A program made the translations under genes and the position numbers. DNA of 64,000 nt from Brevibacillus panacihumi W25 (GTDB lineage Bacteria > Bacillota > Bacilli > Brevibacillales > Brevibacillaceae), in the NCBI RefSeq assembly GCF_000503775.1, contig NZ_KI629785.1, positions 1 to 64,000 on the forward strand, written 5' to 3'. The notes under the pieces were generated by a model that was not told the DNA's origin, ran no database searches, and saw only the letters and a list, made by a program, of their open reading frames with translations. Positions 1 to 64,000 of this stretch are shown one piece after another. Within the stretch, counting starts at the first letter, position 1; the number at the start of each line of letters is the position of its first letter.

Positions 1-327
1 AGGCATTTTCAGCATCCTTTCCATTCTCCTTCGCTAAGTTGTCCCAAACCTAACGGTAGGAGGAAGTATTGATGCTGACAAGTGCCTTTTTTGTATTTGT
101 GTTGAGCATTTTTACGCTGCAATATTAGTCATTTCTATTGTGCAAAAAACATGGGGTCAAGTAGGGGAGCGGGGAGGACCGTTTTACAGGGGAAGATGTT
201 GTAGATTGGCAGATGAGTTAAGCTAACGGGCAGTAATCTTTAATAAAAGGTGTTTGACTATTGTTTGCTGAATAAACTTAGGTGTGACTGGCAAAGTATG
301 AATTTATCTAAAGATGAGGATGTTTAA
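1..327. other. Left-edge stretch without a recognised gene
   Basis: All three forward frames close within the first 75 bases and no reverse frame gives a convincing gene. It may hold the 3' flank of a gene outside the window. If the island is a Tn7-like element, the core transposition genes would be expected to the left of here, but none of them is visible. Confidence 0.4.
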
Positions 328-762
328 ATGGCAAAATTAAAGGTGCTAAGTAGTATTGGTCATAATCTAATGCACAGCTATTTGAGTTTGATGAATTCAT
401 ATGAAAGTGACTATATAGTGAGTCATTTATATCAAATTGCTAAGAAACATAACCATCCAACAATCATAATTGATGTACTTAATAGAAGGATTGAACCAAC
501 CTTCTTTTGTGTTGATGTCATTAAACAATCACTAATAGTATTAGAAAGGGATTTCCATCGTTTACTTCAGTCAGATAAGCTAACAATTGATTATATAAAA
601 TCAGTCAAAGCAGAAATTAATTTTGACCTATTAAACCCAAAGATTGGGGTTACAGGTCATGAATTAGAAAGATATGCTTGCCTTGTTGAGATTGTTGATT
701 TAAATGGAAAGAGCCATTCAACTAATGTGAAGGAATGGTGGCGTTCAGGTATAAGTGGATAA
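328..762 (+). CDS. Hypothetical protein, 144 aa
   Basis: I do not recognise this protein. It starts at ATG 328 behind a GAGG-like ribosome binding site. It has no signal peptide or membrane segment and looks soluble, with a mix of helical and hydrophobic stretches. Codon use is AT-rich like the neighbouring tniQ-like gene, so it probably belongs to the same acquired island. Two hairpins follow at 908-942 and 965-989, so it is probably transcribed apart from the tniQ-like gene. Confidence 0.5.
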   Translation: MAKLKVLSSIGHNLMHSYLSLMNSYESDYIVSHLYQIAKKHNHPTIIIDVLNRRIEPTFFCVDVIKQSLIVLERDFHRLLQSDKLTIDYIKSVKAEINFDLLNPKIGVTGHELERYACLVEIVDLNGKSHSTNVKEWWRSGISG

Positions 763-964
763 AAATTAAGAATAAAATATTATTCCGCTAACGGGTTCGT
801 TAGTTCAATGAGGTAGTCTACAACTTTATTATTCGAATTTAACTTATGAAACAATACAATACGACATCGAGTCTAAAACTATTTATAAATATCTTGGCAA
901 TTAAAATGACCGGGATTCCTTGATAGATAAGGAGTGCCGGTCTAATACTTTATTATCACTGAAC

Positions 965-992
965 AGCCGGTTGCAAAAAGCAGCCGGCTTTT
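965..992 (+). terminator. Rho-independent terminator
   Basis: A 10-bp stem (965-974 with 980-989, one G.T pair) with an AAAAA loop is followed by TTTT. It lies between the hypothetical gene and the tniQ-like gene. A second imperfect hairpin with GACCGG/CCGGTC ends sits just upstream at 908-942. Confidence 0.7.
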
Positions 993-1076
993 AATTATTT
1001 TCAAAGTATAATGAACACTCTTTTTTGGCAAAAATGAGTTAATAACTTAAATAAATCTTTAATCGGGGGAAATGGG

Positions 1077-2462
1077 ATGTCACTATCAGAGCGAAGAGTC
1101 AGTGGACACTATACATGGAACAAAAATTGGGTAGATGAGTATGAGTCACCGTGGGGGATTATCGAAAAATTTCGATACGCAAATAATGTAACATGGAAGG
1201 AACTTAATTTACTTTTTCAAAGAAAAGATGTTACTACGAAAGGTGAGCGACTAATGTTTAGTGATTTATCTTCATGGAAGTACGTAGATGAGATAGCTTT
1301 AGAAAAGGTCTTTGGCTTTTCGTTAATAAAACACTATTCGAGGCTAATTCTGAATTTGACTCGTGGATTTACTGTATTACCGGATCTCGCACACCAATAT
1401 TTGAGGGAGAATTTATCCTTTTGCAATATTTGCATAAGTTATGGTTATCATAGCTTGTTTCATCAATTTATATTATTGGATACTTGTCCTTTTCATCTTT
1501 GCAAACTATTATACCATTGTCCCTCATGTAACAAGAAACTTGAATATTATCGTTCAACCTTCTCTGAGGGACCGTTTCAATGCAATTGCGGCTACTCATT
1601 ATTAAAGCATACTACACAAACGGGATTCCCCTGGAGCATTCATATTGTACGAAAAATCGCATTACCTGATCTTAAAAAATGGATCGAACATAAAGAAGGC
1701 TCAAAGTTTTTGTATACCCTCTATTTTTTCGAGCCAAATTTTTTAAAAACCGACAATCAAGTGTTAAATAAATTTATATCAGTATTGGATCAAAGAACAC
1801 AACGATTGGATGAGAGACACGAAGTGTTATCACATCGCTTAATTTCATCGGAGAAGGCTGATATAGGAGCGAAAGATATTCTGGGGAATGAGCTATATTT
1901 AGAAACACGACAAATTTTTAAATCTATCGCTAGGTACTATCGAAACACGATTTTATTTAAACATAAGAAATGTATCAAGCGTTTAGTAAAGATGTACCCA
2001 GATAACCAGATATGCCCCTTCGCTTATGCATATGTCCATTGGCGCATGAATATCGAAGGTATCCCAAATTATTGGCAGGTTGATAACAGTTTTAGATGTA
2101 ATAATTCCACAATGTTTGATCATTTCTATTCAAAACCAGATAATACATCGTTATTTACTCTGTTCATGCAGTGGACAAAATCACCTCCCTTTATTAACAA
2201 TAAAATAGCTATGAAATGGGGGGTTAATCATGTAGCCGTACAATTACTCACTCATCATTTTAACACTTGGTTAAAAATTGCCAATAAGTTTGCTCCCCAA
2301 AGAGGTATCATACTTACAAGAGAGCATTCATATAAAAACATGCCGTTTTTTACTATTTCTTATTCAGAAAATGGTTATAAACAAGTTGGATTTCATCTGT
2401 GGAAATCACTAGAGGAGGACAATAGGAATACTCTAACGCAATTGAATTGTCCATTTAGGTAA
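1077..2462 (+). CDS. TniQ/TnsD-like transposon target-selection protein
   Basis: 461 aa. An N-terminal segment around residues 24-47 (ESPWG then RYANN) resembles the start of TniQ-family proteins. It is followed by a zinc-ribbon-like array: C116-x2-C119, C137-x2-H140, C148-x2-C151 and C169-x-C171, the spacing typical of TniQ/TnsD. Family members bind an attachment-site DNA and recruit the TnsC ATPase in Tn7-like and Tn5053-like transposons. A GGGGGAA ribosome binding site precedes ATG 1077. No tnsA, tnsB or tnsC is in the window; they would have to lie to the left, or the gene is an orphan. The long C-terminal half, about 280 residues after the zinc array, suits a TnsD-type DNA-binding targeting protein rather than a minimal TniQ. 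The family call is from motifs; the role is inferred. Confidence 0.72.
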   Translation: MSLSERRVSGHYTWNKNWVDEYESPWGIIEKFRYANNVTWKELNLLFQRKDVTTKGERLMFSDLSSWKYVDEIALEKVFGFSLIKHYSRLILNLTRGFTVLPDLAHQYLRENLSFCNICISYGYHSLFHQFILLDTCPFHLCKLLYHCPSCNKKLEYYRSTFSEGPFQCNCGYSLLKHTTQTGFPWSIHIVRKIALPDLKKWIEHKEGSKFLYTLYFFEPNFLKTDNQVLNKFISVLDQRTQRLDERHEVLSHRLISSEKADIGAKDILGNELYLETRQIFKSIARYYRNTILFKHKKCIKRLVKMYPDNQICPFAYAYVHWRMNIEGIPNYWQVDNSFRCNNSTMFDHFYSKPDNTSLFTLFMQWTKSPPFINNKIAMKWGVNHVAVQLLTHHFNTWLKIANKFAPQRGIILTREHSYKNMPFFTISYSENGYKQVGFHLWKSLEEDNRNTLTQLNCPFR

Positions 2463-2495
2463 GGTTAATAAAAACTTTACAAACCATCACTTGAA

Positions 2496-2514
2496 ATAAC
2501 CATATGGTTATAAT
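2496..2514 (+). promoter_or_regulatory. ArsR operator overlapping the ars promoter
   Basis: A perfect 16-bp palindrome (ATAACCATATGGTTAT, 2496-2511) overlaps a consensus -10 box TATAAT at 2509-2514. The -35 region is weak. This placement lets an ArsR dimer block the arsRBC promoter until arsenite or antimonite releases it. Confidence 0.75.
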
Positions 2515-2550
2515 AGCATGGGGTTATTCAAAAGGAGGCAAAAAAGTGAC

Positions 2551-2874
2551 ATGGACACCAAGCAATTAGTCAATACATTAAAAGCACTTGCTGACCCCAC
2601 CCGATTAAAGATCGTCAGCTTGTTAAATCACCGAAGCTGCTGTGTTTGCGAATTGGTACCCATCTTTGGGATATCGCAGCCCGCCGTGTCTAAGCACATG
2701 AGCAAGTTAAAAAGTGCAGACTTGGTGCTTGAATCAAGAAGAGGACAATGGGTGATCTACTCGCTGAATCACGAGCGTTTGGAACAAGTACGCTTTGCTT
2801 TAGGAAGTCTTCCCGATTACTCAGACGAGTTTGAAAGGCTAGCGGAACAGGGCCTTCTCGTTACCTGTGAATAG
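2551..2874 (+). CDS. arsR: ArsR-family arsenic-responsive repressor
   Basis: A small winged-helix repressor of 107 aa with the ADPTRLKIV opening, the recognition helix region SQPAVSKHMSKLKSADLV, and the As(III)-sensing pair CCVCEL in the alpha-3/alpha-5 region (RSCCVCELV). ATG 2551 is preferred over the upstream ATG at 2518, because AAAGGAGG at 2531-2538 lies between them and the upstream ATG is inside the promoter. It is the first gene of arsR-arsB-arsC and should repress its own promoter through the palindrome at 2496-2511. Confidence 0.93.
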   Translation: MDTKQLVNTLKALADPTRLKIVSLLNHRSCCVCELVPIFGISQPAVSKHMSKLKSADLVLESRRGQWVIYSLNHERLEQVRFALGSLPDYSDEFERLAEQGLLVTCE

Positions 2875-2895
2875 TCAAAGGAATGGAGAGAGAGC

Positions 2896-4194
2896 ATGTT
2901 TTCAGTATGGATTGCCTTTCTGATCTTTGCCGTGACGTTGACTTTTGTCATTTGGCAACCAAAAGGACTTAATATTGGTTGGTCGGCAACAGGTGGAGCC
3001 ATTTTGGCCTTAGTTTTTGGCGTTGTCAGCTTTGCCGACGTTGTGACCGTAACGGGAATCGTTTGGAATGCAACGCTGGCGTTTGTCGCCATTATTTTGA
3101 TTTCGCTGATCTTGGACGAAATCGGATTTTTTGAGTGGTCAGCCTTGCACATGGCCAGGTTAGCCAGAGGAAATGGCCGACGGATGTTCGTCTATGTGGT
3201 CCTGCTGGGAGCAGCTGTAGCTGCTTTCTTTGCAAACGATGGTGCGGCACTCATTTTGACACCGATTGTTCTTGCACAAGTGCGCGCACTGAAGTTCCCG
3301 GACAAAATGATTTTGCCTTTTATCATGGCCAGTGGTTTTATCGCGGATACCACGTCGTTGCCATTGATCGTGAGCAACTTGGTCAACATAGTCTCAGCAG
3401 ACTTTTTTGATATCGGATTTGTTGAATACGCGACCAGAATGATTGTACCTAACTTTTTCTCGCTAGGTGCAAGCTTACTCGTTTTGTATCTATATTTTAA
3501 AAATGATATTCCCAAACAGTATGATTTGTCTTCGTTAAAACAGCCTCATGAAGCCCTAAAAGATGTTCGTCTTTTCCGACTCTCCTGGGTCATTTTGGGG
3601 GTTCTGCTGACAGGTTATCTTCTGAATGAAGTGATTGCCATTCCGGTATCCGTCACAGCAGGGATTGCTGCCATTATCTTTATCCTAGCTGCACGGAGTA
3701 GTAAAGGTATTGAGACAAGAAAAATCATAAAAGAGGCGCCATGGGCAGTCGTGGTCTTTTCCATTGGCATGTATGTGGTTGTTTACGGTCTGCGAAATGT
3801 TGGGTTGACCGACATGCTTGGACAATTGATTCAAACACTTGCCGACCAGGGATTATTTGTAGCAACAGTAGGTATGGGATTCCTGGCTGCCATCCTTTCC
3901 TCGATCATGAACAACATGCCAACCGTAATGATTGACGCTCTGGCCATCCAGGGAACGGATACCACGGGAATCATCCGAGAGGCGTTAGTCTATGCAAACG
4001 TTATCGGAAGCGATTTGGGGCCAAAAATTACACCTATTGGTTCACTTGCAACATTGCTCTGGCTGCATGTCTTGTCACGTAAAAACGTGACTATTACGTG
4101 GGGACAATACTTCAAGACAGGGATCATCCTGACCGTCCCTACGTTGCTTATTACTCTAGTTGGCTTGTATCTGTGGCTGCAAATCGTCGCATAA
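2896..4194 (+). CDS. arsB: Arsenite efflux permease ArsB
   Basis: 432 aa, the usual ArsB length, with about 11-12 hydrophobic segments. It carries family hallmarks such as [14 protein letters not shown] (near residue 110) and [12 protein letters not shown] in the second half. ArsB exports As(OH)3 or Sb(III) across the membrane as an H+ antiporter and belongs to the ion-transporter (ArsB/NhaD) superfamily; it is not the ACR3 type. It lies 21 bp after arsR with a GGAGAGAG ribosome binding site and is followed by arsC at 32 bp, so the three form one operon. Confidence 0.95.
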
Positions 4195-4226
4195 AATCAC
4201 ATTCAACATAAAGGAGACAGAATTAC

Positions 4227-4652
4227 ATGGAGAACAAACCACTTGTCTACTTTCTTTGCACCGGGAACTCTTGCCGTAGCCAAATCGCCGATGGTTTTTT
4301 GAAAGCGCTGGGTGGCGATCGTTACGAGGTGAAAAGCGCGGGTTTAGAAGCTCACGGTCTGAACCCTCGGGCCGTTCAGGTCATGAAGGAGGCTGGAGTG
4401 GACATCAGCACTCATACATCAGATGTGATTGATGCTGAGACATTAAATCGTGCTGATTATGTCATTACGCTTTGTGGGCATGCAGATGAACATTGCCCTG
4501 TGATTTCCAATAAAAACGTTGTGAAGTGGCATTGGGGCTTTGACGACCCTGCGAAAGCAACGGGAACCGAAGGAGAGATCATGACTAGTTTCCGTGCCGT
4601 TCGTGATTCCATCAAAGAACGTATTGAAAAATTTCTTGCTGAAGGCAAGTAG
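4227..4652 (+). CDS. arsC: Arsenate reductase (thioredoxin-coupled)
   Basis: 141 aa with a low-molecular-weight phosphatase fold. The P-loop CTGNSCRSQ (Cys at about residue 11) is the nucleophile, and the pair in [11 protein letters not shown] supplies the other two redox cysteines of the Bacillus/pI258-type triple-cysteine relay. It reduces arsenate to arsenite using thioredoxin, and ArsB then exports the arsenite. It has a strong AAAGGAG ribosome binding site and is the last intact gene of the arsRBC operon. The remnant after it shows the operon once carried arsI too. Confidence 0.95.
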
Positions 4653-4872
4653 GTGAATGTAAGTCCTTATGCTAGTGATGAGGAGCGACTGCGGCAGGCA
4701 ATTTGCGGACCATCGATGAGATAGGCACCACTTGCTGCTACGCTGTTCAAGACAAAGTGTGGGTATACGATCCAGACGGAAGTGCGTGGGAGATCTTTAT
4801 ACAAAGGCCGATTCTGAGTTTGAATCAGCGGGGGAACAACGCGATATCTCCTTATGAGTGCATCGCCTACTA
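4653..4872 (+). pseudogene. arsI: Remnant of arsI (VOC-family C-As lyase), C-terminal part
   Basis: Directly after the arsC stop there is no intact gene. A frame from about 4685 reads through TTCCYAVQDKVWVYDPDG and then WEIF, the conserved C-terminal block of ArsI/CadI/YqcK vicinal-oxygen-chelate proteins, including the vicinal cysteine pair that binds trivalent arsenicals. A second frame from 4653 reads EERLRQA and stops at 4725, consistent with a frameshift. The N-terminal two thirds is missing and the tail runs into unrelated sequence before the IS3 element. The gene is not functional. Confidence 0.7.
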
Positions 4873-4967
4873 GGCCTGTATCCATTTGAATCGGCTACAC
4901 TGAATTGGACAGTTCTCTTAAGGTCTAGTAGATTAGAAACAAATCGAAAAAGGACGGAGAGAATGTC

Positions 4968-5252
4968 ATGGCTAAACGTGAACGTCGAACATTTACAGAT
5001 GAGTTTAAGCAGCAAATGGTTCAACTTTATGAGAACGGCAAATCACGTGCTGATATTTTAAGAGAGTATGATCTGAGTGCATCTGCATTTGATCGTTGGG
5101 TAAAACAGAGTAGAACCACCGGTTCGTTCACAGAAAATGATAATCGTACGGATGAACAAAACGAGCTCCTTCAGCTTCGTAAGGAAAATCAACGGCTGAA
5201 GATGGAGAACGATATTTTAAAGCAAGCGGCGCTGATCTTCGGACGAAAATAA
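4968..5252 (+). CDS. IS3-family transposase OrfA
   Basis: 94 aa. A helix-turn-helix of the transposase_8 type (RRTFTDEFKQQMVQLYENG, then SASAFDRWVKQ) is followed by a leucine-zipper-like coiled coil (LLQLRKENQRLKMENDILK). OrfA binds the IS ends. A GGACGGAGAG-type ribosome binding site precedes ATG 4968. Its TAA overlaps the ATG of orfB. Confidence 0.93.
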   Translation: MAKRERRTFTDEFKQQMVQLYENGKSRADILREYDLSASAFDRWVKQSRTTGSFTENDNRTDEQNELLQLRKENQRLKMENDILKQAALIFGRK

Positions 5253-6091
5253 TGGTAATCCAGCAAAATGCTCATAAGTATCCCATATCGGCCATGTGTA
5301 AGATCCTCCAGGTCAATCGGAGTACCTATTACTACGAGAATAATGAGCAATCATCTGTCGATGATGAGGTGGAACAAGCAATTATCCGTATTTTTGAAGA
5401 GAATCAGCGCGTTTATGGAGCAAGGAAGATCAAAGCAAAACTTCAGGAAGAGGGAATGACGGTTTCCAGACGACGCATTGGGCGTTTGATGAAGAAAAAC
5501 GGCCTGGTCTCGGTCTATACAGTTGCCCAGTATAAACCATACGTGTCTTCATGTAACGAATCGCTGATCCAAAACGAACTGAATCGCGAGTTTGCGAAAG
5601 AAGCACCACTGGAAGCCGTTGTGAGTGACTTGACCTACGTTCGGGTCGCAAACAAATGGCACTATATTTGCCTGCTCGTCGACTTGTTTAATCGGGAGAT
5701 TATCGGTCACAGCTGCGGAAAATTCAAAGATGCCGCCCTTGTTTACCAAGCATTTGCAAGCGTAAAAGGAGATCTGCGTCAAATCCAGCTTTTTCACACG
5801 GATCGTGGCAGTGAGTTTAAAAATCTTACGATTGATGAAGTGATCAAAACATTCAAGATCAGACGTTCTTTGAGTATGAAAGGCTGTCCTTATGACAATG
5901 CAGTTGCGGAAGCAACATTTAAATTGGTCAAAGCGGAGTTCGTAAGAAATCGCAAGTTTGAATCGCTAGCTCAGTTAAAGCAAGAACTGGGTACATACAT
6001 CAGATGGTTTAATGAAACAAGGATTCATTCCACATTAGGATATCTGAGCCCATTAGCGTATAAAGAAGTGGCACTTAAGAAATCTGTCTAG
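5252..6091 (+). CDS. IS3-family transposase OrfB (DDE integrase domain)
   Basis: 279 aa. An N-terminal HTH_21-type segment (YYYEN, then VYGARKIKAKL) precedes an rve integrase core with VVSDLTYV (D), FHTDRGSEF (D) and CPYDNAVAEATFKLVKAE (E), so the DDE triad is intact. The frame is -1 relative to orfA. The start ATG overlaps the orfA stop as TAATG, which points to translational coupling or to -1 frameshifting producing an OrfAB fusion. The element looks potentially active. Confidence 0.93.
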   Translation: MVIQQNAHKYPISAMCKILQVNRSTYYYENNEQSSVDDEVEQAIIRIFEENQRVYGARKIKAKLQEEGMTVSRRRIGRLMKKNGLVSVYTVAQYKPYVSSCNESLIQNELNREFAKEAPLEAVVSDLTYVRVANKWHYICLLVDLFNREIIGHSCGKFKDAALVYQAFASVKGDLRQIQLFHTDRGSEFKNLTIDEVIKTFKIRRSLSMKGCPYDNAVAEATFKLVKAEFVRNRKFESLAQLKQELGTYIRWFNETRIHSTLGYLSPLAYKEVALKKSV

Positions 6092-6154
6092 TTTGGTGTT
6101 GACAATCCAATTTGGCTCTTGGAAAAAGTAAATTCATCATGTCCCTCGTAAAAG

Positions 6155-6184
6155 AAAGCGACCATGCATTCGCATGGTCGCTTT
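6155..6184 (-). terminator. Terminator for the FAD monooxygenase gene
   Basis: A perfect 13-bp stem (6155-6167 with 6172-6184, loop ATTC) is followed on the minus strand by CTTTT. It lies 21 bases past the stop of the monooxygenase gene. Confidence 0.85.
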
Positions 6185-6205
6185 GCTTGAGAAAAACCAT
6201 AACGG

Positions 6206-7252
6206 TTAGCTATTCTTCATTTGCTTTACTACATACTTCGCATCTCCCCCGACCCCACGGAGTGTAGCCGATGCCAGAGATCGCTGCCAGGGGAGACCAA
6301 CATAAAACAGTCCGTCTACAACTGTACTGATTCCCTTTTTATGAAGAGGAAATCCATTTTCGTCTAAAGCATGAAGCGAGGAAACGTAATGGACGTTCGG
6401 ACGATAGCCAGTGGCAAAGATAACAGTATCTACTTGTTCTTGCGTACCGTCTGACCAAACAACGCCTTCTTTCGTAAAATGGGTAAACATTGCTTTTCGA
6501 TTTGGTTTTTGATGCTCAATGACTTTCTGATATTTCCCTGTATCAAGCACACCTTCAGGTTTTGACTGAAGCAGCCATTTTCCAAAACCGGATTGGTCGA
6601 TCCCAAGTACTGTGACCCAGAAGTGAACATCCTTACCGAGAAGTACTTGCGGTTTAAAGAGAATGGGCGAGCGTGTGGCAATGGTAACGTCCGCATCTCC
6701 TGCCAACTCGACTGCAATTTGGACAGCAGAGTTACCAGCTCCAACGACTATAACGCGTTGATTTTGGTAAGGATATGGGTTTTTATAGTCCTTCGAATGG
6801 AGAGTGTTACCTTCAAATTGTTCAATCCCAGGGATAAGAGGGATAAATGGTCTGCTAAATCCACCTGTTGCAGCTATTACGTTTTTTGCTTTTAATACCT
6901 CCCCTGATCCAGTGGCAACCAAAAACAAATCGTCTTCTTTTCGAATTTCTGTTACAAAGGTATTGGTTTGAATCGGTAAGTGGAAGTGTTGGGCGTAATG
7001 AACTAAATACGATACAACCTCATCACGGCTAGGGTACCGGTTAGGATCTCCCGGAAAGGGGAGACCAGGCAGGGATGAGAAGCGAGCAGGTGAGAACAAG
7101 GTTAGGCTGTCATAATACTGTGGCCATGAGCCAGCAGGTTTATCGGTAGCTTCGAGAATGCTAAAATCAAGCCGCTCTTGTTGAAGGTGGTAACCTGCCG
7201 CCAAACCTGCCTGACCAGCGCCCACGACAATACAATCAAAAATATGGGTCAA
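6206..7252 (-). CDS. FAD/NADPH flavin-containing monooxygenase (ArsO-like)
   Basis: About 348 aa. An FAD-binding Rossmann motif is near the start (IVVGAGQAGLAAGYHL) and a second, NADPH-binding one near residue 165 (VIVVGAGNSAVQIAVELA). ATGGFSRP and FATGYRP are typical of the YrpG/FMO-type pyridine-nucleotide oxidoreductases. A TTG start at 7252 fits the GAGAGG ribosome binding site better than the TTG at 7261. It is transcribed with the arsR-type gene upstream, so expression is probably arsenic-responsive. Similar genes called arsO occur in ars clusters, but the substrate here is unknown. Confidence 0.82.
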   Translation of the reverse strand: MTHIFDCIVVGAGQAGLAAGYHLQQERLDFSILEATDKPAGSWPQYYDSLTLFSPARFSSLPGLPFPGDPNRYPSRDEVVSYLVHYAQHFHLPIQTNTFVTEIRKEDDLFLVATGSGEVLKAKNVIAATGGFSRPFIPLIPGIEQFEGNTLHSKDYKNPYPYQNQRVIVVGAGNSAVQIAVELAGDADVTIATRSPILFKPQVLLGKDVHFWVTVLGIDQSGFGKWLLQSKPEGVLDTGKYQKVIEHQKPNRKAMFTHFTKEGVVWSDGTQEQVDTVIFATGYRPNVHYVSSLHALDENGFPLHKKGISTVVDGLFYVGLPWQRSLASATLRGVGGDAKYVVKQMKNS

Positions 7253-7273
7253 GTTAATCAATCCTCTCGTTAA

Positions 7274-7289
7274 ATCGTTATATAACGAT
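7274..7289. promoter_or_regulatory. ArsR-type palindrome between arsR and the monooxygenase gene
   Basis: A perfect 16-bp palindrome ATCGTTATATAACGAT lies in the short gap between the two genes. It shares ATCG/CGAT half-sites with the promoter-linked site at 7633-7650, so the same repressor may bind both. Confidence 0.6.
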
Positions 7290-7318
7290 ATGTATCGTAA
7301 AATGATTGTTGTAAGGAT

Positions 7319-7606
7319 TCACTTACAACAATTGAGTAAATAGGTGTTGAGCTGTTGCATGGTTGCCAGTATCTGCTCTCGATTCGGGGAATAATAAACC
7401 TCTTTGCCTTCCTTCCGGGAATAAAGCATACCGGCTCTTTTAAGAATAGCGAGCTGTTCGGATGCAGTTGATTGACCAATCTCAACCAATTGAGCAACTT
7501 CGTTAACGGTAAGTTCTTTTCGATCCGAAAACAGAAACATGATCTCCTGTCTTTTTTCACTAGCAAGCGCCTTTAAAAAAGATTGTACTTCACTAAACTG
7601 TACCAA
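7319..7606 (-). CDS. ArsR-family transcriptional regulator
   Basis: 95 aa winged-helix protein: ALASEKRQEIMFLF, a recognition region IGQSTASEQLAILKRAGML, and a wing GKEVYYSPN. It lacks the CVC motif of the classical sensor helix but ends in NCCK, so a C-terminal cysteine pair may be the metalloid sensor. It starts at a TTG and is the first gene of a two-gene transcript with the monooxygenase. Its promoter, with an overlapping palindrome, is at 7633-7678. Confidence 0.88.
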   Translation of the reverse strand: MVQFSEVQSFLKALASEKRQEIMFLFSDRKELTVNEVAQLVEIGQSTASEQLAILKRAGMLYSRKEGKEVYYSPNREQILATMQQLNTYLLNCCK

Positions 7607-7632
7607 AGACGGAACATCCCTTCAGTTCGTTG

Positions 7633-7678
7633 TATCGACATTTAACGATATAATATTCCTAATCTCAGTTGTTGTCAA
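7633..7678 (-). promoter_or_regulatory. Promoter and operator of the arsR-monooxygenase transcript
   Basis: On the minus strand TTGACA (7678-7673) and TATTAT (7655-7650) are separated by exactly 17 bp. Immediately downstream, TATCG-N8-CGATA (7633-7650) forms an inverted repeat overlapping the -10 box, suited to autorepression by the ArsR protein. Confidence 0.8.
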
Positions 7679-7811
7679 TTCCAATCATCGTTGAAGATTC
7701 ACTGTGTGGGATATCCGCCTGTTTCAATGTAATAAAATGCGGGAATGAAATCCTGCATTGCTTTTGTAATGATTGTGGTGATCTACAAAAGCTAAGTTCA
7801 ACTTAAGCTCA

Positions 7812-8003
7812 TCAGCAGCAAGAAGTACTTATAACTTTAGTATCTGTAGTGCAGCACGAAGAGCTGTTCTCTTGTGCTTCAGTACTGCAGCATGATTCTG
7901 CACCTTTTACTTGACTCTGAGCGCTAACCTCCTTGATTTCAACTCCACAGCAATTTCCATTCGCGGAACTATCGTTTACCAATTTTTTGATGAAGTTTGT
8001 CAT
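7812..8003 (-). CDS. Small Cys-pair-rich protein, probably arsenical-binding
   Basis: 63 aa with four CC pairs (NCCG, SCCST, SCCT and a terminal SCC) in a Ser/Thr/Lys-rich, apparently disordered chain. A strong AGGAGGA ribosome binding site precedes ATG 8003. Its NCCGVEIKEVSAQ resembles SCCGVEPQKESAQ in the tail of the oxidoreductase at 10734-12134, so this looks like a free-standing version of that tail. It follows the M28 peptidase gene by 21 bp on the same strand. A trivalent arsenic-binding or carrier role is inferred from paired cysteines and context only. Confidence 0.7.
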   Translation of the reverse strand: MTNFIKKLVNDSSANGNCCGVEIKEVSAQSQVKGAESCCSTEAQENSSSCCTTDTKVISTSCC

Positions 8004-8024
8004 CTTACATTCCTCCTAGTGTTT

Positions 8025-9260
8025 TTATTTGATCCCCGTAAGTATGGGGGAATCAATGAGTTTATTTACAATCTCATAGGTAACAGCGAATCCTTTTTCA
8101 ATGGGCTTGAGATGGAGATTATCTGGGTTATCGTTCAAGGTGTGAATACTCGTCGAATCAGGTAATGTTGGTTTTTGACCTAATCCGATCGTGGGTATCC
8201 CCTTTTGTATAAAAGCAACAGCGTCATCTCCTCCGGCAATCCATCGAACTTCAATCCCGTGATTCTTGATAACATCAGCAGCCAGTTCGGTTAACCAGTC
8301 GGTCGAGGCGCTATGACCGGTTCGAAGTGCAATAAGTTCTTTCTCGAAGCCTAAACAATCGAGATTTATGACTGCTGACAACGGAACGGGTGGGGTTAAG
8401 GCAAGCTTCTTTGCACCCCACAACCCAGACTCTTCTCCGGTTAAAAAAGCGACCAAGATGTTGCAGGGAAGGGGGGGTTCACGTTGAGCGAGTTTTCTGG
8501 CAACCTCTAGCATGACGGCAACACCGGATGCATTATCAATGGTTCCAGGGAATCGGACTCCCTGTGGATCATCACCAAGGTGATCGTAATGGGCGGTTAA
8601 TGCAATCGTATACCTTGAATCAATGCCGGGAAGGATTCCAAGCACATTTTGACAAGGACGCGTCTTTATTTCTAAGGGGAGTTCAATGGCAACAGGAAGC
8701 CCCCTTTGGTCCGCAAATTTATGTGCAAGGGATCGCCGGATTCGAAGTACCGGCAGTTTGCTTGTCTCAGATCCAAAAACTGTTTTGTGAAACGACTCTG
8801 GTTCCCCGGTTTCAATAAGGAGGGCAGCAACGCCCAGACTAGCGGCATATTCTATCGTGCCTTTTACATCGAAATCATTGGGACGTTCAGGGATTAAAAC
8901 AACTTTTCCAGCCAGATCTTCTGGTAATACGTCATCTCCATCGCGAATGGTGAGTAGATCCCCGGTGACAAATCCACCAGATGAAAATGGAGCGTATTCA
9001 GCAAAGTCTATTCGATGCAGCAGTTCGTTACCTACAATGACTAATCGAGCAGGAGAGACAAGTCTGGAAGCAGGTACATCTACATTTGTGAAAAATTCAT
9101 ATTCACCTGCGGGGGAGAAGCCAGCTCGGTTCAACGAGGACGCTAGGAAAACTGCTGCCTTTCGAGCTCCGTCCGTTCCCGAGAGGCGACCTGAAAAATC
9201 AACGCTGCTTAGCATGTATATATCTTGTAATATCCGCTCTGTTAATGGGGCCATCATCAT
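8025..9260 (-). CDS. M28-family zinc aminopeptidase
   Basis: About 411 aa. The C-terminal domain has the M28 di-zinc set: AHYDHLGDD (His), GTIDNASG (bridging Asp), LTGEESGLWG (catalytic Glu and ligand), NLDCLG (Asp) and SIHTLND (His). The N-terminal half resembles a PA-like insert. There is no signal peptide, so it is probably cytoplasmic. ATG 9260 overlaps the stop of the 57-aa ORF as TAATG, and the 63-aa Cys-pair protein follows. A peptidase inside an arsenic-regulated operon is unusual; its substrate is unknown. Confidence 0.88.
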   Translation of the reverse strand: MMMAPLTERILQDIYMLSSVDFSGRLSGTDGARKAAVFLASSLNRAGFSPAGEYEFFTNVDVPASRLVSPARLVIVGNELLHRIDFAEYAPFSSGGFVTGDLLTIRDGDDVLPEDLAGKVVLIPERPNDFDVKGTIEYAASLGVAALLIETGEPESFHKTVFGSETSKLPVLRIRRSLAHKFADQRGLPVAIELPLEIKTRPCQNVLGILPGIDSRYTIALTAHYDHLGDDPQGVRFPGTIDNASGVAVMLEVARKLAQREPPLPCNILVAFLTGEESGLWGAKKLALTPPVPLSAVINLDCLGFEKELIALRTGHSASTDWLTELAADVIKNHGIEVRWIAGGDDAVAFIQKGIPTIGLGQKPTLPDSTSIHTLNDNPDNLHLKPIEKGFAVTYEIVNKLIDSPILTGIK

Positions 9261-9433
9261 TAGCACGTTGCGCACTGATTCTGCTGAACATTGATGCCCG
9301 TTGTTTGTTGACGTGGTGCCGCCTGTTTTGCGTCCTCTTCACGACGGAATTGCCAAGCCTTCAGAGAGATGAAATTCAGTTTTCTTTTTTGTTCTTCATA
9401 AAGCATCTGAGCCAGCACATCATGCAAGATCAT
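9260..9433 (-). CDS. Small ORF coupled to the M28 peptidase, 57 aa
   Basis: It begins MILHDVLAQML and ends QNQCATC, with a basic, helical middle. ATG 9433 lies 8 bases after AGGAGC. Its TAA overlaps the ATG of the peptidase gene, a strong sign that it is translated. Two ArsR-like operators lie directly upstream. The C-terminal C-x2-C echoes the cysteine pairs of other proteins in this island. I do not recognise the family. Confidence 0.6.
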   Translation of the reverse strand: MILHDVLAQMLYEEQKRKLNFISLKAWQFRREEDAKQAAPRQQTTGINVQQNQCATC

Positions 9434-9449
9434 ACAAATCAGCTCCTAT

Positions 9450-9487
9450 ATCAATAATATTTGATGAATATATCAAAAAAAATTGAT
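9450..9487 (-). promoter_or_regulatory. Tandem ArsR-type operators of the peptidase operon
   Basis: Two copies of ATCAA-N6-TTGAT at 9450-9465 and 9472-9487 have centres 22 bp apart, about two helical turns. A third copy is in front of the arsR gene at 9507. They are probably binding sites for that ArsR protein controlling the small ORF-M28-Cys-pair operon. Confidence 0.75.
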
Positions 9488-9506
9488 TATGTGTTGAAAA
9501 AAAGAA

Positions 9507-9836
9507 CTAGCAGCAGCTGTTGCGACGGAAGATGCAGCAAAGTTCTTCAGAGAGAAGGTGGTTCACTTCGTCTGGATTCAAGGAGTAGTAATTCATGGTA
9601 CCCTCTGTCTCTTTGATAATCAGGTTTGCATCCAAAAGGATCTTCAAGTGGTATGAAAGTTTGGATTGGGCCATTTCGACAATCTCCGTCAAATCACATA
9701 CGCAAACTTTCCCTTTCTGAGTTAGCTCATACATAATCTGAAGTCGCTTTTTATCTGCAAGAGCTTTGAACTTTGCTTCGTACTTCTCGAAGAGGGCATC
9801 GTTATTGGTATGTAGGATTGGCAGCTCTTTTATCAT
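9507..9836 (-). CDS. ArsR-family repressor with CVC sensor and Cys-pair tail
   Basis: 109 aa. It has KALADKKRLQIMYEL, the sensor motif GKVCVCDL, and the recognition region AQSKLSYHLKILLDANLI, close to the CVC-type As(III) sensors such as B. subtilis ArsR and AseR. The C-terminus adds CC and SCC. The ATG at 9836 is chosen because AAGGTGA lies 5-6 bases before it; the upstream TTG and ATG fall in the operator. It is the likely regulator of the three ATCAA-N6-TTGAT sites, including its own. Confidence 0.9.
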   Translation of the reverse strand: MIKELPILHTNNDALFEKYEAKFKALADKKRLQIMYELTQKGKVCVCDLTEIVEMAQSKLSYHLKILLDANLIIKETEGTMNYYSLNPDEVNHLLSEELCCIFRRNSCC

Positions 9837-9849
9837 GTTCGTCACCTTC

Positions 9850-9900
9850 ATCAATTTTTCTTGATGGTCATACTATACACCTCGTTTTTCCAAAATACAA
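9850..9900 (-). promoter_or_regulatory. Promoter and operator of the CVC-type arsR
   Basis: On the minus strand TTGTAT (9900-9895) and TATAGT (9877-9872) are 17 bp apart. ATCAA-N6-TTGAT at 9850-9865 covers the expected transcription start, the right position for autorepression. Confidence 0.75.
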
Positions 9901-10148
9901 TGGGCAAAATAAAAAAACATTTTAGTTTCTGGACTTTACTTCGCCGGATTGGAAGGTCAGCGGTCCGTTACTTCTGCTACATTAAGGGGGAGCCAGATAC
10001 AAAATACGTTGTATAACATGTAGATCATTATCTGAAAAAAAGTATGTAATCATCCTTCAGACAGATAAGGAGATGAAATGATTAATAACATCGAAACATG
10101 AACAAATCACGTTTGAGCTCTCTAACGAAAAAGAAATCGAAAAATTTC

Positions 10149-10185
10149 ACAAGACAATAGTTGCATTTATCAATTATTGTCTTGT
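10149..10185 (+). promoter_or_regulatory. Long inverted repeat and MarR-type operator
   Basis: Perfect 11-bp arms ACAAGACAATA and TATTGTCTTGT (10149-10159, 10175-10185) surround 15 bp. Inside is ATAGTTG-N7-CAATTAT (10157-10177), repeated before the oxidoreductase gene at 10691-10711. It is probably the operator for the MarR protein that follows. Confidence 0.75.
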
Positions 10186-10207
10186 AAGATGAATTCAGGT
10201 GATGATG

Positions 10208-10666
10208 ATGAAACAGTTGGCTCAATACGTTAACGTTAGAGAAATATTTCAGGTATTAGTAAGGCGCTTTGGAGTTTTACAAAAGGATGGGGCACAATGC
10301 TGTGGTATTTCCGTTGTCCAAAGTCATATTCTATACGAGCTCCAAAAGAGGCCCAACATTTCCTTGAACGAACTCTCTGACATCTTATCTATCGATACCA
10401 GTACACTAAGTCGCCAGGTTCATTTTCTTGTAGAAATGGAGATGGTAAACCGGTTGCCTGATCCGAAAGATAGGCGGTATATTGTACTCTCGCTAACGCA
10501 AAAAGGTGAAGAGCAACACAAAGAAATTGCGGAGTACATGGAAACGTACATCTTGAATGTCTTTAATCAAATTCCTGCAGAAAAGCACGATCAGGTGTTA
10601 GAAAGTCTTCAATTGGTAAATGAAGCAATGCGGAATAGCGCAGATTGTTGTACCCCTCCTCTATAA
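10208..10666 (+). CDS. MarR-family regulator with cysteine pairs
   Basis: About 152 aa. It has a MarR winged helix: SHILYELQKRPNISLNELSDIL, the recognition helix TSTLSRQVHFLVE, and wing residues DPKDRRYI. Two vicinal cysteine pairs, AQCCGIS near residue 35 and ADCCTPPL at the C-terminus, are unusual for MarR and suggest a thiol-reactive arsenical or metalloid inducer. Several starts are possible (GTG 10199, ATG 10202/10205/10208); AGGTG spacing favours 10208. Operators precede both this gene and the downstream oxidoreductase. Confidence 0.85.
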   Translation: MKQLAQYVNVREIFQVLVRRFGVLQKDGAQCCGISVVQSHILYELQKRPNISLNELSDILSIDTSTLSRQVHFLVEMEMVNRLPDPKDRRYIVLSLTQKGEEQHKEIAEYMETYILNVFNQIPAEKHDQVLESLQLVNEAMRNSADCCTPPL

Positions 10667-10690
10667 CCTAGAGGAGTTTACTTAACAGAT

Positions 10691-10711
10691 ATAGTTGCAA
10701 ATATCAATTAT
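10691..10711 (+). promoter_or_regulatory. Second copy of the MarR-type operator
   Basis: ATAGTTG-N7-CAATTAT recurs here with the same spacing as at 10157-10177, and the spacers also agree at most positions. It lies 23 bases before the oxidoreductase start, so the MarR protein may repress this gene separately. Confidence 0.75.
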
Positions 10712-10733
10712 TTAAAAAGGGGACTAATGCAAA

Positions 10734-12134
10734 ATGAAATTACCTGTAGCGATTATCGGTGGAGGCCCAGTCGGGTTAGCAGCTGCGACACAACTTATTG
10801 ATAGGGGAGAGTCATTTGTAATTCTGGAAGCAGGAAGTCAAGTAGGGGCCAGCGTTTTGGAATGGGGACATGTCCGCATGTTTTCGCCTTGGGAATATAA
10901 CATGGATAGAACTGCTGTTACGCTGCTCTCAAAACATAAATGGGACGCACCGAATCCAGATGACATACCAACAGGGAAGGATCTTGTAGAAAAGTATTTG
11001 CAACCACTGGCGGCCCTTCCTGAAATTTCTCCATACATTCATCTCAACAGCAGAGTCATTTCCGTTGGTAAAAAAGACATCGATAAGATGAAAACAAAGG
11101 GAAGAGACCAGGTACCTTTCGTAATACATTATGAACAAAATGGTCAGCAGCATACTCTTGAAGCTAGAGCTGTCATCGATGCATCTGGAACATGGAAACA
11201 TCCTAATCCCGTTGGATCTGGAGGAATTCTCGCTAAGGGTGAAGCAGGGGCATCAAAACGTATTTTTTACGGAATTCCTGACGTATATGGAAAACATCGT
11301 GATCGATATGCAGGAAAGAAGGTCTTAGTGGTAGGGAGTGGCCATTCTGCTATCAATACGATTCTCGAGTTGAATCGTTTGAAAAATGAAGTGCCATCCA
11401 CTGAAATTTTGTGGGCGCTGCGGAAATTAAGCATTCAGGAAACGTACGGTGGAGGCGACGCTGACCAATTGCCAGAACGTGGAGCTCTAGGAACTGCCAT
11501 TAAGAAATTAGTGGAGAGCGGACGCGTAACCGTATATACACCGGTTCAAATTCAGGAGATATCAATCCAAAGTGACGTTCTTCACATTAAGGGAATGACG
11601 AACGGTGAACTGTTCCAATTGGAAGGCATCGATGAAATCATCACAAATACCGGTTCTCGACCTGATACTCAATTCTTACGAGAAATTAGATTCCAAGTAG
11701 ATCCTGCAATCGAATGCGTTCCTGCATTAGCAGACCTCATTGATCCTAATATTCATAGCTGTGGAACGGTAAGACCACATGGTGAAGCTGAGCTTCGTCA
11801 AGCGGAGAAGGATTTCTATATTGTGGGAATGAAGAGTTACGGGCGCGCTCCAACCTTTCTCCTTTCTACAGGCTATGAGCAAGTGAGATCCGTAGTTGCA
11901 GCGCTTGTCGGGGATTGGGACGCTGCGAAAAGAGTAGAACTCCAACTACCAGAGACAGGGGTATGTAGCATTAACAATGCCGGGCTAACTTTGCAGGAAG
12001 ATTCGTCTTGTTGCGCACCAACACCTGTAAAATCGAACAGTTGTTGCGGTGTGGAGCCCCAAAAAGAAAGCGCACAGGAAATAGCATCTAGCTGCACGCC
12101 GCAGCCAGTCAAATCGTCGAATTGCTGCGGATAA
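10734..12134 (+). CDS. FAD/NAD(P) oxidoreductase with a Cys-pair-rich tail
   Basis: 466 aa. GGGPVGLAAATQLIDRG at the N-terminus binds FAD and VLVVGSGHSAINTILELN near residue 198 binds NAD(P), as in flavoprotein monooxygenases and thioredoxin-reductase-like enzymes. After about residue 415 an appended tail carries SSCCAP, NSCCGVEP, SSCTP and NCCG. The tail resembles the 63-aa protein at 7812-8003. Cysteine pairs could hold an arsenical substrate or accept electrons. It sits between MarR and ArsN genes and is probably induced by a metalloid. The exact reaction is not known to me. Confidence 0.8.
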   Translation: MKLPVAIIGGGPVGLAAATQLIDRGESFVILEAGSQVGASVLEWGHVRMFSPWEYNMDRTAVTLLSKHKWDAPNPDDIPTGKDLVEKYLQPLAALPEISPYIHLNSRVISVGKKDIDKMKTKGRDQVPFVIHYEQNGQQHTLEARAVIDASGTWKHPNPVGSGGILAKGEAGASKRIFYGIPDVYGKHRDRYAGKKVLVVGSGHSAINTILELNRLKNEVPSTEILWALRKLSIQETYGGGDADQLPERGALGTAIKKLVESGRVTVYTPVQIQEISIQSDVLHIKGMTNGELFQLEGIDEIITNTGSRPDTQFLREIRFQVDPAIECVPALADLIDPNIHSCGTVRPHGEAELRQAEKDFYIVGMKSYGRAPTFLLSTGYEQVRSVVAALVGDWDAAKRVELQLPETGVCSINNAGLTLQEDSSCCAPTPVKSNSCCGVEPQKESAQEIASSCTPQPVKSSNCCG

Positions 12135-12172
12135 GTAAGCCAGATCACTCTTTATTGGAACCAAGTCAAATA

Positions 12173-12204
12173 ACTCCCCTGTCTTTACAGATGGGGGATC
12201 TTTT
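12173..12204 (+). terminator. Probable terminator after the Cys-tailed oxidoreductase
   Basis: CTCCCC-TGT and ACA-GATGGGGG pair around a CTTT loop with a small bulge and are followed by TTTT. The rest of 12135-12376 holds no gene I can support. Confidence 0.6.
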
Positions 12205-12376
12205 ATAAGCGAGACACAGGAGGAAGAAATTCGAAAGGGATCAGACATTACAGAGTCATGGTTCATTACTTCTGCAAGGAAAAGGAGTAAACCGGGTCCC
12301 AAAGAATGTAAACAGGAAAGTCATTATTACGAGCATTAATTTACCGATAGTAGACTAGCCTGGAGGGAAACAGCTC

Positions 12377-12868
12377 ATGAACCTTTCTATTCGAAAAGCA
12401 AACGAAGAAGACCTTGAAACCATCTTATCCATATACAATCAAGGCATCGCAGATCGAATCGCCACTCTGGAATCAGAGGAGAAGGATTACACCTACATCC
12501 GAAAATGGTTTGATGAGCATCAGGGACGATACGCGGTACTTGTCGCATCTTTGGGAGACCACGTTATCGGATGGGCTTCCCTTAATCGCTACTCCAACAG
12601 AAGTAGCTATGATGGTGTTGCCGACTTATCCATTTATATCGAACGATCTTTCAGAGGAAAAGGAGTTGGGAAGGTTCTTTTAAAGAATCTCGAGGAGGTT
12701 GCTCGATCCCAACGATTTTACAAAATCCTATTATTCACTTTCCCATTTAACGGTTTGGGGCAAGGACTTTACAAGAAATGCGGGTATCGGGAAGTTGGTG
12801 TGTTTCACAATCAGGGTATCTTGGATGGAAACTTTGTTGATGTGATGGCTATGGAAAAAATACTTTGA
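12377..12868 (+). CDS. arsN: ArsN-type GNAT N-acetyltransferase
   Basis: 163 aa GNAT fold. IYNQGIADRIATLE near the N-terminus, GVADLSIYIERSFRGKGVG (acetyl-CoA pyrophosphate loop RGKGVG) and KCGYREVG match the phosphinothricin acetyltransferase-like group that includes ArsN1, which acetylates the organoarsenical antibiotic arsinothricin. The arsenic context favours this over a bar-type herbicide resistance enzyme, but sequence alone cannot settle the substrate. GGAGGG precedes ATG 12377 and a small gene follows 15 bp downstream. Confidence 0.8.
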   Translation: MNLSIRKANEEDLETILSIYNQGIADRIATLESEEKDYTYIRKWFDEHQGRYAVLVASLGDHVIGWASLNRYSNRSSYDGVADLSIYIERSFRGKGVGKVLLKNLEEVARSQRFYKILLFTFPFNGLGQGLYKKCGYREVGVFHNQGILDGNFVDVMAMEKIL

Positions 12869-12883
12869 GGAGGTGGAGAAGTA

Positions 12884-13093
12884 ATGAAAGTAAATAGGGG
12901 GAGTGTGCTTAGTAAGGAATACTTTCTCGCCTACCTAACGCACGTTATGCGTGTTTTTCAATGTAATACGGAAGAGGCGAAGGGGATTACAGTGGAACGC
13001 CTTTTTCGAGGGGACTTGAATGCCTTTGGTGGAGGAACACGTGAAAACTTTACAAAAGCTTTTGATGAGTTAGTTGGGAATCCGGATTCTTAA
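12884..13093 (+). CDS. Hypothetical protein, 69 aa
   Basis: I do not recognise it. A very strong GAGGAGGTGG ribosome binding site overlaps the end of arsN and precedes ATG 12884, so it is probably co-translated with arsN. It is soluble, with helical segments and a GGGTRENF stretch, no cysteine pair and no signal peptide. A terminator follows at 13123. Confidence 0.6.
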   Translation: MKVNRGSVLSKEYFLAYLTHVMRVFQCNTEEAKGITVERLFRGDLNAFGGGTRENFTKAFDELVGNPDS

Positions 13094-13122
13094 AATTAGC
13101 ACTAGGAAGGATAACCAAATAG

Positions 13123-13152
13123 GGCGGGCCTATATTGGCTATCGCCTTTTTT
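13123..13152 (+). terminator. Terminator after the arsN transcript
   Basis: GGCG-g-GCC pairs with GGC-tat-CGCC (13123-13146) and is followed by TTTTTT. It separates the arsenic region from the defence-like genes. Confidence 0.75.
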
Positions 13153-13344
13153 AACTTTAAGAGAATGAATAAGTACATTTTTGTTGTTGGTTATAGCTGT
13201 TTCATTAAATTAATACTCAGTACAAAACAAACCAAAGAAAAAGAAAAGGATTGTTCTTTGTATAGGTCTTTAACCTCTGATTAATAGACATAATTACAAA
13301 AAAAGGTGTAAGATTTAGGAAATACTGACGAAAGAGGTAACTTT

Positions 13345-16062
13345 ATGGATATTAATGGAGCAAAATGGTGGAAATTTGATTTTCATACGCATACCCCTGC
13401 GTCCTTTGATTATGGTAGAGGTGACCACGCTTTAGCAAGCCTTACTCCTAAGCAATGGCTTTTGGAGGTTATGAAAAAAGAAATTGATTGTGTAGCTGTG
13501 ACTGACCATAATTCTGGTGCCTGGATTGATATTCTAAAATCAGTGCTAAAAGAAATGGAACAATCCCATATTGAAGGCTATAGACCATTAACTATTTTTC
13601 CTGGGGTAGAGATTACAGTACATACCGGTATACATTTATTGGCGATATTTGATCCATCTGAAACAAGTGAAACAATTATAGAGCTACTCGGTGCTTGTGA
13701 TTATGAAGGAAAAAAAGGATATTCCGATGGATGCACAACAAAATCTTTCAATGAAGTAGTTGAAGAAATAACCAAGAGAAAAGGTATTGCAATACCAGCA
13801 CACGTTGATCAGCCAAGCGGTCTGTTTCTTGTACATGAGGGGAATACTTTACGTAGTAGTCTTCAAGTAAATGGATTATTAGCTCTTCAAGTCTGTGATA
13901 AATCATTTACGAAACCACAAATTTATCATGAATCAAATTTAAATTTATCAGAAGTGGCAGGATCAGATAGTCATCATCCAGATCAACTTGGTACATCATA
14001 CACCTGGGTTAAGATGGAAAAACCAGATATTAATGCTTTAAAACTTGCCCTTCATGACGGAGATGACGGAGTAATCAGGTTTGATAATTGTCCTCATAAT
14101 CCTAACGATTTAGACAATCGATTTTTCATAAAAACAATTGAAATAAAAAATGCAGCCAAAGCCGGAAGAGGAGGACCACTAAAAATCCCGTTAAGTCCCT
14201 GGCTAAATACCATAATAGGGGGGAGAGGTTCAGGTAAATCAAGTATTATCGAATTTTTGCGTTTAGTATTAGATCAAAAGGATACTTTACCAGATAAATT
14301 AAAAAACGATTTTGAAAAATTTGCCCAGATATCTGAAGGTCGTGGAAAACAGGGTATGCTTACGGAAGACACAGAAATAAGGGTAGAAATGAAAAAAGAT
14401 GGACGGGATATTGCTCTTGTTTGGAAAAAAAATTTAATTAAAGAAGAACACAAAAATATGCATGGAGATTGGGAGGAGCAAGAACAGAGTAATATTATCG
14501 GAAAAAGATTCCCTGTCCGGATGTTCAGTCAAAAGCAGTTATTTGAACTTACACATGAACCTAAGAGTTTAATGCATCTTGTCGATGGAAAACTCGACAA
14601 ATTGAGTTGGGAAGAGAAAAGAGAAGAATTGGTTAATCAATGGTTAGAATCACGCAGAAAAGAAAGAGAAATCAATTCAAAATTAAAAAATAAATCAAAC
14701 ATAAAATTACAACTTCAAGATACGCATGCAAAGATTCAAATATTCGAAGCTTCTGGACACAAAGATCTCTTAACAGGATACAGAGAGGTACAAAATATCT
14801 CTCATGAAATCGATGAAATGTTGAATAACGTAAAAGAAATTAGAGATTCTGTAACCAGTATTGTCCCTTCATTCGACTTGCCTAATATCTCAGAAGTTTT
14901 ATGTAAAAGCTTAGATCAAACTTCTCTAATGATTATTAAAAAGAAGTTAAATGAGTTTGCCCAAATAAGAATGAAAATGGAAGCAATTAATCATGAAATA
15001 AGTTCGTATGTTGACCAATTTGAAGAAGACCTTAAACAAATTCCTTTTACAGTAAAAAGGAATGAAACAATTCACAAGTATGAAGAATTAGTTCAAAGAC
15101 TCCAGGAAGCAGGCGAAAAAAATCCCGAAGCATACAGTGAATTAGTGTCGTTAAAAGAAGATTTAGAAGCAAAAATAAAGGAAATAGACACCATTGAAAC
15201 TGAATACGAATCTCAGAAACATGAATCTAAAAGATTGTACCAAGAGATTGTCCAACATCAAAAAAAGCTTCGTGAAGAAAGGTCAAAAATAATTGAACGC
15301 TGGAATGCAAGTAATGAAAATATTAGATTATACCTTGATGAATTGGGTGACATCGTCCATGGTGAGGCTTCATTTAGGGAATTAATTCGACGACCTGGTA
15401 AAGAATTTACAAAAGATTTATGTGATCGTGACAAGGATGACAATCCCCAAGGTGGCTTCTTTAATGATCTACTATCAAAACGTGCTGAAGAACGATGGAC
15501 CTTAAGGGAAACGTTTATCAGACAGATTGTACAAGGAGAAGACGCAACATCAAATTTCAGTAAACCGTTTTTGAAACATATCCAAAACATCTCAACAAAT
15601 ACACCTGAAGACATCGATCGAATATGTACTTGGTTTCCTGAAGATAAGATCATTTTGAAGCTATTTAAGGAAGGACGCGAAGAGGATATAGAAACTGGAT
15701 CTGCTGGTCAACGAACCGCTGCGATGCTTTCGCTACTTCTTTTGCTGGACGATAGCCCGCTGATAATTGATCAACCTGAAGATGATTTGGATACAAAAAG
15801 GATAACGGATTTAGTGGTTAGTGGATTAAGAACATTTAAAGCAAAGCAACAGATAATTGTTGTCACCCACAACCCTAATATCCCTGTAAATGGAGGTGCT
15901 GAAAATATTATTCAGATGAATTATGCAAGAGGTTTAATTAGAACATTGGCGCATGGAGCTCTTCAAAAAAACGAGGTTAGAGAAGCAGTATGCGATGTCA
16001 TGGAGGGAGGGCAGAGAGCATTAAATAATCGTTATTTTAGAATCTCCAAAGCACTACAATAA
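13345..16062 (+). CDS. TrlF-type PHP-domain/SMC-like ATPase
   Basis: 905 aa. The N-terminal PHP phosphoesterase domain shows DFHTHTP (residues 12-18), VTDHNSGAW, PGVEITVHTGIHLL, PAHVDQ and GSDSHHPDQLG, the usual metal ligands. An ABC/SMC-like ATPase follows, with Walker A GGRGSGKSS near 291, a Q-loop (FSQKQLFEL), a long coiled coil of about 250 residues, a SAGQR signature near 785, Walker B LIIDQPEDDLD near 806 and an H-loop VVTHNPN near 840. This layout matches TrlF-family AAA-like ATPases, found in variable defence and mobile-element loci. The nucleotide or nucleic acid target is unknown. The domain call is firm, the defence role inferred. Confidence 0.85.
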   Translation: MDINGAKWWKFDFHTHTPASFDYGRGDHALASLTPKQWLLEVMKKEIDCVAVTDHNSGAWIDILKSVLKEMEQSHIEGYRPLTIFPGVEITVHTGIHLLAIFDPSETSETIIELLGACDYEGKKGYSDGCTTKSFNEVVEEITKRKGIAIPAHVDQPSGLFLVHEGNTLRSSLQVNGLLALQVCDKSFTKPQIYHESNLNLSEVAGSDSHHPDQLGTSYTWVKMEKPDINALKLALHDGDDGVIRFDNCPHNPNDLDNRFFIKTIEIKNAAKAGRGGPLKIPLSPWLNTIIGGRGSGKSSIIEFLRLVLDQKDTLPDKLKNDFEKFAQISEGRGKQGMLTEDTEIRVEMKKDGRDIALVWKKNLIKEEHKNMHGDWEEQEQSNIIGKRFPVRMFSQKQLFELTHEPKSLMHLVDGKLDKLSWEEKREELVNQWLESRRKEREINSKLKNKSNIKLQLQDTHAKIQIFEASGHKDLLTGYREVQNISHEIDEMLNNVKEIRDSVTSIVPSFDLPNISEVLCKSLDQTSLMIIKKKLNEFAQIRMKMEAINHEISSYVDQFEEDLKQIPFTVKRNETIHKYEELVQRLQEAGEKNPEAYSELVSLKEDLEAKIKEIDTIETEYESQKHESKRLYQEIVQHQKKLREERSKIIERWNASNENIRLYLDELGDIVHGEASFRELIRRPGKEFTKDLCDRDKDDNPQGGFFNDLLSKRAEERWTLRETFIRQIVQGEDATSNFSKPFLKHIQNISTNTPEDIDRICTWFPEDKIILKLFKEGREEDIETGSAGQRTAAMLSLLLLLDDSPLIIDQPEDDLDTKRITDLVVSGLRTFKAKQQIIVVTHNPNIPVNGGAENIIQMNYARGLIRTLAHGALQKNEVREAVCDVMEGGQRALNNRYFRISKALQ

Positions 16063-16066
16063 TTTT

Positions 16067-16267
16067 TCAAATTAACTTATATACTTTGATTGGTGTGGAA
16101 AACGCATGTGTTATTTCTAATTTGTCTGGCTTATATGCCAAATAAAGATGAGGCATATCGTTGTAGTAGTTTTTTGCTTTTTCAAAAGTATCCCAAAGGG
16201 AAATAAACAGGATTCGCCCATCTTTTCGTAGTAGTTCAAACTTTTCTTTGCTCAAGATTTGAAACAT
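16067..16267 (-). CDS. Hypothetical protein, 66 aa
   Basis: A small minus-strand ORF with a GAGGGTG ribosome binding site before ATG 16267, ending 4 bases from the TrlF-type gene. It is basic and aromatic-rich with no recognisable motif. It may be a real small gene; the evidence is the ribosome binding site and normal-looking composition. Confidence 0.45.
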   Translation of the reverse strand: MFQILSKEKFELLRKDGRILFISLWDTFEKAKNYYNDMPHLYLAYKPDKLEITHAFSTPIKVYKLI

Positions 16268-16879
16268 ATTTTCACCCTCTCTAATGATTTATTTGATGAT
16301 ATTATGAGATGCCTTTATTTATTACAACCTAGATTTTTTGGGGGTAACAGGAGCTGCTTTGAAGTACAACGTCACAAAACTACTGCCTATGCAAACGTTA
16401 TTATATCAATGGTTTTACCATAATAAGGACGACAAAATTATACCTCCTTATTATGCATGCGACACAAATATACTTCGATTAAGATACAGCCCGTCACAAA
16501 AGTACTTTCTTAATAAGCAGTAGAGACTGTTTGACAAGGTAGGACATTTAAAAATACAAAATCAAGCGATGGCCGATACTCAAGTGTTCATTACAGGGAA
16601 TCGGCCGTTGAATTTTAAGAGATTAAAAACGATTGAGAGGGTACTTTACTTAGCTCAAGATGAGTTAGAAGTAATCGATTAGGGAATAAGGCTACCTAAT
16701 TGCCCATTGAAACAGAATGCAACCATTGGAGTGAGATGACGATCTATTTCGGACGTATCACCATAAACATAGTAAAAAATTATAGAATAATGTCAAAATA
16801 TATAGAATTATGTTATATTCCTCATAAAGACTGGGAAATAAATCTTATATTACATTTATTAAAGAAGAGGTGTACGGAA
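16268..16879 (+). other. Gap before the helicase gene, probable gene debris
   Basis: No intact gene is convincing here. A short open stretch at 16570-16683 (MADTQVFITGNRPLNF onward, 37 codons) has a normal look but no ribosome binding site, and another frame from a TTG at 16338 is open for 61 codons. Both look like remnants. The end of the interval should contain the helicase promoter. Confidence 0.35.
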
Positions 16880-17976
16880 ATGGAAACGATCGAATTAACT
16901 CTTCCAGCCATTTACACCATTGATGTCACAATTCATAAAAACAAAATAAGACAACTTTTAGTACCAGAAGAAAAGGGAATATTTCTAGTTAGTAATTACA
17001 ACGAAAATAGGGTAAAGGGATACCTTTTAACGAACGAAACAGGGGAAAAATTACTGGCAATAACGAATTCTGCTCAAGCTCCTGAATCCTTCGAAAAAGC
17101 ACTTAAGTTGAATGGTAATTTACCATCACTAGGTAATTTGAAATGGATCAAGCATCCCAGCCTCAATCAAGATATGAACGATCGTAGTATTGACAATTGG
17201 GTACACGCCCGAAATTCTTGGGTGGGGAGTTTTCTTTTTAAGAGTGAGTTGAAAGAAAATGGATACATTTATCAAGAGGGCCTTCGACCACCACAAATAG
17301 GGGCAATTCACGCTACATTATCCCACTGGATAGTATCAGATAAGCCTGCAACTATTGTCATGCCAACGGGAACCGGAAAGACTGAAACCATGCTGGGTTT
17401 ACTAGTGGCTAACAAGTGCAGAAAACTGCTCGTCGTGGTCCCTACTGACCCATTAAGAAACCAAATTGCTGAAAAATTTATCGGCTTCGGCGTATTAAAA
17501 CAGTTCGGTGTAATTTCCGACCATGCTCATTATCCAGTAGTCGGGGTGTTAATGCATAAGCCTAAAACTTTCCACGAAGTTGATGATCTCTTTTCTCTTT
17601 GCAATGTAGTGATCACTACGATGAGTATAGCTGGAGGTATCGCAACTGAACTTCAAGATAGGATGGCGTCCCACTGTTCTCATTTATTTATCGACGAGGC
17701 CCATCACATTGCAGCTCCAACTTGGGCGAACTTTAGGGGGAAATTCAAGGAAAAGCACATTGTTCAATTTACTGCTACTCCCTTCAGAAATGACGGTAAG
17801 CATATCGATGGGAAGGTTATCTTTAACTATCCATTAGAAAAAGCACAAAGGGAGGGTTATTTTAGAAAGATTAATTTTTATCCAGTTCTCGAATTTTCTA
17901 GTGAAATGTCTGATAAGACAATTGCGGAACGAGCAGTTGAGCAATTAAGGAATGATTTAAAGAACGGGTATGACCA

Positions 17977-17984
17977 TTTATTAA
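17977..17984 (+). repeat. IS66 target-site duplication, left copy
   Basis: TTTATTAA directly abuts the left inverted repeat of the element. The identical octamer follows the right end at 20510-20517. Eight bp is the usual IS66 duplication. Confidence 0.97.
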
Positions 17985-18091
17985 GTAAGCGTCTAATAAG
18001 ACAGTGGATAGAAACCTCCCTAAAACTATAGGACAATCCTCTCAAGTAAAGTTTTTAAAGTAAAGTTGAAAAACTTGAAAGGGGTTTAGAG

Positions 18092-18454
18092 TTGGATACC
18101 AGGGAAGTCACTACCCAATATCGTTTCAACCAGTGGACTGAGATCGTCCGTAAATGCCGCAGTAGTGGCCAGACAGTCGCTGTGTGGTGTGCTGAGAATA
18201 ACATCAAACCATCAAGCTATTATTATTGGTTAAGAAGGATCCGTAAAGCCGCCTGCGAAGCGCTTCCGTCACTTAGTGGAAACAATCCAATCGTTCCAGT
18301 ACATATTCCAAACCACGCAGTTGAAACTTGCTCTTCGGATCAAGAATCATCGGATATTGTCTTGCGTTTTGGGGCTGTAACACTGGAGATTCGCAACCAT
18401 GCATCAGCAACATTGATCGAAAACACCCTGAGGGCACTGCAACATGTTCGGTGA
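18092..18454 (+). CDS. tnpA: IS66 accessory protein TnpA
   Basis: 120 aa. It starts at TTG 18092 after AAAGGGG. A helix-turn-helix-like N-terminus (RFNQWTEIVRKCRSSGQTVA, then SSYYYWLRRIRKA) is typical of IS66 OrfA. It overlaps tnpB by 11 bp, which suggests coupled translation. Confidence 0.9.
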   Translation: MDTREVTTQYRFNQWTEIVRKCRSSGQTVAVWCAENNIKPSSYYYWLRRIRKAACEALPSLSGNNPIVPVHIPNHAVETCSSDQESSDIVLRFGAVTLEIRNHASATLIENTLRALQHVR

Positions 18455-18800
18455 TATCTCGAAAGCAGATAAAATCTATATTGCTTGTGGGTATACCGAC
18501 ATGCGAAAGTCCATTGATGGACTCGCCGCCATTGTCCAGCAGAACTATCAGTTGAACCCTTTCCAGAACAGTCTGTTTCTCTTTTGTGGTAGGCGACGTG
18601 ATCGGTTGAAAGCACTCTGTTGGGAGGGAGATGGATTTGTTCTCCTTTACAAGCGATTGGAAAACGGAAGTTTTCAATGGCCAATGAATGCCGAAGCCGT
18701 TCGCTCTATCACCTACCAGGAATTTCGCTGGCTTCTCGAAGGCTTATCCATAGACCAACCGAAGGCCGTGAAAAAGATCAATATTACCGCCTGTATGTAA
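18444..18800 (+). CDS. tnpB: IS66 accessory protein TnpB
   Basis: 118 aa IS66 Orf2 family: YIACGYTDMRKSIDGLAAIVQ, LFLFCGRRRDRLKALCWEGDG, and a C-terminal FRWLLEGL. The protein is needed for transposition in the family, though its biochemical role is unclear. It is full length. Confidence 0.95.
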   Translation: MFGDISKADKIYIACGYTDMRKSIDGLAAIVQQNYQLNPFQNSLFLFCGRRRDRLKALCWEGDGFVLLYKRLENGSFQWPMNAEAVRSITYQEFRWLLEGLSIDQPKAVKKINITACM

Positions 18801-18893
18801 CAACAAAAAATCCCGCAAATACGCATGGTTACTGGGCTTTTTCACACTTTTATGCTATAATGGGTAGAAGTAGAAAACGCTAAAGGAACGGGT

Positions 18894-20432
18894 ATGATGA
18901 GCGCTGCAGATCAGATAAAAACACTCGAAAAACGCATATCCGATTTGGAGCAGGAAAACAAACGTCTCCATGATTCCGTTGAATATCTGACGCGAAAGCT
19001 CTTCGGCAGAAGTACGGAGAAGACATCGTCCCTTTCTTTGGGGCAGATGTCTCTTTTTGATGAAGCAGAAACCCAATCGGATCCGGTAGCAGCAGAGCCC
19101 GATCTCAAGCAGGTAGAGAATTACCGACGAAAGAAATTCAAAGGTCAGCGGAAGGAACTCCTGAAGGATATCCCACACGACAAACGCCTCTGTACCCTGG
19201 TTAAAGAAGACCGCTTTTGTGAAACATGCAACACCGACCTTGTGTCGGTTGGCGAAGAGTTTGTCCGCACGGAAATCGAGTTCATTCCAGCCCAGGTTAG
19301 GGTCATTGACTATTACCGTGAAACCTTTGAGTGCCGCACCTGTCGTAAGGATGGGAAACCCTACATGGAAAAATCACCGATGCCTGATCCGGTGATTCAG
19401 CATTCCATGGCATCCGCCTCCACAGTCGCATGGGTGATGCATCAGAAGTTTGTCAACGCCCTTCCCCTTTACCGTCAGGAAAAGGAGTGGAAGTCACTAG
19501 GTGTGAACCTAAGTCGTGCCACCATGGCCAACTGGATACTGGCCGCATCCCGCGACTGGTTGATGCCATTGGTGAAGCTCATGCATCAGAAGCTCTTGCA
19601 AGAAAACTATTTGCATGCGGATGAAACCACCGTCCAAGTAATGAATGAAGAAGGACGGAAAAATACTACTGACTCCTACATGTGGGTATATAGCAGCGGC
19701 CAGCATGGCAAACACCCTATTCGAATCTTCGAGTATCAGCCTGGCAGAAGTGGCAAATACCCTCAGGAATTCCTAAAAGGGTTCAAAGGGTACCTTCATT
19801 CGGATGCATACGCGGGGTACAAAAAGATTACAGGTATCAAAAGGTGCCTTTGTTGGACGCATCTTCGGAGGAAATTCGTTGATGCTCTTCCGAAAGATAT
19901 ACATCGGCCGGAAGCCACCCTTCCAAGCCAAGGCATTACATTCTGCAACAACCTCTTCGAGATTGAAAAGAAGCTCGTGAATCTCTCTAGCGAACAACGT
20001 AAATCGGAGCGTCTGAAACAGGAAAAACCCGTTTTAGAGGCTTTTTGGGCATGGATCGATTCTACCAGAGGGAAGGTACTACCCAAATCCAAACTAAGCG
20101 AGGCTTTGACTTATGCTCTGAACCATAAGGAAGAGTTTATGAATTATCTTGAGGATGGCAACTGCTCCATTTCGAACAACCTTGCTGAAAATAGCATTCG
20201 TCCCTTTACCATCGGACGCAAAAATTGGCTTTTTAGCGGAAGCCCGAAAGGAGCTTCGGCGAGTGCAGCTGTTTATAGCATCATCGAAAGTGCCAAGGCA
20301 AATGGCCTACATCCATACAAATATCTAAATTTTATCTTTAAAAACTTGCCGGGCGTACAGTTCGGACAGCATCCGGAATTTCTTGAGGATTACCTTCCGT
20401 GGAGTCCAGAAGTTCAAGAAGCCTGCAAATAG
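18894..20432 (+). CDS. tnpC: IS66 transposase TnpC
   Basis: 512 aa, full length. It has an N-terminal coiled coil, a LFGRSTEK motif, a zinc-binding domain with C-x2-C pairs (ETCNTD, CRTCRK), then the DDE core: LHADETTVQV (D), YLHSDAYAGY (D) and NLAENSIRPFTIGRKNW (E), ending with the IS66 C-terminal domain (SAKANGLHPYKYL). No frameshift or stop is seen, so the element may be active. Confidence 0.97.
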   Translation: MMSAADQIKTLEKRISDLEQENKRLHDSVEYLTRKLFGRSTEKTSSLSLGQMSLFDEAETQSDPVAAEPDLKQVENYRRKKFKGQRKELLKDIPHDKRLCTLVKEDRFCETCNTDLVSVGEEFVRTEIEFIPAQVRVIDYYRETFECRTCRKDGKPYMEKSPMPDPVIQHSMASASTVAWVMHQKFVNALPLYRQEKEWKSLGVNLSRATMANWILAASRDWLMPLVKLMHQKLLQENYLHADETTVQVMNEEGRKNTTDSYMWVYSSGQHGKHPIRIFEYQPGRSGKYPQEFLKGFKGYLHSDAYAGYKKITGIKRCLCWTHLRRKFVDALPKDIHRPEATLPSQGITFCNNLFEIEKKLVNLSSEQRKSERLKQEKPVLEAFWAWIDSTRGKVLPKSKLSEALTYALNHKEEFMNYLEDGNCSISNNLAENSIRPFTIGRKNWLFSGSPKGASASAAVYSIIESAKANGLHPYKYLNFIFKNLPGVQFGQHPEFLEDYLPWSPEVQEACK

Positions 20433-20509
20433 GGCAAAACTCAGAGAGCAGAACTCAGTTTACACGAGTTTCTGCTCTTTTTCTATCCACCGAGTTATTT
20501 GACGCTTAC

Positions 20510-20517
20510 TTTATTAA
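20510..20517 (+). repeat. IS66 target-site duplication, right copy
   Basis: TTTATTAA follows the right IS66 end and matches 17977-17984. The helicase frame continues directly after it. Confidence 0.97.
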
Positions 20518-22699
20518 TGGCAAGAGTAAACAACATAAAAAGAACGGAAGAGATTTTCCCTTTTTACTCTAAATATGCTGAGTTTCAACCTGTTATCATT
20601 CATAGCCGAATCAAACCAAGTGAGAAAACCCAAATCATTGACAAAATAAAGAGAAAAGAATCAAGAATCATTATTTGTGTAGACATGCTAGGGGAAGGCT
20701 TTGATTTACCTGAATTAAAGATCGCAGCATTACACGATATTCATAAAAGTTTGGGTATCACCCTACAATTTACTGGTCGATTCACGAGAACGAAAACCTC
20801 CATTGGAGAAGCGACACTTATCGCGAATATTGCGAACCAAGAGGTCAACGATCAGCTGATCAACTTGTATAGTGAGGATGCAGAGTGGAATGTTTTATTG
20901 AAAAAAGCAAGTACAGAGGTCATTAACTCTCAACTGGAAAATAACGATTTCTTGAACGGTTTCGCAGAAGGATTGATTGAAGAAATTCCTATACAGAACA
21001 TTTATCCCAAAATGAGTACTGTCGTGTATAAGACTAAAGCAACAAGATGGTATCCAGAAAGGATAAAGGAAATCTTCCCATTAGATCAGGAGTTGCTCTA
21101 TACTGTACATTCCGAAAAGAACATCCTTGTTGCGGTTATAAAGAGTATATCACCTGTGAGTTGGGGCGATATTCAAGAGATCACGAATGTATCTTGGGAT
21201 ATTTATATTGCATACTGGAACCAGTCTTCAAACTTGTTATTTATTAATAGTACGATGGGTGGAATACATCGCGAGCTTGCGGAAAGCATAATTGATAGCC
21301 CCTTGTTAATTAGTGGTGAAGAGGTCTTTCGATGCTTTTATGGTATCAACCGAACGATTCTCCAAAATGTTGGGTTAAATGATGCTTTTCAGGGACCTGT
21401 TCGATTTACCATGTATGCCGGAACGGACATTGAGCAAGGTTTAACAGAGGCTCAAAAGAGAAATACCTTTAAATCTAATATCTTTGGTATTGGATACGAA
21501 AACGGAGAAAAAACGAGCATGGGGTGTTCCTATAAGGGGAAAATTTGGTCGAAAAAAATAACGACTCTTTCAGAATGGTTCAAATGGTGTGATGAGATTG
21601 GTTCAAAGTTATTAAACAATACAATCAATGTTGACACACTGTTAGAAGGAGTACTTAAGCCCAAAATAATTAAAGACCGACCAAATTTCATGCCAATATC
21701 TATTGAATGGCCAATGTCATTTACGATCGATCTCGAATCAAATATATTCATTGTAATCAATGAGGTAGAGTATCCTTTGTACCTGGTAGAATTACAGCTT
21801 GAAACTCCTTCAAGCGAAGGAAACCTGAGATTTAAGGTCTGTACCGAAAGCTTTGAAAGTCAGTTTGAGCTTGTATTTCATCCTGATATTGAGGGCAAAA
21901 ATTATCAATATTCCCATTTTGGTTCTCTGCCTATCGAAATTCATAAAGGTTCAAAAAAGATGCCAGTAACAGAATGGTTTTTAGAAGACCCTCCCATTTT
22001 TCGATTTATTGATGGTTCCTATATGGAAAATAACATTTACGTGTCACCACATTCTACCGTCAGTTCTCCTTTTCATTTGGAGAAGATTATTCCTTGGTCG
22101 TGGGATTCTGTTGACATAACGAAGGAATCTCAGAAAGAAGAAAAAAGGAAAAACTCCATCCAGTATTTTCTAATCCAAGATTTGATAACGAAAGATTACG
22201 ATGTAATTTTTGATGATGACAGTGCCGGTGAAGCAGCTGACGTCATCACGATTAAAGTAGAGGACCAGAGGATTAAAGTAGAATTTTATCATTGCAAATA
22301 TTCGAGTGAGGAGCGAGCTGGTTCTAGAGTTTCAGACTTATATGCGGTTTGTGGACAAACACAAAAAAGCATTCGCTGGAAAGAGAGTATTTACGCTTTA
22401 CTACGACATATGGAAAAACGCGAGGCGAAAAGAATAAAGGATGACAAGCCGACAAGATTTGAAAAGGGTGACTTGAAAAAAGTAAGTGAGATTCGGAAAA
22501 TGGCAAAATTCTATCCATATGACCTCGAAATCACAATCGTACAACCAGGCTTATCTAAATCAAAAATGAGTGTAGAGCAAATGGAACTACTTAGCGCTAC
22601 AGAAAATTACTTGCAAGAAACGTATAAAATTAATATGCGAGTAATTGCTAGTGAATAACTCCAGGAATGTGAAACTGGAAAAAACATACTTTCTGAATA

Positions 22700-22729
22700 A
22701 ACACCGTTTCGAACGAAGACGGTGTTTTG
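22700..22729 (+). terminator. Terminator after the helicase gene
   Basis: AACACCGT (22700-22707) pairs with ACGGTGTT (22719-22726) and is followed by TTG after a T run. It is 42 bases past the helicase stop. Confidence 0.75.
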
Positions 22730-22825
22730 TTTATTGGTCCTAATGACTCATTAACCGGACAGGATGTTACATGTCACTAATGGTGACCAAAATAATTATG
22801 ATGTAAACAAATAAGTCATTCTCTA

Positions 22826-22863
22826 GTTTCAGTACATGAAAATACTATTTCATGTACTGAAAC
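22826..22863. repeat. Perfect 16-bp inverted repeat in a non-coding gap
   Basis: GTTTCAGTACATGAAA at 22826-22841 and its complement at 22848-22863 enclose 6 bp. Each arm is itself nearly symmetric around GTAC. There is no T run, so it is more likely a protein-binding site or element-internal structure than a terminator. The surrounding 22730-23027 contains no gene I can support. Confidence 0.6.
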
Positions 22864-23027
22864 GAAAATCAAATCCCACTCTAGGAGAGGAACAAATACT
22901 ATAGGTCTATTCTCAAATAACCACTTTAAATGAAGGGGAAAATTCATTGGTGTTACTCGACATGTGTAGATCTGTTTAGACATATGATTTTACATAAGGT
23001 TTTCAACATAATAATCTAACATGTTAT

Positions 23028-23173
23028 AGTAGTATGTTTGTGTCGCAATTAATACGACACAAACATACTACTAAACGCTAAAATCAGAGCCGATTAGAAG
23101 TATGTTTGTGTCGCAAAATCATTTGGTAATATGTTTGTGTCGCTGATTGGTAGTATGTTTGCGTCGCCAGACA
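23028..23173. repeat. Array of transposon-end-like repeats (probable TnsB sites)
   Basis: Five copies of a motif with core TATGTTTGTGTCGC occur at 23028-23046, 23055-23072 (inverted), 23099-23114, 23130-23143 and 23151-23167 (one change, GCGTCGC). The first two form an inverted pair with 18-bp arms and a 9-bp spacer. The direct copies end 29 and 24 bp apart. The outermost copy is followed at 23173 by ACA, i.e. a 5'-TGT terminus on the other strand. Tn7-like ends have this architecture: several spaced transposase sites within about 150 bp. Confidence 0.6.
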
Positions 23174-23288
23174 ACACGCACACGTTTCATATCTGTTCAT
23201 TACTTTTTCGTTTTGTAAGTTTACATAATATATATTATCGGACTCAACGAAAGCGGGCAATTCCAGCAGGGAGCATTACCCCCTGCAG

Positions 23289-23756
23289 CTAACGAATTAC
23301 TGGTGTTTTGACACCCTGTATCCAATCCAGGATAAATGGAGCCTGGTGCGGATTTACATTGGACGGAATTTGCGTTTTTGTTAGAAACTCGAGCTGCACA
23401 GCTTCTTCATTTGTTTGAATCAATCCTTCATATGCGCTCACGTGAAAGATAATCTGGACGCTGAAGACCTTGTCGCCGTTTGCATATTGGGCAAATCCGT
23501 TTTTCCCGGAATAAATCCCGAATAACGCAAACTGCTGGATGCGGAGATTGGTTTCCTCAAAAACTTCACGTTTTACGGTCTCCTCGAAGGTTTCCCCGAT
23601 TTCCATGATGCCACCTGGAATACCCCATATATCCGGATTTTCTTTTCGCTGCAACAAAATACGCCCTTCCTGATCTTCAATGATGGCGCCGCAGCCTACA
23701 GTAAGCAAGGTTTCATGGCCAATCAGCCGTCTCATGGTCGTAATATAGTCATTCAT
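23289..23756 (-). CDS. Nudix hydrolase
   Basis: 155 aa from ATG 23756, which has GGAGG 9 bases upstream; a longer frame from a TTG at 23828 is less likely. The Nudix box is GGIMEIGETFEETVKREVFEETN, matching G-x5-E-x7-RE-x-x-EE; its conserved Glu pair is present. Such enzymes hydrolyse nucleoside diphosphate-linked substrates; the substrate here is unknown. Its 3' end faces the right border of the island, about 115 bp away. Confidence 0.92.
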   Translation of the reverse strand: MNDYITTMRRLIGHETLLTVGCGAIIEDQEGRILLQRKENPDIWGIPGGIMEIGETFEETVKREVFEETNLRIQQFALFGIYSGKNGFAQYANGDKVFSVQIIFHVSAYEGLIQTNEEAVQLEFLTKTQIPSNVNPHQAPFILDWIQGVKTPVIR

Positions 23757-23881
23757 CTTGTCGAACCTCCATTGGTAATACTCTTGGTTTCGATATTGGG
23801 GGTAAAACTCCTTTGTGGCGACCTTCAAGATGCATACTATTACTTACATAGAAAATATTTTTAATAATTTTGAAATTTCTG

Positions 23882-23910
23882 TTTACAACATCCTATTTTT
23901 CATATATACT
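23882..23910 (+). promoter_or_regulatory. Promoter of the 40-codon ORF
   Basis: TTTACA (23882-23887) and TATACT (23905-23910) are separated by exactly 17 bp, 45 bases before the start codon of the small ORF at 23955. Confidence 0.7.
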
Positions 23911-23954
23911 AAAATTAAGATAACTATACTCAAAATATCCCGGAGGTCGTTCCT

Positions 23955-24077
23955 ATGGCAACCGTACAAGCAAAATCGAAAACAAACACGAATACCCTAA
24001 CGATCAAAAAAAGACGAACCTACGAAGACACGCTCAATAACCTGGCTCACTACCTGGAAAATAATAAAAAGAAGTAA
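23955..24077 (+). CDS. Small basic protein, 40 aa
   Basis: The ORF runs from ATG 23955 to TAA 24077. GGAGG lies 8 bases upstream, a near-consensus promoter precedes it at 23882-23910, and a hairpin follows at 24085-24107. The product is Lys/Thr/Asn-rich with a helical C-terminus (YEDTLNNLAHYLENNKKK). It could be a small DNA- or membrane-associated protein; I do not recognise the family. Confidence 0.65.
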   Translation: MATVQAKSKTNTNTLTIKKRRTYEDTLNNLAHYLENNKKK

Positions 24078-24084
24078 AACGAAA

Positions 24085-24107
24085 AGAGTGCCAAAAGGCG
24101 GCACTCT
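24085..24107 (+). terminator. Hairpin after the 40-aa ORF
   Basis: AGAGTGCC (24085-24092) and GGCACTCT (24100-24107) form an 8-bp perfect stem. The T run after it is poor, so termination may be partial. Confidence 0.5.
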
Positions 24108-24477
24108 GCTTCGTCGTGTAACCGAGTAATTTTCAAAAACCTCCTCTATTCACTCCCCGTTGATGCCAGCCGCGGCTATTATTGCAGCGAAAGTCTCCAA
24201 GTCCAAGCAGCCTCTCCTGCCGTGTACAAGCCTGGTACCGCGCTTCTGTCGATCTCATCGGTTCGAATTCCGCCCTATCCCGTCGACCTTTTTTTGCAGT
24301 CTCCCATCACTTTTTTATCCTTCACGGCAAACATCGAGTCCGCTCACATTCGACATCATCTAATCTACACCACTCATGTATCGTTCACTTTTCCACGAAT
24401 TGCAGTGCTTCCTTCCCCGCTCGGTCTGCGCGTTGGAACCCTTCCTGGCTCAGATAATATCACGCTAACCGCAAAGG
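24108..24477. other. Non-coding stretch without a recognised gene
   Basis: Several frames stay open but none has a ribosome binding site or a familiar product. The stretch is pyrimidine-rich on the plus strand. A short GGTTCGAATTCC near 24260-24271 resembles a tRNA T-arm, but no cloverleaf can be drawn around it. Confidence 0.4.
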
Positions 24478-24499
24478 TTCGTCATAAGTTCACAACATT
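24478..24499 (+). promoter_or_regulatory. 22-bp site shared with 27779-27800
   Basis: These 22 bases are identical to 27779-27800, and each copy lies about 100-145 bp upstream of a membrane-protein gene. It begins TTCGTCATAAG and ends TTCACAACATT. It is a plausible binding site for the OmpR-type regulator encoded between the two copies. Confidence 0.6.
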
Positions 24500-24582
24500 C
24501 TTTTGTTACAGTAACAAGCATCCGGAAAATGTATGAGAAAAGGTTATCAGCATCGGCATCACTATTAGTAAGGGGTTAGGAG

Positions 24583-25134
24583 ATGGTTCACTTTATGGCT
24601 TATAGACTAAGTCAGAAGAAAAAAAGTTTGCTAATCGCTATACACGTTATTGCCTTGGCAGCGTGGATTGGCGGAACATTGGGGATGCTGCTGCTGGGCA
24701 TTTATTTGTATAGTGCGGAAAATGCAGCACAGCTTACCTATACACTTGCCAGCATGGAGATCATAGATGAAAACTTGCTTAAGTATCCAGCACTGATGAC
24801 ATTATTGACAGGCATCCTACTCTCCCTATGGACACAATGGGGACTTGTAAAGCATTACTGGGTCTTTGTGAAACTGGGACTTACCATGATTACGATTTTG
24901 ATTGGAATTTTCTTTCTGAATAAGTGGACCGCCTCTTTGGCGGATTGGGTTGAGGATCTGGGATTTGCAAGCTTGCAGGATGGGGGATTTCATTCGACAT
25001 GGTTGAATATGGTTACAACATCTAGTTTCAATTTATTTTGTCTATTGTTCATGGTATTCATCACTTATTACAAACCTTTCGGAAAGATCAAGAAAAGACG
25101 AGCCGCAAACACGTCAAATAAACTTGGGAGCTGA
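24583..25134 (+). CDS. Integral membrane protein, DUF2269-like, 183 aa
   Basis: Four hydrophobic segments (about residues 17-45, 68-85, 93-112 and 145-165) and a basic C-terminus (KIKKRRA). A His near the first segment (AIHVIALAAWIGG) resembles the HxxxxxWxGG pattern of CopD/DUF2269-like membrane proteins. AAGGGG precedes ATG 24583; ATG 24595 is also possible. A membrane protein gene follows 6 bp downstream, and a possible two-component target site lies upstream. Confidence 0.75.
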   Translation: MVHFMAYRLSQKKKSLLIAIHVIALAAWIGGTLGMLLLGIYLYSAENAAQLTYTLASMEIIDENLLKYPALMTLLTGILLSLWTQWGLVKHYWVFVKLGLTMITILIGIFFLNKWTASLADWVEDLGFASLQDGGFHSTWLNMVTTSSFNLFCLLFMVFITYYKPFGKIKKRRAANTSNKLGS

Positions 25135-25140
25135 CCTACT

Positions 25141-25533
25141 ATGAAAATCATGGATACGATCCGATCGAACTTCGCATTCATTCTTGGACTAGGTGCACTA
25201 GCGCTTATTCGACCGATTATGAAAATAACCGGGGTCATGGACCTCATCGGCCAACAATTCGGGAGCATACTCATGACGCTCCTCATTTCCTTGGCATGGC
25301 TGATAATCGTCCTGGTAAGAAGAGTCCCCAATCCTATCGCTATCCTTGTTGGCGCGGGTTTAAGTTATGCGTTATTCGCCATTGTACTTAGCGGCATCTT
25401 ATCTCCTATCCTCAACGGGGAATTACAAGGTCCTTTGACCAATCCGCTGGCTCTTATAAGCGTCTTTGCGACAAACGCGATATGGGGACTCATTACTGGC
25501 TCCATAGCTCAGTTTCTGCGTCGTAAAAGGTGA
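25141..25533 (+). CDS. Hydrophobic membrane protein, 130 aa
   Basis: Four predicted membrane segments (about residues 12-28, 43-60, 66-90 and 103-123). It is spaced 6 bp after the previous gene with GGGAG close before the start, so the two form an operon. I do not recognise a named family. It ends at a strong bidirectional terminator facing the histidine kinase gene. Confidence 0.7.
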   Translation: MKIMDTIRSNFAFILGLGALALIRPIMKITGVMDLIGQQFGSILMTLLISLAWLIIVLVRRVPNPIAILVGAGLSYALFAIVLSGILSPILNGELQGPLTNPLALISVFATNAIWGLITGSIAQFLRRKR

Positions 25534-25590
25534 TTACAAATTCATCTGACCGTTGGGATCTCATTCTCCTCCATGCTGCACCGGTTGCAC

Positions 25591-25627
25591 TTACCCCATT
25601 TCATCCGCATTGGGTGAAATGGGGTAA
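25591..25627. terminator. Bidirectional terminator between convergent genes
   Basis: Perfect 13-bp arms TTACCCCATTTCA (25591-25603) and TGAAATGGGGTAA (25615-25627) lie between the convergent ends of the membrane-protein operon and the kinase gene. Confidence 0.8.
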
Positions 25628-25639
25628 TTAGGTTTCTAT

Positions 25640-26992
25640 TCAGGAGATCGGCAACTTCACCGTAAAGGTAGTCCCCTTCCCTCGCACGCTGCTCGCCTCT
25701 ATACTCCCCTCATGCAAACGAACCAGCTCTTGCGAAATGGCTAGTCCAAGACCCATGCCGCCCTTATTGCGCGTACGAGCCTCATCTGTGCGATAAAAGC
25801 GGTTGAAAAGCAGCGGCAGTTGATCCGCGTCGATCCCTTCTCCGGTGTCGCTTACCTGTATCAGCAGCTTGCCTGTATCTGTCTCCCCCGCTCCAGTCTC
25901 GACTCTGACTTGAACCTTTCCGCCCACTGGGGTATAGCGCACAGCATTCACCAGCAGATTGAGAAAAACTTGCATCATCCGATTGGGATCTACCTCGACG
26001 AGTGGTATATTTGGTGCCGAAAGTAGAGTAACACGAATGAACTTATGCTCTGCATCCAATTTCACACGTTCGATACATCGCTCCAAAAGGTCCGGAATGG
26101 AGGTCCATTTTTTCTCCAGATGAAGCTTCTTTGCTTCGGCCAACGATAATTGATGCAGGTCATCGACTAGCTTCGTCAAGCGGATACATTCGTCTTGCAA
26201 AGACAACAATCTCTCGGGCTCAATCAAACGCCCTTCTTGCTGAAGCTGATCCAGTTTTCCCCGAATGATCGTCAGAGGCGTGCGCAATTCATGGGCGACG
26301 TCCGCTGTTAAATTTTTACGTACCTTCTCGGCTTGCGCCAACTGGGTAGACATCAGATTAAAGGCATTTGCCACCGTCGCGTATTCATCCTTCGTTACAA
26401 CTGGCACTTGAACTCCCAATTCACCCTGACCCAATCGATCGATCCCGGTAATTAACGCGCGAAGTGGAGCCGTAAGACGTTTGGATAAGAGAAAGGCAAC
26501 CCATAGGGACAGGATGACAAACAGGATCATCCCAACCAAAAGAACGAATATGCCCGAGCCTCTGATGCCGTAGTGCAGCTTCGCACTCTTGGCCACCTCA
26601 GCGTCGTAATAGACGAGAATAGCAATTGTATTGCCTTCCCACCTCAGCTTTTTGCGTATTCCTAACCCCAGCATCTGCTCGACGTCCACATATCCCGTCT
26701 TGATCAACGTACCCTCGGTGTCTTTCGCAAGAAGCGCATAGCCTACATCTTCCATTTGTTCCACGCCCGGGAGTTTGACGTCCAATTGCTCGACTCCAGA
26801 CCACGATTCCCCATGCTGAACATAATAATCCAAAAACATTTGGCTTAGTGCATTGATTTGAGGACTTCGATCATCATCCAATACCCCTTTGAGAATACCT
26901 GCTATCACGAACTGCGTCATCAGCCCATAGACAATGCCCATACCGACGATAAAGGAGGCAATGGTAAAAAATAGCTTGCGCCTCACACTCAT
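25640..26992 (-). CDS. Sensor histidine kinase
   Basis: 450 aa. Transmembrane segments at about residues 7-28 and 148-170 flank an extracytoplasmic sensor region of about 120 residues. A HAMP domain follows, then HisKA with DVAHELRTPLT (phospho-His) and an HATPase domain with NLLVNAVRYTP (N box), VSDTGEGID (G1) and GMGLGLAI (G2). Its start overlaps the response regulator stop as ATGA, so the pair is co-translated. It may control the membrane-protein genes on either side. Confidence 0.95.
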   Translation of the reverse strand: MSVRRKLFFTIASFIVGMGIVYGLMTQFVIAGILKGVLDDDRSPQINALSQMFLDYYVQHGESWSGVEQLDVKLPGVEQMEDVGYALLAKDTEGTLIKTGYVDVEQMLGLGIRKKLRWEGNTIAILVYYDAEVAKSAKLHYGIRGSGIFVLLVGMILFVILSLWVAFLLSKRLTAPLRALITGIDRLGQGELGVQVPVVTKDEYATVANAFNLMSTQLAQAEKVRKNLTADVAHELRTPLTIIRGKLDQLQQEGRLIEPERLLSLQDECIRLTKLVDDLHQLSLAEAKKLHLEKKWTSIPDLLERCIERVKLDAEHKFIRVTLLSAPNIPLVEVDPNRMMQVFLNLLVNAVRYTPVGGKVQVRVETGAGETDTGKLLIQVSDTGEGIDADQLPLLFNRFYRTDEARTRNKGGMGLGLAISQELVRLHEGSIEASSVRGKGTTFTVKLPIS

Positions 26993-27672
26993 GTTCGGTC
27001 ACCGAAGCGATAACCAAAGCCGTAAACGGTTTGGATATAGACCGGATTGGCCGGATCGTCCTCGATCTTTTTGCGCACGCGACTGATATGCGCATCGACT
27101 GTTCGTTCATCGTTCAAATAATCATCCTCGAGTGCGGCCTGTAACAGCTGCAGTCGACTGTATACTATGCCCGGCTTGGCAGCGAGTGTCAACAACAATC
27201 GATATTCTGTCGGAGTCAATGTAATTTCTTCTCCTCGTTTCCACACGCGAAGCTGAGCTTCCGAGATGGTGAGCTCTCCGCGGATCATCTCGACAGAGGC
27301 TTCGCCATGTCCTTCGAGTCTACGCAGGACAGAACGAATACGTGCCACCAATTCCCGTAACGAAAACGGCTTGGTGAGATAATCGTCGGCCCCCAGCTCA
27401 AGACCGATGATTTTATCGGTTTCGTCCGTGCGTGCTGTCACCATAATAATCCCCATATTGCCTGTTTTGCGAAGTTCGCGGCACACGTCAATGCCGCTCA
27501 TTTCCGGAAGCATCCAGTCCAGTACCACAAGAGACGGCCTTTGTTCCTTTGCTTTTTGCAGCGCTTCCCTCCCGTTAGCCGCAGTAATGATTTGAAACCC
27601 TTCCTGACGCAAGAAGGGCTCCATAAACTCCAGCACCTTCTCTTCGTCATCCACTAACAGCAAAGTATGTGG
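26989..27672 (-). CDS. OmpR/PhoB-family response regulator
   Basis: 227 aa from ATG 27672, chosen because GAGGAGG lies 9 bases upstream; the longer frame from 27717 would begin before the ribosome binding site. The receiver domain has the acidic pair VDDEE, phosphorylated Asp in LVVLDWMLPEMSG, and the Lys in LTKPF. The DNA-binding winged helix has LTPTEYRLLLTLA, VDAHISRVRKKIEDDP and YGFGYRF. The shared 22-bp site at 24478 and 27779 could be its target. Confidence 0.95.
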   Translation of the reverse strand, partial: PHTLLLVDDEEKVLEFMEPFLRQEGFQIITAANGREALQKAKEQRPSLVVLDWMLPEMSGIDVCRELRKTGNMGIIMVTARTDETDKIIGLELGADDYLTKPFSLRELVARIRSVLRRLEGHGEASVEMIRGELTISEAQLRVWKRGEEITLTPTEYRLLLTLAAKPGIVYSRLQLLQAALEDDYLNDERTVDAHISRVRKKIEDDPANPVYIQTVYGFGYRFGDRT

Positions 27673-27778
27673 CATGGTATACTTCCTCCTCTTCCTAGCT
27701 CCTCTATGAATCCACATTATACGTAAAAGAATCTTCGCAGGAAATGACCTTTTTCACATTTCATGGAAACCGTATATC

Positions 27779-27800
27779 TTCGTCATAAGTTCACAACATT
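27779..27800 (+). promoter_or_regulatory. Second copy of the 22-bp shared site
   Basis: Identical to 24478-24499. Here it lies between the divergent response-regulator and DUF6220-like genes, so a bound regulator could act on both. Confidence 0.6.
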
Positions 27801-27923
27801 TTGCTGTTAGTATCAGCTCAAGAACGAGGTTTCTCCCATGATTGCTGCCGGTAGCCGGCGCATGGTTTGCTTACCGGTTGGCTCGTTGAAAATCTTAAAT
27901 CTATAAAAGGTGTGATGAGATTC

Positions 27924-28313
27924 ATGGAGACCGAAACACTCAGTAGTTTTACCCGCGTATCAAGAATTGTTTTTCTTCTTTTGTCCTTTGTTTTGGCCAT
28001 CTGTATCCTTTTGCAAACGTTTTTGGCAGGTGCGGCCATCTTTACAGATCCGTCCATTTGGCGTTACCATGTCAACTTTGTGCATTTCTTCGAATTCGTT
28101 CCCCTCTTCATGCTGATTTTTGCTTTTTGCGGAAAGCTGCCAAAAGGATTCAAATGGATCAGTGGTGCATTATTGCTGCTCCTTTTCGCACAATACGCAA
28201 CCGCACATATTCCATCAATCTCTGCCATACACCCCGTTGTCGCGCTCGTTTATTTTTGTCTTAGCATGCTTGTCGTTCAACAATCATGGAGGTTCTGGAA
28301 ATCTTCTCGCTAA
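27924..28313 (+). CDS. DUF6220-like membrane protein
   Basis: 129 aa from ATG 27924 (AAAGGTG lies 11 bases upstream); in-frame ATGs upstream at 27867 and 27915 are less well placed. There are four membrane segments, with HVNFVHFFEFVPL and AHIPSISAIHPVVALVYF in the pattern of small DUF6220-type proteins. Function unknown. It may be regulated by the adjacent two-component system. Confidence 0.75.
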   Translation: METETLSSFTRVSRIVFLLLSFVLAICILLQTFLAGAAIFTDPSIWRYHVNFVHFFEFVPLFMLIFAFCGKLPKGFKWISGALLLLLFAQYATAHIPSISAIHPVVALVYFCLSMLVVQQSWRFWKSSR

Positions 28314-28347
28314 TCGGACTGGCTTCTGGTGGCGCTTGGAAAAGCAA

Positions 28348-28375
28348 CGACCCGTAGGATTTTTCCTGCGGGTCG
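28348..28375. terminator. Terminator between convergent genes
   Basis: CGACCCGTAGGA (28348-28359) and TCCTGCGGGTCG (28364-28375) form a 12-bp stem with one G.T pair around a TTTT loop. Confidence 0.75.
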
Positions 28376-28399
28376 GCTAGATGATCATTTGATCCTATG

Positions 28400-29107
28400 C
28401 TATTGGTTTAAAGCAGCTTCCAAGGCCACCTCGATCATTTCATGAAATGTTGTTTGACGCTCATCAGCGGAGGTCTCTTCCCCAGTCAGGATATGATCGC
28501 TTACCGTGAGGACGGAGAGCGCATTGCGCTTGTATTTTGCAGCCAAGGTGTACAACGCTGAAGATTCCATCTCGACCGCCAGCACTTGATAGCTAGCCAG
28601 CTTTTTGTACAGGTCCAGGCTTTCGCGATAAAAGCTGTCGCTTGTGAAGATATTCCCGACCTTCACAGGGAGGTTGCGGGAAGTGGCCGCCATGTAGGCT
28701 TTGTGCAGAAGATCAAAATTGGCCGTGGGGGCGAAGTCAATTTGGTTGAACAACAGGCGATTGGTTTGCGAATCAGTGGATGCGCTCATCGCGAGGATGA
28801 CATCTCGGACCTTGATGTCCTCTTGAATCGCACCGCATGTACCGACTCGGATGAGATTTTGCACATCGTAGGATTGCATCAGTTCGTTGATGTAGATTGA
28901 AATAGAAGGAACACCCATCCCGGTTCCTTGCACGGAGACGCGTTGGCCCTTGTAAGTTCCGGTAAAGCCGAGCATGCCACGCACGTTATTGTAGCAGGTC
29001 GCTCCCTCGAAAAAGGTTTCGGCTATGTATTTGGCACGCAATGGATCTCCTGGCAACAGGATTGTTTCTGCGATTTCTCCTGGCTTTGCTCCGATATGTA
29101 CACTCAT
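28400..29107 (-). CDS. deoD: Purine nucleoside phosphorylase
   Basis: 235 aa, the usual hexameric DeoD length. [44 protein letters not shown] and [10 protein letters not shown] are the phosphate-, ribose- and base-binding segments of DeoD. It splits purine (deoxy)nucleosides to base and (deoxy)ribose-1-phosphate. It is a single-gene unit. Confidence 0.97.
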
Positions 29108-29221
29108 GTGGATCTGCCCCTTTTCTATTGGAAAAAATAAGTCATACTAACATGGTACTACAAAATACGGGTCAAGGAAAATGAAACTGGTAATCAATTG
29201 CCAGGCTGTATCACAGAAAAA

Positions 29222-29246
29222 CCGTTGCCTCAAAAGGAGACAACGG
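29222..29246 (-). terminator. Terminator of the glycosyltransferase pair
   Basis: CCGTTG...CTC and GAG...CAACGG pair around AAAAG (29222-29246, one mismatch). TTTTT follows on the minus strand. Confidence 0.75.
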
Positions 29247-29254
29247 GCGAAAGT

Positions 29255-30040
29255 TTACCGTTCTTTTGTTCCTTCTTCGATTGAGGCGACATAGCGTACA
29301 GCCTCCAGATGATCGCCTAGCAAAAGCTTTTGTTGCTGCAATGACCCCAACCGTTTCTTTCTTCCACTGTGCCCTTTTTTCTTCAGTAATTGGTCGGTGG
29401 ACTGCAGTAGACCGGTCGACTCGACCCGCAGTCGGTTCTTAACAGCGATGGCATGCGCCAATGGGGGAATGAGCAGATGACGGACACCGATGCGTTCTGC
29501 TGCTGTTCGAGTGATCGCAAAGGGCAGATCAATCATAGAGGTCGTCAATTTCGACTGATCGAGTAACAAATTCAAATAGCTTCTTGCTGCTCTTGCAAGA
29601 TCGGGTGGATGCTGATTCTCCCGCAAGGCCACATCCAGACCGTGATAGCAGGCCGATACAAAGCGCTGAAGCTCCTCGGCTGGGATCACGGTCCCACCAT
29701 CCAGGAACAGCCAGACATCCCCTCTCGCCTCCCTGGCACCAATAGAACGCCAGACATCCCGCCCGAGGAAAAAAGGATAGACAAACGCCGTGGTCACCTC
29801 AGATTCACGGGACAAAATGCTGTCGATCGTCGAAGGGTTGCTGCCATGGACGATCAGAAGGATTTCTTTCGGGTACAAACGCTCGATTTGCTCCAATTGC
29901 TGCTTAATCGTTCTTTCGTCCTGACACACCTCGACGATGACGCTTAGCCGTTCCAGATTGTCGAGAACGTGAGGCTTTTGCTGCTTTTTAGCCCCTTTTT
30001 TTGGGGGACGAGTCTGCTTTTTTTGATTTGTGTGTTTCAC
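29255..30040 (-). CDS. GT-A-like glycosyltransferase, second of pair
   Basis: About 261 aa from GTG 30040, which follows GAGGGGG by 6-7 bases; the open frame extends to 30166 but would overlap the upstream gene by much more. A Lys-rich N-terminus (KKQTRPPKKGAKKQQK) precedes a GT2-like core: LSVIVEVCQDERTI, GAREARGDVWLFLDGGTVI (D-x-G-type metal site). It is shorter than full GT2 enzymes and paralogous to the gene upstream, whose GSREAAGEVLLFLDD is very similar. It overlaps that gene by 53 bp. The substrate is unknown. Confidence 0.7.
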   Translation of the reverse strand: MKHTNQKKQTRPPKKGAKKQQKPHVLDNLERLSVIVEVCQDERTIKQQLEQIERLYPKEILLIVHGSNPSTIDSILSRESEVTTAFVYPFFLGRDVWRSIGAREARGDVWLFLDGGTVIPAEELQRFVSACYHGLDVALRENQHPPDLARAARSYLNLLLDQSKLTTSMIDLPFAITRTAAERIGVRHLLIPPLAHAIAVKNRLRVESTGLLQSTDQLLKKKGHSGRKKRLGSLQQQKLLLGDHLEAVRYVASIEEGTKER

Positions 30041-30851
30041 CCCACTCCCCCTCTCGCATGCTTTCCCAATCCGAAGAACGATAGACGGAGCGAAAATGAA
30101 GATGGCCGGGTACCTGAAGCAATGGGCGAAAGCGTCCTCCGTCCCATAAACCGCCCCTGTCCCCATGCACCTCCATCCAGGTATTCAAAGCCGAGGTGTG
30201 ATCCGTTAAAAATCGCTTAGAAGCGACCTTCATTCCTGGTCGGCATTGGCCGCGCAAAACAGAGACTTTCATCTTTTGAAGGAACGCTTTTATCTGAACC
30301 ACTGGCGGAGATGAACTGGCAAATTCTAAGGTTTCCATAGCATACCGACTCAGTGCAAATGGGGCATCGTACAGAGAAGCCGAACCCAGCTCACCTCTCC
30401 CCGCGACATGATTAAGCAAAGATTGGGTCATTTTTCGCGATGAAGTTCTCGTTGGCAAGCGAGAGTCACGGCAAGCTGTCATAACGACATCTCCGCCTCG
30501 CCTGATTACCTCTACATAAGCATCGAGTTGCGTGGGTAAAAGCAATGGACGGTCATCGAGAAACAGAAGAACCTCCCCGGCAGCTTCCCTACTGCCGATC
30601 CTGCGGCATTCTTCTACGGAAAAGCTCTCGTCGACTGAAATCACGTTCCCCCCAGCCTTCTCTATTTTTGCACGTACGTCGGGAGAAAGCAGTGAATCTG
30701 GGCAGATCATCAGCACTTCGGTTGAGAAGGCGAGCTGCCTCGCTGCCCGAATGAGTGCGAACAGCCTACGATGCACGGCGAACACGGGAAGGATGACGGA
30801 CACATCTGGACCGTTCTGGTTTCCTGCGATCATCCGCATTCCTCCTCGCAT
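29988..30851 (-). CDS. GT-A-like glycosyltransferase, first of pair
   Basis: 287 aa. VSVILPVFAVHRRL starts a GT2-type Rossmann half and GSREAAGEVLLFLDDRPLLLP supplies the acidic metal-binding motif. No membrane segment. It overlaps the downstream paralogue by 53 bp in another frame. Such twin short glycosyltransferases occur near cell-wall genes; the D,D-carboxypeptidase gene lies just upstream. Substrate unknown. Confidence 0.7.
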   Translation of the reverse strand: MRGGMRMIAGNQNGPDVSVILPVFAVHRRLFALIRAARQLAFSTEVLMICPDSLLSPDVRAKIEKAGGNVISVDESFSVEECRRIGSREAAGEVLLFLDDRPLLLPTQLDAYVEVIRRGGDVVMTACRDSRLPTRTSSRKMTQSLLNHVAGRGELGSASLYDAPFALSRYAMETLEFASSSPPVVQIKAFLQKMKVSVLRGQCRPGMKVASKRFLTDHTSALNTWMEVHGDRGGLWDGGRFRPLLQVPGHLHFRSVYRSSDWESMREGEWGETHKSKKADSSPKKRG

Positions 30852-30942
30852 ACTCTACTCAGGCTTACTTATTTGTACAGTACGCAAGATTGGGTGAAAG
30901 GGACACGGCACATGTCTTTCACCTGAGTCCGGGTGGAAAAAG

Positions 30943-30988
30943 AAAAAAGTACAAAGCGACGGCCAACACCATCGGTTTGTACTTTTTT
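30943..30988. terminator. Terminator of the D,D-carboxypeptidase gene
   Basis: AAAAAAGTACAAA (30943-30955) and TTTGTACTTTTTT (30976-30988) form a perfect 13-bp stem with an A/T flank on both strands, so it can act in both directions. Confidence 0.8.
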
Positions 30989-30990
30989 CG

Positions 30991-32235
30991 TTACTCATAT
31001 ACTTTGCGATGCAAGTCGCGATTGCGCATACGACGTTTTCGTTTCCTTCTGACAATCGTAAAACTGATTAAAAACAGGTTAAAGCCTAACCAGACGAACA
31101 ATAACGCATAATACCAGCCGATCGACGGTGTCGTCTGCTCATCTGGATTTTCGGCTCCTGCAGCCTGCACCTGTCTTCCTTTTTTCGCAGCAGGTGGGTC
31201 AAGGCGGTGGAGCGGATACGATACAGTCAAGGGACCAGCTGCTATCTCCAGAACGTCATCAGCAGAGACATGTTCGTGCGCCTCTTCCCCGACAGGTACT
31301 GTAGCAAATACATCCTCCATGGGAGAATAGCGCACGCGGGCTTCTCCGTTTTCCGTCTGCTCTGTTACCGTATAGATTTTGCCTGACTTCGCGATTTGTC
31401 TGGTCTCGAAATGTTCAAAGCCATAATCCAGCATCTTCGTGATGTCTTTGTACGCAAGGTTGCTGGTTGACGTTTTCATCGTGACGGCGATGAATTCGGT
31501 ATCGCCCCGCTTTGCAGAACCTACCAGGGTATGCATCGCTTGATCCGTAAACCCATTTTTAATCCCTGTAGCGCCCTCATAATCGCGAATCAGCTTGTTG
31601 TGATTGATCAGCTCAGATTTCCACTCCGCTCCATCCCATGGCAAGCGATTGGTTCCGACGATTTTGCGAAAGGTCGGATTCTTCATCGCGTAGGCCGCTA
31701 TCTTGGACATATCCGATGCGGTAGTATAATGTTCGGGATTGTGCAGTCCGTGCGCATTCGTAAAATGCGTTTCGCTGACTCCGACGGTCTCTTGTAAAAA
31801 ATGGTTGAGCTCCTCGGCAAAAGCCTCCGTACTACCGCTCATATGCTCGGCAATCGCTGTCGCCGCATCGTTGCCGGAATGCATCAAAAGTCCGTATTCC
31901 AGCTTCTCCATCTTCACTTGTTCGCCTTCGCCCAGATAGACGCGAGTCCCTTCTTCGTATCTGGCGTTTTTGGATACCGTGACGATGTCTTCCGGGTTCC
32001 CTTTTTCGATCGCATAGATCCCGGTAGCAATTTTGGTGATGCTCGCTGGGTACAGCTTGGCATGCGGGTTTTTCTCATACAGGACTTGTCCTGTCTTGGC
32101 GTCAATTAAAATAGCGGATTCCCCGTTCAATGCCAAGGAAGCGGTGTCGAGATCCCCTTCTGCAAATGCTGCAGGAAGAGGTTGGCTCCATAAAAGGATG
32201 ACCACTACAAAAAGGTTCGTCAGTAGAAATCGCAT
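30991..32235 (-). CDS. D-alanyl-D-alanine carboxypeptidase (penicillin-binding protein 5/6 type)
   Basis: 414 aa. It has a signal peptide (residues 1-25), the catalytic SxxK in PASITKIATG, SxN in HSGNDAAT and a KxG triad in GIKNGFTDQAMH (K-N-G rather than K-T-G, as in some family members). The C-terminus has a hydrophobic segment (GWYYALLFVWLGFNLFLISF) and a basic tail, so it is anchored outside the cell. It trims the terminal D-Ala of peptidoglycan stem peptides. It is a monocistronic unit. Confidence 0.93.
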   Translation of the reverse strand: MRFLLTNLFVVVILLWSQPLPAAFAEGDLDTASLALNGESAILIDAKTGQVLYEKNPHAKLYPASITKIATGIYAIEKGNPEDIVTVSKNARYEEGTRVYLGEGEQVKMEKLEYGLLMHSGNDAATAIAEHMSGSTEAFAEELNHFLQETVGVSETHFTNAHGLHNPEHYTTASDMSKIAAYAMKNPTFRKIVGTNRLPWDGAEWKSELINHNKLIRDYEGATGIKNGFTDQAMHTLVGSAKRGDTEFIAVTMKTSTSNLAYKDITKMLDYGFEHFETRQIAKSGKIYTVTEQTENGEARVRYSPMEDVFATVPVGEEAHEHVSADDVLEIAAGPLTVSYPLHRLDPPAAKKGRQVQAAGAENPDEQTTPSIGWYYALLFVWLGFNLFLISFTIVRRKRKRRMRNRDLHRKVYE

Positions 32236-32309
32236 GATTGTTTATATCCTTTCCTTACGTGTCACTTTTTATCGTTTCTCACCTGCTATTTTGTTTTTGT
32301 TTGTACCTT

Positions 32310-33125
32310 TTACCCCAGGCGTTTGCCCAACAGATCATAAATCATTTTAAACTTTGGATTATCCTGGAATGCTTCTTCGAAACCATGCACATGCTCTTTG
32401 TACAAAGCGGCTGCCGCATCATAATCCTGTTTCACGTACAACGAGAAAATCTCTTCTAATTGTTCCTCCAAACTCAGGTCCACCGGCGGCGGGGTTAATA
32501 TTTCCTGACGCAGGCTGTTCATGAGGACGTCGAGCTGATGCGTGATCACGGATGCCTCATTCAATTGCTGGAGTACATCCTTCGGGATATTCCCGGCGTA
32601 CTTATAGCGAAGCTCATGCTCGTTCGTCGCCCAAAAGTTCATTCCGAGTGTACGGATTTGGATTTCACAAAACAAGGTGATTTTCTCACTGCCATGATAC
32701 ACCGTATACGATACGATCATATGGATGCTTCGATAGCCGGATGGCTTCGGCGTGGCGATATAGTCCTTGATGTCGTGGACGACGATATCTTCCCTCTCCT
32801 GCAAAAGCTGCTGTACTTCACGCACGTCATCCACATAACGGCAGACAACTCGCAGACCGGCGATATCGTTCACTTCCTGAGCCACCTTTTGCGGCCACTG
32901 TTCATCCGAGAAGTCGATTCCTTTTTCCTTTGCTTTATTGAGCAGGCTCTCCACTTTTTTGACTCTCCCGACTACAAATTCGATAGGAGAGTATCGGCCG
33001 CTCTTTTGAAAACCATACTTGATTCCTTTCAGCTTTAACTTCAGCTCATCGACGGCTTGTTCGTACGGTGCCAAAAAATGAACTAAATTGTTCAGTACCT
33101 TGCTCGGCACATGTGTTCCTTTCAT
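32310..33125 (-). CDS. relQ: Small alarmone synthetase (RelQ/YjbM type)
   Basis: 271 aa. The synthetase core shows YSPIEFVVGRVKKVESLL, DIAGLRVVCRYVDDV, PKPSGYRSIHMIV and EIQIRTLGMNFWATNEHELRYKY, close to B. subtilis YjbM, without an HD hydrolase domain. It makes (p)ppGpp from ATP and GTP/GDP. AGGAGGTG precedes ATG 33125. It is about 50 aa longer than typical RelQ, with an acidic, helical C-terminal tail. It follows the M23 peptidase gene closely, so they may share a transcript. Confidence 0.93.
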   Translation of the reverse strand: MKGTHVPSKVLNNLVHFLAPYEQAVDELKLKLKGIKYGFQKSGRYSPIEFVVGRVKKVESLLNKAKEKGIDFSDEQWPQKVAQEVNDIAGLRVVCRYVDDVREVQQLLQEREDIVVHDIKDYIATPKPSGYRSIHMIVSYTVYHGSEKITLFCEIQIRTLGMNFWATNEHELRYKYAGNIPKDVLQQLNEASVITHQLDVLMNSLRQEILTPPPVDLSLEEQLEEIFSLYVKQDYDAAAALYKEHVHGFEEAFQDNPKFKMIYDLLGKRLG

Positions 33126-33143
33126 GAAAAAAGCACCTCCTGC

Positions 33144-34022
33144 TTACTTCCAGAGGAAGGGCGAAGCTTCAAAAAACGGCTGCGGATTGACGTAGGTATT
33201 ACCGATCAGCATACCGTAATGCAAATGGGGTCCTGTCGAAAAACCTGTCGTCCCCATCAGACCGATCACCTGTCCCTGCTTCACTTCTTGTCCTACTTCC
33301 GCTTGCAGCTTGGACATGTGGGCATAAATGGAGAACACATTCAGCCCATGATCAATGATAATGGTGTTTCCTGTCAAGTAAATCGATTCTGACAGCACAA
33401 CCTTGCCGTCATTGCTCGCCATGATCGGCGTTCCTTCTTTATTGGCAATATCAATCGCGGCGTGTCGATTGGCAGGTACGCCATTCACCACCCGCTGGTA
33501 GCCGAACGGAGTCGTCAAACGACCTGTCGTCGGTTGAATGAACGGCTTGGTAAAGTAAGGAACGGGAGAAGATTGGGACCTAGCCGCTTCTATTTTCTTC
33601 TGGTCGGCGTTGATTCGATTGGTGTCTTGGCGCATGCTGTTCATTTGTTTGCTCACGGTTATCGAATCGATAGCAAATGTTTTTGCCTTTATCTCAAGTG
33701 GTGCCGAATACCGCTTATCCGCTGCTTCCACCATATAGGAACCCGGCTTTGCGTTGAACGGAATCGGAATAAACCGGACATACTCTCCTTGGGAGGGTTT
33801 TAAGTGATACGTCTGAGAAAAGAGCGTGACCGACTTCGATTGCTTGCTTCTCACCAGGATGACATCCCCAGGATAGGTGACAGCGGGGCTCACTGCGATG
33901 GAAACCTGCTGTTGCTGCCAGTGTGTAGCCGTTTCCTCAATGACATGCTGGGCCACAGAGCCTGTCCCATTGCTAACGGTCATCGTGGCAAACAACAGAA
34001 AATTGAGCATAGACTGTAACAT
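33144..34022 (-). CDS. M23-family (LytM-type) peptidase, exported
   Basis: 292 aa. A signal-like N-terminus (MLQSMLNFLLFATMTVS) is followed by an Ig-like/linker region. The C-terminal LytM domain has HAAIDIA (His and Asp ligands), YAHMS and HLHYGM, so all zinc ligands are present. It probably cuts peptidoglycan cross-bridges or stem peptides. GGGAGGGAG precedes ATG 34022. Confidence 0.93.
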   Translation of the reverse strand: MLQSMLNFLLFATMTVSNGTGSVAQHVIEETATHWQQQQVSIAVSPAVTYPGDVILVRSKQSKSVTLFSQTYHLKPSQGEYVRFIPIPFNAKPGSYMVEAADKRYSAPLEIKAKTFAIDSITVSKQMNSMRQDTNRINADQKKIEAARSQSSPVPYFTKPFIQPTTGRLTTPFGYQRVVNGVPANRHAAIDIANKEGTPIMASNDGKVVLSESIYLTGNTIIIDHGLNVFSIYAHMSKLQAEVGQEVKQGQVIGLMGTTGFSTGPHLHYGMLIGNTYVNPQPFFEASPFLWK

Positions 34023-34079
34023 ACGCGCTCCCTCCCATTTTCCAGTATATCAAAAGTGAAGGGAATTGAAAAAGAAAAA

Positions 34080-34101
34080 GAAGGCTGCACTGCTAGCCTT
34101 C
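34080..34101 (-). terminator. Terminator downstream of the 34111 gene
   Basis: GAAGGCT (34080-34086) and AGCCTTC (34095-34101) form a stem followed on the minus strand by a long T-rich tract. Confidence 0.75.
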
Positions 34102-34110
34102 TCCATGCCC

Positions 34111-34368
34111 TTACAGTTTTTTCGTGTAGTCGGCCATCATGTCCATGATCGATTGAACCCCGCTCAATACCTCGCTTGCACGCTTTGTCTTTTGAGAAAT
34201 CGTGCCGAAATCCAAACGCCCCTTTTTCCGGTCTGACCAGCGCTTAAACAGCTCATCTGCTGCCGCAGGATTGCTTCGCACAGACTGAACGCGGGAAGCA
34301 TCTTCCGAAAGCCAGGCTTCAAACTCCGGATGCTCGCGCAACAGGCGCTTCACTTCTTTTCGTTTCAT
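34111..34368 (-). CDS. Small helical protein, possibly YlbD-like spore coat protein
   Basis: 85 aa from ATG 34368, where the sequence becomes protein-like (MKRKEVKRLLREHPEFEAW); the open frame continues to 34539 but its first part looks non-coding and GGAG lies near 34387. RSNPAAADELFKRW and the C-terminal SGVQSIMDMMADY resemble the YlbD pattern (HP..., LF..W, then a terminal helix), a weak match. It lies beside a spore protein gene. Confidence 0.5.
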   Translation of the reverse strand: MKRKEVKRLLREHPEFEAWLSEDASRVQSVRSNPAAADELFKRWSDRKKGRLDFGTISQKTKRASEVLSGVQSIMDMMADYTKKL

Positions 34369-34508
34369 CCGGGGACTCTCACTCCTTTCAAAGGTGCAAA
34401 GAATGGTTTCCTGTTCGTTACACCATATGACTAGTCCGCGGATGTGCTTGTGTGTTTGCACCGTACTTATTGAAAAAGGCGTATGGTTGGGCTGTCCGTT
34501 CATAGGAA

Positions 34509-34532
34509 AAGGGGCCCCCGTTGAGGCCCCTT
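34509..34532 (-). terminator. Terminator of the SASP gene
   Basis: AAGGGGCC (34509-34516) and GGCCCCTT (34525-34532) form a perfect stem; TTTT follows on the minus strand. Confidence 0.8.
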
Positions 34533-34598
34533 CGCGCATCCACGTATTCAGTTTTGCACCTGTTGAAAACCGTGGTGCTGCTAATTCTTTGTCCGCTT

Positions 34599-34799
34599 TT
34601 AGCGGGCCAGTTGTTGTTCTGCGAAGCTCACCAGACGCTTAGTAATTTCTCCACCAACCGAACCGTTTTGACGAGAAGTAGTGTCTGGTCCCAGATTTAC
34701 ACCAAACTCTGCTGCGATCTCATACTTGAGTTGGTCCAGAGCTTGGTTCGCTTGAGGAACTAACAGGTTGTTGCTGTTACCGCTGTTGTTGTTCGCCAT
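34599..34799 (-). CDS. Alpha/beta-type small acid-soluble spore protein
   Basis: 66 aa. [20 protein letters not shown], then [14 protein letters not shown] and [11 protein letters not shown] are the hallmarks of SspA/SspB-type proteins, including the EFGV site cut by the germination protease GPR. These proteins coat DNA in dormant spores and protect it from UV and heat. GGGAGG precedes ATG 34799. It shows the organism forms endospores; transcription by sigma-G is expected from the family. Confidence 0.97.
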
Positions 34800-35049
34800 G
34801 ATTGATTCCTCCCTAAGCGTTTTTTCTCCTGTGACGTTACCCTTCAGCCTAGGCTTTTTGTGTGAGGGTCAGGAGATTTTTTTGTACAAGAGATGAGTTG
34901 TCCTCACCTCTTGTGGTACTATCATTCCTCCGTCGCTGCCAAGCATACGTGTTTTCCAATAGCAATTTCTGTAAAAGCGCATTGACCCTCGCATTGACCC
35001 TATTGTGCTATAATGTTTGGGACAAGTTCGTACGAGAGGAGTCACGTTT

Positions 35050-35925
35050 GTGAATCAATCCAAAATCCTGCTCATCGACGGCATGAGCTTTTTGTTCCGC
35101 GCGTTTTACGCTTCCGCATGGTCAGGCGGGTATCGCCAAACTTCAGATGGCATCTACACGAATGCCGTGTATGGCTTTACCAAAATGATGCTCGATTATG
35201 CCGACCTCGTGCGGCCCACACATCTGGTAGTCGGCTGGGATGTCGCTTCCCGTGAATCACTTGTGCGCAGTCAATGGTATGACGGGTACAAATCAAATCG
35301 ACAAGCGCCCCCTGAGGAATTGGTTCCTCAATTTGATCTGGTCAAAGAAGTGACCGAAGCTTTTGCTGTTCCCAATCTCGGCTGCCCTGGCTTTGAAGGC
35401 GACGATATTCTCGGGACGTTAAGCGAGCAGCTGTCTTCGGAAGGGCATCAGATTGTCATCGCAACCGGCGATTACGACAGCCTGCAGCTCGTCTCGGAAC
35501 AGGTAAGTGTAAAAATACTGAAAAACGGCGGCAAGCATGAACATTACACGCCGCAAAGCCTCTTGGCTGTCCGTGGAATCGTGCCGGAGCAGGTAGTTGA
35601 TGTAAAAGCTCTGATGGGCGACACTTCGGATTGTATTCCAGGCTGTCCTGGCATTGGTGAGAAGACGGCGACCAAATTGATTACGGAGCATGGCAACTTG
35701 GACAGCCTCTATGGCAACCTCACTGCTTGCACTCCGAAAATGCGAAGCAAGCTGGAAGAGCATCGCGACCAGGTGTACCTCAGCCAAAAACTGGCGACGA
35801 TCATTCGCGATGTACCGATCGAGTATACCTTGGAAGCAGCCAGATGGGAGTACGACTCTGCTGTGGTTAAAGAGAAGTTTGAACAACTGGAGTTTGGCCG
35901 CTCCCTCGTCACCCGGGTCGGCTAA
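35050..35925 (+). CDS. ypcP: 5'-3' exonuclease (YpcP-like, PolI N-terminal domain type)
   Basis: 291 aa from GTG 35050, preceded by GAGAGGAG. LLIDGMSFLFRAFYA, GWDVASRESLVRSQWYDGYKSNR, GFEGDDILGTL, IATGDYDSLQL and KALMGDTSDCIPGCPGIGEKTATKLI match the 5'-nuclease (FEN) domain with its acidic metal-binding residues and helix-hairpin-helix. It lacks polymerase domains, as YpcP does. It acts in primer removal and DNA repair. Confidence 0.92.
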   Translation: MNQSKILLIDGMSFLFRAFYASAWSGGYRQTSDGIYTNAVYGFTKMMLDYADLVRPTHLVVGWDVASRESLVRSQWYDGYKSNRQAPPEELVPQFDLVKEVTEAFAVPNLGCPGFEGDDILGTLSEQLSSEGHQIVIATGDYDSLQLVSEQVSVKILKNGGKHEHYTPQSLLAVRGIVPEQVVDVKALMGDTSDCIPGCPGIGEKTATKLITEHGNLDSLYGNLTACTPKMRSKLEEHRDQVYLSQKLATIIRDVPIEYTLEAARWEYDSAVVKEKFEQLEFGRSLVTRVG

Positions 35926-35930
35926 CAGCG

Positions 35931-35975
35931 AACCCCCTGGCATAGCGCCATCTCTGGCTACGCTAGGGGGTTTTT
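35931..35975 (+). terminator. Terminator of ypcP
   Basis: AACCCCCT (35931-35938) pairs with AGGGGGTT (35965-35972) and a branched inner stem; TTTTT follows. Confidence 0.8.
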
Positions 35976-35987
35976 GATACATAAAAT

Positions 35988-36401
35988 TTAGTTTTCTTCT
36001 TTGTCTTCAATCCCGTAAGATGCGTTCCTGTCCAACAGTTCACGTATGTTCCCTAAATAAGGCATAAGTGCCTCGGCTTCCAAAAGGGGCTTCCATTCGA
36101 TTCTTTGTATTTCTGCGTCTGTTGTTCCCAATGCGCCCCCTAAAATCTCCCCGCGAAACGTGATGAATGTGGCGTGTTCCTCGCCAATCACCTTCTCTCT
36201 TATGTGAATGACTGGGCCGATCTCGACATCCAGCCCTGTCTCTTCCTTTACCTCACGCACGGCCGCATCAATTAACATCTCTCCGTGTTCACGTTTCCCA
36301 CCAGGAAGACTCCAGAATCTCTCATTCTGAACAGTGAGTATTTTTTCCGTAGTCTGATCGTACAGAAGCACATATACCACATCCACATGAGTCACGATCA
36401 T
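35988..36401 (-). CDS. Nudix hydrolase
   Basis: 137 aa. The Nudix box begins GGKREHGEMLIDAAVRE and continues EETGLDVE, with all conserved Glu residues. It lacks other domains. Its ATG overlaps the MFS gene stop by 4 bp (ATGA), so the two are co-translated. It may clean the nucleotide pool or act on a nucleotide-linked metabolite. Confidence 0.93.
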   Translation of the reverse strand: MIVTHVDVVYVLLYDQTTEKILTVQNERFWSLPGGKREHGEMLIDAAVREVKEETGLDVEIGPVIHIREKVIGEEHATFITFRGEILGGALGTTDAEIQRIEWKPLLEAEALMPYLGNIRELLDRNASYGIEDKEEN

Positions 36402-37561
36402 TTTCCCAGCTCCTCTCCCTCCCTTTTATTTCCATACATCCGAAACATGACCAGACCAAAAAGCAAGCCCGCAAATGACAGAGAGGCCATTGTCAGAAAC
36501 AGCACCTGACCGCCAAAGGATTTATAGATCACGCCGCCTACATAAGACGCCAAAATCCCGGAAACACCGAAAAACAAGAGCGCCAGCACCGTTTGACCCG
36601 TTGCCCGCCACTCTGCAGGTACGATCCGATACAAGTATTGAATCGCCGCTGAGTAGAAGACGGGAAAGGTTACGATTTGCAGAATTTGCAAATACGCCAG
36701 CAGATGCGGATCCGTAAGAAAGGCGGAAATCAAAAATCGGAGGAAGAAAAACACAGCTGCAAACGTGATATAGAACATTTCCTTCCCCTTGCGCTGCCAC
36801 CAGAAGCTGACAGCAAAAACCAGAATCTCGCTTCCTGCCGCCAAAAACCAGGCCTGTCCAACCAATTCGGGACTTCCGCCCAGCTCCCGGATGTAGACGC
36901 CGAGGAACGTATCATTCATCCTTGTCGGGACCGAACAAAGAAAGACCAGCAAGAGGAACAGAAGGGTCTCCTTATGGCCCAAAAACTGTTTGAGGCTGCT
37001 CCAGGTTACGGGCTTCCCGGTAACGGGGGCATCCGGCATCAGCCAGATGATCACAAAACCGAGGATCCCGATCCCCGCAAAGAGCAAGGCGAGGCTGTTG
37101 GCCCCAAAATAGGACATGACGTATCCCGTTATTAACGAAAAGAACGCATATCCCGAAGCGCCGAAGGTACGAATCGAGCCATAGCTCACGCCTGATGTCT
37201 CCGAAATGGTGAAATTGAGACTCTCCGTCAACGGGTCGATCGGCATGAGGAAGAAATAGAGCAGCATCGCGAAGACGACAAGCTGCAAATAGCTGCTGGA
37301 GTCATAAAGCAAAAAACCGAATGCACTGGAAAAAAGCAGCAATAAGAGCATCACCTTGCGGATGGTTTTGGTTTTGTCGCTAATCATGCCCCATAAAGGC
37401 TGGGTGAACAGCGTGACAAAACCGCCTGTCCCAATAATAAAGCCGATCTGGGCAGGGTTTAAGCCCTGATCATCCAAATAGACAGGAAGAAAGGCGACAA
37501 ACATCGCCAGCAAGGAGAAGTATAAAAAGTTAAAGATGCGTAAAAGTCCTGGCGCTCGCAA
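36398..37561 (-). CDS. MFS transporter (LacY/HcaT-like)
   Basis: 387 aa with 12 predicted membrane helices. The loop 2-3 motif GMISDKTKTIRK is the MFS RXXXD-type signature. The overall pattern (YGSIRTFGASGYA) is like the phenylpropionate/LacY-like MFS_1_like group. It starts at TTG 37561 after GAGGGA. Substrate unknown. It precedes the overlapping Nudix gene. Confidence 0.88.
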   Translation of the reverse strand: MRAPGLLRIFNFLYFSLLAMFVAFLPVYLDDQGLNPAQIGFIIGTGGFVTLFTQPLWGMISDKTKTIRKVMLLLLLFSSAFGFLLYDSSSYLQLVVFAMLLYFFLMPIDPLTESLNFTISETSGVSYGSIRTFGASGYAFFSLITGYVMSYFGANSLALLFAGIGILGFVIIWLMPDAPVTGKPVTWSSLKQFLGHKETLLFLLLVFLCSVPTRMNDTFLGVYIRELGGSPELVGQAWFLAAGSEILVFAVSFWWQRKGKEMFYITFAAVFFFLRFLISAFLTDPHLLAYLQILQIVTFPVFYSAAIQYLYRIVPAEWRATGQTVLALLFFGVSGILASYVGGVIYKSFGGQVLFLTMASLSFAGLLFGLVMFRMYGNKREGEELGK

Positions 37562-37644
37562 AATAACTGATCCCTCTCGTCTATTTTATAATAAGGAAAA
37601 CAAAGCCACGTCATTGTAACACGGCTTCCCGAGAAAAGAAACAA

Positions 37645-37673
37645 ACTGACACTCATCCGTTGCAAGTGTCAGT
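37645..37673 (-). terminator. Terminator after the VWA-protein gene
   Basis: ACTGACACT (37645-37653) and AGTGTCAGT (37665-37673) form a perfect 9-bp stem followed on the minus strand by a T-rich stretch. Confidence 0.8.
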
Positions 37674-37677
37674 CCGC

Positions 37678-39387
37678 TTAATGAAAAACATCCAGCAGCA
37701 TCTCCGTGCTAGCCTCATCAGTCGTCTCCCAATTGGCAGCGAACCGAACCTGGTGGGATACTGCCAGGATGTCGTATGTCTGAACCAGGTGCTGGCGGGC
37801 TGAACCCACAATCAAGCTGTGCAGACGAAGCTGCCTGCTTTTGCCCAGTTCCGCCATTCGCTCGAGAACATAAGGCGAGATGCTCCCGATTCCATCCGTA
37901 ACCATGACGAAATCAGCACCACGAAAAGCCTTGTTCTGCTCAAGCAGTTCCATGCCCCTTTTTATCGGTGCATCAAAATGGGTACCGCCGCCATACGCCA
38001 TCTGTGCAAGAGCGTAAAAGGCAGTCCAGTCCGGTTTCCGGTGGTAGAGGATTTGTTCGCGCAGCTCTCCCTTGGCTCCAAACAACAGGAGAACAAAATC
38101 GCGTTTTTCCAGCATGGAGAGTGCGGCAAAAGTCATGACGAAAAGCTGTGCAAGACGAAGCTTGCCGCCGCGCATCGAATGCGAGGTATCCAGCATGCAG
38201 ATCACAGGCCCTTTCGGGGGTTCCTCCACCCAACCGGATGCATCATAGGTCATCAGCTTTTGATCCATCCATTTCAGAAAAAAATACGACTCGTAATCAG
38301 GGTCAGCCAATAGGGCTGCTTCGGATGGGAGCATGCGGGCAATGTCGGAGGATTGACGCAGGTCGTAATACTCCTCGGGTATCTGTCGTTTGCGGATCTC
38401 TCGCCTTTTGACACGGAAGTGATGGACCTGGCGACCAACCTCCTGCAAGAACTGAATCAGATCGGGGTGGCGCTTGAGTTTTTCCACCCATTTCAGATAC
38501 TGTTCGAAGCTTTGCCTGCGAAGCCTGCCCAAGTCATGCCCCCAGCTTCGATTGGCGAACTGCTGGCTTGCTGCAATCAATTCCTCGACAAACAGGCTGT
38601 CGACATCCTCCTGGGACAAAGAGGTTTTCAAGGCCTTCTCCAGCCATTGCCCCAGCTCCTGTTCAAATGCCTGAATCGTTTCTCTCTCCTGCCTGTCCAG
38701 CCGATCCATCTGCTTTTCGCGCTGTCCCAGCTCCTCCTCCAGCTTTTTCACCTTTTGCAGCAGCTTGCTGCGGCGTGTAAACTGAACGCGCATCTCTTCG
38801 CGAAGCTCCTCGATCCGCTGTTTCAAGGCATCGATTTCCGCCTGGACGAGCGGCTTCGTATCCCTTGCCTCTTGTTTTTCCTCCACGATCCGCTTTCCCA
38901 GCTGAAGGGTATAGCCGACCAATTGAAGCTGCGCTACCTGCTTTTCCGACAGCAGTTCCGAGATTTGTGCCTGCTCTTGACCGTCTTGTCCCTGCAGCAT
39001 GGTTAATCCTGCGAGCATCGGCGTGACGGTTTGCTCCTTTTCACGCTGCTTTACTTCCGCGGCGAAAGTCTCGGTCAGCCAAAGCAGAGCCTTTATCGCG
39101 GTCTTAAAAGCAGCACTGTCTCGACCAACGGTTCGCGGATGTATCATTTTCGTGAAATACTGCTTCATCAGAGTTCGGATCATCCACTTGTGAAAGGGAG
39201 TCGCTTCCTGTGTCTGATCGATCACCGGTTTCGGGAGATAGAAGACGAAAAAGAAATCTGCCAACAGCTCCAAATCAAACCAGGACGCTTGTTGACCCGC
39301 CTGTTCGACCCATTCCTTCGCGGTGCGGGAGGAAGAGAGATACGTCTCAAAGAGATAGCGATCTACCTGGCTGGTGCGAACAATCAT
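37678..39387 (-). CDS. VWA-domain protein, ViaA-like
   Basis: About 569 aa from ATG 39387, preceded by AGGAGG. A helical N-terminal half with a coiled coil (about residues 180-245) is followed by a C-terminal von Willebrand factor A domain: ICMLDTSHSMRGGKL holds the MIDAS DxSxS and FVMVTDGIGS the distal Asp. It is paired with the MoxR ATPase gene just upstream, 3 bases before, like ViaA with RavA. ViaA/RavA pairs act as chaperone-like complexes on metal-containing or membrane enzymes in proteobacteria; the target here is unknown. Confidence 0.85.
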   Translation of the reverse strand: MIVRTSQVDRYLFETYLSSSRTAKEWVEQAGQQASWFDLELLADFFFVFYLPKPVIDQTQEATPFHKWMIRTLMKQYFTKMIHPRTVGRDSAAFKTAIKALLWLTETFAAEVKQREKEQTVTPMLAGLTMLQGQDGQEQAQISELLSEKQVAQLQLVGYTLQLGKRIVEEKQEARDTKPLVQAEIDALKQRIEELREEMRVQFTRRSKLLQKVKKLEEELGQREKQMDRLDRQERETIQAFEQELGQWLEKALKTSLSQEDVDSLFVEELIAASQQFANRSWGHDLGRLRRQSFEQYLKWVEKLKRHPDLIQFLQEVGRQVHHFRVKRREIRKRQIPEEYYDLRQSSDIARMLPSEAALLADPDYESYFFLKWMDQKLMTYDASGWVEEPPKGPVICMLDTSHSMRGGKLRLAQLFVMTFAALSMLEKRDFVLLLFGAKGELREQILYHRKPDWTAFYALAQMAYGGGTHFDAPIKRGMELLEQNKAFRGADFVMVTDGIGSISPYVLERMAELGKSRQLRLHSLIVGSARQHLVQTYDILAVSHQVRFAANWETTDEASTEMLLDVFH

Positions 39388-39399
39388 TCCCCACACCTC

Positions 39400-40749
39400 C
39401 TACAGCGTATAATCGTAGTCCGTCCCCGGAATATCCTGGTCAAAAATGGTCCGGTAGGTACGCTGCAACTGCTGCAAAATCCGTTCTCCCTCAATCCGCA
39501 AATACGCAAATTTCACCGTGTATTTCTCGACGTTGTGAATCAGCCTGTTCTTTTCCAGGATAAAGGCATGGAGGTCTTTCTCTCGTTTCTGCCACTCCTG
39601 CAGGCGATTGCGCAATTCCTGAGCAGTCTGGGTCAATTGCTCCCTGCTTGCCTCCAGTAGTGTCCGGCTCTTCTCCATGGCCTCTTTGCCCAGCTTGGCC
39701 CCTACCTCTTTTTTAAACTGGAAGGCATGCAGCTCAGACTCCTTTTCCTTCCACTTGTCGGCGATCTGGGAATAATGGCGCAAGGGAAGCTCATCCTCCA
39801 GCTCTGCCTTCAACATCTCTGTGAACTGCTTTTCATACAGCTCTCGCATCACCGGGAGATCTTCCGGCACGTCCCACATCATATGCGGGGTATAGACAGT
39901 ATCCCAGATGGTGACTTCCTCACGGCCATGCAGGGCGGCAGAGGTTTTCCAGATCGTGGCGATCTTTTTCAAGCGGCGGTCTGACAAGCGGTATTCCTTT
40001 TCCTCCAGGCCTTGTTTGATCGAGAACAGGAAGTAGACCAAGGCTCCTGGAATTTTGACGTCTGCGGCTGCCTCCTGAATATCACGCACGTCGTAGAGCG
40101 AAAAGACGACAGGCATCGCGGTATTCGGCATGGTCAGCATTTTTTCGTAGCTGGCAGCATGCTGCAGGTATCCGACCTCGTAGCGGATCAAAAAACGGTC
40201 GTACAACGCAGACAGTTGTTCGTCATCCTCAGGCAATTCATTGGAGGCAGCGATCAAAAACTGGAGCGGGACCGGTTGCTTTTCCCGGCCGTTGAAATAA
40301 ATCCGCTCATTGAGGATCGAGAGCAACGAATTGAGAATGGCGCTGTTGGCTTTAAAGATTTCATCCAGGAAGACAAATTGCGCCCCTGGCAAATAGCCGG
40401 ACGTTTTGCGCACGTATTGATCCTGTTTTAATTGCTGCAAGGAAACCGGGCCGAATATCTCATCCGGTGTCGTAAAGCGAGTCAATAAATATTCAAACCA
40501 GTGTTCGGAACCAAAAAGCTGGGAGATGCCCCGGGCGAGCTGAGATTTTGCCGTGCCAGGAGGTCCGATCAACAGAACGTTTTCGCCGCTCATCATGCCG
40601 AGCAGCAGCAGCCGGATCAATTCGCTCCGTTCCAGAAAACGGCGTTCCAGCAGCTCGATGGCTTGATCCATTTTACGTAGAATGGGTGTAGGTGTTGGTG
40701 TGTGCATCTCAGCTGGCAAGTCGTCGCAACGCAAGGAAAACAACGACAC
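39400..40749 (-). CDS. MoxR-family AAA+ ATPase, RavA-like
   Basis: 449 aa from GTG 40749 after GAGGGGGG. Walker A LLIGPPGTAKSQLA, Walker B FVFLDEIFKAN, sensor 1 IAASNELPEDDEQLSALYDRFLIRYEV (Arg finger) are in RavA order. A C-terminal helical region (LEASREQLTQTAQELRNRL and coiled coil) follows. With the VWA gene it forms a bicistron. Family known from E. coli RavA-ViaA; in this phylum it is mostly uncharacterised. Confidence 0.88.
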   Translation of the reverse strand: MSLFSLRCDDLPAEMHTPTPTPILRKMDQAIELLERRFLERSELIRLLLLGMMSGENVLLIGPPGTAKSQLARGISQLFGSEHWFEYLLTRFTTPDEIFGPVSLQQLKQDQYVRKTSGYLPGAQFVFLDEIFKANSAILNSLLSILNERIYFNGREKQPVPLQFLIAASNELPEDDEQLSALYDRFLIRYEVGYLQHAASYEKMLTMPNTAMPVVFSLYDVRDIQEAAADVKIPGALVYFLFSIKQGLEEKEYRLSDRRLKKIATIWKTSAALHGREEVTIWDTVYTPHMMWDVPEDLPVMRELYEKQFTEMLKAELEDELPLRHYSQIADKWKEKESELHAFQFKKEVGAKLGKEAMEKSRTLLEASREQLTQTAQELRNRLQEWQKREKDLHAFILEKNRLIHNVEKYTVKFAYLRIEGERILQQLQRTYRTIFDQDIPGTDYDYTL

Positions 40750-40982
40750 GCCACTTCCCCCCTCGTTCTGATTTCCAGTTGTGATTCAGTTTCATTGCGG
40801 CTGCTCCACCATAAGGAGCATCGATGGTTGTTTTCTTATAGTCGCATAACGCGGATGAAAATGCCAGTTTTCGCGTCAGGATCAACGGTTTCCTGCTTTT
40901 GTGCGTTCACCCAAGTCTGATTTTTCGCATATCCTGTTGTCACAAGTACCTGCAACGGATGACAGACAAAGGAGGGCACAAG

Positions 40983-42371
40983 ATGGGGATTGAACTTGCC
41001 TGGCTGCATGGTGTATATGTGTTGTTCGTGCTCGGGATTATTCTCATGATGGTTTTGCGGCGTGACACCAGCCTGATCAGCATCGTCGGCATCGCCATCC
41101 TCGGTTTTACCGCCACAGGCTCTGTCATTGCATCGGTCGGTGGAATTTTCGGTAGCTTCATCTACGCGATCACAGAGCTTTTGCCCACGATCCTCGTCAT
41201 CTGCATCATTGTGGCTATGAGCCATGTGCTGACAGATACGGGCGTGAATGAAACAATGATCCGGCCCATGACGCATCTTGTTCGGAACGCTACGCTTGCG
41301 TATTGGGTGATTGGGATCGTGATGATGATCATTTCCTGGTTTTTCTGGCCGTCTCCTGCAGTTGCCCTGGTCGGGGCCGTCATGCTGCCTGTCGCAATAC
41401 GCGCGGGACTCCCGGCGATCGGTGTCGCCGTCGCCATGAACTTATTCGGACACGGTATCGCGCTATCTGGCGACTTCGTCATCCAAGGCGCACCATCATT
41501 GACAGCCAAAGCTGCCGGCATTCCGGTATCCGACGTGCTTCATGCGAGCATCCCGCTGGTGATTGTCATGGGTCTCGTCACGACTATTACGGCCTTCTGG
41601 TATTTGCGAAAAGACATGAAAATGGGTCTGGTTGCCCCGGCATCCGAGCATATATTTAGCGCGGATTCCTCCGTCAAAGCACCACTTCGCCCTGGTGTGA
41701 GAAAAACGTTGGCCTTCCTCGTGCCGCTTCTCTTTCTCCTAGACGTGATCGCCATGTTCGCTTTTGACCTTCTCGGCGGCGAAGCGACAGCCCTGGTAGG
41801 CGGGACTGCCTTGTTGATCCTGATCGTCTCTACCATGCTGGCACATAAGGAAAAAGGGCTGGAGCAGGTCACCACCCATTTGATTCAGGGATTTCAATTC
41901 GGCTTCAAAGTATTCGGCCCCGTGATCCCGATCGCAGCTTTCTTTTATATGGGCGACAGCGGTTTCATCTCGGTCTTCGGGGAAGTACTGCCTGCCGGTT
42001 CACAAGGCATTGTCAATGACCTGGGCGTAGCCTTGGCGCACACGATTCCTGTCAATAAAGAAGTGGCTGCCCTCACGCTGACTTCTGTCGGCGTCATCAC
42101 TGGGCTGGATGGTTCCGGCTTCTCTGGGATCACGCTCGCAGGCTCGATCGCACAATTATTTGCAACTGCGCTCGGAAATGGAATTGCTACACTGACAGCT
42201 CTGGGTCAAATTGCTGCGATTTGGGTCGGAGGCGGAACCTTGGTTCCCTGGGCATTGATCCCCGCAGCAGCGATTTGCGGTGTTGACCCGTTCGAGCTGG
42301 CACGGCGAAATCTCTACCCGGTCGTCATCGGTCTTCTGGTCACCACGATTTTTGCCATGTTTCTCTTATAA
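40983..42371 (+). CDS. Multi-pass permease of the ion-transporter (GntP/DcuC-like) type
   Basis: 462 aa from ATG 40983, which has AAAGGAGGG 8 bases upstream; the frame opens earlier at 40899 without a ribosome binding site. About 12 hydrophobic segments and two repeat-like halves (MNLFGHGIALSGD, GLDGSGFSGITLAGSIA) suggest an inverted-repeat ion-transporter fold. The substrate is unknown; gluconate or dicarboxylate is possible. It is divergent from the RavA-like gene. Confidence 0.75.
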   Translation: MGIELAWLHGVYVLFVLGIILMMVLRRDTSLISIVGIAILGFTATGSVIASVGGIFGSFIYAITELLPTILVICIIVAMSHVLTDTGVNETMIRPMTHLVRNATLAYWVIGIVMMIISWFFWPSPAVALVGAVMLPVAIRAGLPAIGVAVAMNLFGHGIALSGDFVIQGAPSLTAKAAGIPVSDVLHASIPLVIVMGLVTTITAFWYLRKDMKMGLVAPASEHIFSADSSVKAPLRPGVRKTLAFLVPLLFLLDVIAMFAFDLLGGEATALVGGTALLILIVSTMLAHKEKGLEQVTTHLIQGFQFGFKVFGPVIPIAAFFYMGDSGFISVFGEVLPAGSQGIVNDLGVALAHTIPVNKEVAALTLTSVGVITGLDGSGFSGITLAGSIAQLFATALGNGIATLTALGQIAAIWVGGGTLVPWALIPAAAICGVDPFELARRNLYPVVIGLLVTTIFAMFLL

Positions 42372-42373
42372 CA

Positions 42374-42419
42374 ACGAAAAAAGGCGGATGGGAATCGTAT
42401 CTCATCCGTCTTTTTTCGT
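42374..42419 (+). terminator. Terminator after the permease gene
   Basis: A 17-bp stem (42374-42390 with 42403-42419, one G.T pair) ends in CTTTTTTCGT. It may act both ways. Confidence 0.85.
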
Positions 42420-42482
42420 CTGTTTTCGAACAAGCTTCATACAATTTCTAGTACAAACCATCTGAAAGGAACGGACCTGGTT

Positions 42483-43508
42483 ATGAATTCTTGGAAAAAA
42501 AGCATTCAGATTGCAGCAACATACATCGGCACCGTGGTAGGAGCCGGATTTGCCAGCGGGCAGGAGATCATCGCTTTTTTCACCCTGTACGGTCACGCAG
42601 GGACATTCGGGATCCTGCTCTCCACAATCCTCTTTGTGTGGTTGGGCTATAAAATGATGTGGCTGGCTCATCAATTGCGCACTCCGTCCTATGAGTCGTT
42701 CAACCAGCGTTTGTTTGGCAATATCGCAGGGCGGGCTATCAACCTGTTCGTGTTTTTGACACTCTTTGGCGTCACTACCGTTATGCTGGCAGGGGCGGGA
42801 TCCATTCTGGAAGAGCAATTTCAGATTCCCTACCTGGTAGGGAGTGCCGGGACTGTCCTGATCGCATTGCTCATCTTGCGAAAAGGTCTGGAGCAGCTAA
42901 TGGCCGTCAATTCCATCGTCGTTCCAGCCATGCTTCTGTTTACACTCCTGATTCTGATAGACGGAAGCGCGACTCTCCCGCTATCTACGGAATTTCCTCA
43001 TTTTGAAGGTTTGCTCTGGAAAAGCATCCTCTATATCTCCTTCAACCTCGCCATGGCGCAATCTGTCCTCATTCCCATCGGTTTCTCTGTCCGTGATCCG
43101 GTCGTACTGCTGCGCGGAGCTATCGTGGGTGGCATCTGCCTCGGATTTATGCTGATCGTCATCCACACCGCCATGCTCGCCAACTGGCAGGAAGTTCGCT
43201 ACCTGGATGTTCCGATCCTGTTCATCACAGACGGCTGGAACAGATGGCTGCAATTGTTCTTGGTCTTCGTTCTGTTCTCCGAGATTTTCACTACCCTCAT
43301 CTCCAATGTTTTCGGAATTGGCCAGCAGATGCGCGAACTTTTTCAGGTGCCTGAAACTACGTCGTACCTATTCCTGTTTGGAACGGCATTTGTCCTCTGC
43401 CTGATCGGGTACTCTGAGCTGCTGATGTTCCTGTACCCTTTGTTTGGCTACCTGGGGCTTGCCACCTTGCTGCGAATCACATGGCCGGGTCGGGCTTTGA
43501 GGCGGTAA
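42483..43508 (+). CDS. ykvI: YkvI-like membrane transporter
   Basis: 341 aa with about 10 membrane helices. The N-terminal YIGTVVGAGFASGQEI resembles the substrate-ion motif of YkvI and of APC-superfamily transporters. AAAGGAAC precedes ATG 42483. YkvI's substrate is unknown. It is monocistronic and ends beside the tetR remnant. Confidence 0.85.
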   Translation: MNSWKKSIQIAATYIGTVVGAGFASGQEIIAFFTLYGHAGTFGILLSTILFVWLGYKMMWLAHQLRTPSYESFNQRLFGNIAGRAINLFVFLTLFGVTTVMLAGAGSILEEQFQIPYLVGSAGTVLIALLILRKGLEQLMAVNSIVVPAMLLFTLLILIDGSATLPLSTEFPHFEGLLWKSILYISFNLAMAQSVLIPIGFSVRDPVVLLRGAIVGGICLGFMLIVIHTAMLANWQEVRYLDVPILFITDGWNRWLQLFLVFVLFSEIFTTLISNVFGIGQQMRELFQVPETTSYLFLFGTAFVLCLIGYSELLMFLYPLFGYLGLATLLRITWPGRALRR

Positions 43509-43516
43509 TCCGCTGT

Positions 43517-43945
43517 CTAGGGACGCAGATACGATAGCAGCATCTCCTTCAGCATCCGCTGCTGGATGTGGATCGCGATATCTTCCTCCAGATAGGAGAT
43601 TGCCGATTTCAGGCTGATGTTATTGCCGAAGGTGCCATAGGCGTTGATGATGGTAATGATGGCTTCCTTGATTGGAATATCCTTGCGAATGGATCCGTCC
43701 ACTTTTCCATCCTCAATGATTTTCATAAGGATGAGTGCAATCACCCTCTGGGTCTCGATATACTCCTCGATGCCGTCGAGGGGTTTTTTCGCGAAGGAGG
43801 CATAGCTTTCGAATGCTTCGCGAAATCTCGCTGATTTCCATACCTCTTCCTTTTCCGTAGGATGTCCCATCAGATAGTCCAAAACCTGTTCCAATCTCTC
43901 ATAAGCAGAACCGTTGGTTGAGACGATTCCTTTCACGGTATGCAA
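43517..43945 (-). pseudogene. TetR-family regulator, N-terminal HTH deleted
   Basis: 142 aa of a typical TetR ligand-binding C-terminus (VKGIVSTNGSAYERLEQVL, then IEEYIETQRVIALILMK). No helix-turn-helix precedes it: the frame begins at a TTG at 43945 exactly where the opposite-strand SDR remnant starts. The DNA-binding domain is lost, so it is not functional. The deleted segment would have held both 5' ends and the promoter of a divergent tetR-SDR pair. Confidence 0.82.
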
Positions 43946-44323
43946 CTAGCGATTCCCTTGATGGAAAAAAACAACGGCGGTTCAATCGTAAACATCTCCT
44001 CCATCGCAGCTTTGACCGGAATGGCAGGAGCCGGCGCTTACACCGCTTCAAAAGGAGCTGTTCGCTCCATTACGAAAGCGGCAGCCGTCGATTACGGCAA
44101 GAAAAATATCCGCGTAAACTCGGTGCATCCTGGTTATATCGAAACACCAATGAGTGCGCCATCGATGGCGGCGTACAAGGATTACTTCCTGTCGCAAATC
44201 GCGTTGCCTGACCTGGGACAAGCGGAAGAGGTAGCCGCTGCCGTTCTGTTCCTCGCATCCGACGAAGCGAGCCATATTACGGGGATTGAGCTGCCCGTCG
44301 ATGGCGGGGTAACGGCGAAATAA
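43937..44323 (+). pseudogene. Short-chain dehydrogenase, N-terminal half deleted
   Basis: About 128 aa of a classical SDR C-terminal half: NNGGSIVNISSIAALTGMAG, YTASKGAV (catalytic Tyr-x3-Lys), HPGYIETPM and a SHITGIELPVDGGVT ending. The N-terminal GxxxGxG nucleotide-binding fold is absent. The first SDR-like residues (GMQLAIPLMEK) begin at the junction with the tetR remnant. Not functional. Confidence 0.85.
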
Positions 44324-44339
44324 AGTACAAGGACAGCAA

Positions 44340-44380
44340 AAAAACTGCTTTTATCCATTCTACGGATAGAAGCAGTTTTT
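44340..44380 (+). terminator. Terminator after the SDR remnant
   Basis: AAAAACTGCTTTTATCC (44340-44356) pairs with GGATAGAAGCAGTTTTT (44364-44380), nearly perfect. Confidence 0.85.
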
Positions 44381-44599
44381 CTAGTATTAGGCATGCGTCT
44401 TACGTACTTTGTTCACGCCGCTAAAAGATCCTCTTCCAGATTTTCGCTGCCTCTAAAGCCAGTGTGTTACCTGGGTACCGGGACCGTACTCGTTAGCAAA
44501 AATATCAGACAACAAAAGTTATCCCGTCGCTCAAATATTGTATACCTTCGTGCAAAAAAACGCTACCGAGAATTGATAACCCCGTGTTTCATGAGAAGC

Positions 44600-44620
44600 G
44601 CACTAACGAGTCGTTAGTGC
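44600..44620. repeat. Perfect palindrome at the end of the 44614 gene
   Basis: GCACTAACGA and TCGTTAGTGC (10-bp arms, 1-bp spacer) overlap the stop codon region. There is no T run, so it is either a weak terminator stem or a protein site. The gap 44381-44599 has no supported gene. Confidence 0.55.
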
Positions 44621-45339
44621 CGCGAAGTGAGCTTTTGTATTTGACTGAGCACAATCCTTTTGATCTCTTCATTGCCATAGGCGCCGGGAGTCATGACATT
44701 CTCTTCTGGCCAATAGGAAATGTCCAAACTTGATTGATCGGTCAGATGAAGTCTGAAAAAATACTTTTCGCCCTCCGTTTTTCCTTCGTTATAGATGTTT
44801 CGGAAGTCAGCAACACTTAATTTTAAAAATTCTTCTGTAAATCGAATGGTTGCATCATCTGAAAACAGGCCAATTTGAGAATGATCTTCGATGCTTCGCA
44901 TACTAATGTACGCCACTTTCCCCTTTATATCAAATAGTTCTCCGATTGTTTTGGCTCTTGGATTTTTGAAAACTTCATATAAATCTTCCCCAACAAATAG
45001 TCGAAAGCTTTCCGAGTAACCTTTTGCTTGATAAATGCCTGTACCTTTCTCTGCCTGTGTTGCGTCACCGTTTTTCATCAAATATCCAGGACATACCATC
45101 CCGTTCATTTTGAACTTTACATCCCCTATTTTCTTACCTTTGGAAATATGAGCATTATTTGAATTATATACTTTGGTATATTTGATGTTATTTAAGAGCA
45201 AAGCAGGAGCATATTCATCAATTTTGTTAATGCATGGGCCACCATCATCGACTTTCGATTGCAACATAACCTGTTCAAACCCCTTACCAGAACTCCCCAG
45301 TAATGTTATTACCGTACCGATTATAATCCAAGTTTTCAT
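44614..45339 (-). CDS. Exported hypothetical protein
   Basis: 241 aa. MKTWIIIGTVITLLGSSGKG is a short signal-like segment. The rest is soluble, with two cysteines (GPCIN, MVCPG) and a C-terminal IVLSQIQKL helix. AAAGGAGAC precedes ATG 45339. No recognisable family. It is the last of three AT-rich, exported proteins on this strand, possibly a recent acquisition. Confidence 0.6.
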   Translation of the reverse strand: MKTWIIIGTVITLLGSSGKGFEQVMLQSKVDDGGPCINKIDEYAPALLLNNIKYTKVYNSNNAHISKGKKIGDVKFKMNGMVCPGYLMKNGDATQAEKGTGIYQAKGYSESFRLFVGEDLYEVFKNPRAKTIGELFDIKGKVAYISMRSIEDHSQIGLFSDDATIRFTEEFLKLSVADFRNIYNEGKTEGEKYFFRLHLTDQSSLDISYWPEENVMTPGAYGNEEIKRIVLSQIQKLTSRH

Positions 45340-45387
45340 TCACTGTCTCCTTTTTTATCTTTTGGCAATACCACGGTCGAATTCTAT

Positions 45388-45423
45388 AAAAATCCGAAGG
45401 ACTATGATATCCTCCGGATTTTT
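45388..45423 (-). terminator. Terminator after the 45425 gene
   Basis: AAAAATCCG (45388-45396) pairs with CGGATTTTT (45415-45423), with further pairs in between. The T run is on both strands. Confidence 0.75.
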
Positions 45424-45424
45424 A

Positions 45425-46039
45425 TTACTCCCAGCTATATTTATTCAATACTTCTTCTTTAAGTTGATTAAATTGCTGAACATGTTCACCAAAATAATCA
45501 ACTTTAGCTAATTGGTCAAGATCAAAACTTGGCATTACCTTATTTCCACTTTTTTGAATATCATGATTGTATTTTCCTTGAAACAAACCAACTATCGCGT
45601 ATCCATCAAGTCCATCTACAGGCTTTAAGAAGAGAGTGTATTTTCCTCGCTCGTTTAATAAAGTATAGCCATCAATCGTTACAAAAGTACTATCTTCATC
45701 TCGAATATAACCAGGCTCGTAAACAATAATATTCTCTTTTCCCTCAAGGTCCCCTTTTATGACTCTCTTTACTTCTACCATAGAATCAGAGCTGAATAGT
45801 TTTCCTTTACTTAAGTCTAATGGATTACTTTTTCTTTCACCAGTAAATACTCCCTGTACAATAATAGTTGCCTCCTTTTCTAGCTCAGCCAATTTTTCAT
45901 ACGGCTTCACCTGTGCATGAAATGAAATAATTTTCTCCTTACTACTTGCTTGTACTGATAATGAATTTATGGTGAACAGACCCAAACAGATTATTAATAA
46001 TAGAGAAGCCGATAATATTGAAACTTTTAAGTTTTTCAT
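45425..46039 (-). CDS. Secreted hypothetical protein
   Basis: 204 aa. A clear signal peptide (residues 1-31, ending VQASS) precedes a small soluble domain with ATIIVQGVFTG, VEVKRVIKGDL and GKYTLFLKPVD, an arrangement seen in uncharacterised secreted Firmicute proteins. It lies 16 bp after the metalloprotease gene, so they are probably co-transcribed. Function unknown. Confidence 0.65.
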   Translation of the reverse strand: MKNLKVSILSASLLLIICLGLFTINSLSVQASSKEKIISFHAQVKPYEKLAELEKEATIIVQGVFTGERKSNPLDLSKGKLFSSDSMVEVKRVIKGDLEGKENIIVYEPGYIRDEDSTFVTIDGYTLLNERGKYTLFLKPVDGLDGYAIVGLFQGKYNHDIQKSGNKVMPSFDLDQLAKVDYFGEHVQQFNQLKEEVLNKYSWE

Positions 46040-46055
46040 TTAATCACCCCATTTT

Positions 46056-46640
46056 TTAATACTTCCATTTAAGATTACTAATATCCAAGCTAGACGGCTT
46101 AGTTATCGTTGTTCTTTCTGGATACATTAAAGATTTTGTATTGGTCAACTGATGCACTAGAGAATACACATGTCCGAATTCATGTGATACAACTTTCTGA
46201 ATTTCTGTACTGGTATATCTTTCTCTTTCCATGTAATCTTGAAATAAAAAAATAGCTGCAGTGTCCCACTTTTCAGAAGTTTTAACTTCGTTACAATCAG
46301 ACTCACTCCAATTACAAGGAACCATTACACCACCCATTCCATGGTATTTTGCATTTTCTTTATCTATCGCAACAATAACGTCTGCATCAAGAGCCCAATC
46401 TGCCTCCGAAAAACCAAAATTCAAACCAGATATAGAAGAGAAAGTCGACATTGCATTCTGAATTTGTGATCTATATGGATTATCTCTCAAATAGTAATAT
46501 TTTAAATCACTGTACTTTGATTGTTTTTTAAAACCTCCCGACCAAAATGCATTTGCTCCAATTAAATCTGACGCATATACTGCTGAACTAAAGAGAAATA
46601 CCAAAACAAATGAAGATATTAATACCCTCCACTTTGACAT
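46056..46640 (-). CDS. Secreted matrixin-like metalloprotease
   Basis: 194 aa from ATG 46640, chosen because GGAGG lies 10 bases upstream. A signal peptide (residues 1-24) is followed by a small zincin domain with HEFGHVYSLVH (HExxHxxxxxH) and a SLMYP Met-turn, so all zinc ligands are present. It resembles matrixin-type peptidases of M10. Target unknown. It is the first gene of an exported-protein pair. Confidence 0.82.
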   Translation of the reverse strand: MSKWRVLISSFVLVFLFSSAVYASDLIGANAFWSGGFKKQSKYSDLKYYYLRDNPYRSQIQNAMSTFSSISGLNFGFSEADWALDADVIVAIDKENAKYHGMGGVMVPCNWSESDCNEVKTSEKWDTAAIFLFQDYMERERYTSTEIQKVVSHEFGHVYSLVHQLTNTKSLMYPERTTITKPSSLDISNLKWKY

Positions 46641-46902
46641 ACACACATAACCTCCATTTACAATTATTTTACATTTAATACAATATATCACTTTATTTGA
46701 TTTGTAAATATGTTTTCCAGAAAAAGTTTATTATTACAAAAATTATATATTCATCTTTAGCGCTTAATAACTTAAATTACCGTTGATAAATAAAGGTATA
46801 TCGACTATTACTCTAGCTTTAAAACAAAAAAACCTTCTGGGTTGGTAGAATGGAAAGTTACAAAGTTAACCATCCCAAACAAAAAGGTGTGTTTACAACA
46901 CT

Positions 46903-47259
46903 CTACATTGCCTCCAAATACCGCTTTAAAATCAAAGCATGATTGTAAGCCTCTTCCTTCTTTGCATACAAAAGCGTGATTCTCCCCTGCTCGGCCCATT
47001 TCCTGAGTTGCTCAACATAAGGCTGCACCGCGGCCTCTGACAGCTCTTGCCGGTACTTCGCTTCAAATTCCGCAAATCTCTCCGGTTTATGCCCGAACCA
47101 CTTTCGCAACTCCGTACTGGGTGCCACCTCTTTCATCCAAAGCGTCAATTTTGCCTTTTCCTTCGCAATACCTCTGGGCCAAAGGCGGTCGACAAGGATA
47201 CGCATCCCGTCTGCACTCTCTGGCTCTTCATAGATTCGCTTCACCTGTATATTGCTCAC
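46903..47259 (-). CDS. DUF488-family protein
   Basis: 118 aa from GTG 47259 (GAGGGGTG upstream). VKRIYEEPESADGMRILVDRLWPRGI is the DUF488 (YeaO-like) signature; KLTLWMKEVAPSTELRKWF and ITLLYAKKE complete it. Function of the family is unclear. It ends about 210 bp before the AT-rich exported-protein genes. Confidence 0.93.
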   Translation of the reverse strand: MSNIQVKRIYEEPESADGMRILVDRLWPRGIAKEKAKLTLWMKEVAPSTELRKWFGHKPERFAEFEAKYRQELSEAAVQPYVEQLRKWAEQGRITLLYAKKEEAYNHALILKRYLEAM

Positions 47260-47277
47260 GATCTCACCCCTCGATTG

Positions 47278-47315
47278 AAAAAAGGCACTAACAAGTGTCA
47301 ATACCTGTTAGCGCC
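47278..47315 (-). terminator. Terminator of the liv operon
   Basis: GGCACTAACA (47284-47293) and TGTTAGCGCC (47306-47315) pair with one G.T; TTTTTT follows on the minus strand. It lies 19 bases past livF. Confidence 0.85.
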
Positions 47316-47333
47316 AGATGCCATCTATTCTTA

Positions 47334-48050
47334 TTATTCGTGCTTTCTTCCACCCAGATACGCTTCTTTTACCTTCTCATCGGTGAGCAAGGATTCGCCT
47401 GTGCCTTGGTAGACGATCTGTCCTGCTTCCAGCACGTAGCCGTAATCCGCGATTTTCAACGCTTGCTTCACGTTTTGCTCGACGATCAGAACGGTCGTTC
47501 CTTCCTGGTTGATCTGCTTGATCACCCGAAAAATATCGGATACCACGATAGGAGCTAAGCCCATGGACGGCTCGTCCAACAGAAGCAATTTGGGGCGCGA
47601 CATGAGGGCGCGGGCAATCGCCAGCATTTGCTGCTGGCCGCCGGACATCGTGCCGCCCAACTGGGACAACCGCTCTCGCAGGATCGGGAACCAGTTCATC
47701 ATTTTCTCCATGTCATCCTTGATGCCAGCCTGGTCATTGCGCTGGAACGCGCCCATCTCCAGATTTTCCAGTACCGTCATTTGTCCAAGAATGGCCCGTC
47801 CTTCAGGAACAAGCGAGAGTCCCGCACTGACCAGCTTGTGAGGCTTCCAGCCTTCTACGCGCTGCCCCAGGAAGGTAATGGTCCCTTGATCCGGGGTCAA
47901 GAGGCCAGCAATGGTTTTCATCGTTGTCGTTTTTCCTGCGCCATTGGCCCCGATCAAAGCTACAATTTTTCCTTCCTCTACATCGAGAGAGAGGTTGCGT
48001 ATCGCTTTGATCTGACCGTATGACGTGCTTAAATCGCGAATGCTAAGCAT
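47334..48050 (-). CDS. livF: Branched-chain amino acid ABC transporter ATPase LivF
   Basis: 238 aa. Walker A ALIGANGAGKTTT, signature TMSGGQQQML, Walker B LLLLDEPSMGLAP and an H-loop IVEQNV are intact. It pairs with LivG. It overlaps livG by 8 bp and is the last gene of the operon. Confidence 0.97.
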   Translation of the reverse strand: MLSIRDLSTSYGQIKAIRNLSLDVEEGKIVALIGANGAGKTTTMKTIAGLLTPDQGTITFLGQRVEGWKPHKLVSAGLSLVPEGRAILGQMTVLENLEMGAFQRNDQAGIKDDMEKMMNWFPILRERLSQLGGTMSGGQQQMLAIARALMSRPKLLLLDEPSMGLAPIVVSDIFRVIKQINQEGTTVLIVEQNVKQALKIADYGYVLEAGQIVYQGTGESLLTDEKVKEAYLGGRKHE

Positions 48051-48816
48051 CCTCTTCCTCCTCCTTACCCAGGTACGCCTCGATCACATCAGGGTGATTT
48101 TGGACTTCTTCCGGCTTGCCGTCCGCAATCTTGACCCCGAAGTTGATGCAAACGACTTTATCGCACAGATTCATGACCAAGCCCATGTCGTGCTCTACCA
48201 ATAGAATGGTGATGCCCATGGCGCGGATTTTTTCGATCAGGTTCGTCAAATCCTTGGTCTCGCTCTCAATCATCCCGGCTGCAGGCTCATCGAGCAGCAG
48301 CAGCTTCGGCTCAGCAGCCAGTGCTCTGGCAATTTCCAGGCGGCGCTGTTGGCCGTATGCAAGGGTATCGGAGCGAACGTCTGCCACATTTGTCAACCCG
48401 ACGAATTCCAGCAGTTCTTCTGCTTTGGCCAGGACAGCCCGCTCTTCTTTTTTCTGTTTGGGAGTATGCAACAGCGAGGACCAGAAACCTGCTTGCGAGC
48501 GGGTATGACAACCCACTCTTACGTTATCCAGGGCAGACATATGTCCAAACAAGCGAATGTTTTGAAAGGTTCGTGCAATGCCCAGCTCCGTAATTTTATG
48601 CGGCGGCATCTGATTCAACGTTTGTCCGGCAAACGATATCGTCCCGTTAGTCGGTGGGAAGATGCCCGTCGCCATGTTGAAGATCGTGGTTTTGCCTGCC
48701 CCATTAGGCCCGATCAGGCCGACGATTTCCCCTTCTGACACGGTAAAGCTAACATCGGTTAAAGCTTTAATCCCGCCGAAGGTTTTCCCGACATTCGTAA
48801 GCTGCAACAACATCAT
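48043..48816 (-). CDS. livG: Branched-chain amino acid ABC transporter ATPase LivG
   Basis: 257 aa. Walker A GLIGPNGAGKTTI, signature LAYGQQRRLEIARAL, Walker B LLLLDEPAAGM and H-loop LVEHDM. GMIESETKDL is the LivG-type D-loop region. Overlaps livM by 4 bp. Confidence 0.97.
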   Translation of the reverse strand: MMLLQLTNVGKTFGGIKALTDVSFTVSEGEIVGLIGPNGAGKTTIFNMATGIFPPTNGTISFAGQTLNQMPPHKITELGIARTFQNIRLFGHMSALDNVRVGCHTRSQAGFWSSLLHTPKQKKEERAVLAKAEELLEFVGLTNVADVRSDTLAYGQQRRLEIARALAAEPKLLLLDEPAAGMIESETKDLTNLIEKIRAMGITILLVEHDMGLVMNLCDKVVCINFGVKIADGKPEEVQNHPDVIEAYLGKEEEEDA

Positions 48817-49772
48817 TCCACCCCTTTCGGCTGTTCATTTTGCTTCTTGGAACCACGGCGAAACAGCTTTTGCAGGGTATCGGAGCCAATCAGTCCGCGT
48901 GGGCGCACCGCCATGACGAGAACCATGATGGCACCGTAAAAGATCATTTTGTACTCAGCCAATCCACGCAATACTTCTGGCAACGCCGTCAAAGCAACTG
49001 CTCCGAACAAGGCACCCCAGACCACTTCTGTACCGCCGATAACGGCAAAGGAAAGAATCTCCACCACTTTGTGGTAGTTAAAGTCGGTTGGTGTGATCGC
49101 CGTAGTAATGTGAGCAAAGAGTCCGCCACAAAGCCCTGCCAGTACAGAACCGATGATAAAGGCGAGCATTTTGTAGTAATTTACCTGAATCCCCATGGCT
49201 CTTGCCGCTGTCTCATCTGCACGAATCGCTTCAAACGCGCGGCCCAAGCGGGATGAATTCAGACGAAGCGTCAAGAACAGCACAACGAGGAATAAAAGGA
49301 ATAGGAAGACAAGTGTCGACAGGGATTTTATTACTGGAACTGAAAGACCCAGGGACTGCGAAGTGATCCCGACCGCCTTCATCCCGTCGTAGATATACGT
49401 TCCCAAAGATTTCAATCCCGTAATACCCAAGGCGCCATTGGTGATCTCCATGTTCAGCAAAATGACGCGAACCACCTCGCCAAAGCCAAGTGTCGCGATC
49501 GCCAGATACAATCCGTGCAGCTTCAATGTAGGGGCCCCGATCAAAAGAGCGATCAGTCCCGCCATCAGCGCGCCCGCAATAATTGCAACGAACATAGGGA
49601 GATCTGCGTTTTTGCTTAAAATACTGGTTGTATAAGCCCCGATGCTCATAAAGCCGGCATGGCCGAGCGAGAGTTGACCGGTGGCCAAGGTAATGAAGAT
49701 ACTGATCGCCAGGATACAGTTCAGGATAATAAAGGTGACTACCTGTATGTTATAAGGATTTAACCATTCCAT
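48813..49772 (-). CDS. livM: Branched-chain amino acid ABC transporter permease LivM
   Basis: About 319 aa with 8-9 membrane helices. GQLSLGHAGFMSIGAYTTSI and RAIRADETAARAMGI-type sequence (here EAIRADETAARAMG) is the LivM family mark. ATG 49772 is preferred over the frame start at 49778 by spacing to GGAG. Next to livH and livG. Confidence 0.96.
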   Translation of the reverse strand: MEWLNPYNIQVVTFIILNCILAISIFITLATGQLSLGHAGFMSIGAYTTSILSKNADLPMFVAIIAGALMAGLIALLIGAPTLKLHGLYLAIATLGFGEVVRVILLNMEITNGALGITGLKSLGTYIYDGMKAVGITSQSLGLSVPVIKSLSTLVFLFLLFLVVLFLTLRLNSSRLGRAFEAIRADETAARAMGIQVNYYKMLAFIIGSVLAGLCGGLFAHITTAITPTDFNYHKVVEILSFAVIGGTEVVWGALFGAVALTALPEVLRGLAEYKMIFYGAIMVLVMAVRPRGLIGSDTLQKLFRRGSKKQNEQPKGVE

Positions 49773-49790
49773 CCTCAAATCAACTCCTTT

Positions 49791-50651
49791 CTAGGCTTTG
49801 CGGCCAAATAAGCCCTGCGGCCTAATCAGCAAAATGAGGATGATCAAACCAAATGCTACTGCGTCACGATACGAAGAAGCCCCGTAAGCAACGGTGAACA
49901 CCTCAATGACACCCAAAATAAGACCACAAATCATCGCTCCGGGGATACTCCCTACCCCGCCAAGGATCAAAACAGCGAGACCTTTAAATCCAAGTGTCAT
50001 CCCCATGGACGGAATGAGAGCAGAATATGTCATACCGATCAGCATACCTGCGATCCCGCCGAGACTGGAGGCTAGTACGACAGTCGTTACAATCACCATA
50101 TTGGTGTTGATCCCCAGCACGCTTGCTGTCTCTGTGTTTTCTGCCGTTGCACGGATCGCTTTCCCCACTTTGGTCTTATTGATCCAGAAGTGCAGGACCA
50201 CCATGAGAACAACGGCAATCCCCAGAATAATCAAGTCGACGACGCGAATCTGAACAGATCCCAATTGAAAGGCTTGGCTTCCAAACGTATCCGGGACTGC
50301 GCGGGAATCTGCACCAAAGAGTTTGTGCATGCCCTCTTCAAGCAAGGTGGCAAAACCAATCGTACTGATCAGCGACGCCAAGTGAGGGACGTTTTTCTTG
50401 CGCAAAGGGCGCATGGCAGTAAATTCAAGAATCAATCCAAGAATACCTGATACAACAATGGAAGCGAGAAAAGCAACCGCGATTGGCATATCAAAATTGG
50501 TAACCAAAATCAGACCGACGAAAGAACCAAAGATAAATACCTGCCCATGCGCCATGTTGATAATGCCAAGCACGCCGAAAATCAGCGTGTACCCGATCGC
50601 AATCAACGAATACGTACTGCCAACGGTCAGACCGTTAACAAGCTGTTGCAA
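49791..50651 (-). CDS. livH: Branched-chain amino acid ABC transporter permease LivH
   Basis: About 286 aa with 8 membrane helices. YSLIAIGYTLIFGVLGIINMAHG is the classical LivH start and RATAENTETASVLGIN the cytoplasmic EAA-like loop. The start is a TTG; TTG 50651 fits the GAAGGAG spacing better than 50657. A stem-loop between livJ and livH lowers downstream expression. Confidence 0.96.
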   Translation of the reverse strand: MQQLVNGLTVGSTYSLIAIGYTLIFGVLGIINMAHGQVFIFGSFVGLILVTNFDMPIAVAFLASIVVSGILGLILEFTAMRPLRKKNVPHLASLISTIGFATLLEEGMHKLFGADSRAVPDTFGSQAFQLGSVQIRVVDLIILGIAVVLMVVLHFWINKTKVGKAIRATAENTETASVLGINTNMVIVTTVVLASSLGGIAGMLIGMTYSALIPSMGMTLGFKGLAVLILGGVGSIPGAMICGLILGVIEVFTVAYGASSYRDAVAFGLIILILLIRPQGLFGRKA

Positions 50652-50690
50652 AAACAAGCTCCTTCACCTACTTTCTTCAAAATGCGGGGA

Positions 50691-50724
50691 AAGGGATTGC
50701 CCGAATTCTATCAGGCAATCCCTT
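50691..50724 (-). terminator. Attenuating stem-loop between livJ and livH
   Basis: AAGGGATTGCC (50691-50701) and GGCAATCCCTT (50714-50724) form a perfect 11-bp stem right after livJ. It has only a weak T tract, typical of a structure that protects the abundant binding-protein mRNA and reduces read-through. Confidence 0.75.
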
Positions 50725-50752
50725 GGTTTGAAATAAGAGCTACTTTTTACGC

Positions 50753-51937
50753 TTATTCAAACGGTACAAACTTTCCGTCTTTCGCTTCAACGACAACAGC
50801 TTCACCGATCGGATTGCGTCCTTCGTCAAAGGAGAGCTTACCGGATACACCTTCAAAGTCCTTGAGTTTTGCAAGCTCGTCGCGCAACGCGTTGCGATCT
50901 GCTTTACCAGCACCCAGTAAGGACTGGGACATGATATACAGGCTGTCGTACGCTTGTGCCGCAAATTGGTCAGGCTTGGAGCCATATTTTGCTTCAAAAG
51001 CTTTTACGAAATTTTGCACTTTTTCATCCTGTTTCTCAGGGCTGAATGGTGTAGCAACGATCAGTCCTTCTGCAGCAGGACCGGCAATTTCAAATACTTT
51101 CGGATTATTGAAGCCATTTCCGCCTACGATGACAGAATTGATTCCCAACTCTCTAGCTTTTTTCACAACCATGGAACCTTCTTTGTACAGCGCGGATACC
51201 AGCAATACGTCTGGGTTCAATTGTTTGATTTTTGTCAATTGAGCGGAGAAATCAACATCACCGATGGAGAAAGTAGTCTCGCCCAGGTTTTCCAATCCCA
51301 TTTTTTCCGCTGTCGCTTTCATGGTTTGGAATCCAGATACAGAAAAGTCATCGTTTTCTGCATAAATGAAAGCTGCTGTTTTGTAACCTTTATTCTCAAT
51401 CGCCTTCTTCATTGCAGTAGGTACCGCGATCGATTCTGGCAAGGAGTTGCGGAATACATATTCCCCGATGTCATTGATGCCTTCTACGGTATTGGAAATC
51501 CCGAAAATCGGAGTTTCTGCCTCGTTGGCAACAGGACCAGCTGCAAGCATTTCACCGGAGAGTGTAGGACCGATGATAGCCACTACATTGTCTTGGTTGA
51601 TCAGCTTGTTAACCGCGTTAATCGCGCTCTCTTTTTTACCGCCTGTATCTTCGTATTGAATCTCAATCTTCAATTTCCCTTTATTCGCTTCGTTCAGCTC
51701 TTCCAAAGCCAAATCCAGGCCTTTCTTTTGAGCTTCTCCATAAGCGGCGCTAGAACCGGAAAGAATGAAGACACCGCCGATTTTCGCGGTAAATTCTCCG
51801 GCGCTTTCGGCTGGAGCGGCAGTATTTGTCTCAGGTGTCTCTGCTGTGCCGCTTGGAGTCGAAGCTCCGCTCGAACAGCCTACCAACAGGCTTGTCCCCA
51901 ACAGCGCCGACAGTAATGATTTGGTAATCCCCTTCAT
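50753..51937 (-). CDS. livJ: Branched-chain amino acid-binding lipoprotein
   Basis: 394 aa. A lipoprotein signal peptide ends in LLVGC (lipidated Cys at residue 21), followed by a Ser/Thr/Pro/Ala linker and a periplasmic-binding-protein type I fold (IGGVFILSGSSAAYG, IIGPTLSGEMLA). The first and probably the most expressed gene of livJHMGF. GTAGGAGG precedes ATG 51937. Confidence 0.95.
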   Translation of the reverse strand: MKGITKSLLSALLGTSLLVGCSSGASTPSGTAETPETNTAAPAESAGEFTAKIGGVFILSGSSAAYGEAQKKGLDLALEELNEANKGKLKIEIQYEDTGGKKESAINAVNKLINQDNVVAIIGPTLSGEMLAAGPVANEAETPIFGISNTVEGINDIGEYVFRNSLPESIAVPTAMKKAIENKGYKTAAFIYAENDDFSVSGFQTMKATAEKMGLENLGETTFSIGDVDFSAQLTKIKQLNPDVLLVSALYKEGSMVVKKARELGINSVIVGGNGFNNPKVFEIAGPAAEGLIVATPFSPEKQDEKVQNFVKAFEAKYGSKPDQFAAQAYDSLYIMSQSLLGAGKADRNALRDELAKLKDFEGVSGKLSFDEGRNPIGEAVVVEAKDGKFVPFE

Positions 51938-52069
51938 GATTAAGCCTCCTACTTTTATCTTTCTTAATATTTAGTAATGATAATGTAAAGTATAATAAAA
52001 GGCAATTATTCATTGACAGAAAACTACGAAAGATGTTGAAGAATGACGACCGGAGAGACAAAGACCAAA

Positions 52070-52094
52070 AAGACACTACAGCTAGTAGTGTCTT
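52070..52094 (-). terminator. Terminator of ywnB
   Basis: AAGACACTAC (52070-52079) and GTAGTGTCTT (52085-52094), loop AGCTA; TTTTT follows on the minus strand. Confidence 0.85.
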
Positions 52095-52114
52095 CTCATC
52101 GTTTTATTGGGCTG

Positions 52115-52753
52115 TTATTCGGCTTCCCCTACTACAGTAAATCGGGTATTTCGGTGTTCCGGATGCTCCAGCTCATCCACGACAGCAATGGCGTAATCAG
52201 CATAACTGATGTAGCTTTGCCCTTTCTTGTTCGTGATCAGGCGATCTTTCCCTTTTTGGTATGTGCCTGTCCGTTTCCCCTGAGGGTCAAAGAATGCTGC
52301 CGGACTGATGAAGGTCCACTCCACACTGGTAGACTGTTGCAGATCCTGGAGATTTTGTCCCTGATTGAAGGCGGTAGCATAATACTCTTTGGGAAAATCC
52401 GGTGTGTCCATGACGCGGGTGGCTTGCTCCTCATCGACGTACAAACTTCCGGCTCCGCCAACGACGACCAGTCTGGTGGATAAACCGCTGAGCGCCTCGA
52501 TCAGTATACGCCCCGCCTTTACATGCAAGGTCTCTTGGCCAGGAGCCGCTCCAAATGCATTGACTACTGCTTCGAAAGCGCGCAGATCGTCCGCTTTCAA
52601 GTCAAAAATGTCCTTTTCGAGGACTTCGACTTGTGGATTCTGTACTTTTGCTGCGTCACGCACAATCGCCGTAACCTTGTGACCTCGGCTTACTGCTTCT
52701 TCCATGATGAGACGTCCTGCTTTACCGCTGGCTCCAATGATCGCGATCTTCAT
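52115..52753 (-). CDS. ywnB: NAD(P)-binding oxidoreductase, YwnB-like
   Basis: 212 aa atypical SDR: AIIGASGKAGRLIMEEAVSRGH gives the GxxGxxG nucleotide site and VVVGGAGSLYVDE is a family mark. There is no catalytic Tyr-x3-Lys in the usual place, as in NmrA-like sensors. In B. subtilis ywnB neighbours ywnA, matching the divergent arrangement here. AGGAGGAAC precedes the ATG. It is probably repressed by the Rrf2-type protein. Confidence 0.9.
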   Translation of the reverse strand: MKIAIIGASGKAGRLIMEEAVSRGHKVTAIVRDAAKVQNPQVEVLEKDIFDLKADDLRAFEAVVNAFGAAPGQETLHVKAGRILIEALSGLSTRLVVVGGAGSLYVDEEQATRVMDTPDFPKEYYATAFNQGQNLQDLQQSTSVEWTFISPAAFFDPQGKRTGTYQKGKDRLITNKKGQSYISYADYAIAVVDELEHPEHRNTRFTVVGEAE

Positions 52754-52786
52754 TCCATGTTCCTCCTGTATCCATCTACATTTAAT

Positions 52787-52824
52787 TGTAACTAAATTGA
52801 TTACATGTAATATAATAAGTTACA
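52787..52824. promoter_or_regulatory. Symmetric operator between ywnB and ywnA
   Basis: A central perfect palindrome ATTACATGTAAT (52800-52811) is flanked at equal distances by TGTAACT (52787-52793) and AGTTACA (52818-52824). The whole 38-bp element is symmetric around 52805.5. It is the likely site of the Rrf2-type regulator and controls both divergent genes. Confidence 0.85.
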
Positions 52825-52892
52825 GGTTAATTATTTGTCAACGCCGATATGTTCGCTATAATGAACAAAGATGTCATAGAAAGAAGGCGAAA

Positions 52893-53336
52893 TTGTTGTC
52901 GATCAGCAGTCGGTTTGCTGTAGCCATCCACATCCTCTCTCTCCTTGGAATCAACAAGGATCAGATCAATACTTCCGAATGGATTGCAGGCAGCGTCAAC
53001 ACAAATCCTGTCGTGATCCGAAAAATCACCGGATACCTCAAGAATGCCGGTTTGGTCCACGTTCGACCAGGCGTCGCAGGCGCCAGTCTAGCTCGTGATT
53101 TATCTGATATCTCCTTGCTGGATGTCTATAAAGCCGTTCAGGCTGTACCCGAAAATGAACTGTTTGGGATTCACGATCAACCCAATCCAGCCTGTACAGT
53201 CGGTCGAAACATCCAGCAGGCGATTGAACCGCTTTTTGTCACTGCCCAGCTCGCGTTGGAAAAAGCACTGGGCAATGTGACAATAGCGGACGTCGTAAGC
53301 AATATTCTGGAGCAGGAGCGGCAGCGTTCGAACTGA
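52893..53336 (+). CDS. ywnA: Rrf2-family regulator, YwnA-like
   Basis: About 147 aa. It starts at one of two adjacent TTG codons (52893 or 52896) after GAAGG; the frame is open much further upstream but that part overlaps ywnB and looks non-coding. SISSRFAVAIHILSLLG and VVIRKITGYLKNAGLVHVRPGVAG form the Rrf2 winged helix. One cysteine (PACTVGR) is not an iron-sulfur cluster set, so it is probably a YwnA-type thiol sensor. Confidence 0.88.
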   Translation: MLSISSRFAVAIHILSLLGINKDQINTSEWIAGSVNTNPVVIRKITGYLKNAGLVHVRPGVAGASLARDLSDISLLDVYKAVQAVPENELFGIHDQPNPACTVGRNIQQAIEPLFVTAQLALEKALGNVTIADVVSNILEQERQRSN

Positions 53337-53352
53337 TACATGCCGTTCCCGT

Positions 53353-53913
53353 CTATGCTTCCTCCCCTATTCTCTTTCCAAGCGGGGTCGTAATCCCATC
53401 CATGCTCACTGCATTTTTTTCCTTCCAATAGGTTTCCAAGCCTGTTGATCCTTTATTCTCGGCCCATTTGATTAACTGGTTCCGTTCCCCCTCGTAGGAC
53501 AATAAAGGCATACTGAAGCCGCAGGAGGTTTTGACAGAGTGAATATCAGCCACGATGATTTGTCTGCTTCCTGGCACCAGATCAAATAGCGGGGCCAATT
53601 CCTCCCATTCCGCAGAGCCAGGCAAATAGACAGCTGCTGTACCGTACAACCGCAGAATCAACGGTTTTTCTCCAAAGGAAACAAACATGAATGTAATGCG
53701 GTTGTTCTCATTCAGATGAGCGCTAGTCTCATTGCCGCTCCCGGTCAAATCAAGATAGGCCACTCGATTTGTGGACAAGATGCGGAAGGTATCATACCCT
53801 TTTGGCGACAGATTGACATGACCTGTCGCAGCCGCCGTACCGACGAAAAAAAGAGGCTGCCCTTTCATAAACGCTTCATGCTCCGGCATGATGGATTCAA
53901 ATACTCTGCCCAT
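53353..53913 (-). CDS. Pyridoxamine 5'-phosphate oxidase-like flavoprotein
   Basis: About 186 aa from ATG 53913 (GAGGAGAG upstream). PLFFVGTAAATGHVNLSPKGYDTF and VAYLDLTGSGNETSAHLNEN are the PNPOx-like split-barrel FMN-binding pattern. LRLYGTAAVY fits the same fold. A general FMN/F420-type reductase role is inferred; true PdxH is unlikely because the family here is short and divergent. Confidence 0.88.
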   Translation of the reverse strand: MGRVFESIMPEHEAFMKGQPLFFVGTAAATGHVNLSPKGYDTFRILSTNRVAYLDLTGSGNETSAHLNENNRITFMFVSFGEKPLILRLYGTAAVYLPGSAEWEELAPLFDLVPGSRQIIVADIHSVKTSCGFSMPLLSYEGERNQLIKWAENKGSTGLETYWKEKNAVSMDGITTPLGKRIGEEA

Positions 53914-54027
53914 TCCCAACTCTCCTCTACGAACGTCGTTTTCTCTCTTTATACCATATTCTCCCTTAGGAACATTTTTTTCTACAAAAAAAGTCGTTCT
54001 CCAAGAACGACCCTCTAGAAAAGCCTA

Positions 54028-54945
54028 TCATGCACGCTTTTCCCGCACACTTAAGATGACTCCAAAAATGATGATGGTTCCTCCGAGCAAATCGAATATG
54101 CGCAAAACTTCATGAAGGACTACGATTGAGAAAAGAACGCCGAAAATAGGAACGAGGTTCATCAGCGCCACTGCAGTACTAGAACTGAGGGTGCGCAGTC
54201 CATAGTTATACAACATAAATGCTGCAACAGAGCAGAAAATTCCAAGGTAGAGCAGGACCCAGAGTGACTCCGTGCTCGGCATCTGCCACCTGGATTGCTC
54301 AATGAAGGCAAGCGGAATAAATGCAAGCGTCCCTGCAATCGTTTGGTAAAACGAGACCGTGACCATCGAGTAATGTTTGACAACTTTACGTGTGATAAAG
54401 CTATAACCTGCAAACACAAAACCCGCTAGAATCAGGATTACATTGCCTGTCAGCTGCCCCGAGCTCTCCGCTGTGCTGCTGCCTGAGATCAAATACACTC
54501 CAAATACTGCCATTACGATCCCTAGTGACTTAACCATTGAAATTTTCACACGAAAAAAGATAAATTCCAAGAGTGCTGTTATCGCTGGATATGAAGCAAC
54601 AATCAGCGCGGCGCTCGAAGCTGTTGTCAGCTCAAGTCCGATATTTTCAAGCGCAAAATAAAGAGTGGTTCCCAATACTCCGCTCAGCCCCATTAATCCG
54701 ATGTCCTTCGGCGCGGGTCTTGCGAATTCTTTTCTCGCTAGCATGATCGCTCCTAAAATCATCGAGGCAATGACAAACCGTGCGGCTCCCAATGTAAGAG
54801 GCGGAAAGGAACTGTAAGCAATCTTCGTCCCTACAAATGAGGTGCTCCAAAGCAAGATCGCAATGATGACAGCGAGTAAGGAAAGGCTGCTATTTTTTTG
54901 AGCCTTTGTCAGGAATGCTTTCTGGATCTCATTTGAAGTATCCAT
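54028..54945 (-). CDS. EamA/DMT-family transporter
   Basis: 305 aa from ATG 54945 (GGAGG 6 bases upstream). Ten membrane helices in two EamA repeats: LLWSTSFVGTKIAY, and FVFAGYSFITRKVV for the second. Family members export metabolites or amino acids. It is divergent from a TrmB-type regulator, with an inverted repeat between them, so it is probably that regulator's target. Confidence 0.9.
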   Translation of the reverse strand: MDTSNEIQKAFLTKAQKNSSLSLLAVIIAILLWSTSFVGTKIAYSSFPPLTLGAARFVIASMILGAIMLARKEFARPAPKDIGLMGLSGVLGTTLYFALENIGLELTTASSAALIVASYPAITALLEFIFFRVKISMVKSLGIVMAVFGVYLISGSSTAESSGQLTGNVILILAGFVFAGYSFITRKVVKHYSMVTVSFYQTIAGTLAFIPLAFIEQSRWQMPSTESLWVLLYLGIFCSVAAFMLYNYGLRTLSSSTAVALMNLVPIFGVLFSIVVLHEVLRIFDLLGGTIIIFGVILSVREKRA

Positions 54946-54982
54946 GATGTACCTCCAAGGTATGAATATCGCCATTATTTTA

Positions 54983-55002
54983 GTTGCTACTTTGGTAGCA
55001 AC
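54983..55002. promoter_or_regulatory. Inverted repeat between the EamA and TrmB-type genes
   Basis: GTTGCTAC (54983-54990) and GTAGCAAC (54995-55002) with a TTTG spacer lie 38 bases upstream of the EamA start. The likely binding site of the TrmB-type protein. Confidence 0.75.
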
Positions 55003-55104
55003 GTATTTACAGATATAACATTGGCATTATTTCCTGTCAAGTGTAATAATGGGGAAAGAGAGCACATCGGACTTTTTAAAGAAGGGCGTCTAGGGGGTTC
55101 ACAA

Positions 55105-55968
55105 ATGAAATCAGAAGTCATTCGAATTCTGCAGGATTTGAATTTTACCGAATACGAAGCCAAAGCATACCTGGCTCTTCTGGATAAATCTCCTTTAACG
55201 GGGTATGCCATATCTTTGAACTCAGGTGTACCACGTTCTAAAATCTATGAAGTGTTAAACGGAATGGTGGAACGCGGCGACATCATGATCAGCCACGAAG
55301 ATCCTTCGTTATATACGCCACTGCAGCCACAAGAGCTCATCAAATTGAAAAAAAGGAAACTCGTATCTTCATTAGAGGCTGCCGAAACTGCACTTTCCCA
55401 CTACTCTTATGTCTCCTTAAATCGGGAAAACATTTGGAACATCACCGGCTGTGAAGCGATTTTGAGCCGTACCGCGGAAGCGATCAATCGAGCTACCGGA
55501 CGTATTTTACTAGAGATCTGGACGGAAGAAGCCAAACTGCTAGAATCGGAACTGAGGATGGCGGCCGAACGAGGCGTCGAGATTTTGATTGTCGTATATG
55601 GTGAATTGCAGTTTGACTTTGCTCAAGTGTACCCCCATGATTCAAGTGAGGAGATTACGCAGGAATACGGCGGACGTTGGATTGTGGCTAGCATCGACGA
55701 CCGGGAAGTGGTAGCGGGCGTCGTTTCTCTCGGAGCGGACAGCCGCGCCGCTTGGACTATGCACCCTGGTCTCGTCATGCCGATCACCGAGGTAATCATC
55801 CATGACTTGTACATTTACGAAATGATGCAGGCACACCGTGAAACACTGGAACATACATTTGGCCCCGATCTGATCGAATTGCGGAAGAAGTATAACATTG
55901 GGCCGTCTGGCTACAGTATGGCGATGAAGCTAGGGTTGGAAAACCCGCTTCCTAACAAAGGGATTTGA
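55105..55968 (+). CDS. TrmB-family sugar/effector-responsive regulator
   Basis: 287 aa from ATG 55105 (AGGGGG upstream). An N-terminal TrmB-type winged helix (NFTEYEAKAYLALLDKSPLTGY, then GVPRSKIYEVLNGMVERGDI) is followed by a coiled coil and a phospholipase D-like C-terminal effector domain. It is divergent from the EamA transporter, which it probably controls. TrmB proteins are mostly archaeal but known in Bacilli. Confidence 0.9.
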   Translation: MKSEVIRILQDLNFTEYEAKAYLALLDKSPLTGYAISLNSGVPRSKIYEVLNGMVERGDIMISHEDPSLYTPLQPQELIKLKKRKLVSSLEAAETALSHYSYVSLNRENIWNITGCEAILSRTAEAINRATGRILLEIWTEEAKLLESELRMAAERGVEILIVVYGELQFDFAQVYPHDSSEEITQEYGGRWIVASIDDREVVAGVVSLGADSRAAWTMHPGLVMPITEVIIHDLYIYEMMQAHRETLEHTFGPDLIELRKKYNIGPSGYSMAMKLGLENPLPNKGI

Positions 55969-55971
55969 AGA

Positions 55972-56008
55972 AAAGCCGTATCTTCCCACAATGGGTTGAT
56001 ACGGCTTT
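55972..56008. terminator. Terminator between convergent genes
   Basis: AAAGCCGTATC (55972-55982) and GATACGGCTTT (55998-56008) form a perfect 11-bp stem between the TrmB-type and VOC genes. Confidence 0.8.
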
Positions 56009-56016
56009 CACGATGT

Positions 56017-56448
56017 TTATTCTTCTTTTCTACCTTCAGTATAGATTTGAAACGTAACACCGAACTTGTCTGTTACATCTCCAAAAGCTGGGCTGAAAAA
56101 GGTTTCCTGCAGCGGCATGTTGACCTTGCCGTCTTGTTGCAAGGCGTCGTAGAGTTTCTTCGCCTGTTCCACATCACTCACCTGGATACAAATGGTTACA
56201 TTCTTCCCTACTTGAACGGTCTGCCCTGGGAATGTATCGGAAAACATGAGTTCCGACTCGCCCACTTTGAGCATGGCATGGGAGATGCGATTTTTGGCTT
56301 CTTCTGGCAAGGGATATTCCGGATTTTCCGGCATATCGCCAAATGCTTGCAAGAATAGAACCTGGGCATCCAATGCTTTTTCATAGAAATCGATCGCTTC
56401 CCGGGTATTCCCGTCCATGATGAGGTAAGGTGTCAAACGCAAGGACAT
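56017..56448 (-). CDS. VOC-family protein (PhnB/YjdN-like)
   Basis: 143 aa. RLTPYLIMDGNTREAIDFYEKAL and GESELMFSD, TDKFGVTFQIY are typical of PhnB-like glyoxalase/bleomycin-resistance-fold proteins. Two betaalphabetabetabeta units are present. Function unknown. Confidence 0.93.
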   Translation of the reverse strand: MSLRLTPYLIMDGNTREAIDFYEKALDAQVLFLQAFGDMPENPEYPLPEEAKNRISHAMLKVGESELMFSDTFPGQTVQVGKNVTICIQVSDVEQAKKLYDALQQDGKVNMPLQETFFSPAFGDVTDKFGVTFQIYTEGRKEE

Positions 56449-56560
56449 GTATAAACAACCCTTTCTTCATTTGGAATTTGTTACTCTCTCACACTCTTAT
56501 TATAGGATTCGAACACAGTGGAGATTTCTTTCAGATTGCTCTTTATCACGGCTTACAGCA

Positions 56561-57169
56561 TTATTTTTTGCGGAAATAACGCAAAAGCTTGATCAGCAGC
56601 AAGACGAAAATCAAGATTCCAATCCCGATTCCGATTATCTTCAAATAGCGTTCCACCAATTCAAGCATAAATTGCCATTGGTCGCCAAAAAAATAACCGA
56701 TCCCGAAAAAGACAGCCACCCAGATCGCCAAGCCTGTATAGGCGTAGAGCAACACATTGCGAAAAGGAACGCGAATAATGCCCATGAAATACCCGATGAA
56801 CTGTCTGATGCCGGGTACAAAAAAACCGACGAACAGAAGCTTGTCTCCATACTTGTCATAATAGCGACGAGTATTCTCCAAATGAGCGGGTTTGATAAAC
56901 AGCCACTTTCCATAACGGGAGATCAGCGGTTGACCCAATCGATAACCCAGAAAATAGGTGATGGTAAACCCGACGGTAGCCCCGATATAAGCCATCAGGA
57001 TCGCGCTCCCGCCATGCAGGACACCTTTATAAGAAAGAAAACCCGTATACGTTAAGGTACTGTTCCCCGGGGGGATGGGCAAAGCGATAAAATCTAGCGG
57101 CAATCCGATTAACAGAACAAGATAGCCGTACTGGGCAAACAAGCGTTCTACAATCTCAATCAATTGCAT
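56561..57169 (-). CDS. DedA-family membrane protein
   Basis: About 202 aa from ATG 57169 (GAGGAGC upstream). FIALPIPPGNSTLTYTGFLSYKG, GFTITYFLGYRLG and FVGFFVPGIRQFIGYFMGI are the VTT/SNARE-assoc domain. DedA proteins move undecaprenyl phosphate or support membrane homeostasis. The tail is basic. Confidence 0.94.
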   Translation of the reverse strand: MQLIEIVERLFAQYGYLVLLIGLPLDFIALPIPPGNSTLTYTGFLSYKGVLHGGSAILMAYIGATVGFTITYFLGYRLGQPLISRYGKWLFIKPAHLENTRRYYDKYGDKLLFVGFFVPGIRQFIGYFMGIIRVPFRNVLLYAYTGLAIWVAVFFGIGYFFGDQWQFMLELVERYLKIIGIGIGILIFVLLLIKLLRYFRKK

Positions 57170-57305
57170 GGACAAGCTCCTCGAGAAATCCTTTGTGGAA
57201 TGGTAATATGTTCGAGAACCAGATGAATTCCTCCTCTATCAGGCCCCAAACATACCCTACTCCTTTTACGTACGCTGTGTAATTTGGTTACAAGCGAGGA
57301 GCTTG

Positions 57306-57692
57306 CTACTTCCCTTTGGTCTCCCTCTCTTGCTTGACGATTTTGGGCACCCGATCTACCATTCCTTCCGAGTCCTGGTGCTCGATGTAATGAGCAAGGG
57401 CAGCCAGCTTGTTGTCCCAGAACTGTTCATAGTAAGCGAGCCACTGCTTTAATTCCCGCAGGGGTTCCGGCTGCATACGGTACCGTGTCTCCCTCCCGAC
57501 CTTCCTCTCCTGAACCAGCCCAGCCTCTGCGAGAATTCGCAAATGCTTGGAGACAGCAGTACGACTGATCGGAAAATGTCCGCTGATAACCGTAACAGGC
57601 ATTTCCTGCTCGACCAATAGCTGCAGGAGTCTGCGGCGAGTCGGATCGGCGATGGCCTGAAAGACATCGTACTTGGGTGCAGATGAAGCCAT
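57306..57692 (-). CDS. ArsR-family regulator (AHSA1 partner)
   Basis: 128 aa. FQAIADPTRRRLLQLLVEQEM and SRTAVSKHLRILAEAGLVQERKVGRETRY form the winged helix; PLRELKQWLAYYEQFWDNKL is typical of the ArsR subgroup paired with AHSA1 proteins, without metal-binding cysteines. It begins 2 bases after the AHSA1 stop. Probably binds the two sites at 58144-58199. Confidence 0.93.
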   Translation of the reverse strand: MASSAPKYDVFQAIADPTRRRLLQLLVEQEMPVTVISGHFPISRTAVSKHLRILAEAGLVQERKVGRETRYRMQPEPLRELKQWLAYYEQFWDNKLAALAHYIEHQDSEGMVDRVPKIVKQERETKGK

Positions 57693-57694
57693 TC

Positions 57695-58126
57695 TTATTT
57701 CTCCACGTAAGTGCCGAGCACTTGGATAAGTTTTTCCCAGCCATTGTCCATGTTATTGCGAATTTGCGTATGCGGCGCACCAAATTCTGTGACCTGATCG
57801 GCGCTCCATCCGGAGTGGATCAGAGTAAAGTTCGTGTACTCTCCCTCTTCTTGCAGTTCAAATGTCAGCGTCCAGTCCTTTCCCCAACGAAAAGCAAGAC
57901 GGCGAGGCGCTTCTACTACCGTCACTTCGCAGGGAGACATCCCGAATTGGCCTGCATTCAGGTGAAAGGAATGGCCGACTTCGGGTACCAAATCATTGGG
58001 CATAAACCATGCTGCCAGACCTTCCGACGTCGCAACGGCATCCCAAACTTTTTGAATCGGCGCATGAAAACGCATCGTTCTGCGAATATCAGGCAATGTC
58101 CCCTGCTGATTTTCTTTTTCTGTCAT
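57695..58126 (-). CDS. SRPBCC/AHSA1-family protein
   Basis: About 143 aa; ATG 58126 follows GGAGG by 9 bases, the earlier ATG 58135 abuts it. RFHAPIQKVWDAVATSEGLAAWFMP and WSADQVTEFGAPH... identify the START-like AHSA1 fold, which binds hydrophobic ligands. It forms a bicistron with the ArsR gene. Confidence 0.92.
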   Translation of the reverse strand: MTEKENQQGTLPDIRRTMRFHAPIQKVWDAVATSEGLAAWFMPNDLVPEVGHSFHLNAGQFGMSPCEVTVVEAPRRLAFRWGKDWTLTFELQEEGEYTNFTLIHSGWSADQVTEFGAPHTQIRNNMDNGWEKLIQVLGTYVEK

Positions 58127-58143
58127 CTCGATCATCCTCCATT

Positions 58144-58199
58144 ACGAAACCTTTTCGTTTCATGTTCGAACCTCATATTACGACACCATTTGGTTTCGT
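58144..58199 (-). promoter_or_regulatory. Two ArsR-type operators before the AHSA1 gene
   Basis: ACGAAACCTTTTCGT (58144-58158) and ACGACACCATTTGGTTTCGT (58180-58199) share ACGAmACC/GGTkTCGT half-sites. They cover the promoter region of the AHSA1-ArsR bicistron. Confidence 0.65.
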
Positions 58200-58291
58200 G
58201 TCAAGACGCATGTCTGAATGAGCCACTGGTCCCGTCACTCCTACTATTCCGCCTACTACGCAGGTTTTATACAGAAAAAACCACCCCCGAT

Positions 58292-58309
58292 CCAGGTTCT
58301 ACAACCTGG
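58292..58309 (-). terminator. Terminator of the mnt operon
   Basis: CCAGGTT and AACCTGG with a CTAC loop form the inner stem, and AACCA/TGGTT an outer one; TTTTT follows on the minus strand. Confidence 0.8.
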
Positions 58310-58340
58310 CGAAGATGGTTGACAAGTGGCTTGCTCCTGT

Positions 58341-59222
58341 TTATGGGGAATCCGACGCGGAAACGGGACGGATATAACGCGACAACATGCCGTGCTTCGG
58401 CGAACAAAGAAAGCTGAATAGAAATACAAGCCCTGTCGCGAAAGCCATGGAGCCTGAGATGGAAGTATCCAGCCAGACAGCGATCATATAGCCGACAATG
58501 GCTGAGACGACGCCGAAGGAGCTGCTCAGAACCAGCATGAGGGACAGCCGATCGGTCCAGAGGTACGCTGATGCTGCCGGTGTGATCAGCATCGCGACAA
58601 CCATGATTGCTCCCACTGCGTCAAATGCCGCGACTGTAGTGACTGACACGAGAGACATGAACAAATAGTGCATGAACACGACGGGTATCCCGATGCTCGC
58701 AGCCAAACCGGGGTCAAACGAAGTGATTTTCCACTCCTTGTAAAAGAGGAGGAGGACCAGCAACACCACAGCCAGCACTACAAGCAGAATAAAGGTGGCT
58801 TCAGGAAACTCGCCAATCCAAGGAAGCTCTATGACATTCCAGGGTACGAAGGTAATTTCTCCCATGAGTGCATGTTGAATATCCAAGTGGGCATTCCCTA
58901 CCTTGGTCGCGATCAGGATCACACCAATCGCAAACATTGATGTAAAAACCACGCCGATCGCAGCTTCCTGCTGAACACCTCTCGCGTGAAACCACTGTAC
59001 CAGAACCGCCGTCAACAAACCTGCCAGTACGGCGCCGATCAACATATGAATGCCGCTTAGCTCCCGTGTAACCAGATATGCCGTTACGATCCCGAGCAGC
59101 ACGGTGTGGCTGATCGCGTCCGCCATCATCGCCATGCGCCGCAAGATCAAAAATACACCAATCAACCCGCAGGACAAGCCTACCAGGGATGCGGTGAGCA
59201 GTATCCAGGCCGTGTAGCTCAT
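58341..59222 (-). CDS. mntD: Manganese/zinc ABC transporter permease MntD
   Basis: 293 aa, ABC-3 family, 8 membrane helices. RRMAMMADAISHTVLLGIV and FDAVGAIMVVAMLITPAASAYL are family marks. Its ATG overlaps the mntC stop (ATGA). Last gene of mntABCD. Confidence 0.93.
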   Translation of the reverse strand: MSYTAWILLTASLVGLSCGLIGVFLILRRMAMMADAISHTVLLGIVTAYLVTRELSGIHMLIGAVLAGLLTAVLVQWFHARGVQQEAAIGVVFTSMFAIGVILIATKVGNAHLDIQHALMGEITFVPWNVIELPWIGEFPEATFILLVVLAVVLLVLLLFYKEWKITSFDPGLAASIGIPVVFMHYLFMSLVSVTTVAAFDAVGAIMVVAMLITPAASAYLWTDRLSLMLVLSSSFGVVSAIVGYMIAVWLDTSISGSMAFATGLVFLFSFLCSPKHGMLSRYIRPVSASDSP

Positions 59223-60154
59223 CCGACCTCTCCTCCTCTCTGCGGACCTTTCGCACCCGAAGCTTCAATCGACGCATACCGCAGTTCTCTCTTTTGCAGC
59301 TGGATTTGCATGGCTTTTGTCAACAAGCCCTTCTCCATTCCAAAAACGAGTGACACGACGAACAAGACCGAAGATGCGAGTACAATAAACGGACCGGTGG
59401 GCCATCCGACTCCCATCGTGCTTACCAACGTGCCGATCACACCCGAACCGCCGCCAAAAATCGCCGATAGGATCACCATCCATTTGAAGGAATGGGTCCA
59501 ATACCGGGCGCTGACTGCCGGGATAATCAGAAGGGCAGCCATCAGAATGACACCTACTGCTTGGATGCCGATCACGATCACCATGACAAGAACAGCGAGA
59601 TAGATCCCATCCATGAATCGACGTGATAGGCCAAGCCCGCGTGCAAAGTCGGGGTCGAATAAAAACAATTTCCATTCCTTGAAAGCGATCGAAACAACGA
59701 GGATGACAATCGCTGCGAGCACCATCATCATGTATACATCTTTTCGTACCATCGATGCTGCCTGCCCGAAGATAAAGCTGTCCAGACCGCTTTGGTTTCC
59801 CCCTGCAAAACGATTGACGATGGTCAGCATCATGATGCCAAAGCCAAAAAATACAGACAGAATCATGCCCATTGCCGTATCTTCTTTGATTCGGCTGGAA
59901 GAGCGGATCCATTGGATCATCAGGGCCCCGAACAGAGCGCTTATCGCTGCCCCGGCGATCATGACCGGCATATTTTTTGTGCCAATCAGCCAAAATCCTA
60001 TGACCACACCGGGCAGGGCTGCATGGGATAGAGCATCACTCATCAGACTTTGGCGCTTCCAGTAGGCAAGACATCCGATCATGCCGGATGCCATGCCCAG
60101 AATCAGTGTGCTGAATAACACCCACTGCGCATTTGCAGATAGAAGCATTCCCAT
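59219..60154 (-). CDS. mntC: Manganese/zinc ABC transporter permease MntC
   Basis: About 311 aa from ATG 60154 (AAGGAGG upstream). RQSLMSDALSHAALPGVVIGF and QAVGVILMAALLIIPAVSARYW match the ABC-3 permease family; paralogue of MntD. The order binding protein-ATPase-permease-permease equals B. subtilis mntABCD. Confidence 0.93.
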   Translation of the reverse strand: MGMLLSANAQWVLFSTLILGMASGMIGCLAYWKRQSLMSDALSHAALPGVVIGFWLIGTKNMPVMIAGAAISALFGALMIQWIRSSSRIKEDTAMGMILSVFFGFGIMMLTIVNRFAGGNQSGLDSFIFGQAASMVRKDVYMMMVLAAIVILVVSIAFKEWKLFLFDPDFARGLGLSRRFMDGIYLAVLVMVIVIGIQAVGVILMAALLIIPAVSARYWTHSFKWMVILSAIFGGGSGVIGTLVSTMGVGWPTGPFIVLASSVLFVVSLVFGMEKGLLTKAMQIQLQKRELRYASIEASGAKGPQRGGEVG

Positions 60155-60156
60155 CA

Positions 60157-60885
60157 CTACGCCTCCTTCATCCAGCGTAGCGTCCCGCCGTAAGCACGGT
60201 ACACATTGTCCTTCGTGAAGACCTCTTTAGTCCTGCCGTGTGCGACAACGGTTCGATTCAAAAGCAAGACATGATCGAAATAATCTTCTACCGTCTGCAA
60301 ATCATGATGAACAACCATGACCGTTTTGCCTTTGTTCTTCAATTCCTTCAGCGTCGTCATGATGGCCCGCTCGGTGGCAGCATCAACCCCTGCAAGTGGC
60401 TCATCCATGAAGTACAGATCTGCGTCCTGGACCAATGCCCGTGCGAGAAACACACGCTGCTGCTGGCCACCTGATAGCTGGCTGATCTGTCTCGATGCAT
60501 AATCGGCCATTCCCATCTGATCCAGCGAAGCAAGTGCCTTTTCCCGATGAGTTCGGGTGGGCCATTTCAGCCAACCAACCTGTCCATACAAGCCCATCAT
60601 GACGACATCAAGCGCGTTGGTCGGAAAATCCCAGTCTACAGAGCCGCGCTGAGGAACATACCCGATTCGTTTTTTCATCTTGGCATGTGTCGATCCGAAG
60701 AAAGAGACGGAACCGGACAGCTTCGGGTGAAGCTCCAGCATCACCTTCAACAATGTCGACTTTCCCGCACCATTGGGACCGACGATGCTTGTCAGCGAGC
60801 CGGGCTGCACCTGGAAGCTGACATCATGCAACACCTTGTTTTTACGATATGAAGCAGTTAAATCCGCTACCTCCAGAACACTCAT
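60157..60885 (-). CDS. mntB: Manganese/zinc ABC transporter ATPase MntB
   Basis: About 242 aa from ATG 60885. Walker A IVGPNGAGKSTLLK, signature QLSGGQQQRVFLARAL, Walker B LYFMDEPLAGVD and H-loop VVHHDL are complete. Followed directly by mntC. Confidence 0.95.
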   Translation of the reverse strand: MSVLEVADLTASYRKNKVLHDVSFQVQPGSLTSIVGPNGAGKSTLLKVMLELHPKLSGSVSFFGSTHAKMKKRIGYVPQRGSVDWDFPTNALDVVMMGLYGQVGWLKWPTRTHREKALASLDQMGMADYASRQISQLSGGQQQRVFLARALVQDADLYFMDEPLAGVDAATERAIMTTLKELKNKGKTVMVVHHDLQTVEDYFDHVLLLNRTVVAHGRTKEVFTKDNVYRAYGGTLRWMKEA

Positions 60886-60969
60886 GCTACTCGTCCTCTC
60901 CATTCGAGCATTTTCATCCTTCGCGCTCGTGTGATACGTACTCTCGTTCTCCTTGCAAAAACTGCCCTC

Positions 60970-61929
60970 CTATTGATTCAATGCCTGGAAAATCGTCTCT
61001 ACATTATGGCGGTACATCCCGATATAGGTGCCTTCCGGCGTCCCGGCATCACCCATCGCATCGGAGAATAGCTCTCCCCCGAGCTTGACTTCCAGACCTG
61101 CACTTCCGGCCCCTTCGATCACCGCTTTTATCGAATTTTGATTGATGCTGCTCTCCACGAAAACGGCAGGAATCTTGTACGCCAACAACAGCTCAATGGT
61201 AGATTGGATGTCGGAAATCCCAATCTCATCCTCCGTGCTCAATCCTTGCAGACCGACCACCTTCATCTCATGCAGCCTGCCGAAGTAGCCAAACGCATCG
61301 TGCGCTGTCACGAGGACGCGTTTTTCCTGAGGGATTTGCTTGAGCTTTTCCTGTGATTCGCGCTTGAGCGCATCCAGCTGCGAAAAGTATTTCTCTTTAT
61401 TGCCTTCAAAATATTCAGCATGCTCGGGGGCAAGCTTTTTCAATTCATCCGTGGCTGTCGCAAGTGCGATCTTCCACAGATCAATATCAAACCATACGTG
61501 AGGATCTAGCTGGCCATCCTCATCGCTGAGCAGTTTTTCTTTCGGAATCGACTCCGCAATGGCTGATACCGCTTTGGTTTTGCCGATCTGGCCAAAAATG
61601 TCTATCATATTTCCTTCCAAATGAATCCCGCTATACAGCACCAAATCAGCATTCTCCAGTTTTTTGATATCCCCCTGCGTGGCGTTGTACAAATGCGGGT
61701 CTACCCCAGGACCCATCAAACTCGTCACCTGTACTTTGTCGCCACCGATGAACGCGACAGGCTCTGCAATCTGGCCAATGGTCGTAACAACGGTAATCGT
61801 CTCTTTCGTCTGTGAAGGCTCCGTGCTGTTTGGCGCAGCAGTCGATCCGCAGCCTGTCAAAAACAAGACAGAGGCGCACACGCAAACGCCAACCTTCTGT
61901 ACGGCGGCTTTGATTCCTCGATTTCTCAC
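60970..61929 (-). CDS. mntA: Manganese/zinc-binding lipoprotein MntA
   Basis: 319 aa from GTG 61929 (AGGAGGAG upstream); the frame opens to 62001 but would start before the ribosome binding site. Lipoprotein signal peptide with LFLTGC. Metal ligands of the cluster A-I fold are seen: DPHLYN (His), DPHVWFD (His), a Glu in VFVESS and an Asp in LFSDAMG. There is no His-rich loop, so Mn(II) is more likely than Zn(II). Behind an MntR box. Confidence 0.94.
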   Translation of the reverse strand: MRNRGIKAAVQKVGVCVCASVLFLTGCGSTAAPNSTEPSQTKETITVVTTIGQIAEPVAFIGGDKVQVTSLMGPGVDPHLYNATQGDIKKLENADLVLYSGIHLEGNMIDIFGQIGKTKAVSAIAESIPKEKLLSDEDGQLDPHVWFDIDLWKIALATATDELKKLAPEHAEYFEGNKEKYFSQLDALKRESQEKLKQIPQEKRVLVTAHDAFGYFGRLHEMKVVGLQGLSTEDEIGISDIQSTIELLLAYKIPAVFVESSINQNSIKAVIEGAGSAGLEVKLGGELFSDAMGDAGTPEGTYIGMYRHNVETIFQALNQ

Positions 61930-61966
61930 ACTCTTCTCCTCCTGAAAATATGCTCGTTCACAAAAA

Positions 61967-61986
61967 TGTTTCCCTAAGGCAAATTT
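61967..61986 (-). promoter_or_regulatory. MntR box upstream of mntA
   Basis: On the minus strand AAATTTGCCTTAGGGAAACA (61986-61967) closely matches the MntR consensus (TTTGCnTnnGGnAAAC type) seen in front of B. subtilis mntH and mntA. It lies about 40-60 bases before the GTG, in the promoter region, so Mn(II)-MntR should repress the operon. Confidence 0.88.
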
Positions 61987-62076
61987 TATTGCTATATACA
62001 AAATATATTCCTCCGGCTAAATTTGTCAAGATTTTTCCTGCGACAAATTTCCAGATGTCGGAATAAAACAAAAAAA

Positions 62077-62116
62077 AGAAGCATCATCTCCATCTCGATG
62101 TGGAAATGATGCTTCT
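62077..62116 (-). terminator. Terminator of the yqaA-like gene
   Basis: A 16-bp stem (62077-62092 with 62101-62116, one mismatch) is followed on the minus strand by TTTTTTTT. Confidence 0.88.
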
Positions 62117-62131
62117 CGCTTCCAACACAAC

Positions 62132-62725
62132 TTACGCGTTGCTGGAATCCGTCTCATTTTCTTTTTGCTTTTTGTCTTTTCTGCGTTTAAACCAGATCAC
62201 CAATGCCAGCAAAGGAATAGCAGCAAGGAAGATGTAGAGGGACACGTCCTTGGCCATATGTGCTGCGGCTCTGCCATACAGGTAAAACAGGATGCCGACC
62301 GCATAGAATTTGACTGCGCGCCCAATAGCAGCATAAGCAATCAGCCTCCATAACGGAAAGTGCAAGAAGCCGGAGAGAATGGTAAATACCTTAAACGGAA
62401 TAGGTGTAAAGGAACCCACCAGAATGGCCATTTCTCCGTTCTTCTGAAACATGTTGGTCGCGGAATCGACCCAGGATTTTTTCAGGATTTTATTTAAGAA
62501 TTTGTCCCCGGCAAATTTCCCGATCATGTAACCAAACGGCGTGCCCAAAAGACAGGCGATATAACCGACGGTAGCCAACCAAATAGCGGCTGACGGATCA
62601 AGGATGCTGAGTGATACCTGCAATACAAAAGCGGGTATGGGGAAGATGACCGCATCAATAAACGAATGGATGAACAACCCCCAGGGTCCTAATTCTTTGA
62701 GCACCTCAACTAGATTATGAAGCAT
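62132..62725 (-). CDS. YqaA-like VTT-domain membrane protein
   Basis: 197 aa from ATG 62725 (GGATAGGAG upstream); the frame opens to 62794. Membrane helices with IFPIPAFVLQVSLSILDPSAA, LGTPFGYMIGKFAG and GSFTPIPFKVFTILSGFLHF, the VTT domain of the YqaA/DedA superfamily. Charged C-terminus KRRKDKKQKENETD. Probably a lipid-related transporter. Confidence 0.9.
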   Translation of the reverse strand: MLHNLVEVLKELGPWGLFIHSFIDAVIFPIPAFVLQVSLSILDPSAAIWLATVGYIACLLGTPFGYMIGKFAGDKFLNKILKKSWVDSATNMFQKNGEMAILVGSFTPIPFKVFTILSGFLHFPLWRLIAYAAIGRAVKFYAVGILFYLYGRAAAHMAKDVSLYIFLAAIPLLALVIWFKRRKDKKQKENETDSSNA

Positions 62726-62794
62726 TGCACAACTCCTATCCTCGGCAAACCCCTGGGCCCACAATGCCTTTTTTATCTGGATTTTACAGCACAT

Positions 62795-63134
62795 TCATCT
62801 CGTTCTACCTCATCTTCCTCCACGGCACTTGCTACATGTGACCCAGTGAAACAAGTGATCTTATGAAAGAGATGGCCCCAACCTAACTCGCACAGCACTG
62901 ATTCCAACCTTTTTTGGTAGCGTGCTGGGGCGTTGGAAGATTCGAGTACAATAACCCAATACAAGTATTATAAAAAAGTTATCGTGAGAAAGCTATCCTA
63001 GCAGACATAAAATTCGTCAAATTCAGCTAAAAATAGCAAATGGGTCTTTCTTTTACATGCAAGCTGTCGTTTTCTCACTGCTGCTCTCTTTTATTATGCA
63101 CTGTTTAGACATGCTGTACAAGTAGAGAGAATGT
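62795..63134. other. Gap between yqaA-like gene and EAL gene
   Basis: No gene with a ribosome binding site is seen. A TATAAT on the minus strand (62972-62967) could be the -10 box for the yqaA-like gene, which would give it a leader of about 235 bases (62962-62726). I could not assign a known riboswitch to it. Confidence 0.4.
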
Positions 63135-64000
63135 TTACTTATTCTTTTCTTTTCTTTGCGGGATAAAAAATGCAGCTTCTACTTGTGGTGCGGGCAAAGG
63201 GCGGCTGAAATAATACCCTTGAATTTCCTCGCAGGAATTCCGGGTCAGAAATTCGAGCTGGTCCTTTGTTTCAATCCCTTCCGCAATGACGTCCATTTTG
63301 AGGTTTTTCGCCATCGAAATGATGGTTGCTACTATCGCCTGATCATTCACGTTTTTCGTAATATCCGCAATGAAGGATCGGTCAATTTTCAATTTGTGGA
63401 TCGGGAACTGCTTGAGGTAGCTAAGAGAGCTATAACCTGTGCCAAAGTCATCCAAACTAATTTTCACACCAAACTCGTCTAGTTCTTGGAGAATGCTCTT
63501 CGATACCTTCGCGTCCATCATCATGCTCTCCGTGATCTCCAGCTCCAGATACTTGGGCTCCAGTCCGGTTTCCGCCAGGATTTCACGGATGTAATCGATC
63601 AGATTGGGCTGATGGAACTGCTGCGAAGAGAGATTGACCGAGACGGGGATCAAGGGCCCTCCGGCCAAATGCCATTCTCGCATCTGACGGCATGCCTCTC
63701 GCAACGTCCAAGTGCCAATCTCGTAGATCATCCCTGTCTCTTCGGCGATCGGAATAAAAACGCCAGGCGACAGAATGCCTTTCACAGGATGATTCCAACG
63801 TGCCAGCGCTTCCACACCAATCATCTTATTGCTCCCGGCTTGTATTTGTGGCTGGTAATAGAGCACCAATTCCTGCCGCTGTATGGCTTTGCGCAAATCC
63901 GCTTCCAGTTCAATCTTCGTATGTAAATGCTCGTCCAATTCACTGGTGAAGAAGCGATAGCCGTTCTTTCCGTTCTTTTTCACCTCATACATCGCTTGAT
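63135..64000 (-). CDS. EAL-domain cyclic di-GMP phosphodiesterase, C-terminal part (cut by window edge)
   Basis: At least 288 aa; the reading frame stays open to the window edge. It begins in QAMYEVKKNGKNGYRFF, the end of a GGDEF domain, so the whole protein is a GGDEF-EAL type. The EAL core has all catalytic marks: GVEALARWNHP, VSVNLSSQQF, LELEITES, LDDFGTGYSSL, LKIDRSF, AEGIET and QGYYFSRPL. It should hydrolyse c-di-GMP. Confidence 0.95.
   Translation of the reverse strand, partial: QAMYEVKKNGKNGYRFFTSELDEHLHTKIELEADLRKAIQRQELVLYYQPQIQAGSNKMIGVEALARWNHPVKGILSPGVFIPIAEETGMIYEIGTWTLREACRQMREWHLAGGPLIPVSVNLSSQQFHQPNLIDYIREILAETGLEPKYLELEITESMMMDAKVSKSILQELDEFGVKISLDDFGTGYSSLSYLKQFPIHKLKIDRSFIADITKNVNDQAIVATIISMAKNLKMDVIAEGIETKDQLEFLTRNSCEEIQGYYFSRPLPAPQVEAAFFIPQRKEKNK

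Follow-up and report, generated by a model that had tools for sequence, protein, structure and literature searches.

An M28 metallopeptidase paired with a small cysteine-pair protein in a predicted arsenical-response operon of Brevibacillus panacihumi

An M28 metallopeptidase and a small protein with repeated cysteine pairs, which we call CysPair, are encoded side by side in three bacterial phyla, and in Brevibacillus panacihumi W25 both genes sit in an operon that, to judge by its sequence, is very probably an arsenical-response operon. The DNA analysed, the window, is a stretch of 64,000 nucleotides (contig NZ_KI629785.1, positions 1 to 64,000) of a 5.5 Mb genome. Comparison of the loci indicates that the conserved unit is the pair of M28 and CysPair and not the trio that they form with a 57-aa open reading frame (orf57). 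We consider a direct functional link between the two proteins somewhat probable. Our best reading, which is tentative, is an arsenical-detoxification cassette in which CysPair would bind arsenicals and M28 would have CysPair or similar thiol peptides as its substrate; the cassette is probably directed at trivalent organoarsenicals. The operon and its control region are laid out as follows.

9850-9865, no strand: predicted ArsR operator 3, exact ATCAA-N6-TTGAT, at the start of arsR
9854-9507, minus strand: arsR, 115 aa from the listed TTG (MMKVTNMIK...)
9472-9487, no strand: predicted ArsR operator 2, ATCAAAAAAAATTGAT, exact ATCAA-N6-TTGAT
9450-9465, no strand: predicted ArsR operator 1, ATCAATAATATTTGAT, exact ATCAA-N6-TTGAT
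9433-9260, minus strand: 57-aa ORF ending QNQCATC, of the cysteine-tailed small ORF type that follows arsR
9260-8025, minus strand: M28 metallopeptidase, 411 aa from the ATG at 9260, with an alternative start GTG at 9275
8003-7812, minus strand: CysPair, 63 aa, four CC pairs

An earlier note, made from the letters of the DNA, had described tandem operators followed by a 57-aa ORF, an M28 gene to which it is joined through TAATG, and then a 63-aa product containing four CC pairs, and this layout is confirmed at 9487-7812. The stop TAA of the 57-aa ORF overlaps the M28 start at 9260 to give the TAATG, a gap of 21 bases separates M28 from CysPair, and AGGAGG stands upstream of the CysPair ATG. 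The three genes would form a single transcription unit repressed by ArsR; the repressor gene itself lies beyond the range of the earlier note, 7812-9487. Neither Pfam nor NCBIfam gave a family match to the 57-aa ORF, and in the loci searched no convincing homologue was found by similarity, the one match being at chance level (E 0.049). We take it to be a gene on account of its position, its ribosome-binding site and the short cysteine-tailed ORFs that are likewise placed in relatives. The closest relative of M28, 80% identical, comes from the congeneric Brevibacillus gelatini, and dN/dS against that species (about 0.14 for M28 and about 0.20 for CysPair) indicates that both genes are under purifying selection between the two Brevibacillus genomes.

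The case for arsenical control begins with the repressor. The arsR product carries, by reading, the motifs CVCDL, which would be its arsenic-binding cysteine motif, and LCCIF and a CC at the C-terminus; it scores above the cut-off for HTH_5 (Pfam) and reaches 91.8 bits against a cut-off of 55 for NF033788 (NCBIfam). The 64 kb contain 3 exact copies of ATCAA-N6-TTGAT, where 0.17 would be expected on average; none of 100 shuffles had as many. The tandem form, with 4-34 bases between the copies, exists at one site in the whole genome, namely 9450-9487. A scan for sigma-70-like promoters was uninformative, with fewer sites than the shuffled mean.

We searched for the tandem operator in 199 genomes from the order of Bacillus ISL-37, the Bacillales-order sample. 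It was present in 35 of them, while the reversed control pattern occurred in none of the 199. The 10 kb around the tandem sites was compared in 34 loci (the thirty-fifth genome, G406, was kept out because its locus is the same as that of Bacillus ISL-37), counting matches that lie no more than 2.5 kb from the operators. The window-type ArsR was found at 30 of the 34 loci, an ArsP_1-type permease at 15, ArsI at 8, the CC-tailed monooxygenase described below at 2, and M28 at 1. This last locus, L091, has three operators followed by CysPair and then M28, and its M28 was reached independently of M28 as bait since the operator search alone caught the locus. Two Cytobacillus plasmids carry arsR and a short cysteine-tailed ORF adjoining an arsA-arsD-arsC-transporter operon, and one of them encodes ArsI and a CysPair homologue under two operators of the ATCAA-N6-TTGAT type. 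On this sequence evidence the tandem motif marks an ArsR regulon. The contents of the operator loci place the window operon under a repressor of arsenical type whose neighbours are often of organoarsenical type. The earlier suggestion of an undescribed arsenical-response module survives in part: this type of ArsR is otherwise found with ArsP_1-type permeases and ArsI, while the unit concerned is M28 and CysPair instead of the trio.

In all 12 loci with a near-full-length M28 a CysPair ORF directly adjoins the peptidase gene, across Bacillota, Chloroflexota and Actinomycetota and at M28 identities of 30-80%. The 12 are the window, B. gelatini, Cohnella lubricantis, Bacillus ISL-37, G375, G1505, five Chloroflexota and Nonomuraea; in Cohnella, B. 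gelatini, G375 and L008 CysPair was recognised by tblastn and translation. At four other M28-containing loci (L002, L011, L012 and L013) no CysPair-like ORF was found, which is a weak control because some of these loci have short flanks; an unrelated CC-containing ORF lies 1.6 kb away in L011. The Nonomuraea locus, found at an M28 identity of 30%, also has relatives of three other window genes, ArsO (50%), the second ArsR (48%) and the CC-tailed monooxygenase (46%); another ArsR is present there besides the relative of the second one.

The trio as a conserved unit was rejected. Cysteine-tailed ORFs follow arsR without M28 on the Cytobacillus plasmids and at operator loci, and orf57 has no convincing similarity match in other M28 loci. 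Short cysteine-tailed ORFs occur in four of the six Bacillota M28 loci (the window, Cohnella, ISL-37 and G375) and, by motif count, at 13 of the 34 operator loci as well as on the two Cytobacillus plasmids; M28 was seen at none of these 15. Searches of plasmids with the window CysPair (limit 0.01), the ISL-37 CysPair (0.01) and orf57 (0.1) came back empty. The earlier note had proposed looking for the trio near CVC-type arsR genes in other genomes, and what recurs is M28 with CysPair, 12 times out of 12, not the trio.

In the regions fetched, exact operators are absent from 8 of the 12 M28 loci (the five Chloroflexota, Nonomuraea, B. gelatini and G375), and near M28 in seven of the operator-free loci (the five Chloroflexota, G375 and Nonomuraea) there is a SigZ-type sigma factor, two of these calls being above a SigZ cut-off and the rest by similarity. 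Regulation of the pair may therefore differ among lineages. The occurrence of the peptidase in many genomes without a Cys-pair gene or ArsR sites had been named as evidence against the module: near-full-length M28 of this clade was always paired, and the operators were missing from those eight loci.

It could be argued that M28 is a passenger, a relic or a structural scaffold that has lost catalysis, with the arsenic function resting on CysPair alone. Two of the 12 loci have an interrupted M28 frame, G375 through a frameshift and G412 through a stop inside the frame, at codon 118 of the match. G1553, which is outside the 12 and is counted in our figures for 13 loci, has a truncated M28 1.7 kb from arsC and has no CC-rich ORF, and in Nonomuraea the last metal ligand is changed from His to Gln. 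We conclude from these cases that some lineages can do without the gene or have it in altered form. However, a dN/dS of about 0.14, metal ligands invariant in nine sequences, the position of M28 between the operator and CysPair in ISL-37 and the unbroken pairing with CysPair all speak against a passenger, and we regard this explanation as very unlikely.

M28 itself is a full member of its peptidase family. It scores 110.4 bits against PF04389 (Pfam gathering cut-off 21.3), and residues H224, D242, E276, E277, D301 and H373 are invariant in nine aligned proteins; we take these to be the metal-ligand and catalytic glutamate positions, from aligned solved relatives and recall. By this alignment all the metal ligands are intact in the window protein. 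Its structural model is of moderate quality (pLDDT 79, pTM 0.80) and aligns over nearly its full length with the PA-domain aminopeptidases 2ek8 and 6hc6 (TM 0.68-0.73), which among the matches listed are the nearest folds, the Aneurinibacillus enzyme 2ek8 by E-value and BSAP/YwaD, 6hc6, by TM-score. It shares with them PF04389, the metal ligands, the fold and the domain order, although the Pfam PA domain reaches 14.6 bits against a cut-off of 23.9. The window protein differs from both in being only about 20% identical, in having no signal peptide evident by reading, in the motif FHK at 157-159 (invariant in nine members of its clade) and a GDD-R insert, in its predicted ArsR control and in the constant company of CysPair. 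Five further residues, R83, K159, D230, D231 and R236, are shared without exception by the nine sequences and the Nonomuraea homologue; three of them, R83, K159 and R236, were missing from both PA-type aminopeptidases in the alignment. In the model, pLDDT falls below 50 at 155-166 and 229-238, two stretches that contain conserved residues. We read M28 as a probably cytosolic, metal-dependent enzyme of aminopeptidase type.

A general aminopeptidase in an arsenic operon might simply supply thiols. M28 would then hydrolyse peptides at large, or cleave a cysteine-containing low-molecular-weight thiol or the arsenic adduct of such a thiol, to yield free cysteine under arsenic stress. Its nearest solved relatives are named aminopeptidases, and arsenic consumes thiols. 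Such a general role, however, needs no strict coupling to CysPair across three phyla, which differ in their thiol chemistry, and the clade is rare. At thresholds of E<=1e-30 or 1e-40 it was found in at least 2 of 39 genomes of the family, 4 of 398 among Bacilli and 2 of 400 among Chloroflexota. The Bacillales-order sample had at least 3 carriers in 199 genomes, the order of an Anaerolineales genome at least 3 in 251 and the family of the Cohnella genome at least 1 in 394. Each figure counts in the centre genome or the known carriers that were drawn, and each is a minimum, since scoring was confined to the best few candidates of every genome. Thiol supply is in our opinion quite improbable. Rarity at these thresholds, with counts that are lower bounds, was also our ground for rejecting M28 as a common housekeeping aminopeptidase; the only other match to it in the window genome at E<=0.001 is 26% identical.

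The operon lies within an arsenic island, whose other members in the window are listed here.

2518-4652, plus strand: inorganic ars operon, with a third ArsR, an ArsB-type arsenite transporter (TIGR00935, 741 bits, cut-off 415) and a thioredoxin-type ArsC (TIGR02691, 199 bits, cut-off 174)
6206-7261, minus strand: ArsO-like flavin monooxygenase (NF040505, 280 bits, below the cut-off of 425)
7319-7606, minus strand: second ArsR, 95 aa (Pfam and NCBIfam), adjoining ATCG-N8-CGAT palindromes at 7274 and 7634
10199-10666, plus strand: MarR-family regulator (Pfam MarR) with CC near the C-terminus; relatives near M28 in G375, G1553 and B. gelatini
10734-12134, plus strand: flavin monooxygenase with a CC-rich C-terminal tail; relatives near M28 in G375, G1553 and Nonomuraea
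12377-12868, plus strand: ArsN1 family A, arsinothricin N-acetyltransferase (NF040503, 212.2 bits, cut-off 170)

The presence of ArsN1 near M28 suggests the main competing explanation, in which M28 unmasks a peptide-bound organoarsenical, for example a peptidyl form of arsinothricin or a similar arsenical entering the cell. M28 would free the amino-acid arsenical, CysPair would hold its trivalent form, and disposal would fall to ArsN1, ArsP and the flavin monooxygenases. Of 13 loci, 4 have ArsN1 no further than about 8 kb from M28: the window with its own gene, and G375, B. gelatini and G1553 with relatives of it (58-68%). The best ArsN1 match in the 34 operator loci is 34% identical. A CC-tailed monooxygenase is near M28 in 4 of the 13 loci, including Nonomuraea, the ArsR regulon is of organoarsenical type, and the invariant basic residues R83, K159 and R236 could bind an acidic substrate. 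On the other hand, no ArsN1 match was found in the fetched regions of 9 of the 13 M28 loci; the comparison of 4 of 13 with 0 of 34 is not clean, as flank sizes differ between the two sets; the CC-tailed monooxygenase also occurs at 2 of the 34 operator loci without M28; and the constant adjacency of CysPair is left unexplained. To our knowledge no peptide form of arsinothricin has been described. What the loci share with known arsinothricin resistance is ArsN1 family A, encoded at a distance of 3 kb in the window and represented by relatives close to M28 at three other loci; the window ArsN1 lies across the regulator region and outside the proposed M28 transcription unit. We judge both the unmasking and these later steps unlikely.

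CysPair has no Pfam or NCBIfam family match, and Pfam, metallothionein models included, gave nothing up to E 0.1. We have rejected identifications as ArsD, metallothionein or SaoC, there being no family match. It is probably a small unstructured peptide. Without M28 it occurs at 11 operator loci, every one with ArsP, which it follows directly at 8 of them; a further case is a Cytobacillus plasmid that encodes ArsI. From these arrangements CysPair evidently works without M28 at many loci. A role solely as an accessory of ArsP was rejected as well: the window genome has M28 and CysPair, and an ArsP match at E<=1e-10 was not found there, in a search run without a positive control. The pair thus seems independent of ArsP in that genome.

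CysPair proteins linked and unlinked to M28 differ in sequence in the set compared. Glycine follows the first CC in 11 of 12 proteins linked to M28 and in none of 12 unlinked ones (Fisher 9.6e-6, with kinship ignored), and for all pairs with a next residue the counts are 37 of 43 linked against 4 of 25 unlinked. Among these 24 proteins, 5 of the 12 linked ones are from Chloroflexota, and the unlinked set consists of Bacillales-order genomes and one Cytobacillus plasmid, with L083 left out as a weak CysPair match (E 0.006). Two proteins were not counted: the product of a 45-aa ORF following a Priestia permease (L100), and in B. gelatini an additional CysPair next to ArsP (L029 983-1117), whose first pair reads CCD. 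Since the statistics ignore relatedness, we treat the difference as a lead and not as proof.

Bacillus ISL-37 offers the closest comparison. Its operon closely resembles those of three relatives (ArsP 93-99% identical), and its ArsR nests among theirs at a starred fork of the ArsR tree. In ISL-37 M28 is placed exactly between operator and CysPair ribosome-binding site; the close operons have no M28. The first cysteine pair reads CCG in ISL-37 against CCS, CCS and CCN in the relatives. Presence of M28 on the ArsR tree requires three changes, at least two of them forced by starred forks; shuffled labels gave a mean of 3.9 changes and as few in 58 of 500 cases, so clustering of M28 is not demonstrated.

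How might such a cassette work? In our preferred reading the cysteine pairs of CysPair would capture trivalent arsenicals, most likely organic ones, since ArsP-type permeases and the C-As lyase ArsI belong to the regulon at other loci. The peptidase would be dedicated to CysPair or equivalent short thiol peptides and would trim or turn over the arsenical-loaded form; the released arsenical would pass to the oxidases, the acetylase or an exporter, and cysteine would be recovered. Arsenical binding, peptidase activity, CysPair as substrate and recycling are all predictions, and that the substrate is CysPair or thiol peptides is possible, although we hold it with some doubt. BSAP-type enzymes are exopeptidases, and one that cut the arsenic binder of its own operon would need selectivity for the loaded form. 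A bolder version would make the ribosomal peptide of Cys-Cys-Gly units a gene-encoded counterpart of phytochelatin, an arsenical sponge and the dedicated substrate of M28, in a mobile cassette against trivalent organoarsenicals spread over three phyla and controlled by ArsR in some lineages and possibly by a SigZ-type factor in others. We find this rather doubtful as a whole.

Several known systems resemble parts of the cassette. ArsD, which functions as a metallochaperone in the ArsD/ArsA system, is likewise small, with vicinal cysteine pairs, and belongs to ars islands; CysPair differs in matching no Pfam or NCBIfam family and in having a peptidase or a permease, not an ATPase, as its partner. 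Metallothioneins and phytochelatins resemble it by analogy, with many thiols in a short peptide, whereas CysPair has paired CC with polar linkers, no family match and a peptidase encoded with it. ArsP operons share the ArsR regulon, with an ArsP_1-type permease beside CysPair in Bacillales-order genomes; an ArsP-type permease lies in the M28 cluster at 7 of the 12 loci (PF03773 for two, the rest by similarity, with export predicted), while the window genome, as noted, differs in yielding no ArsP match. We take SaoE to be the permease of the SAO system and a member of the PF03773 superfamily; two permeases score 84.2 and 82.7 bits against its model, whose cut-off is 325, and NCBIfam models found no SaoC match among the small proteins. 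The SAO system of Haft and Gwadz, compared here through a review (PMC13188914) and NCBIfam names, joins CC-COOH and selenocysteine proteins with transporters; a PF03773-superfamily permease together with small CC-tailed proteins is common to both.

A 2025 review of arsenic in Bacillus gives arsP, arsJ and arsK as undetected in the ars operons of that genus (PMC12607644). The operator motif is a handle on a Bacillales-order regulon with ArsP-type permeases. In openly licensed literature, which mostly excludes subscription papers, we found nothing that joins M28 or an aminopeptidase with an arsenic operon. The arsenic pathways known to us consist of reductases, methylases, oxidases, lyases, acetylases, chaperones and pumps, and include no peptidase. 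If our reading is true, M28 and CysPair would add to them a hydrolytic step and an unrecognised family of arsenical-binding peptides.

The regulon marked by tandem ATCAA-N6-TTGAT operators includes ArsP_1-type permeases at 15 of the 34 Bacillales loci and ArsI at 8 of them, counted within 2.5 kb of the operators (L065-L098). The permeases contrast with a 2025 review of arsenic in Bacillus, according to which arsP had not been detected in the ars operons of that genus (PMC12607644). The second arsR and the arsO-like gene beside it likely have a separate operator, made up of two palindromes that lie either side of this arsR:

window 7274-7289, ATCG-N8-CGAT palindrome
window 7634-7649, ATCG-N8-CGAT palindrome

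In other parts of the window we identified the following by reading the ORFs:

window 4703-4873, 56-aa ORF 3' of arsC, resembling the C-terminal part of ArsI (TCCYAVQDKVWVYDPDG)
window 4968-6091, two ORFs after it, resembling IS3-type transposase
window 13345-16062, ORF resembling a PHP-domain ATPase
window 16700-22658, helicase-like gene region
window 18894-20432, IS66-type transposase gene within this region

The 56-aa ORF is apparently an ArsI remnant. The helicase-like gene appears to be interrupted by the IS66-type transposase gene, and together with the nearby ATPase-like ORF it is perhaps a broken defence locus.

Window 10199-12868 encodes a MarR regulator that has a CC close to the C-terminus, together with ArsN1 and a monooxygenase whose tail is rich in CC. 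This set recurs in genomes G375 and G1553; B. gelatini and one Paenibacillus plasmid instead group a MarR gene with a permease gene and ArsN1. The MarR regulator may sense an arsenical.

B. gelatini also has a second CysPair-like ORF (L029 983-1117), beside ArsP and without M28. Its first cysteine pair reads CCD, against CCG in the M28-linked copy, a within-genome contrast that we left out of the CysPair counts.

Downstream of the Nonomuraea M28 (L106 16827-21208) we read ORFs resembling a thioester reductase, a carrier protein and parts of a 2-oxoacid dehydrogenase, which may form a small biosynthetic cluster. In Chloroflexota, G375 and Nonomuraea, the neighbourhood of M28-CysPair includes a gene for an ECF sigma factor of the SigZ type:

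L007 3152-3796
L008 about 2292-2852
L025 5047-5646
L026 about 6517-7086
L030 about 13385-13948
L031 about 11434-11979
L034 3082-3924

Those sigma factors that were read have cysteines near their end, and a metalloid-linked role for SigZ is possible.
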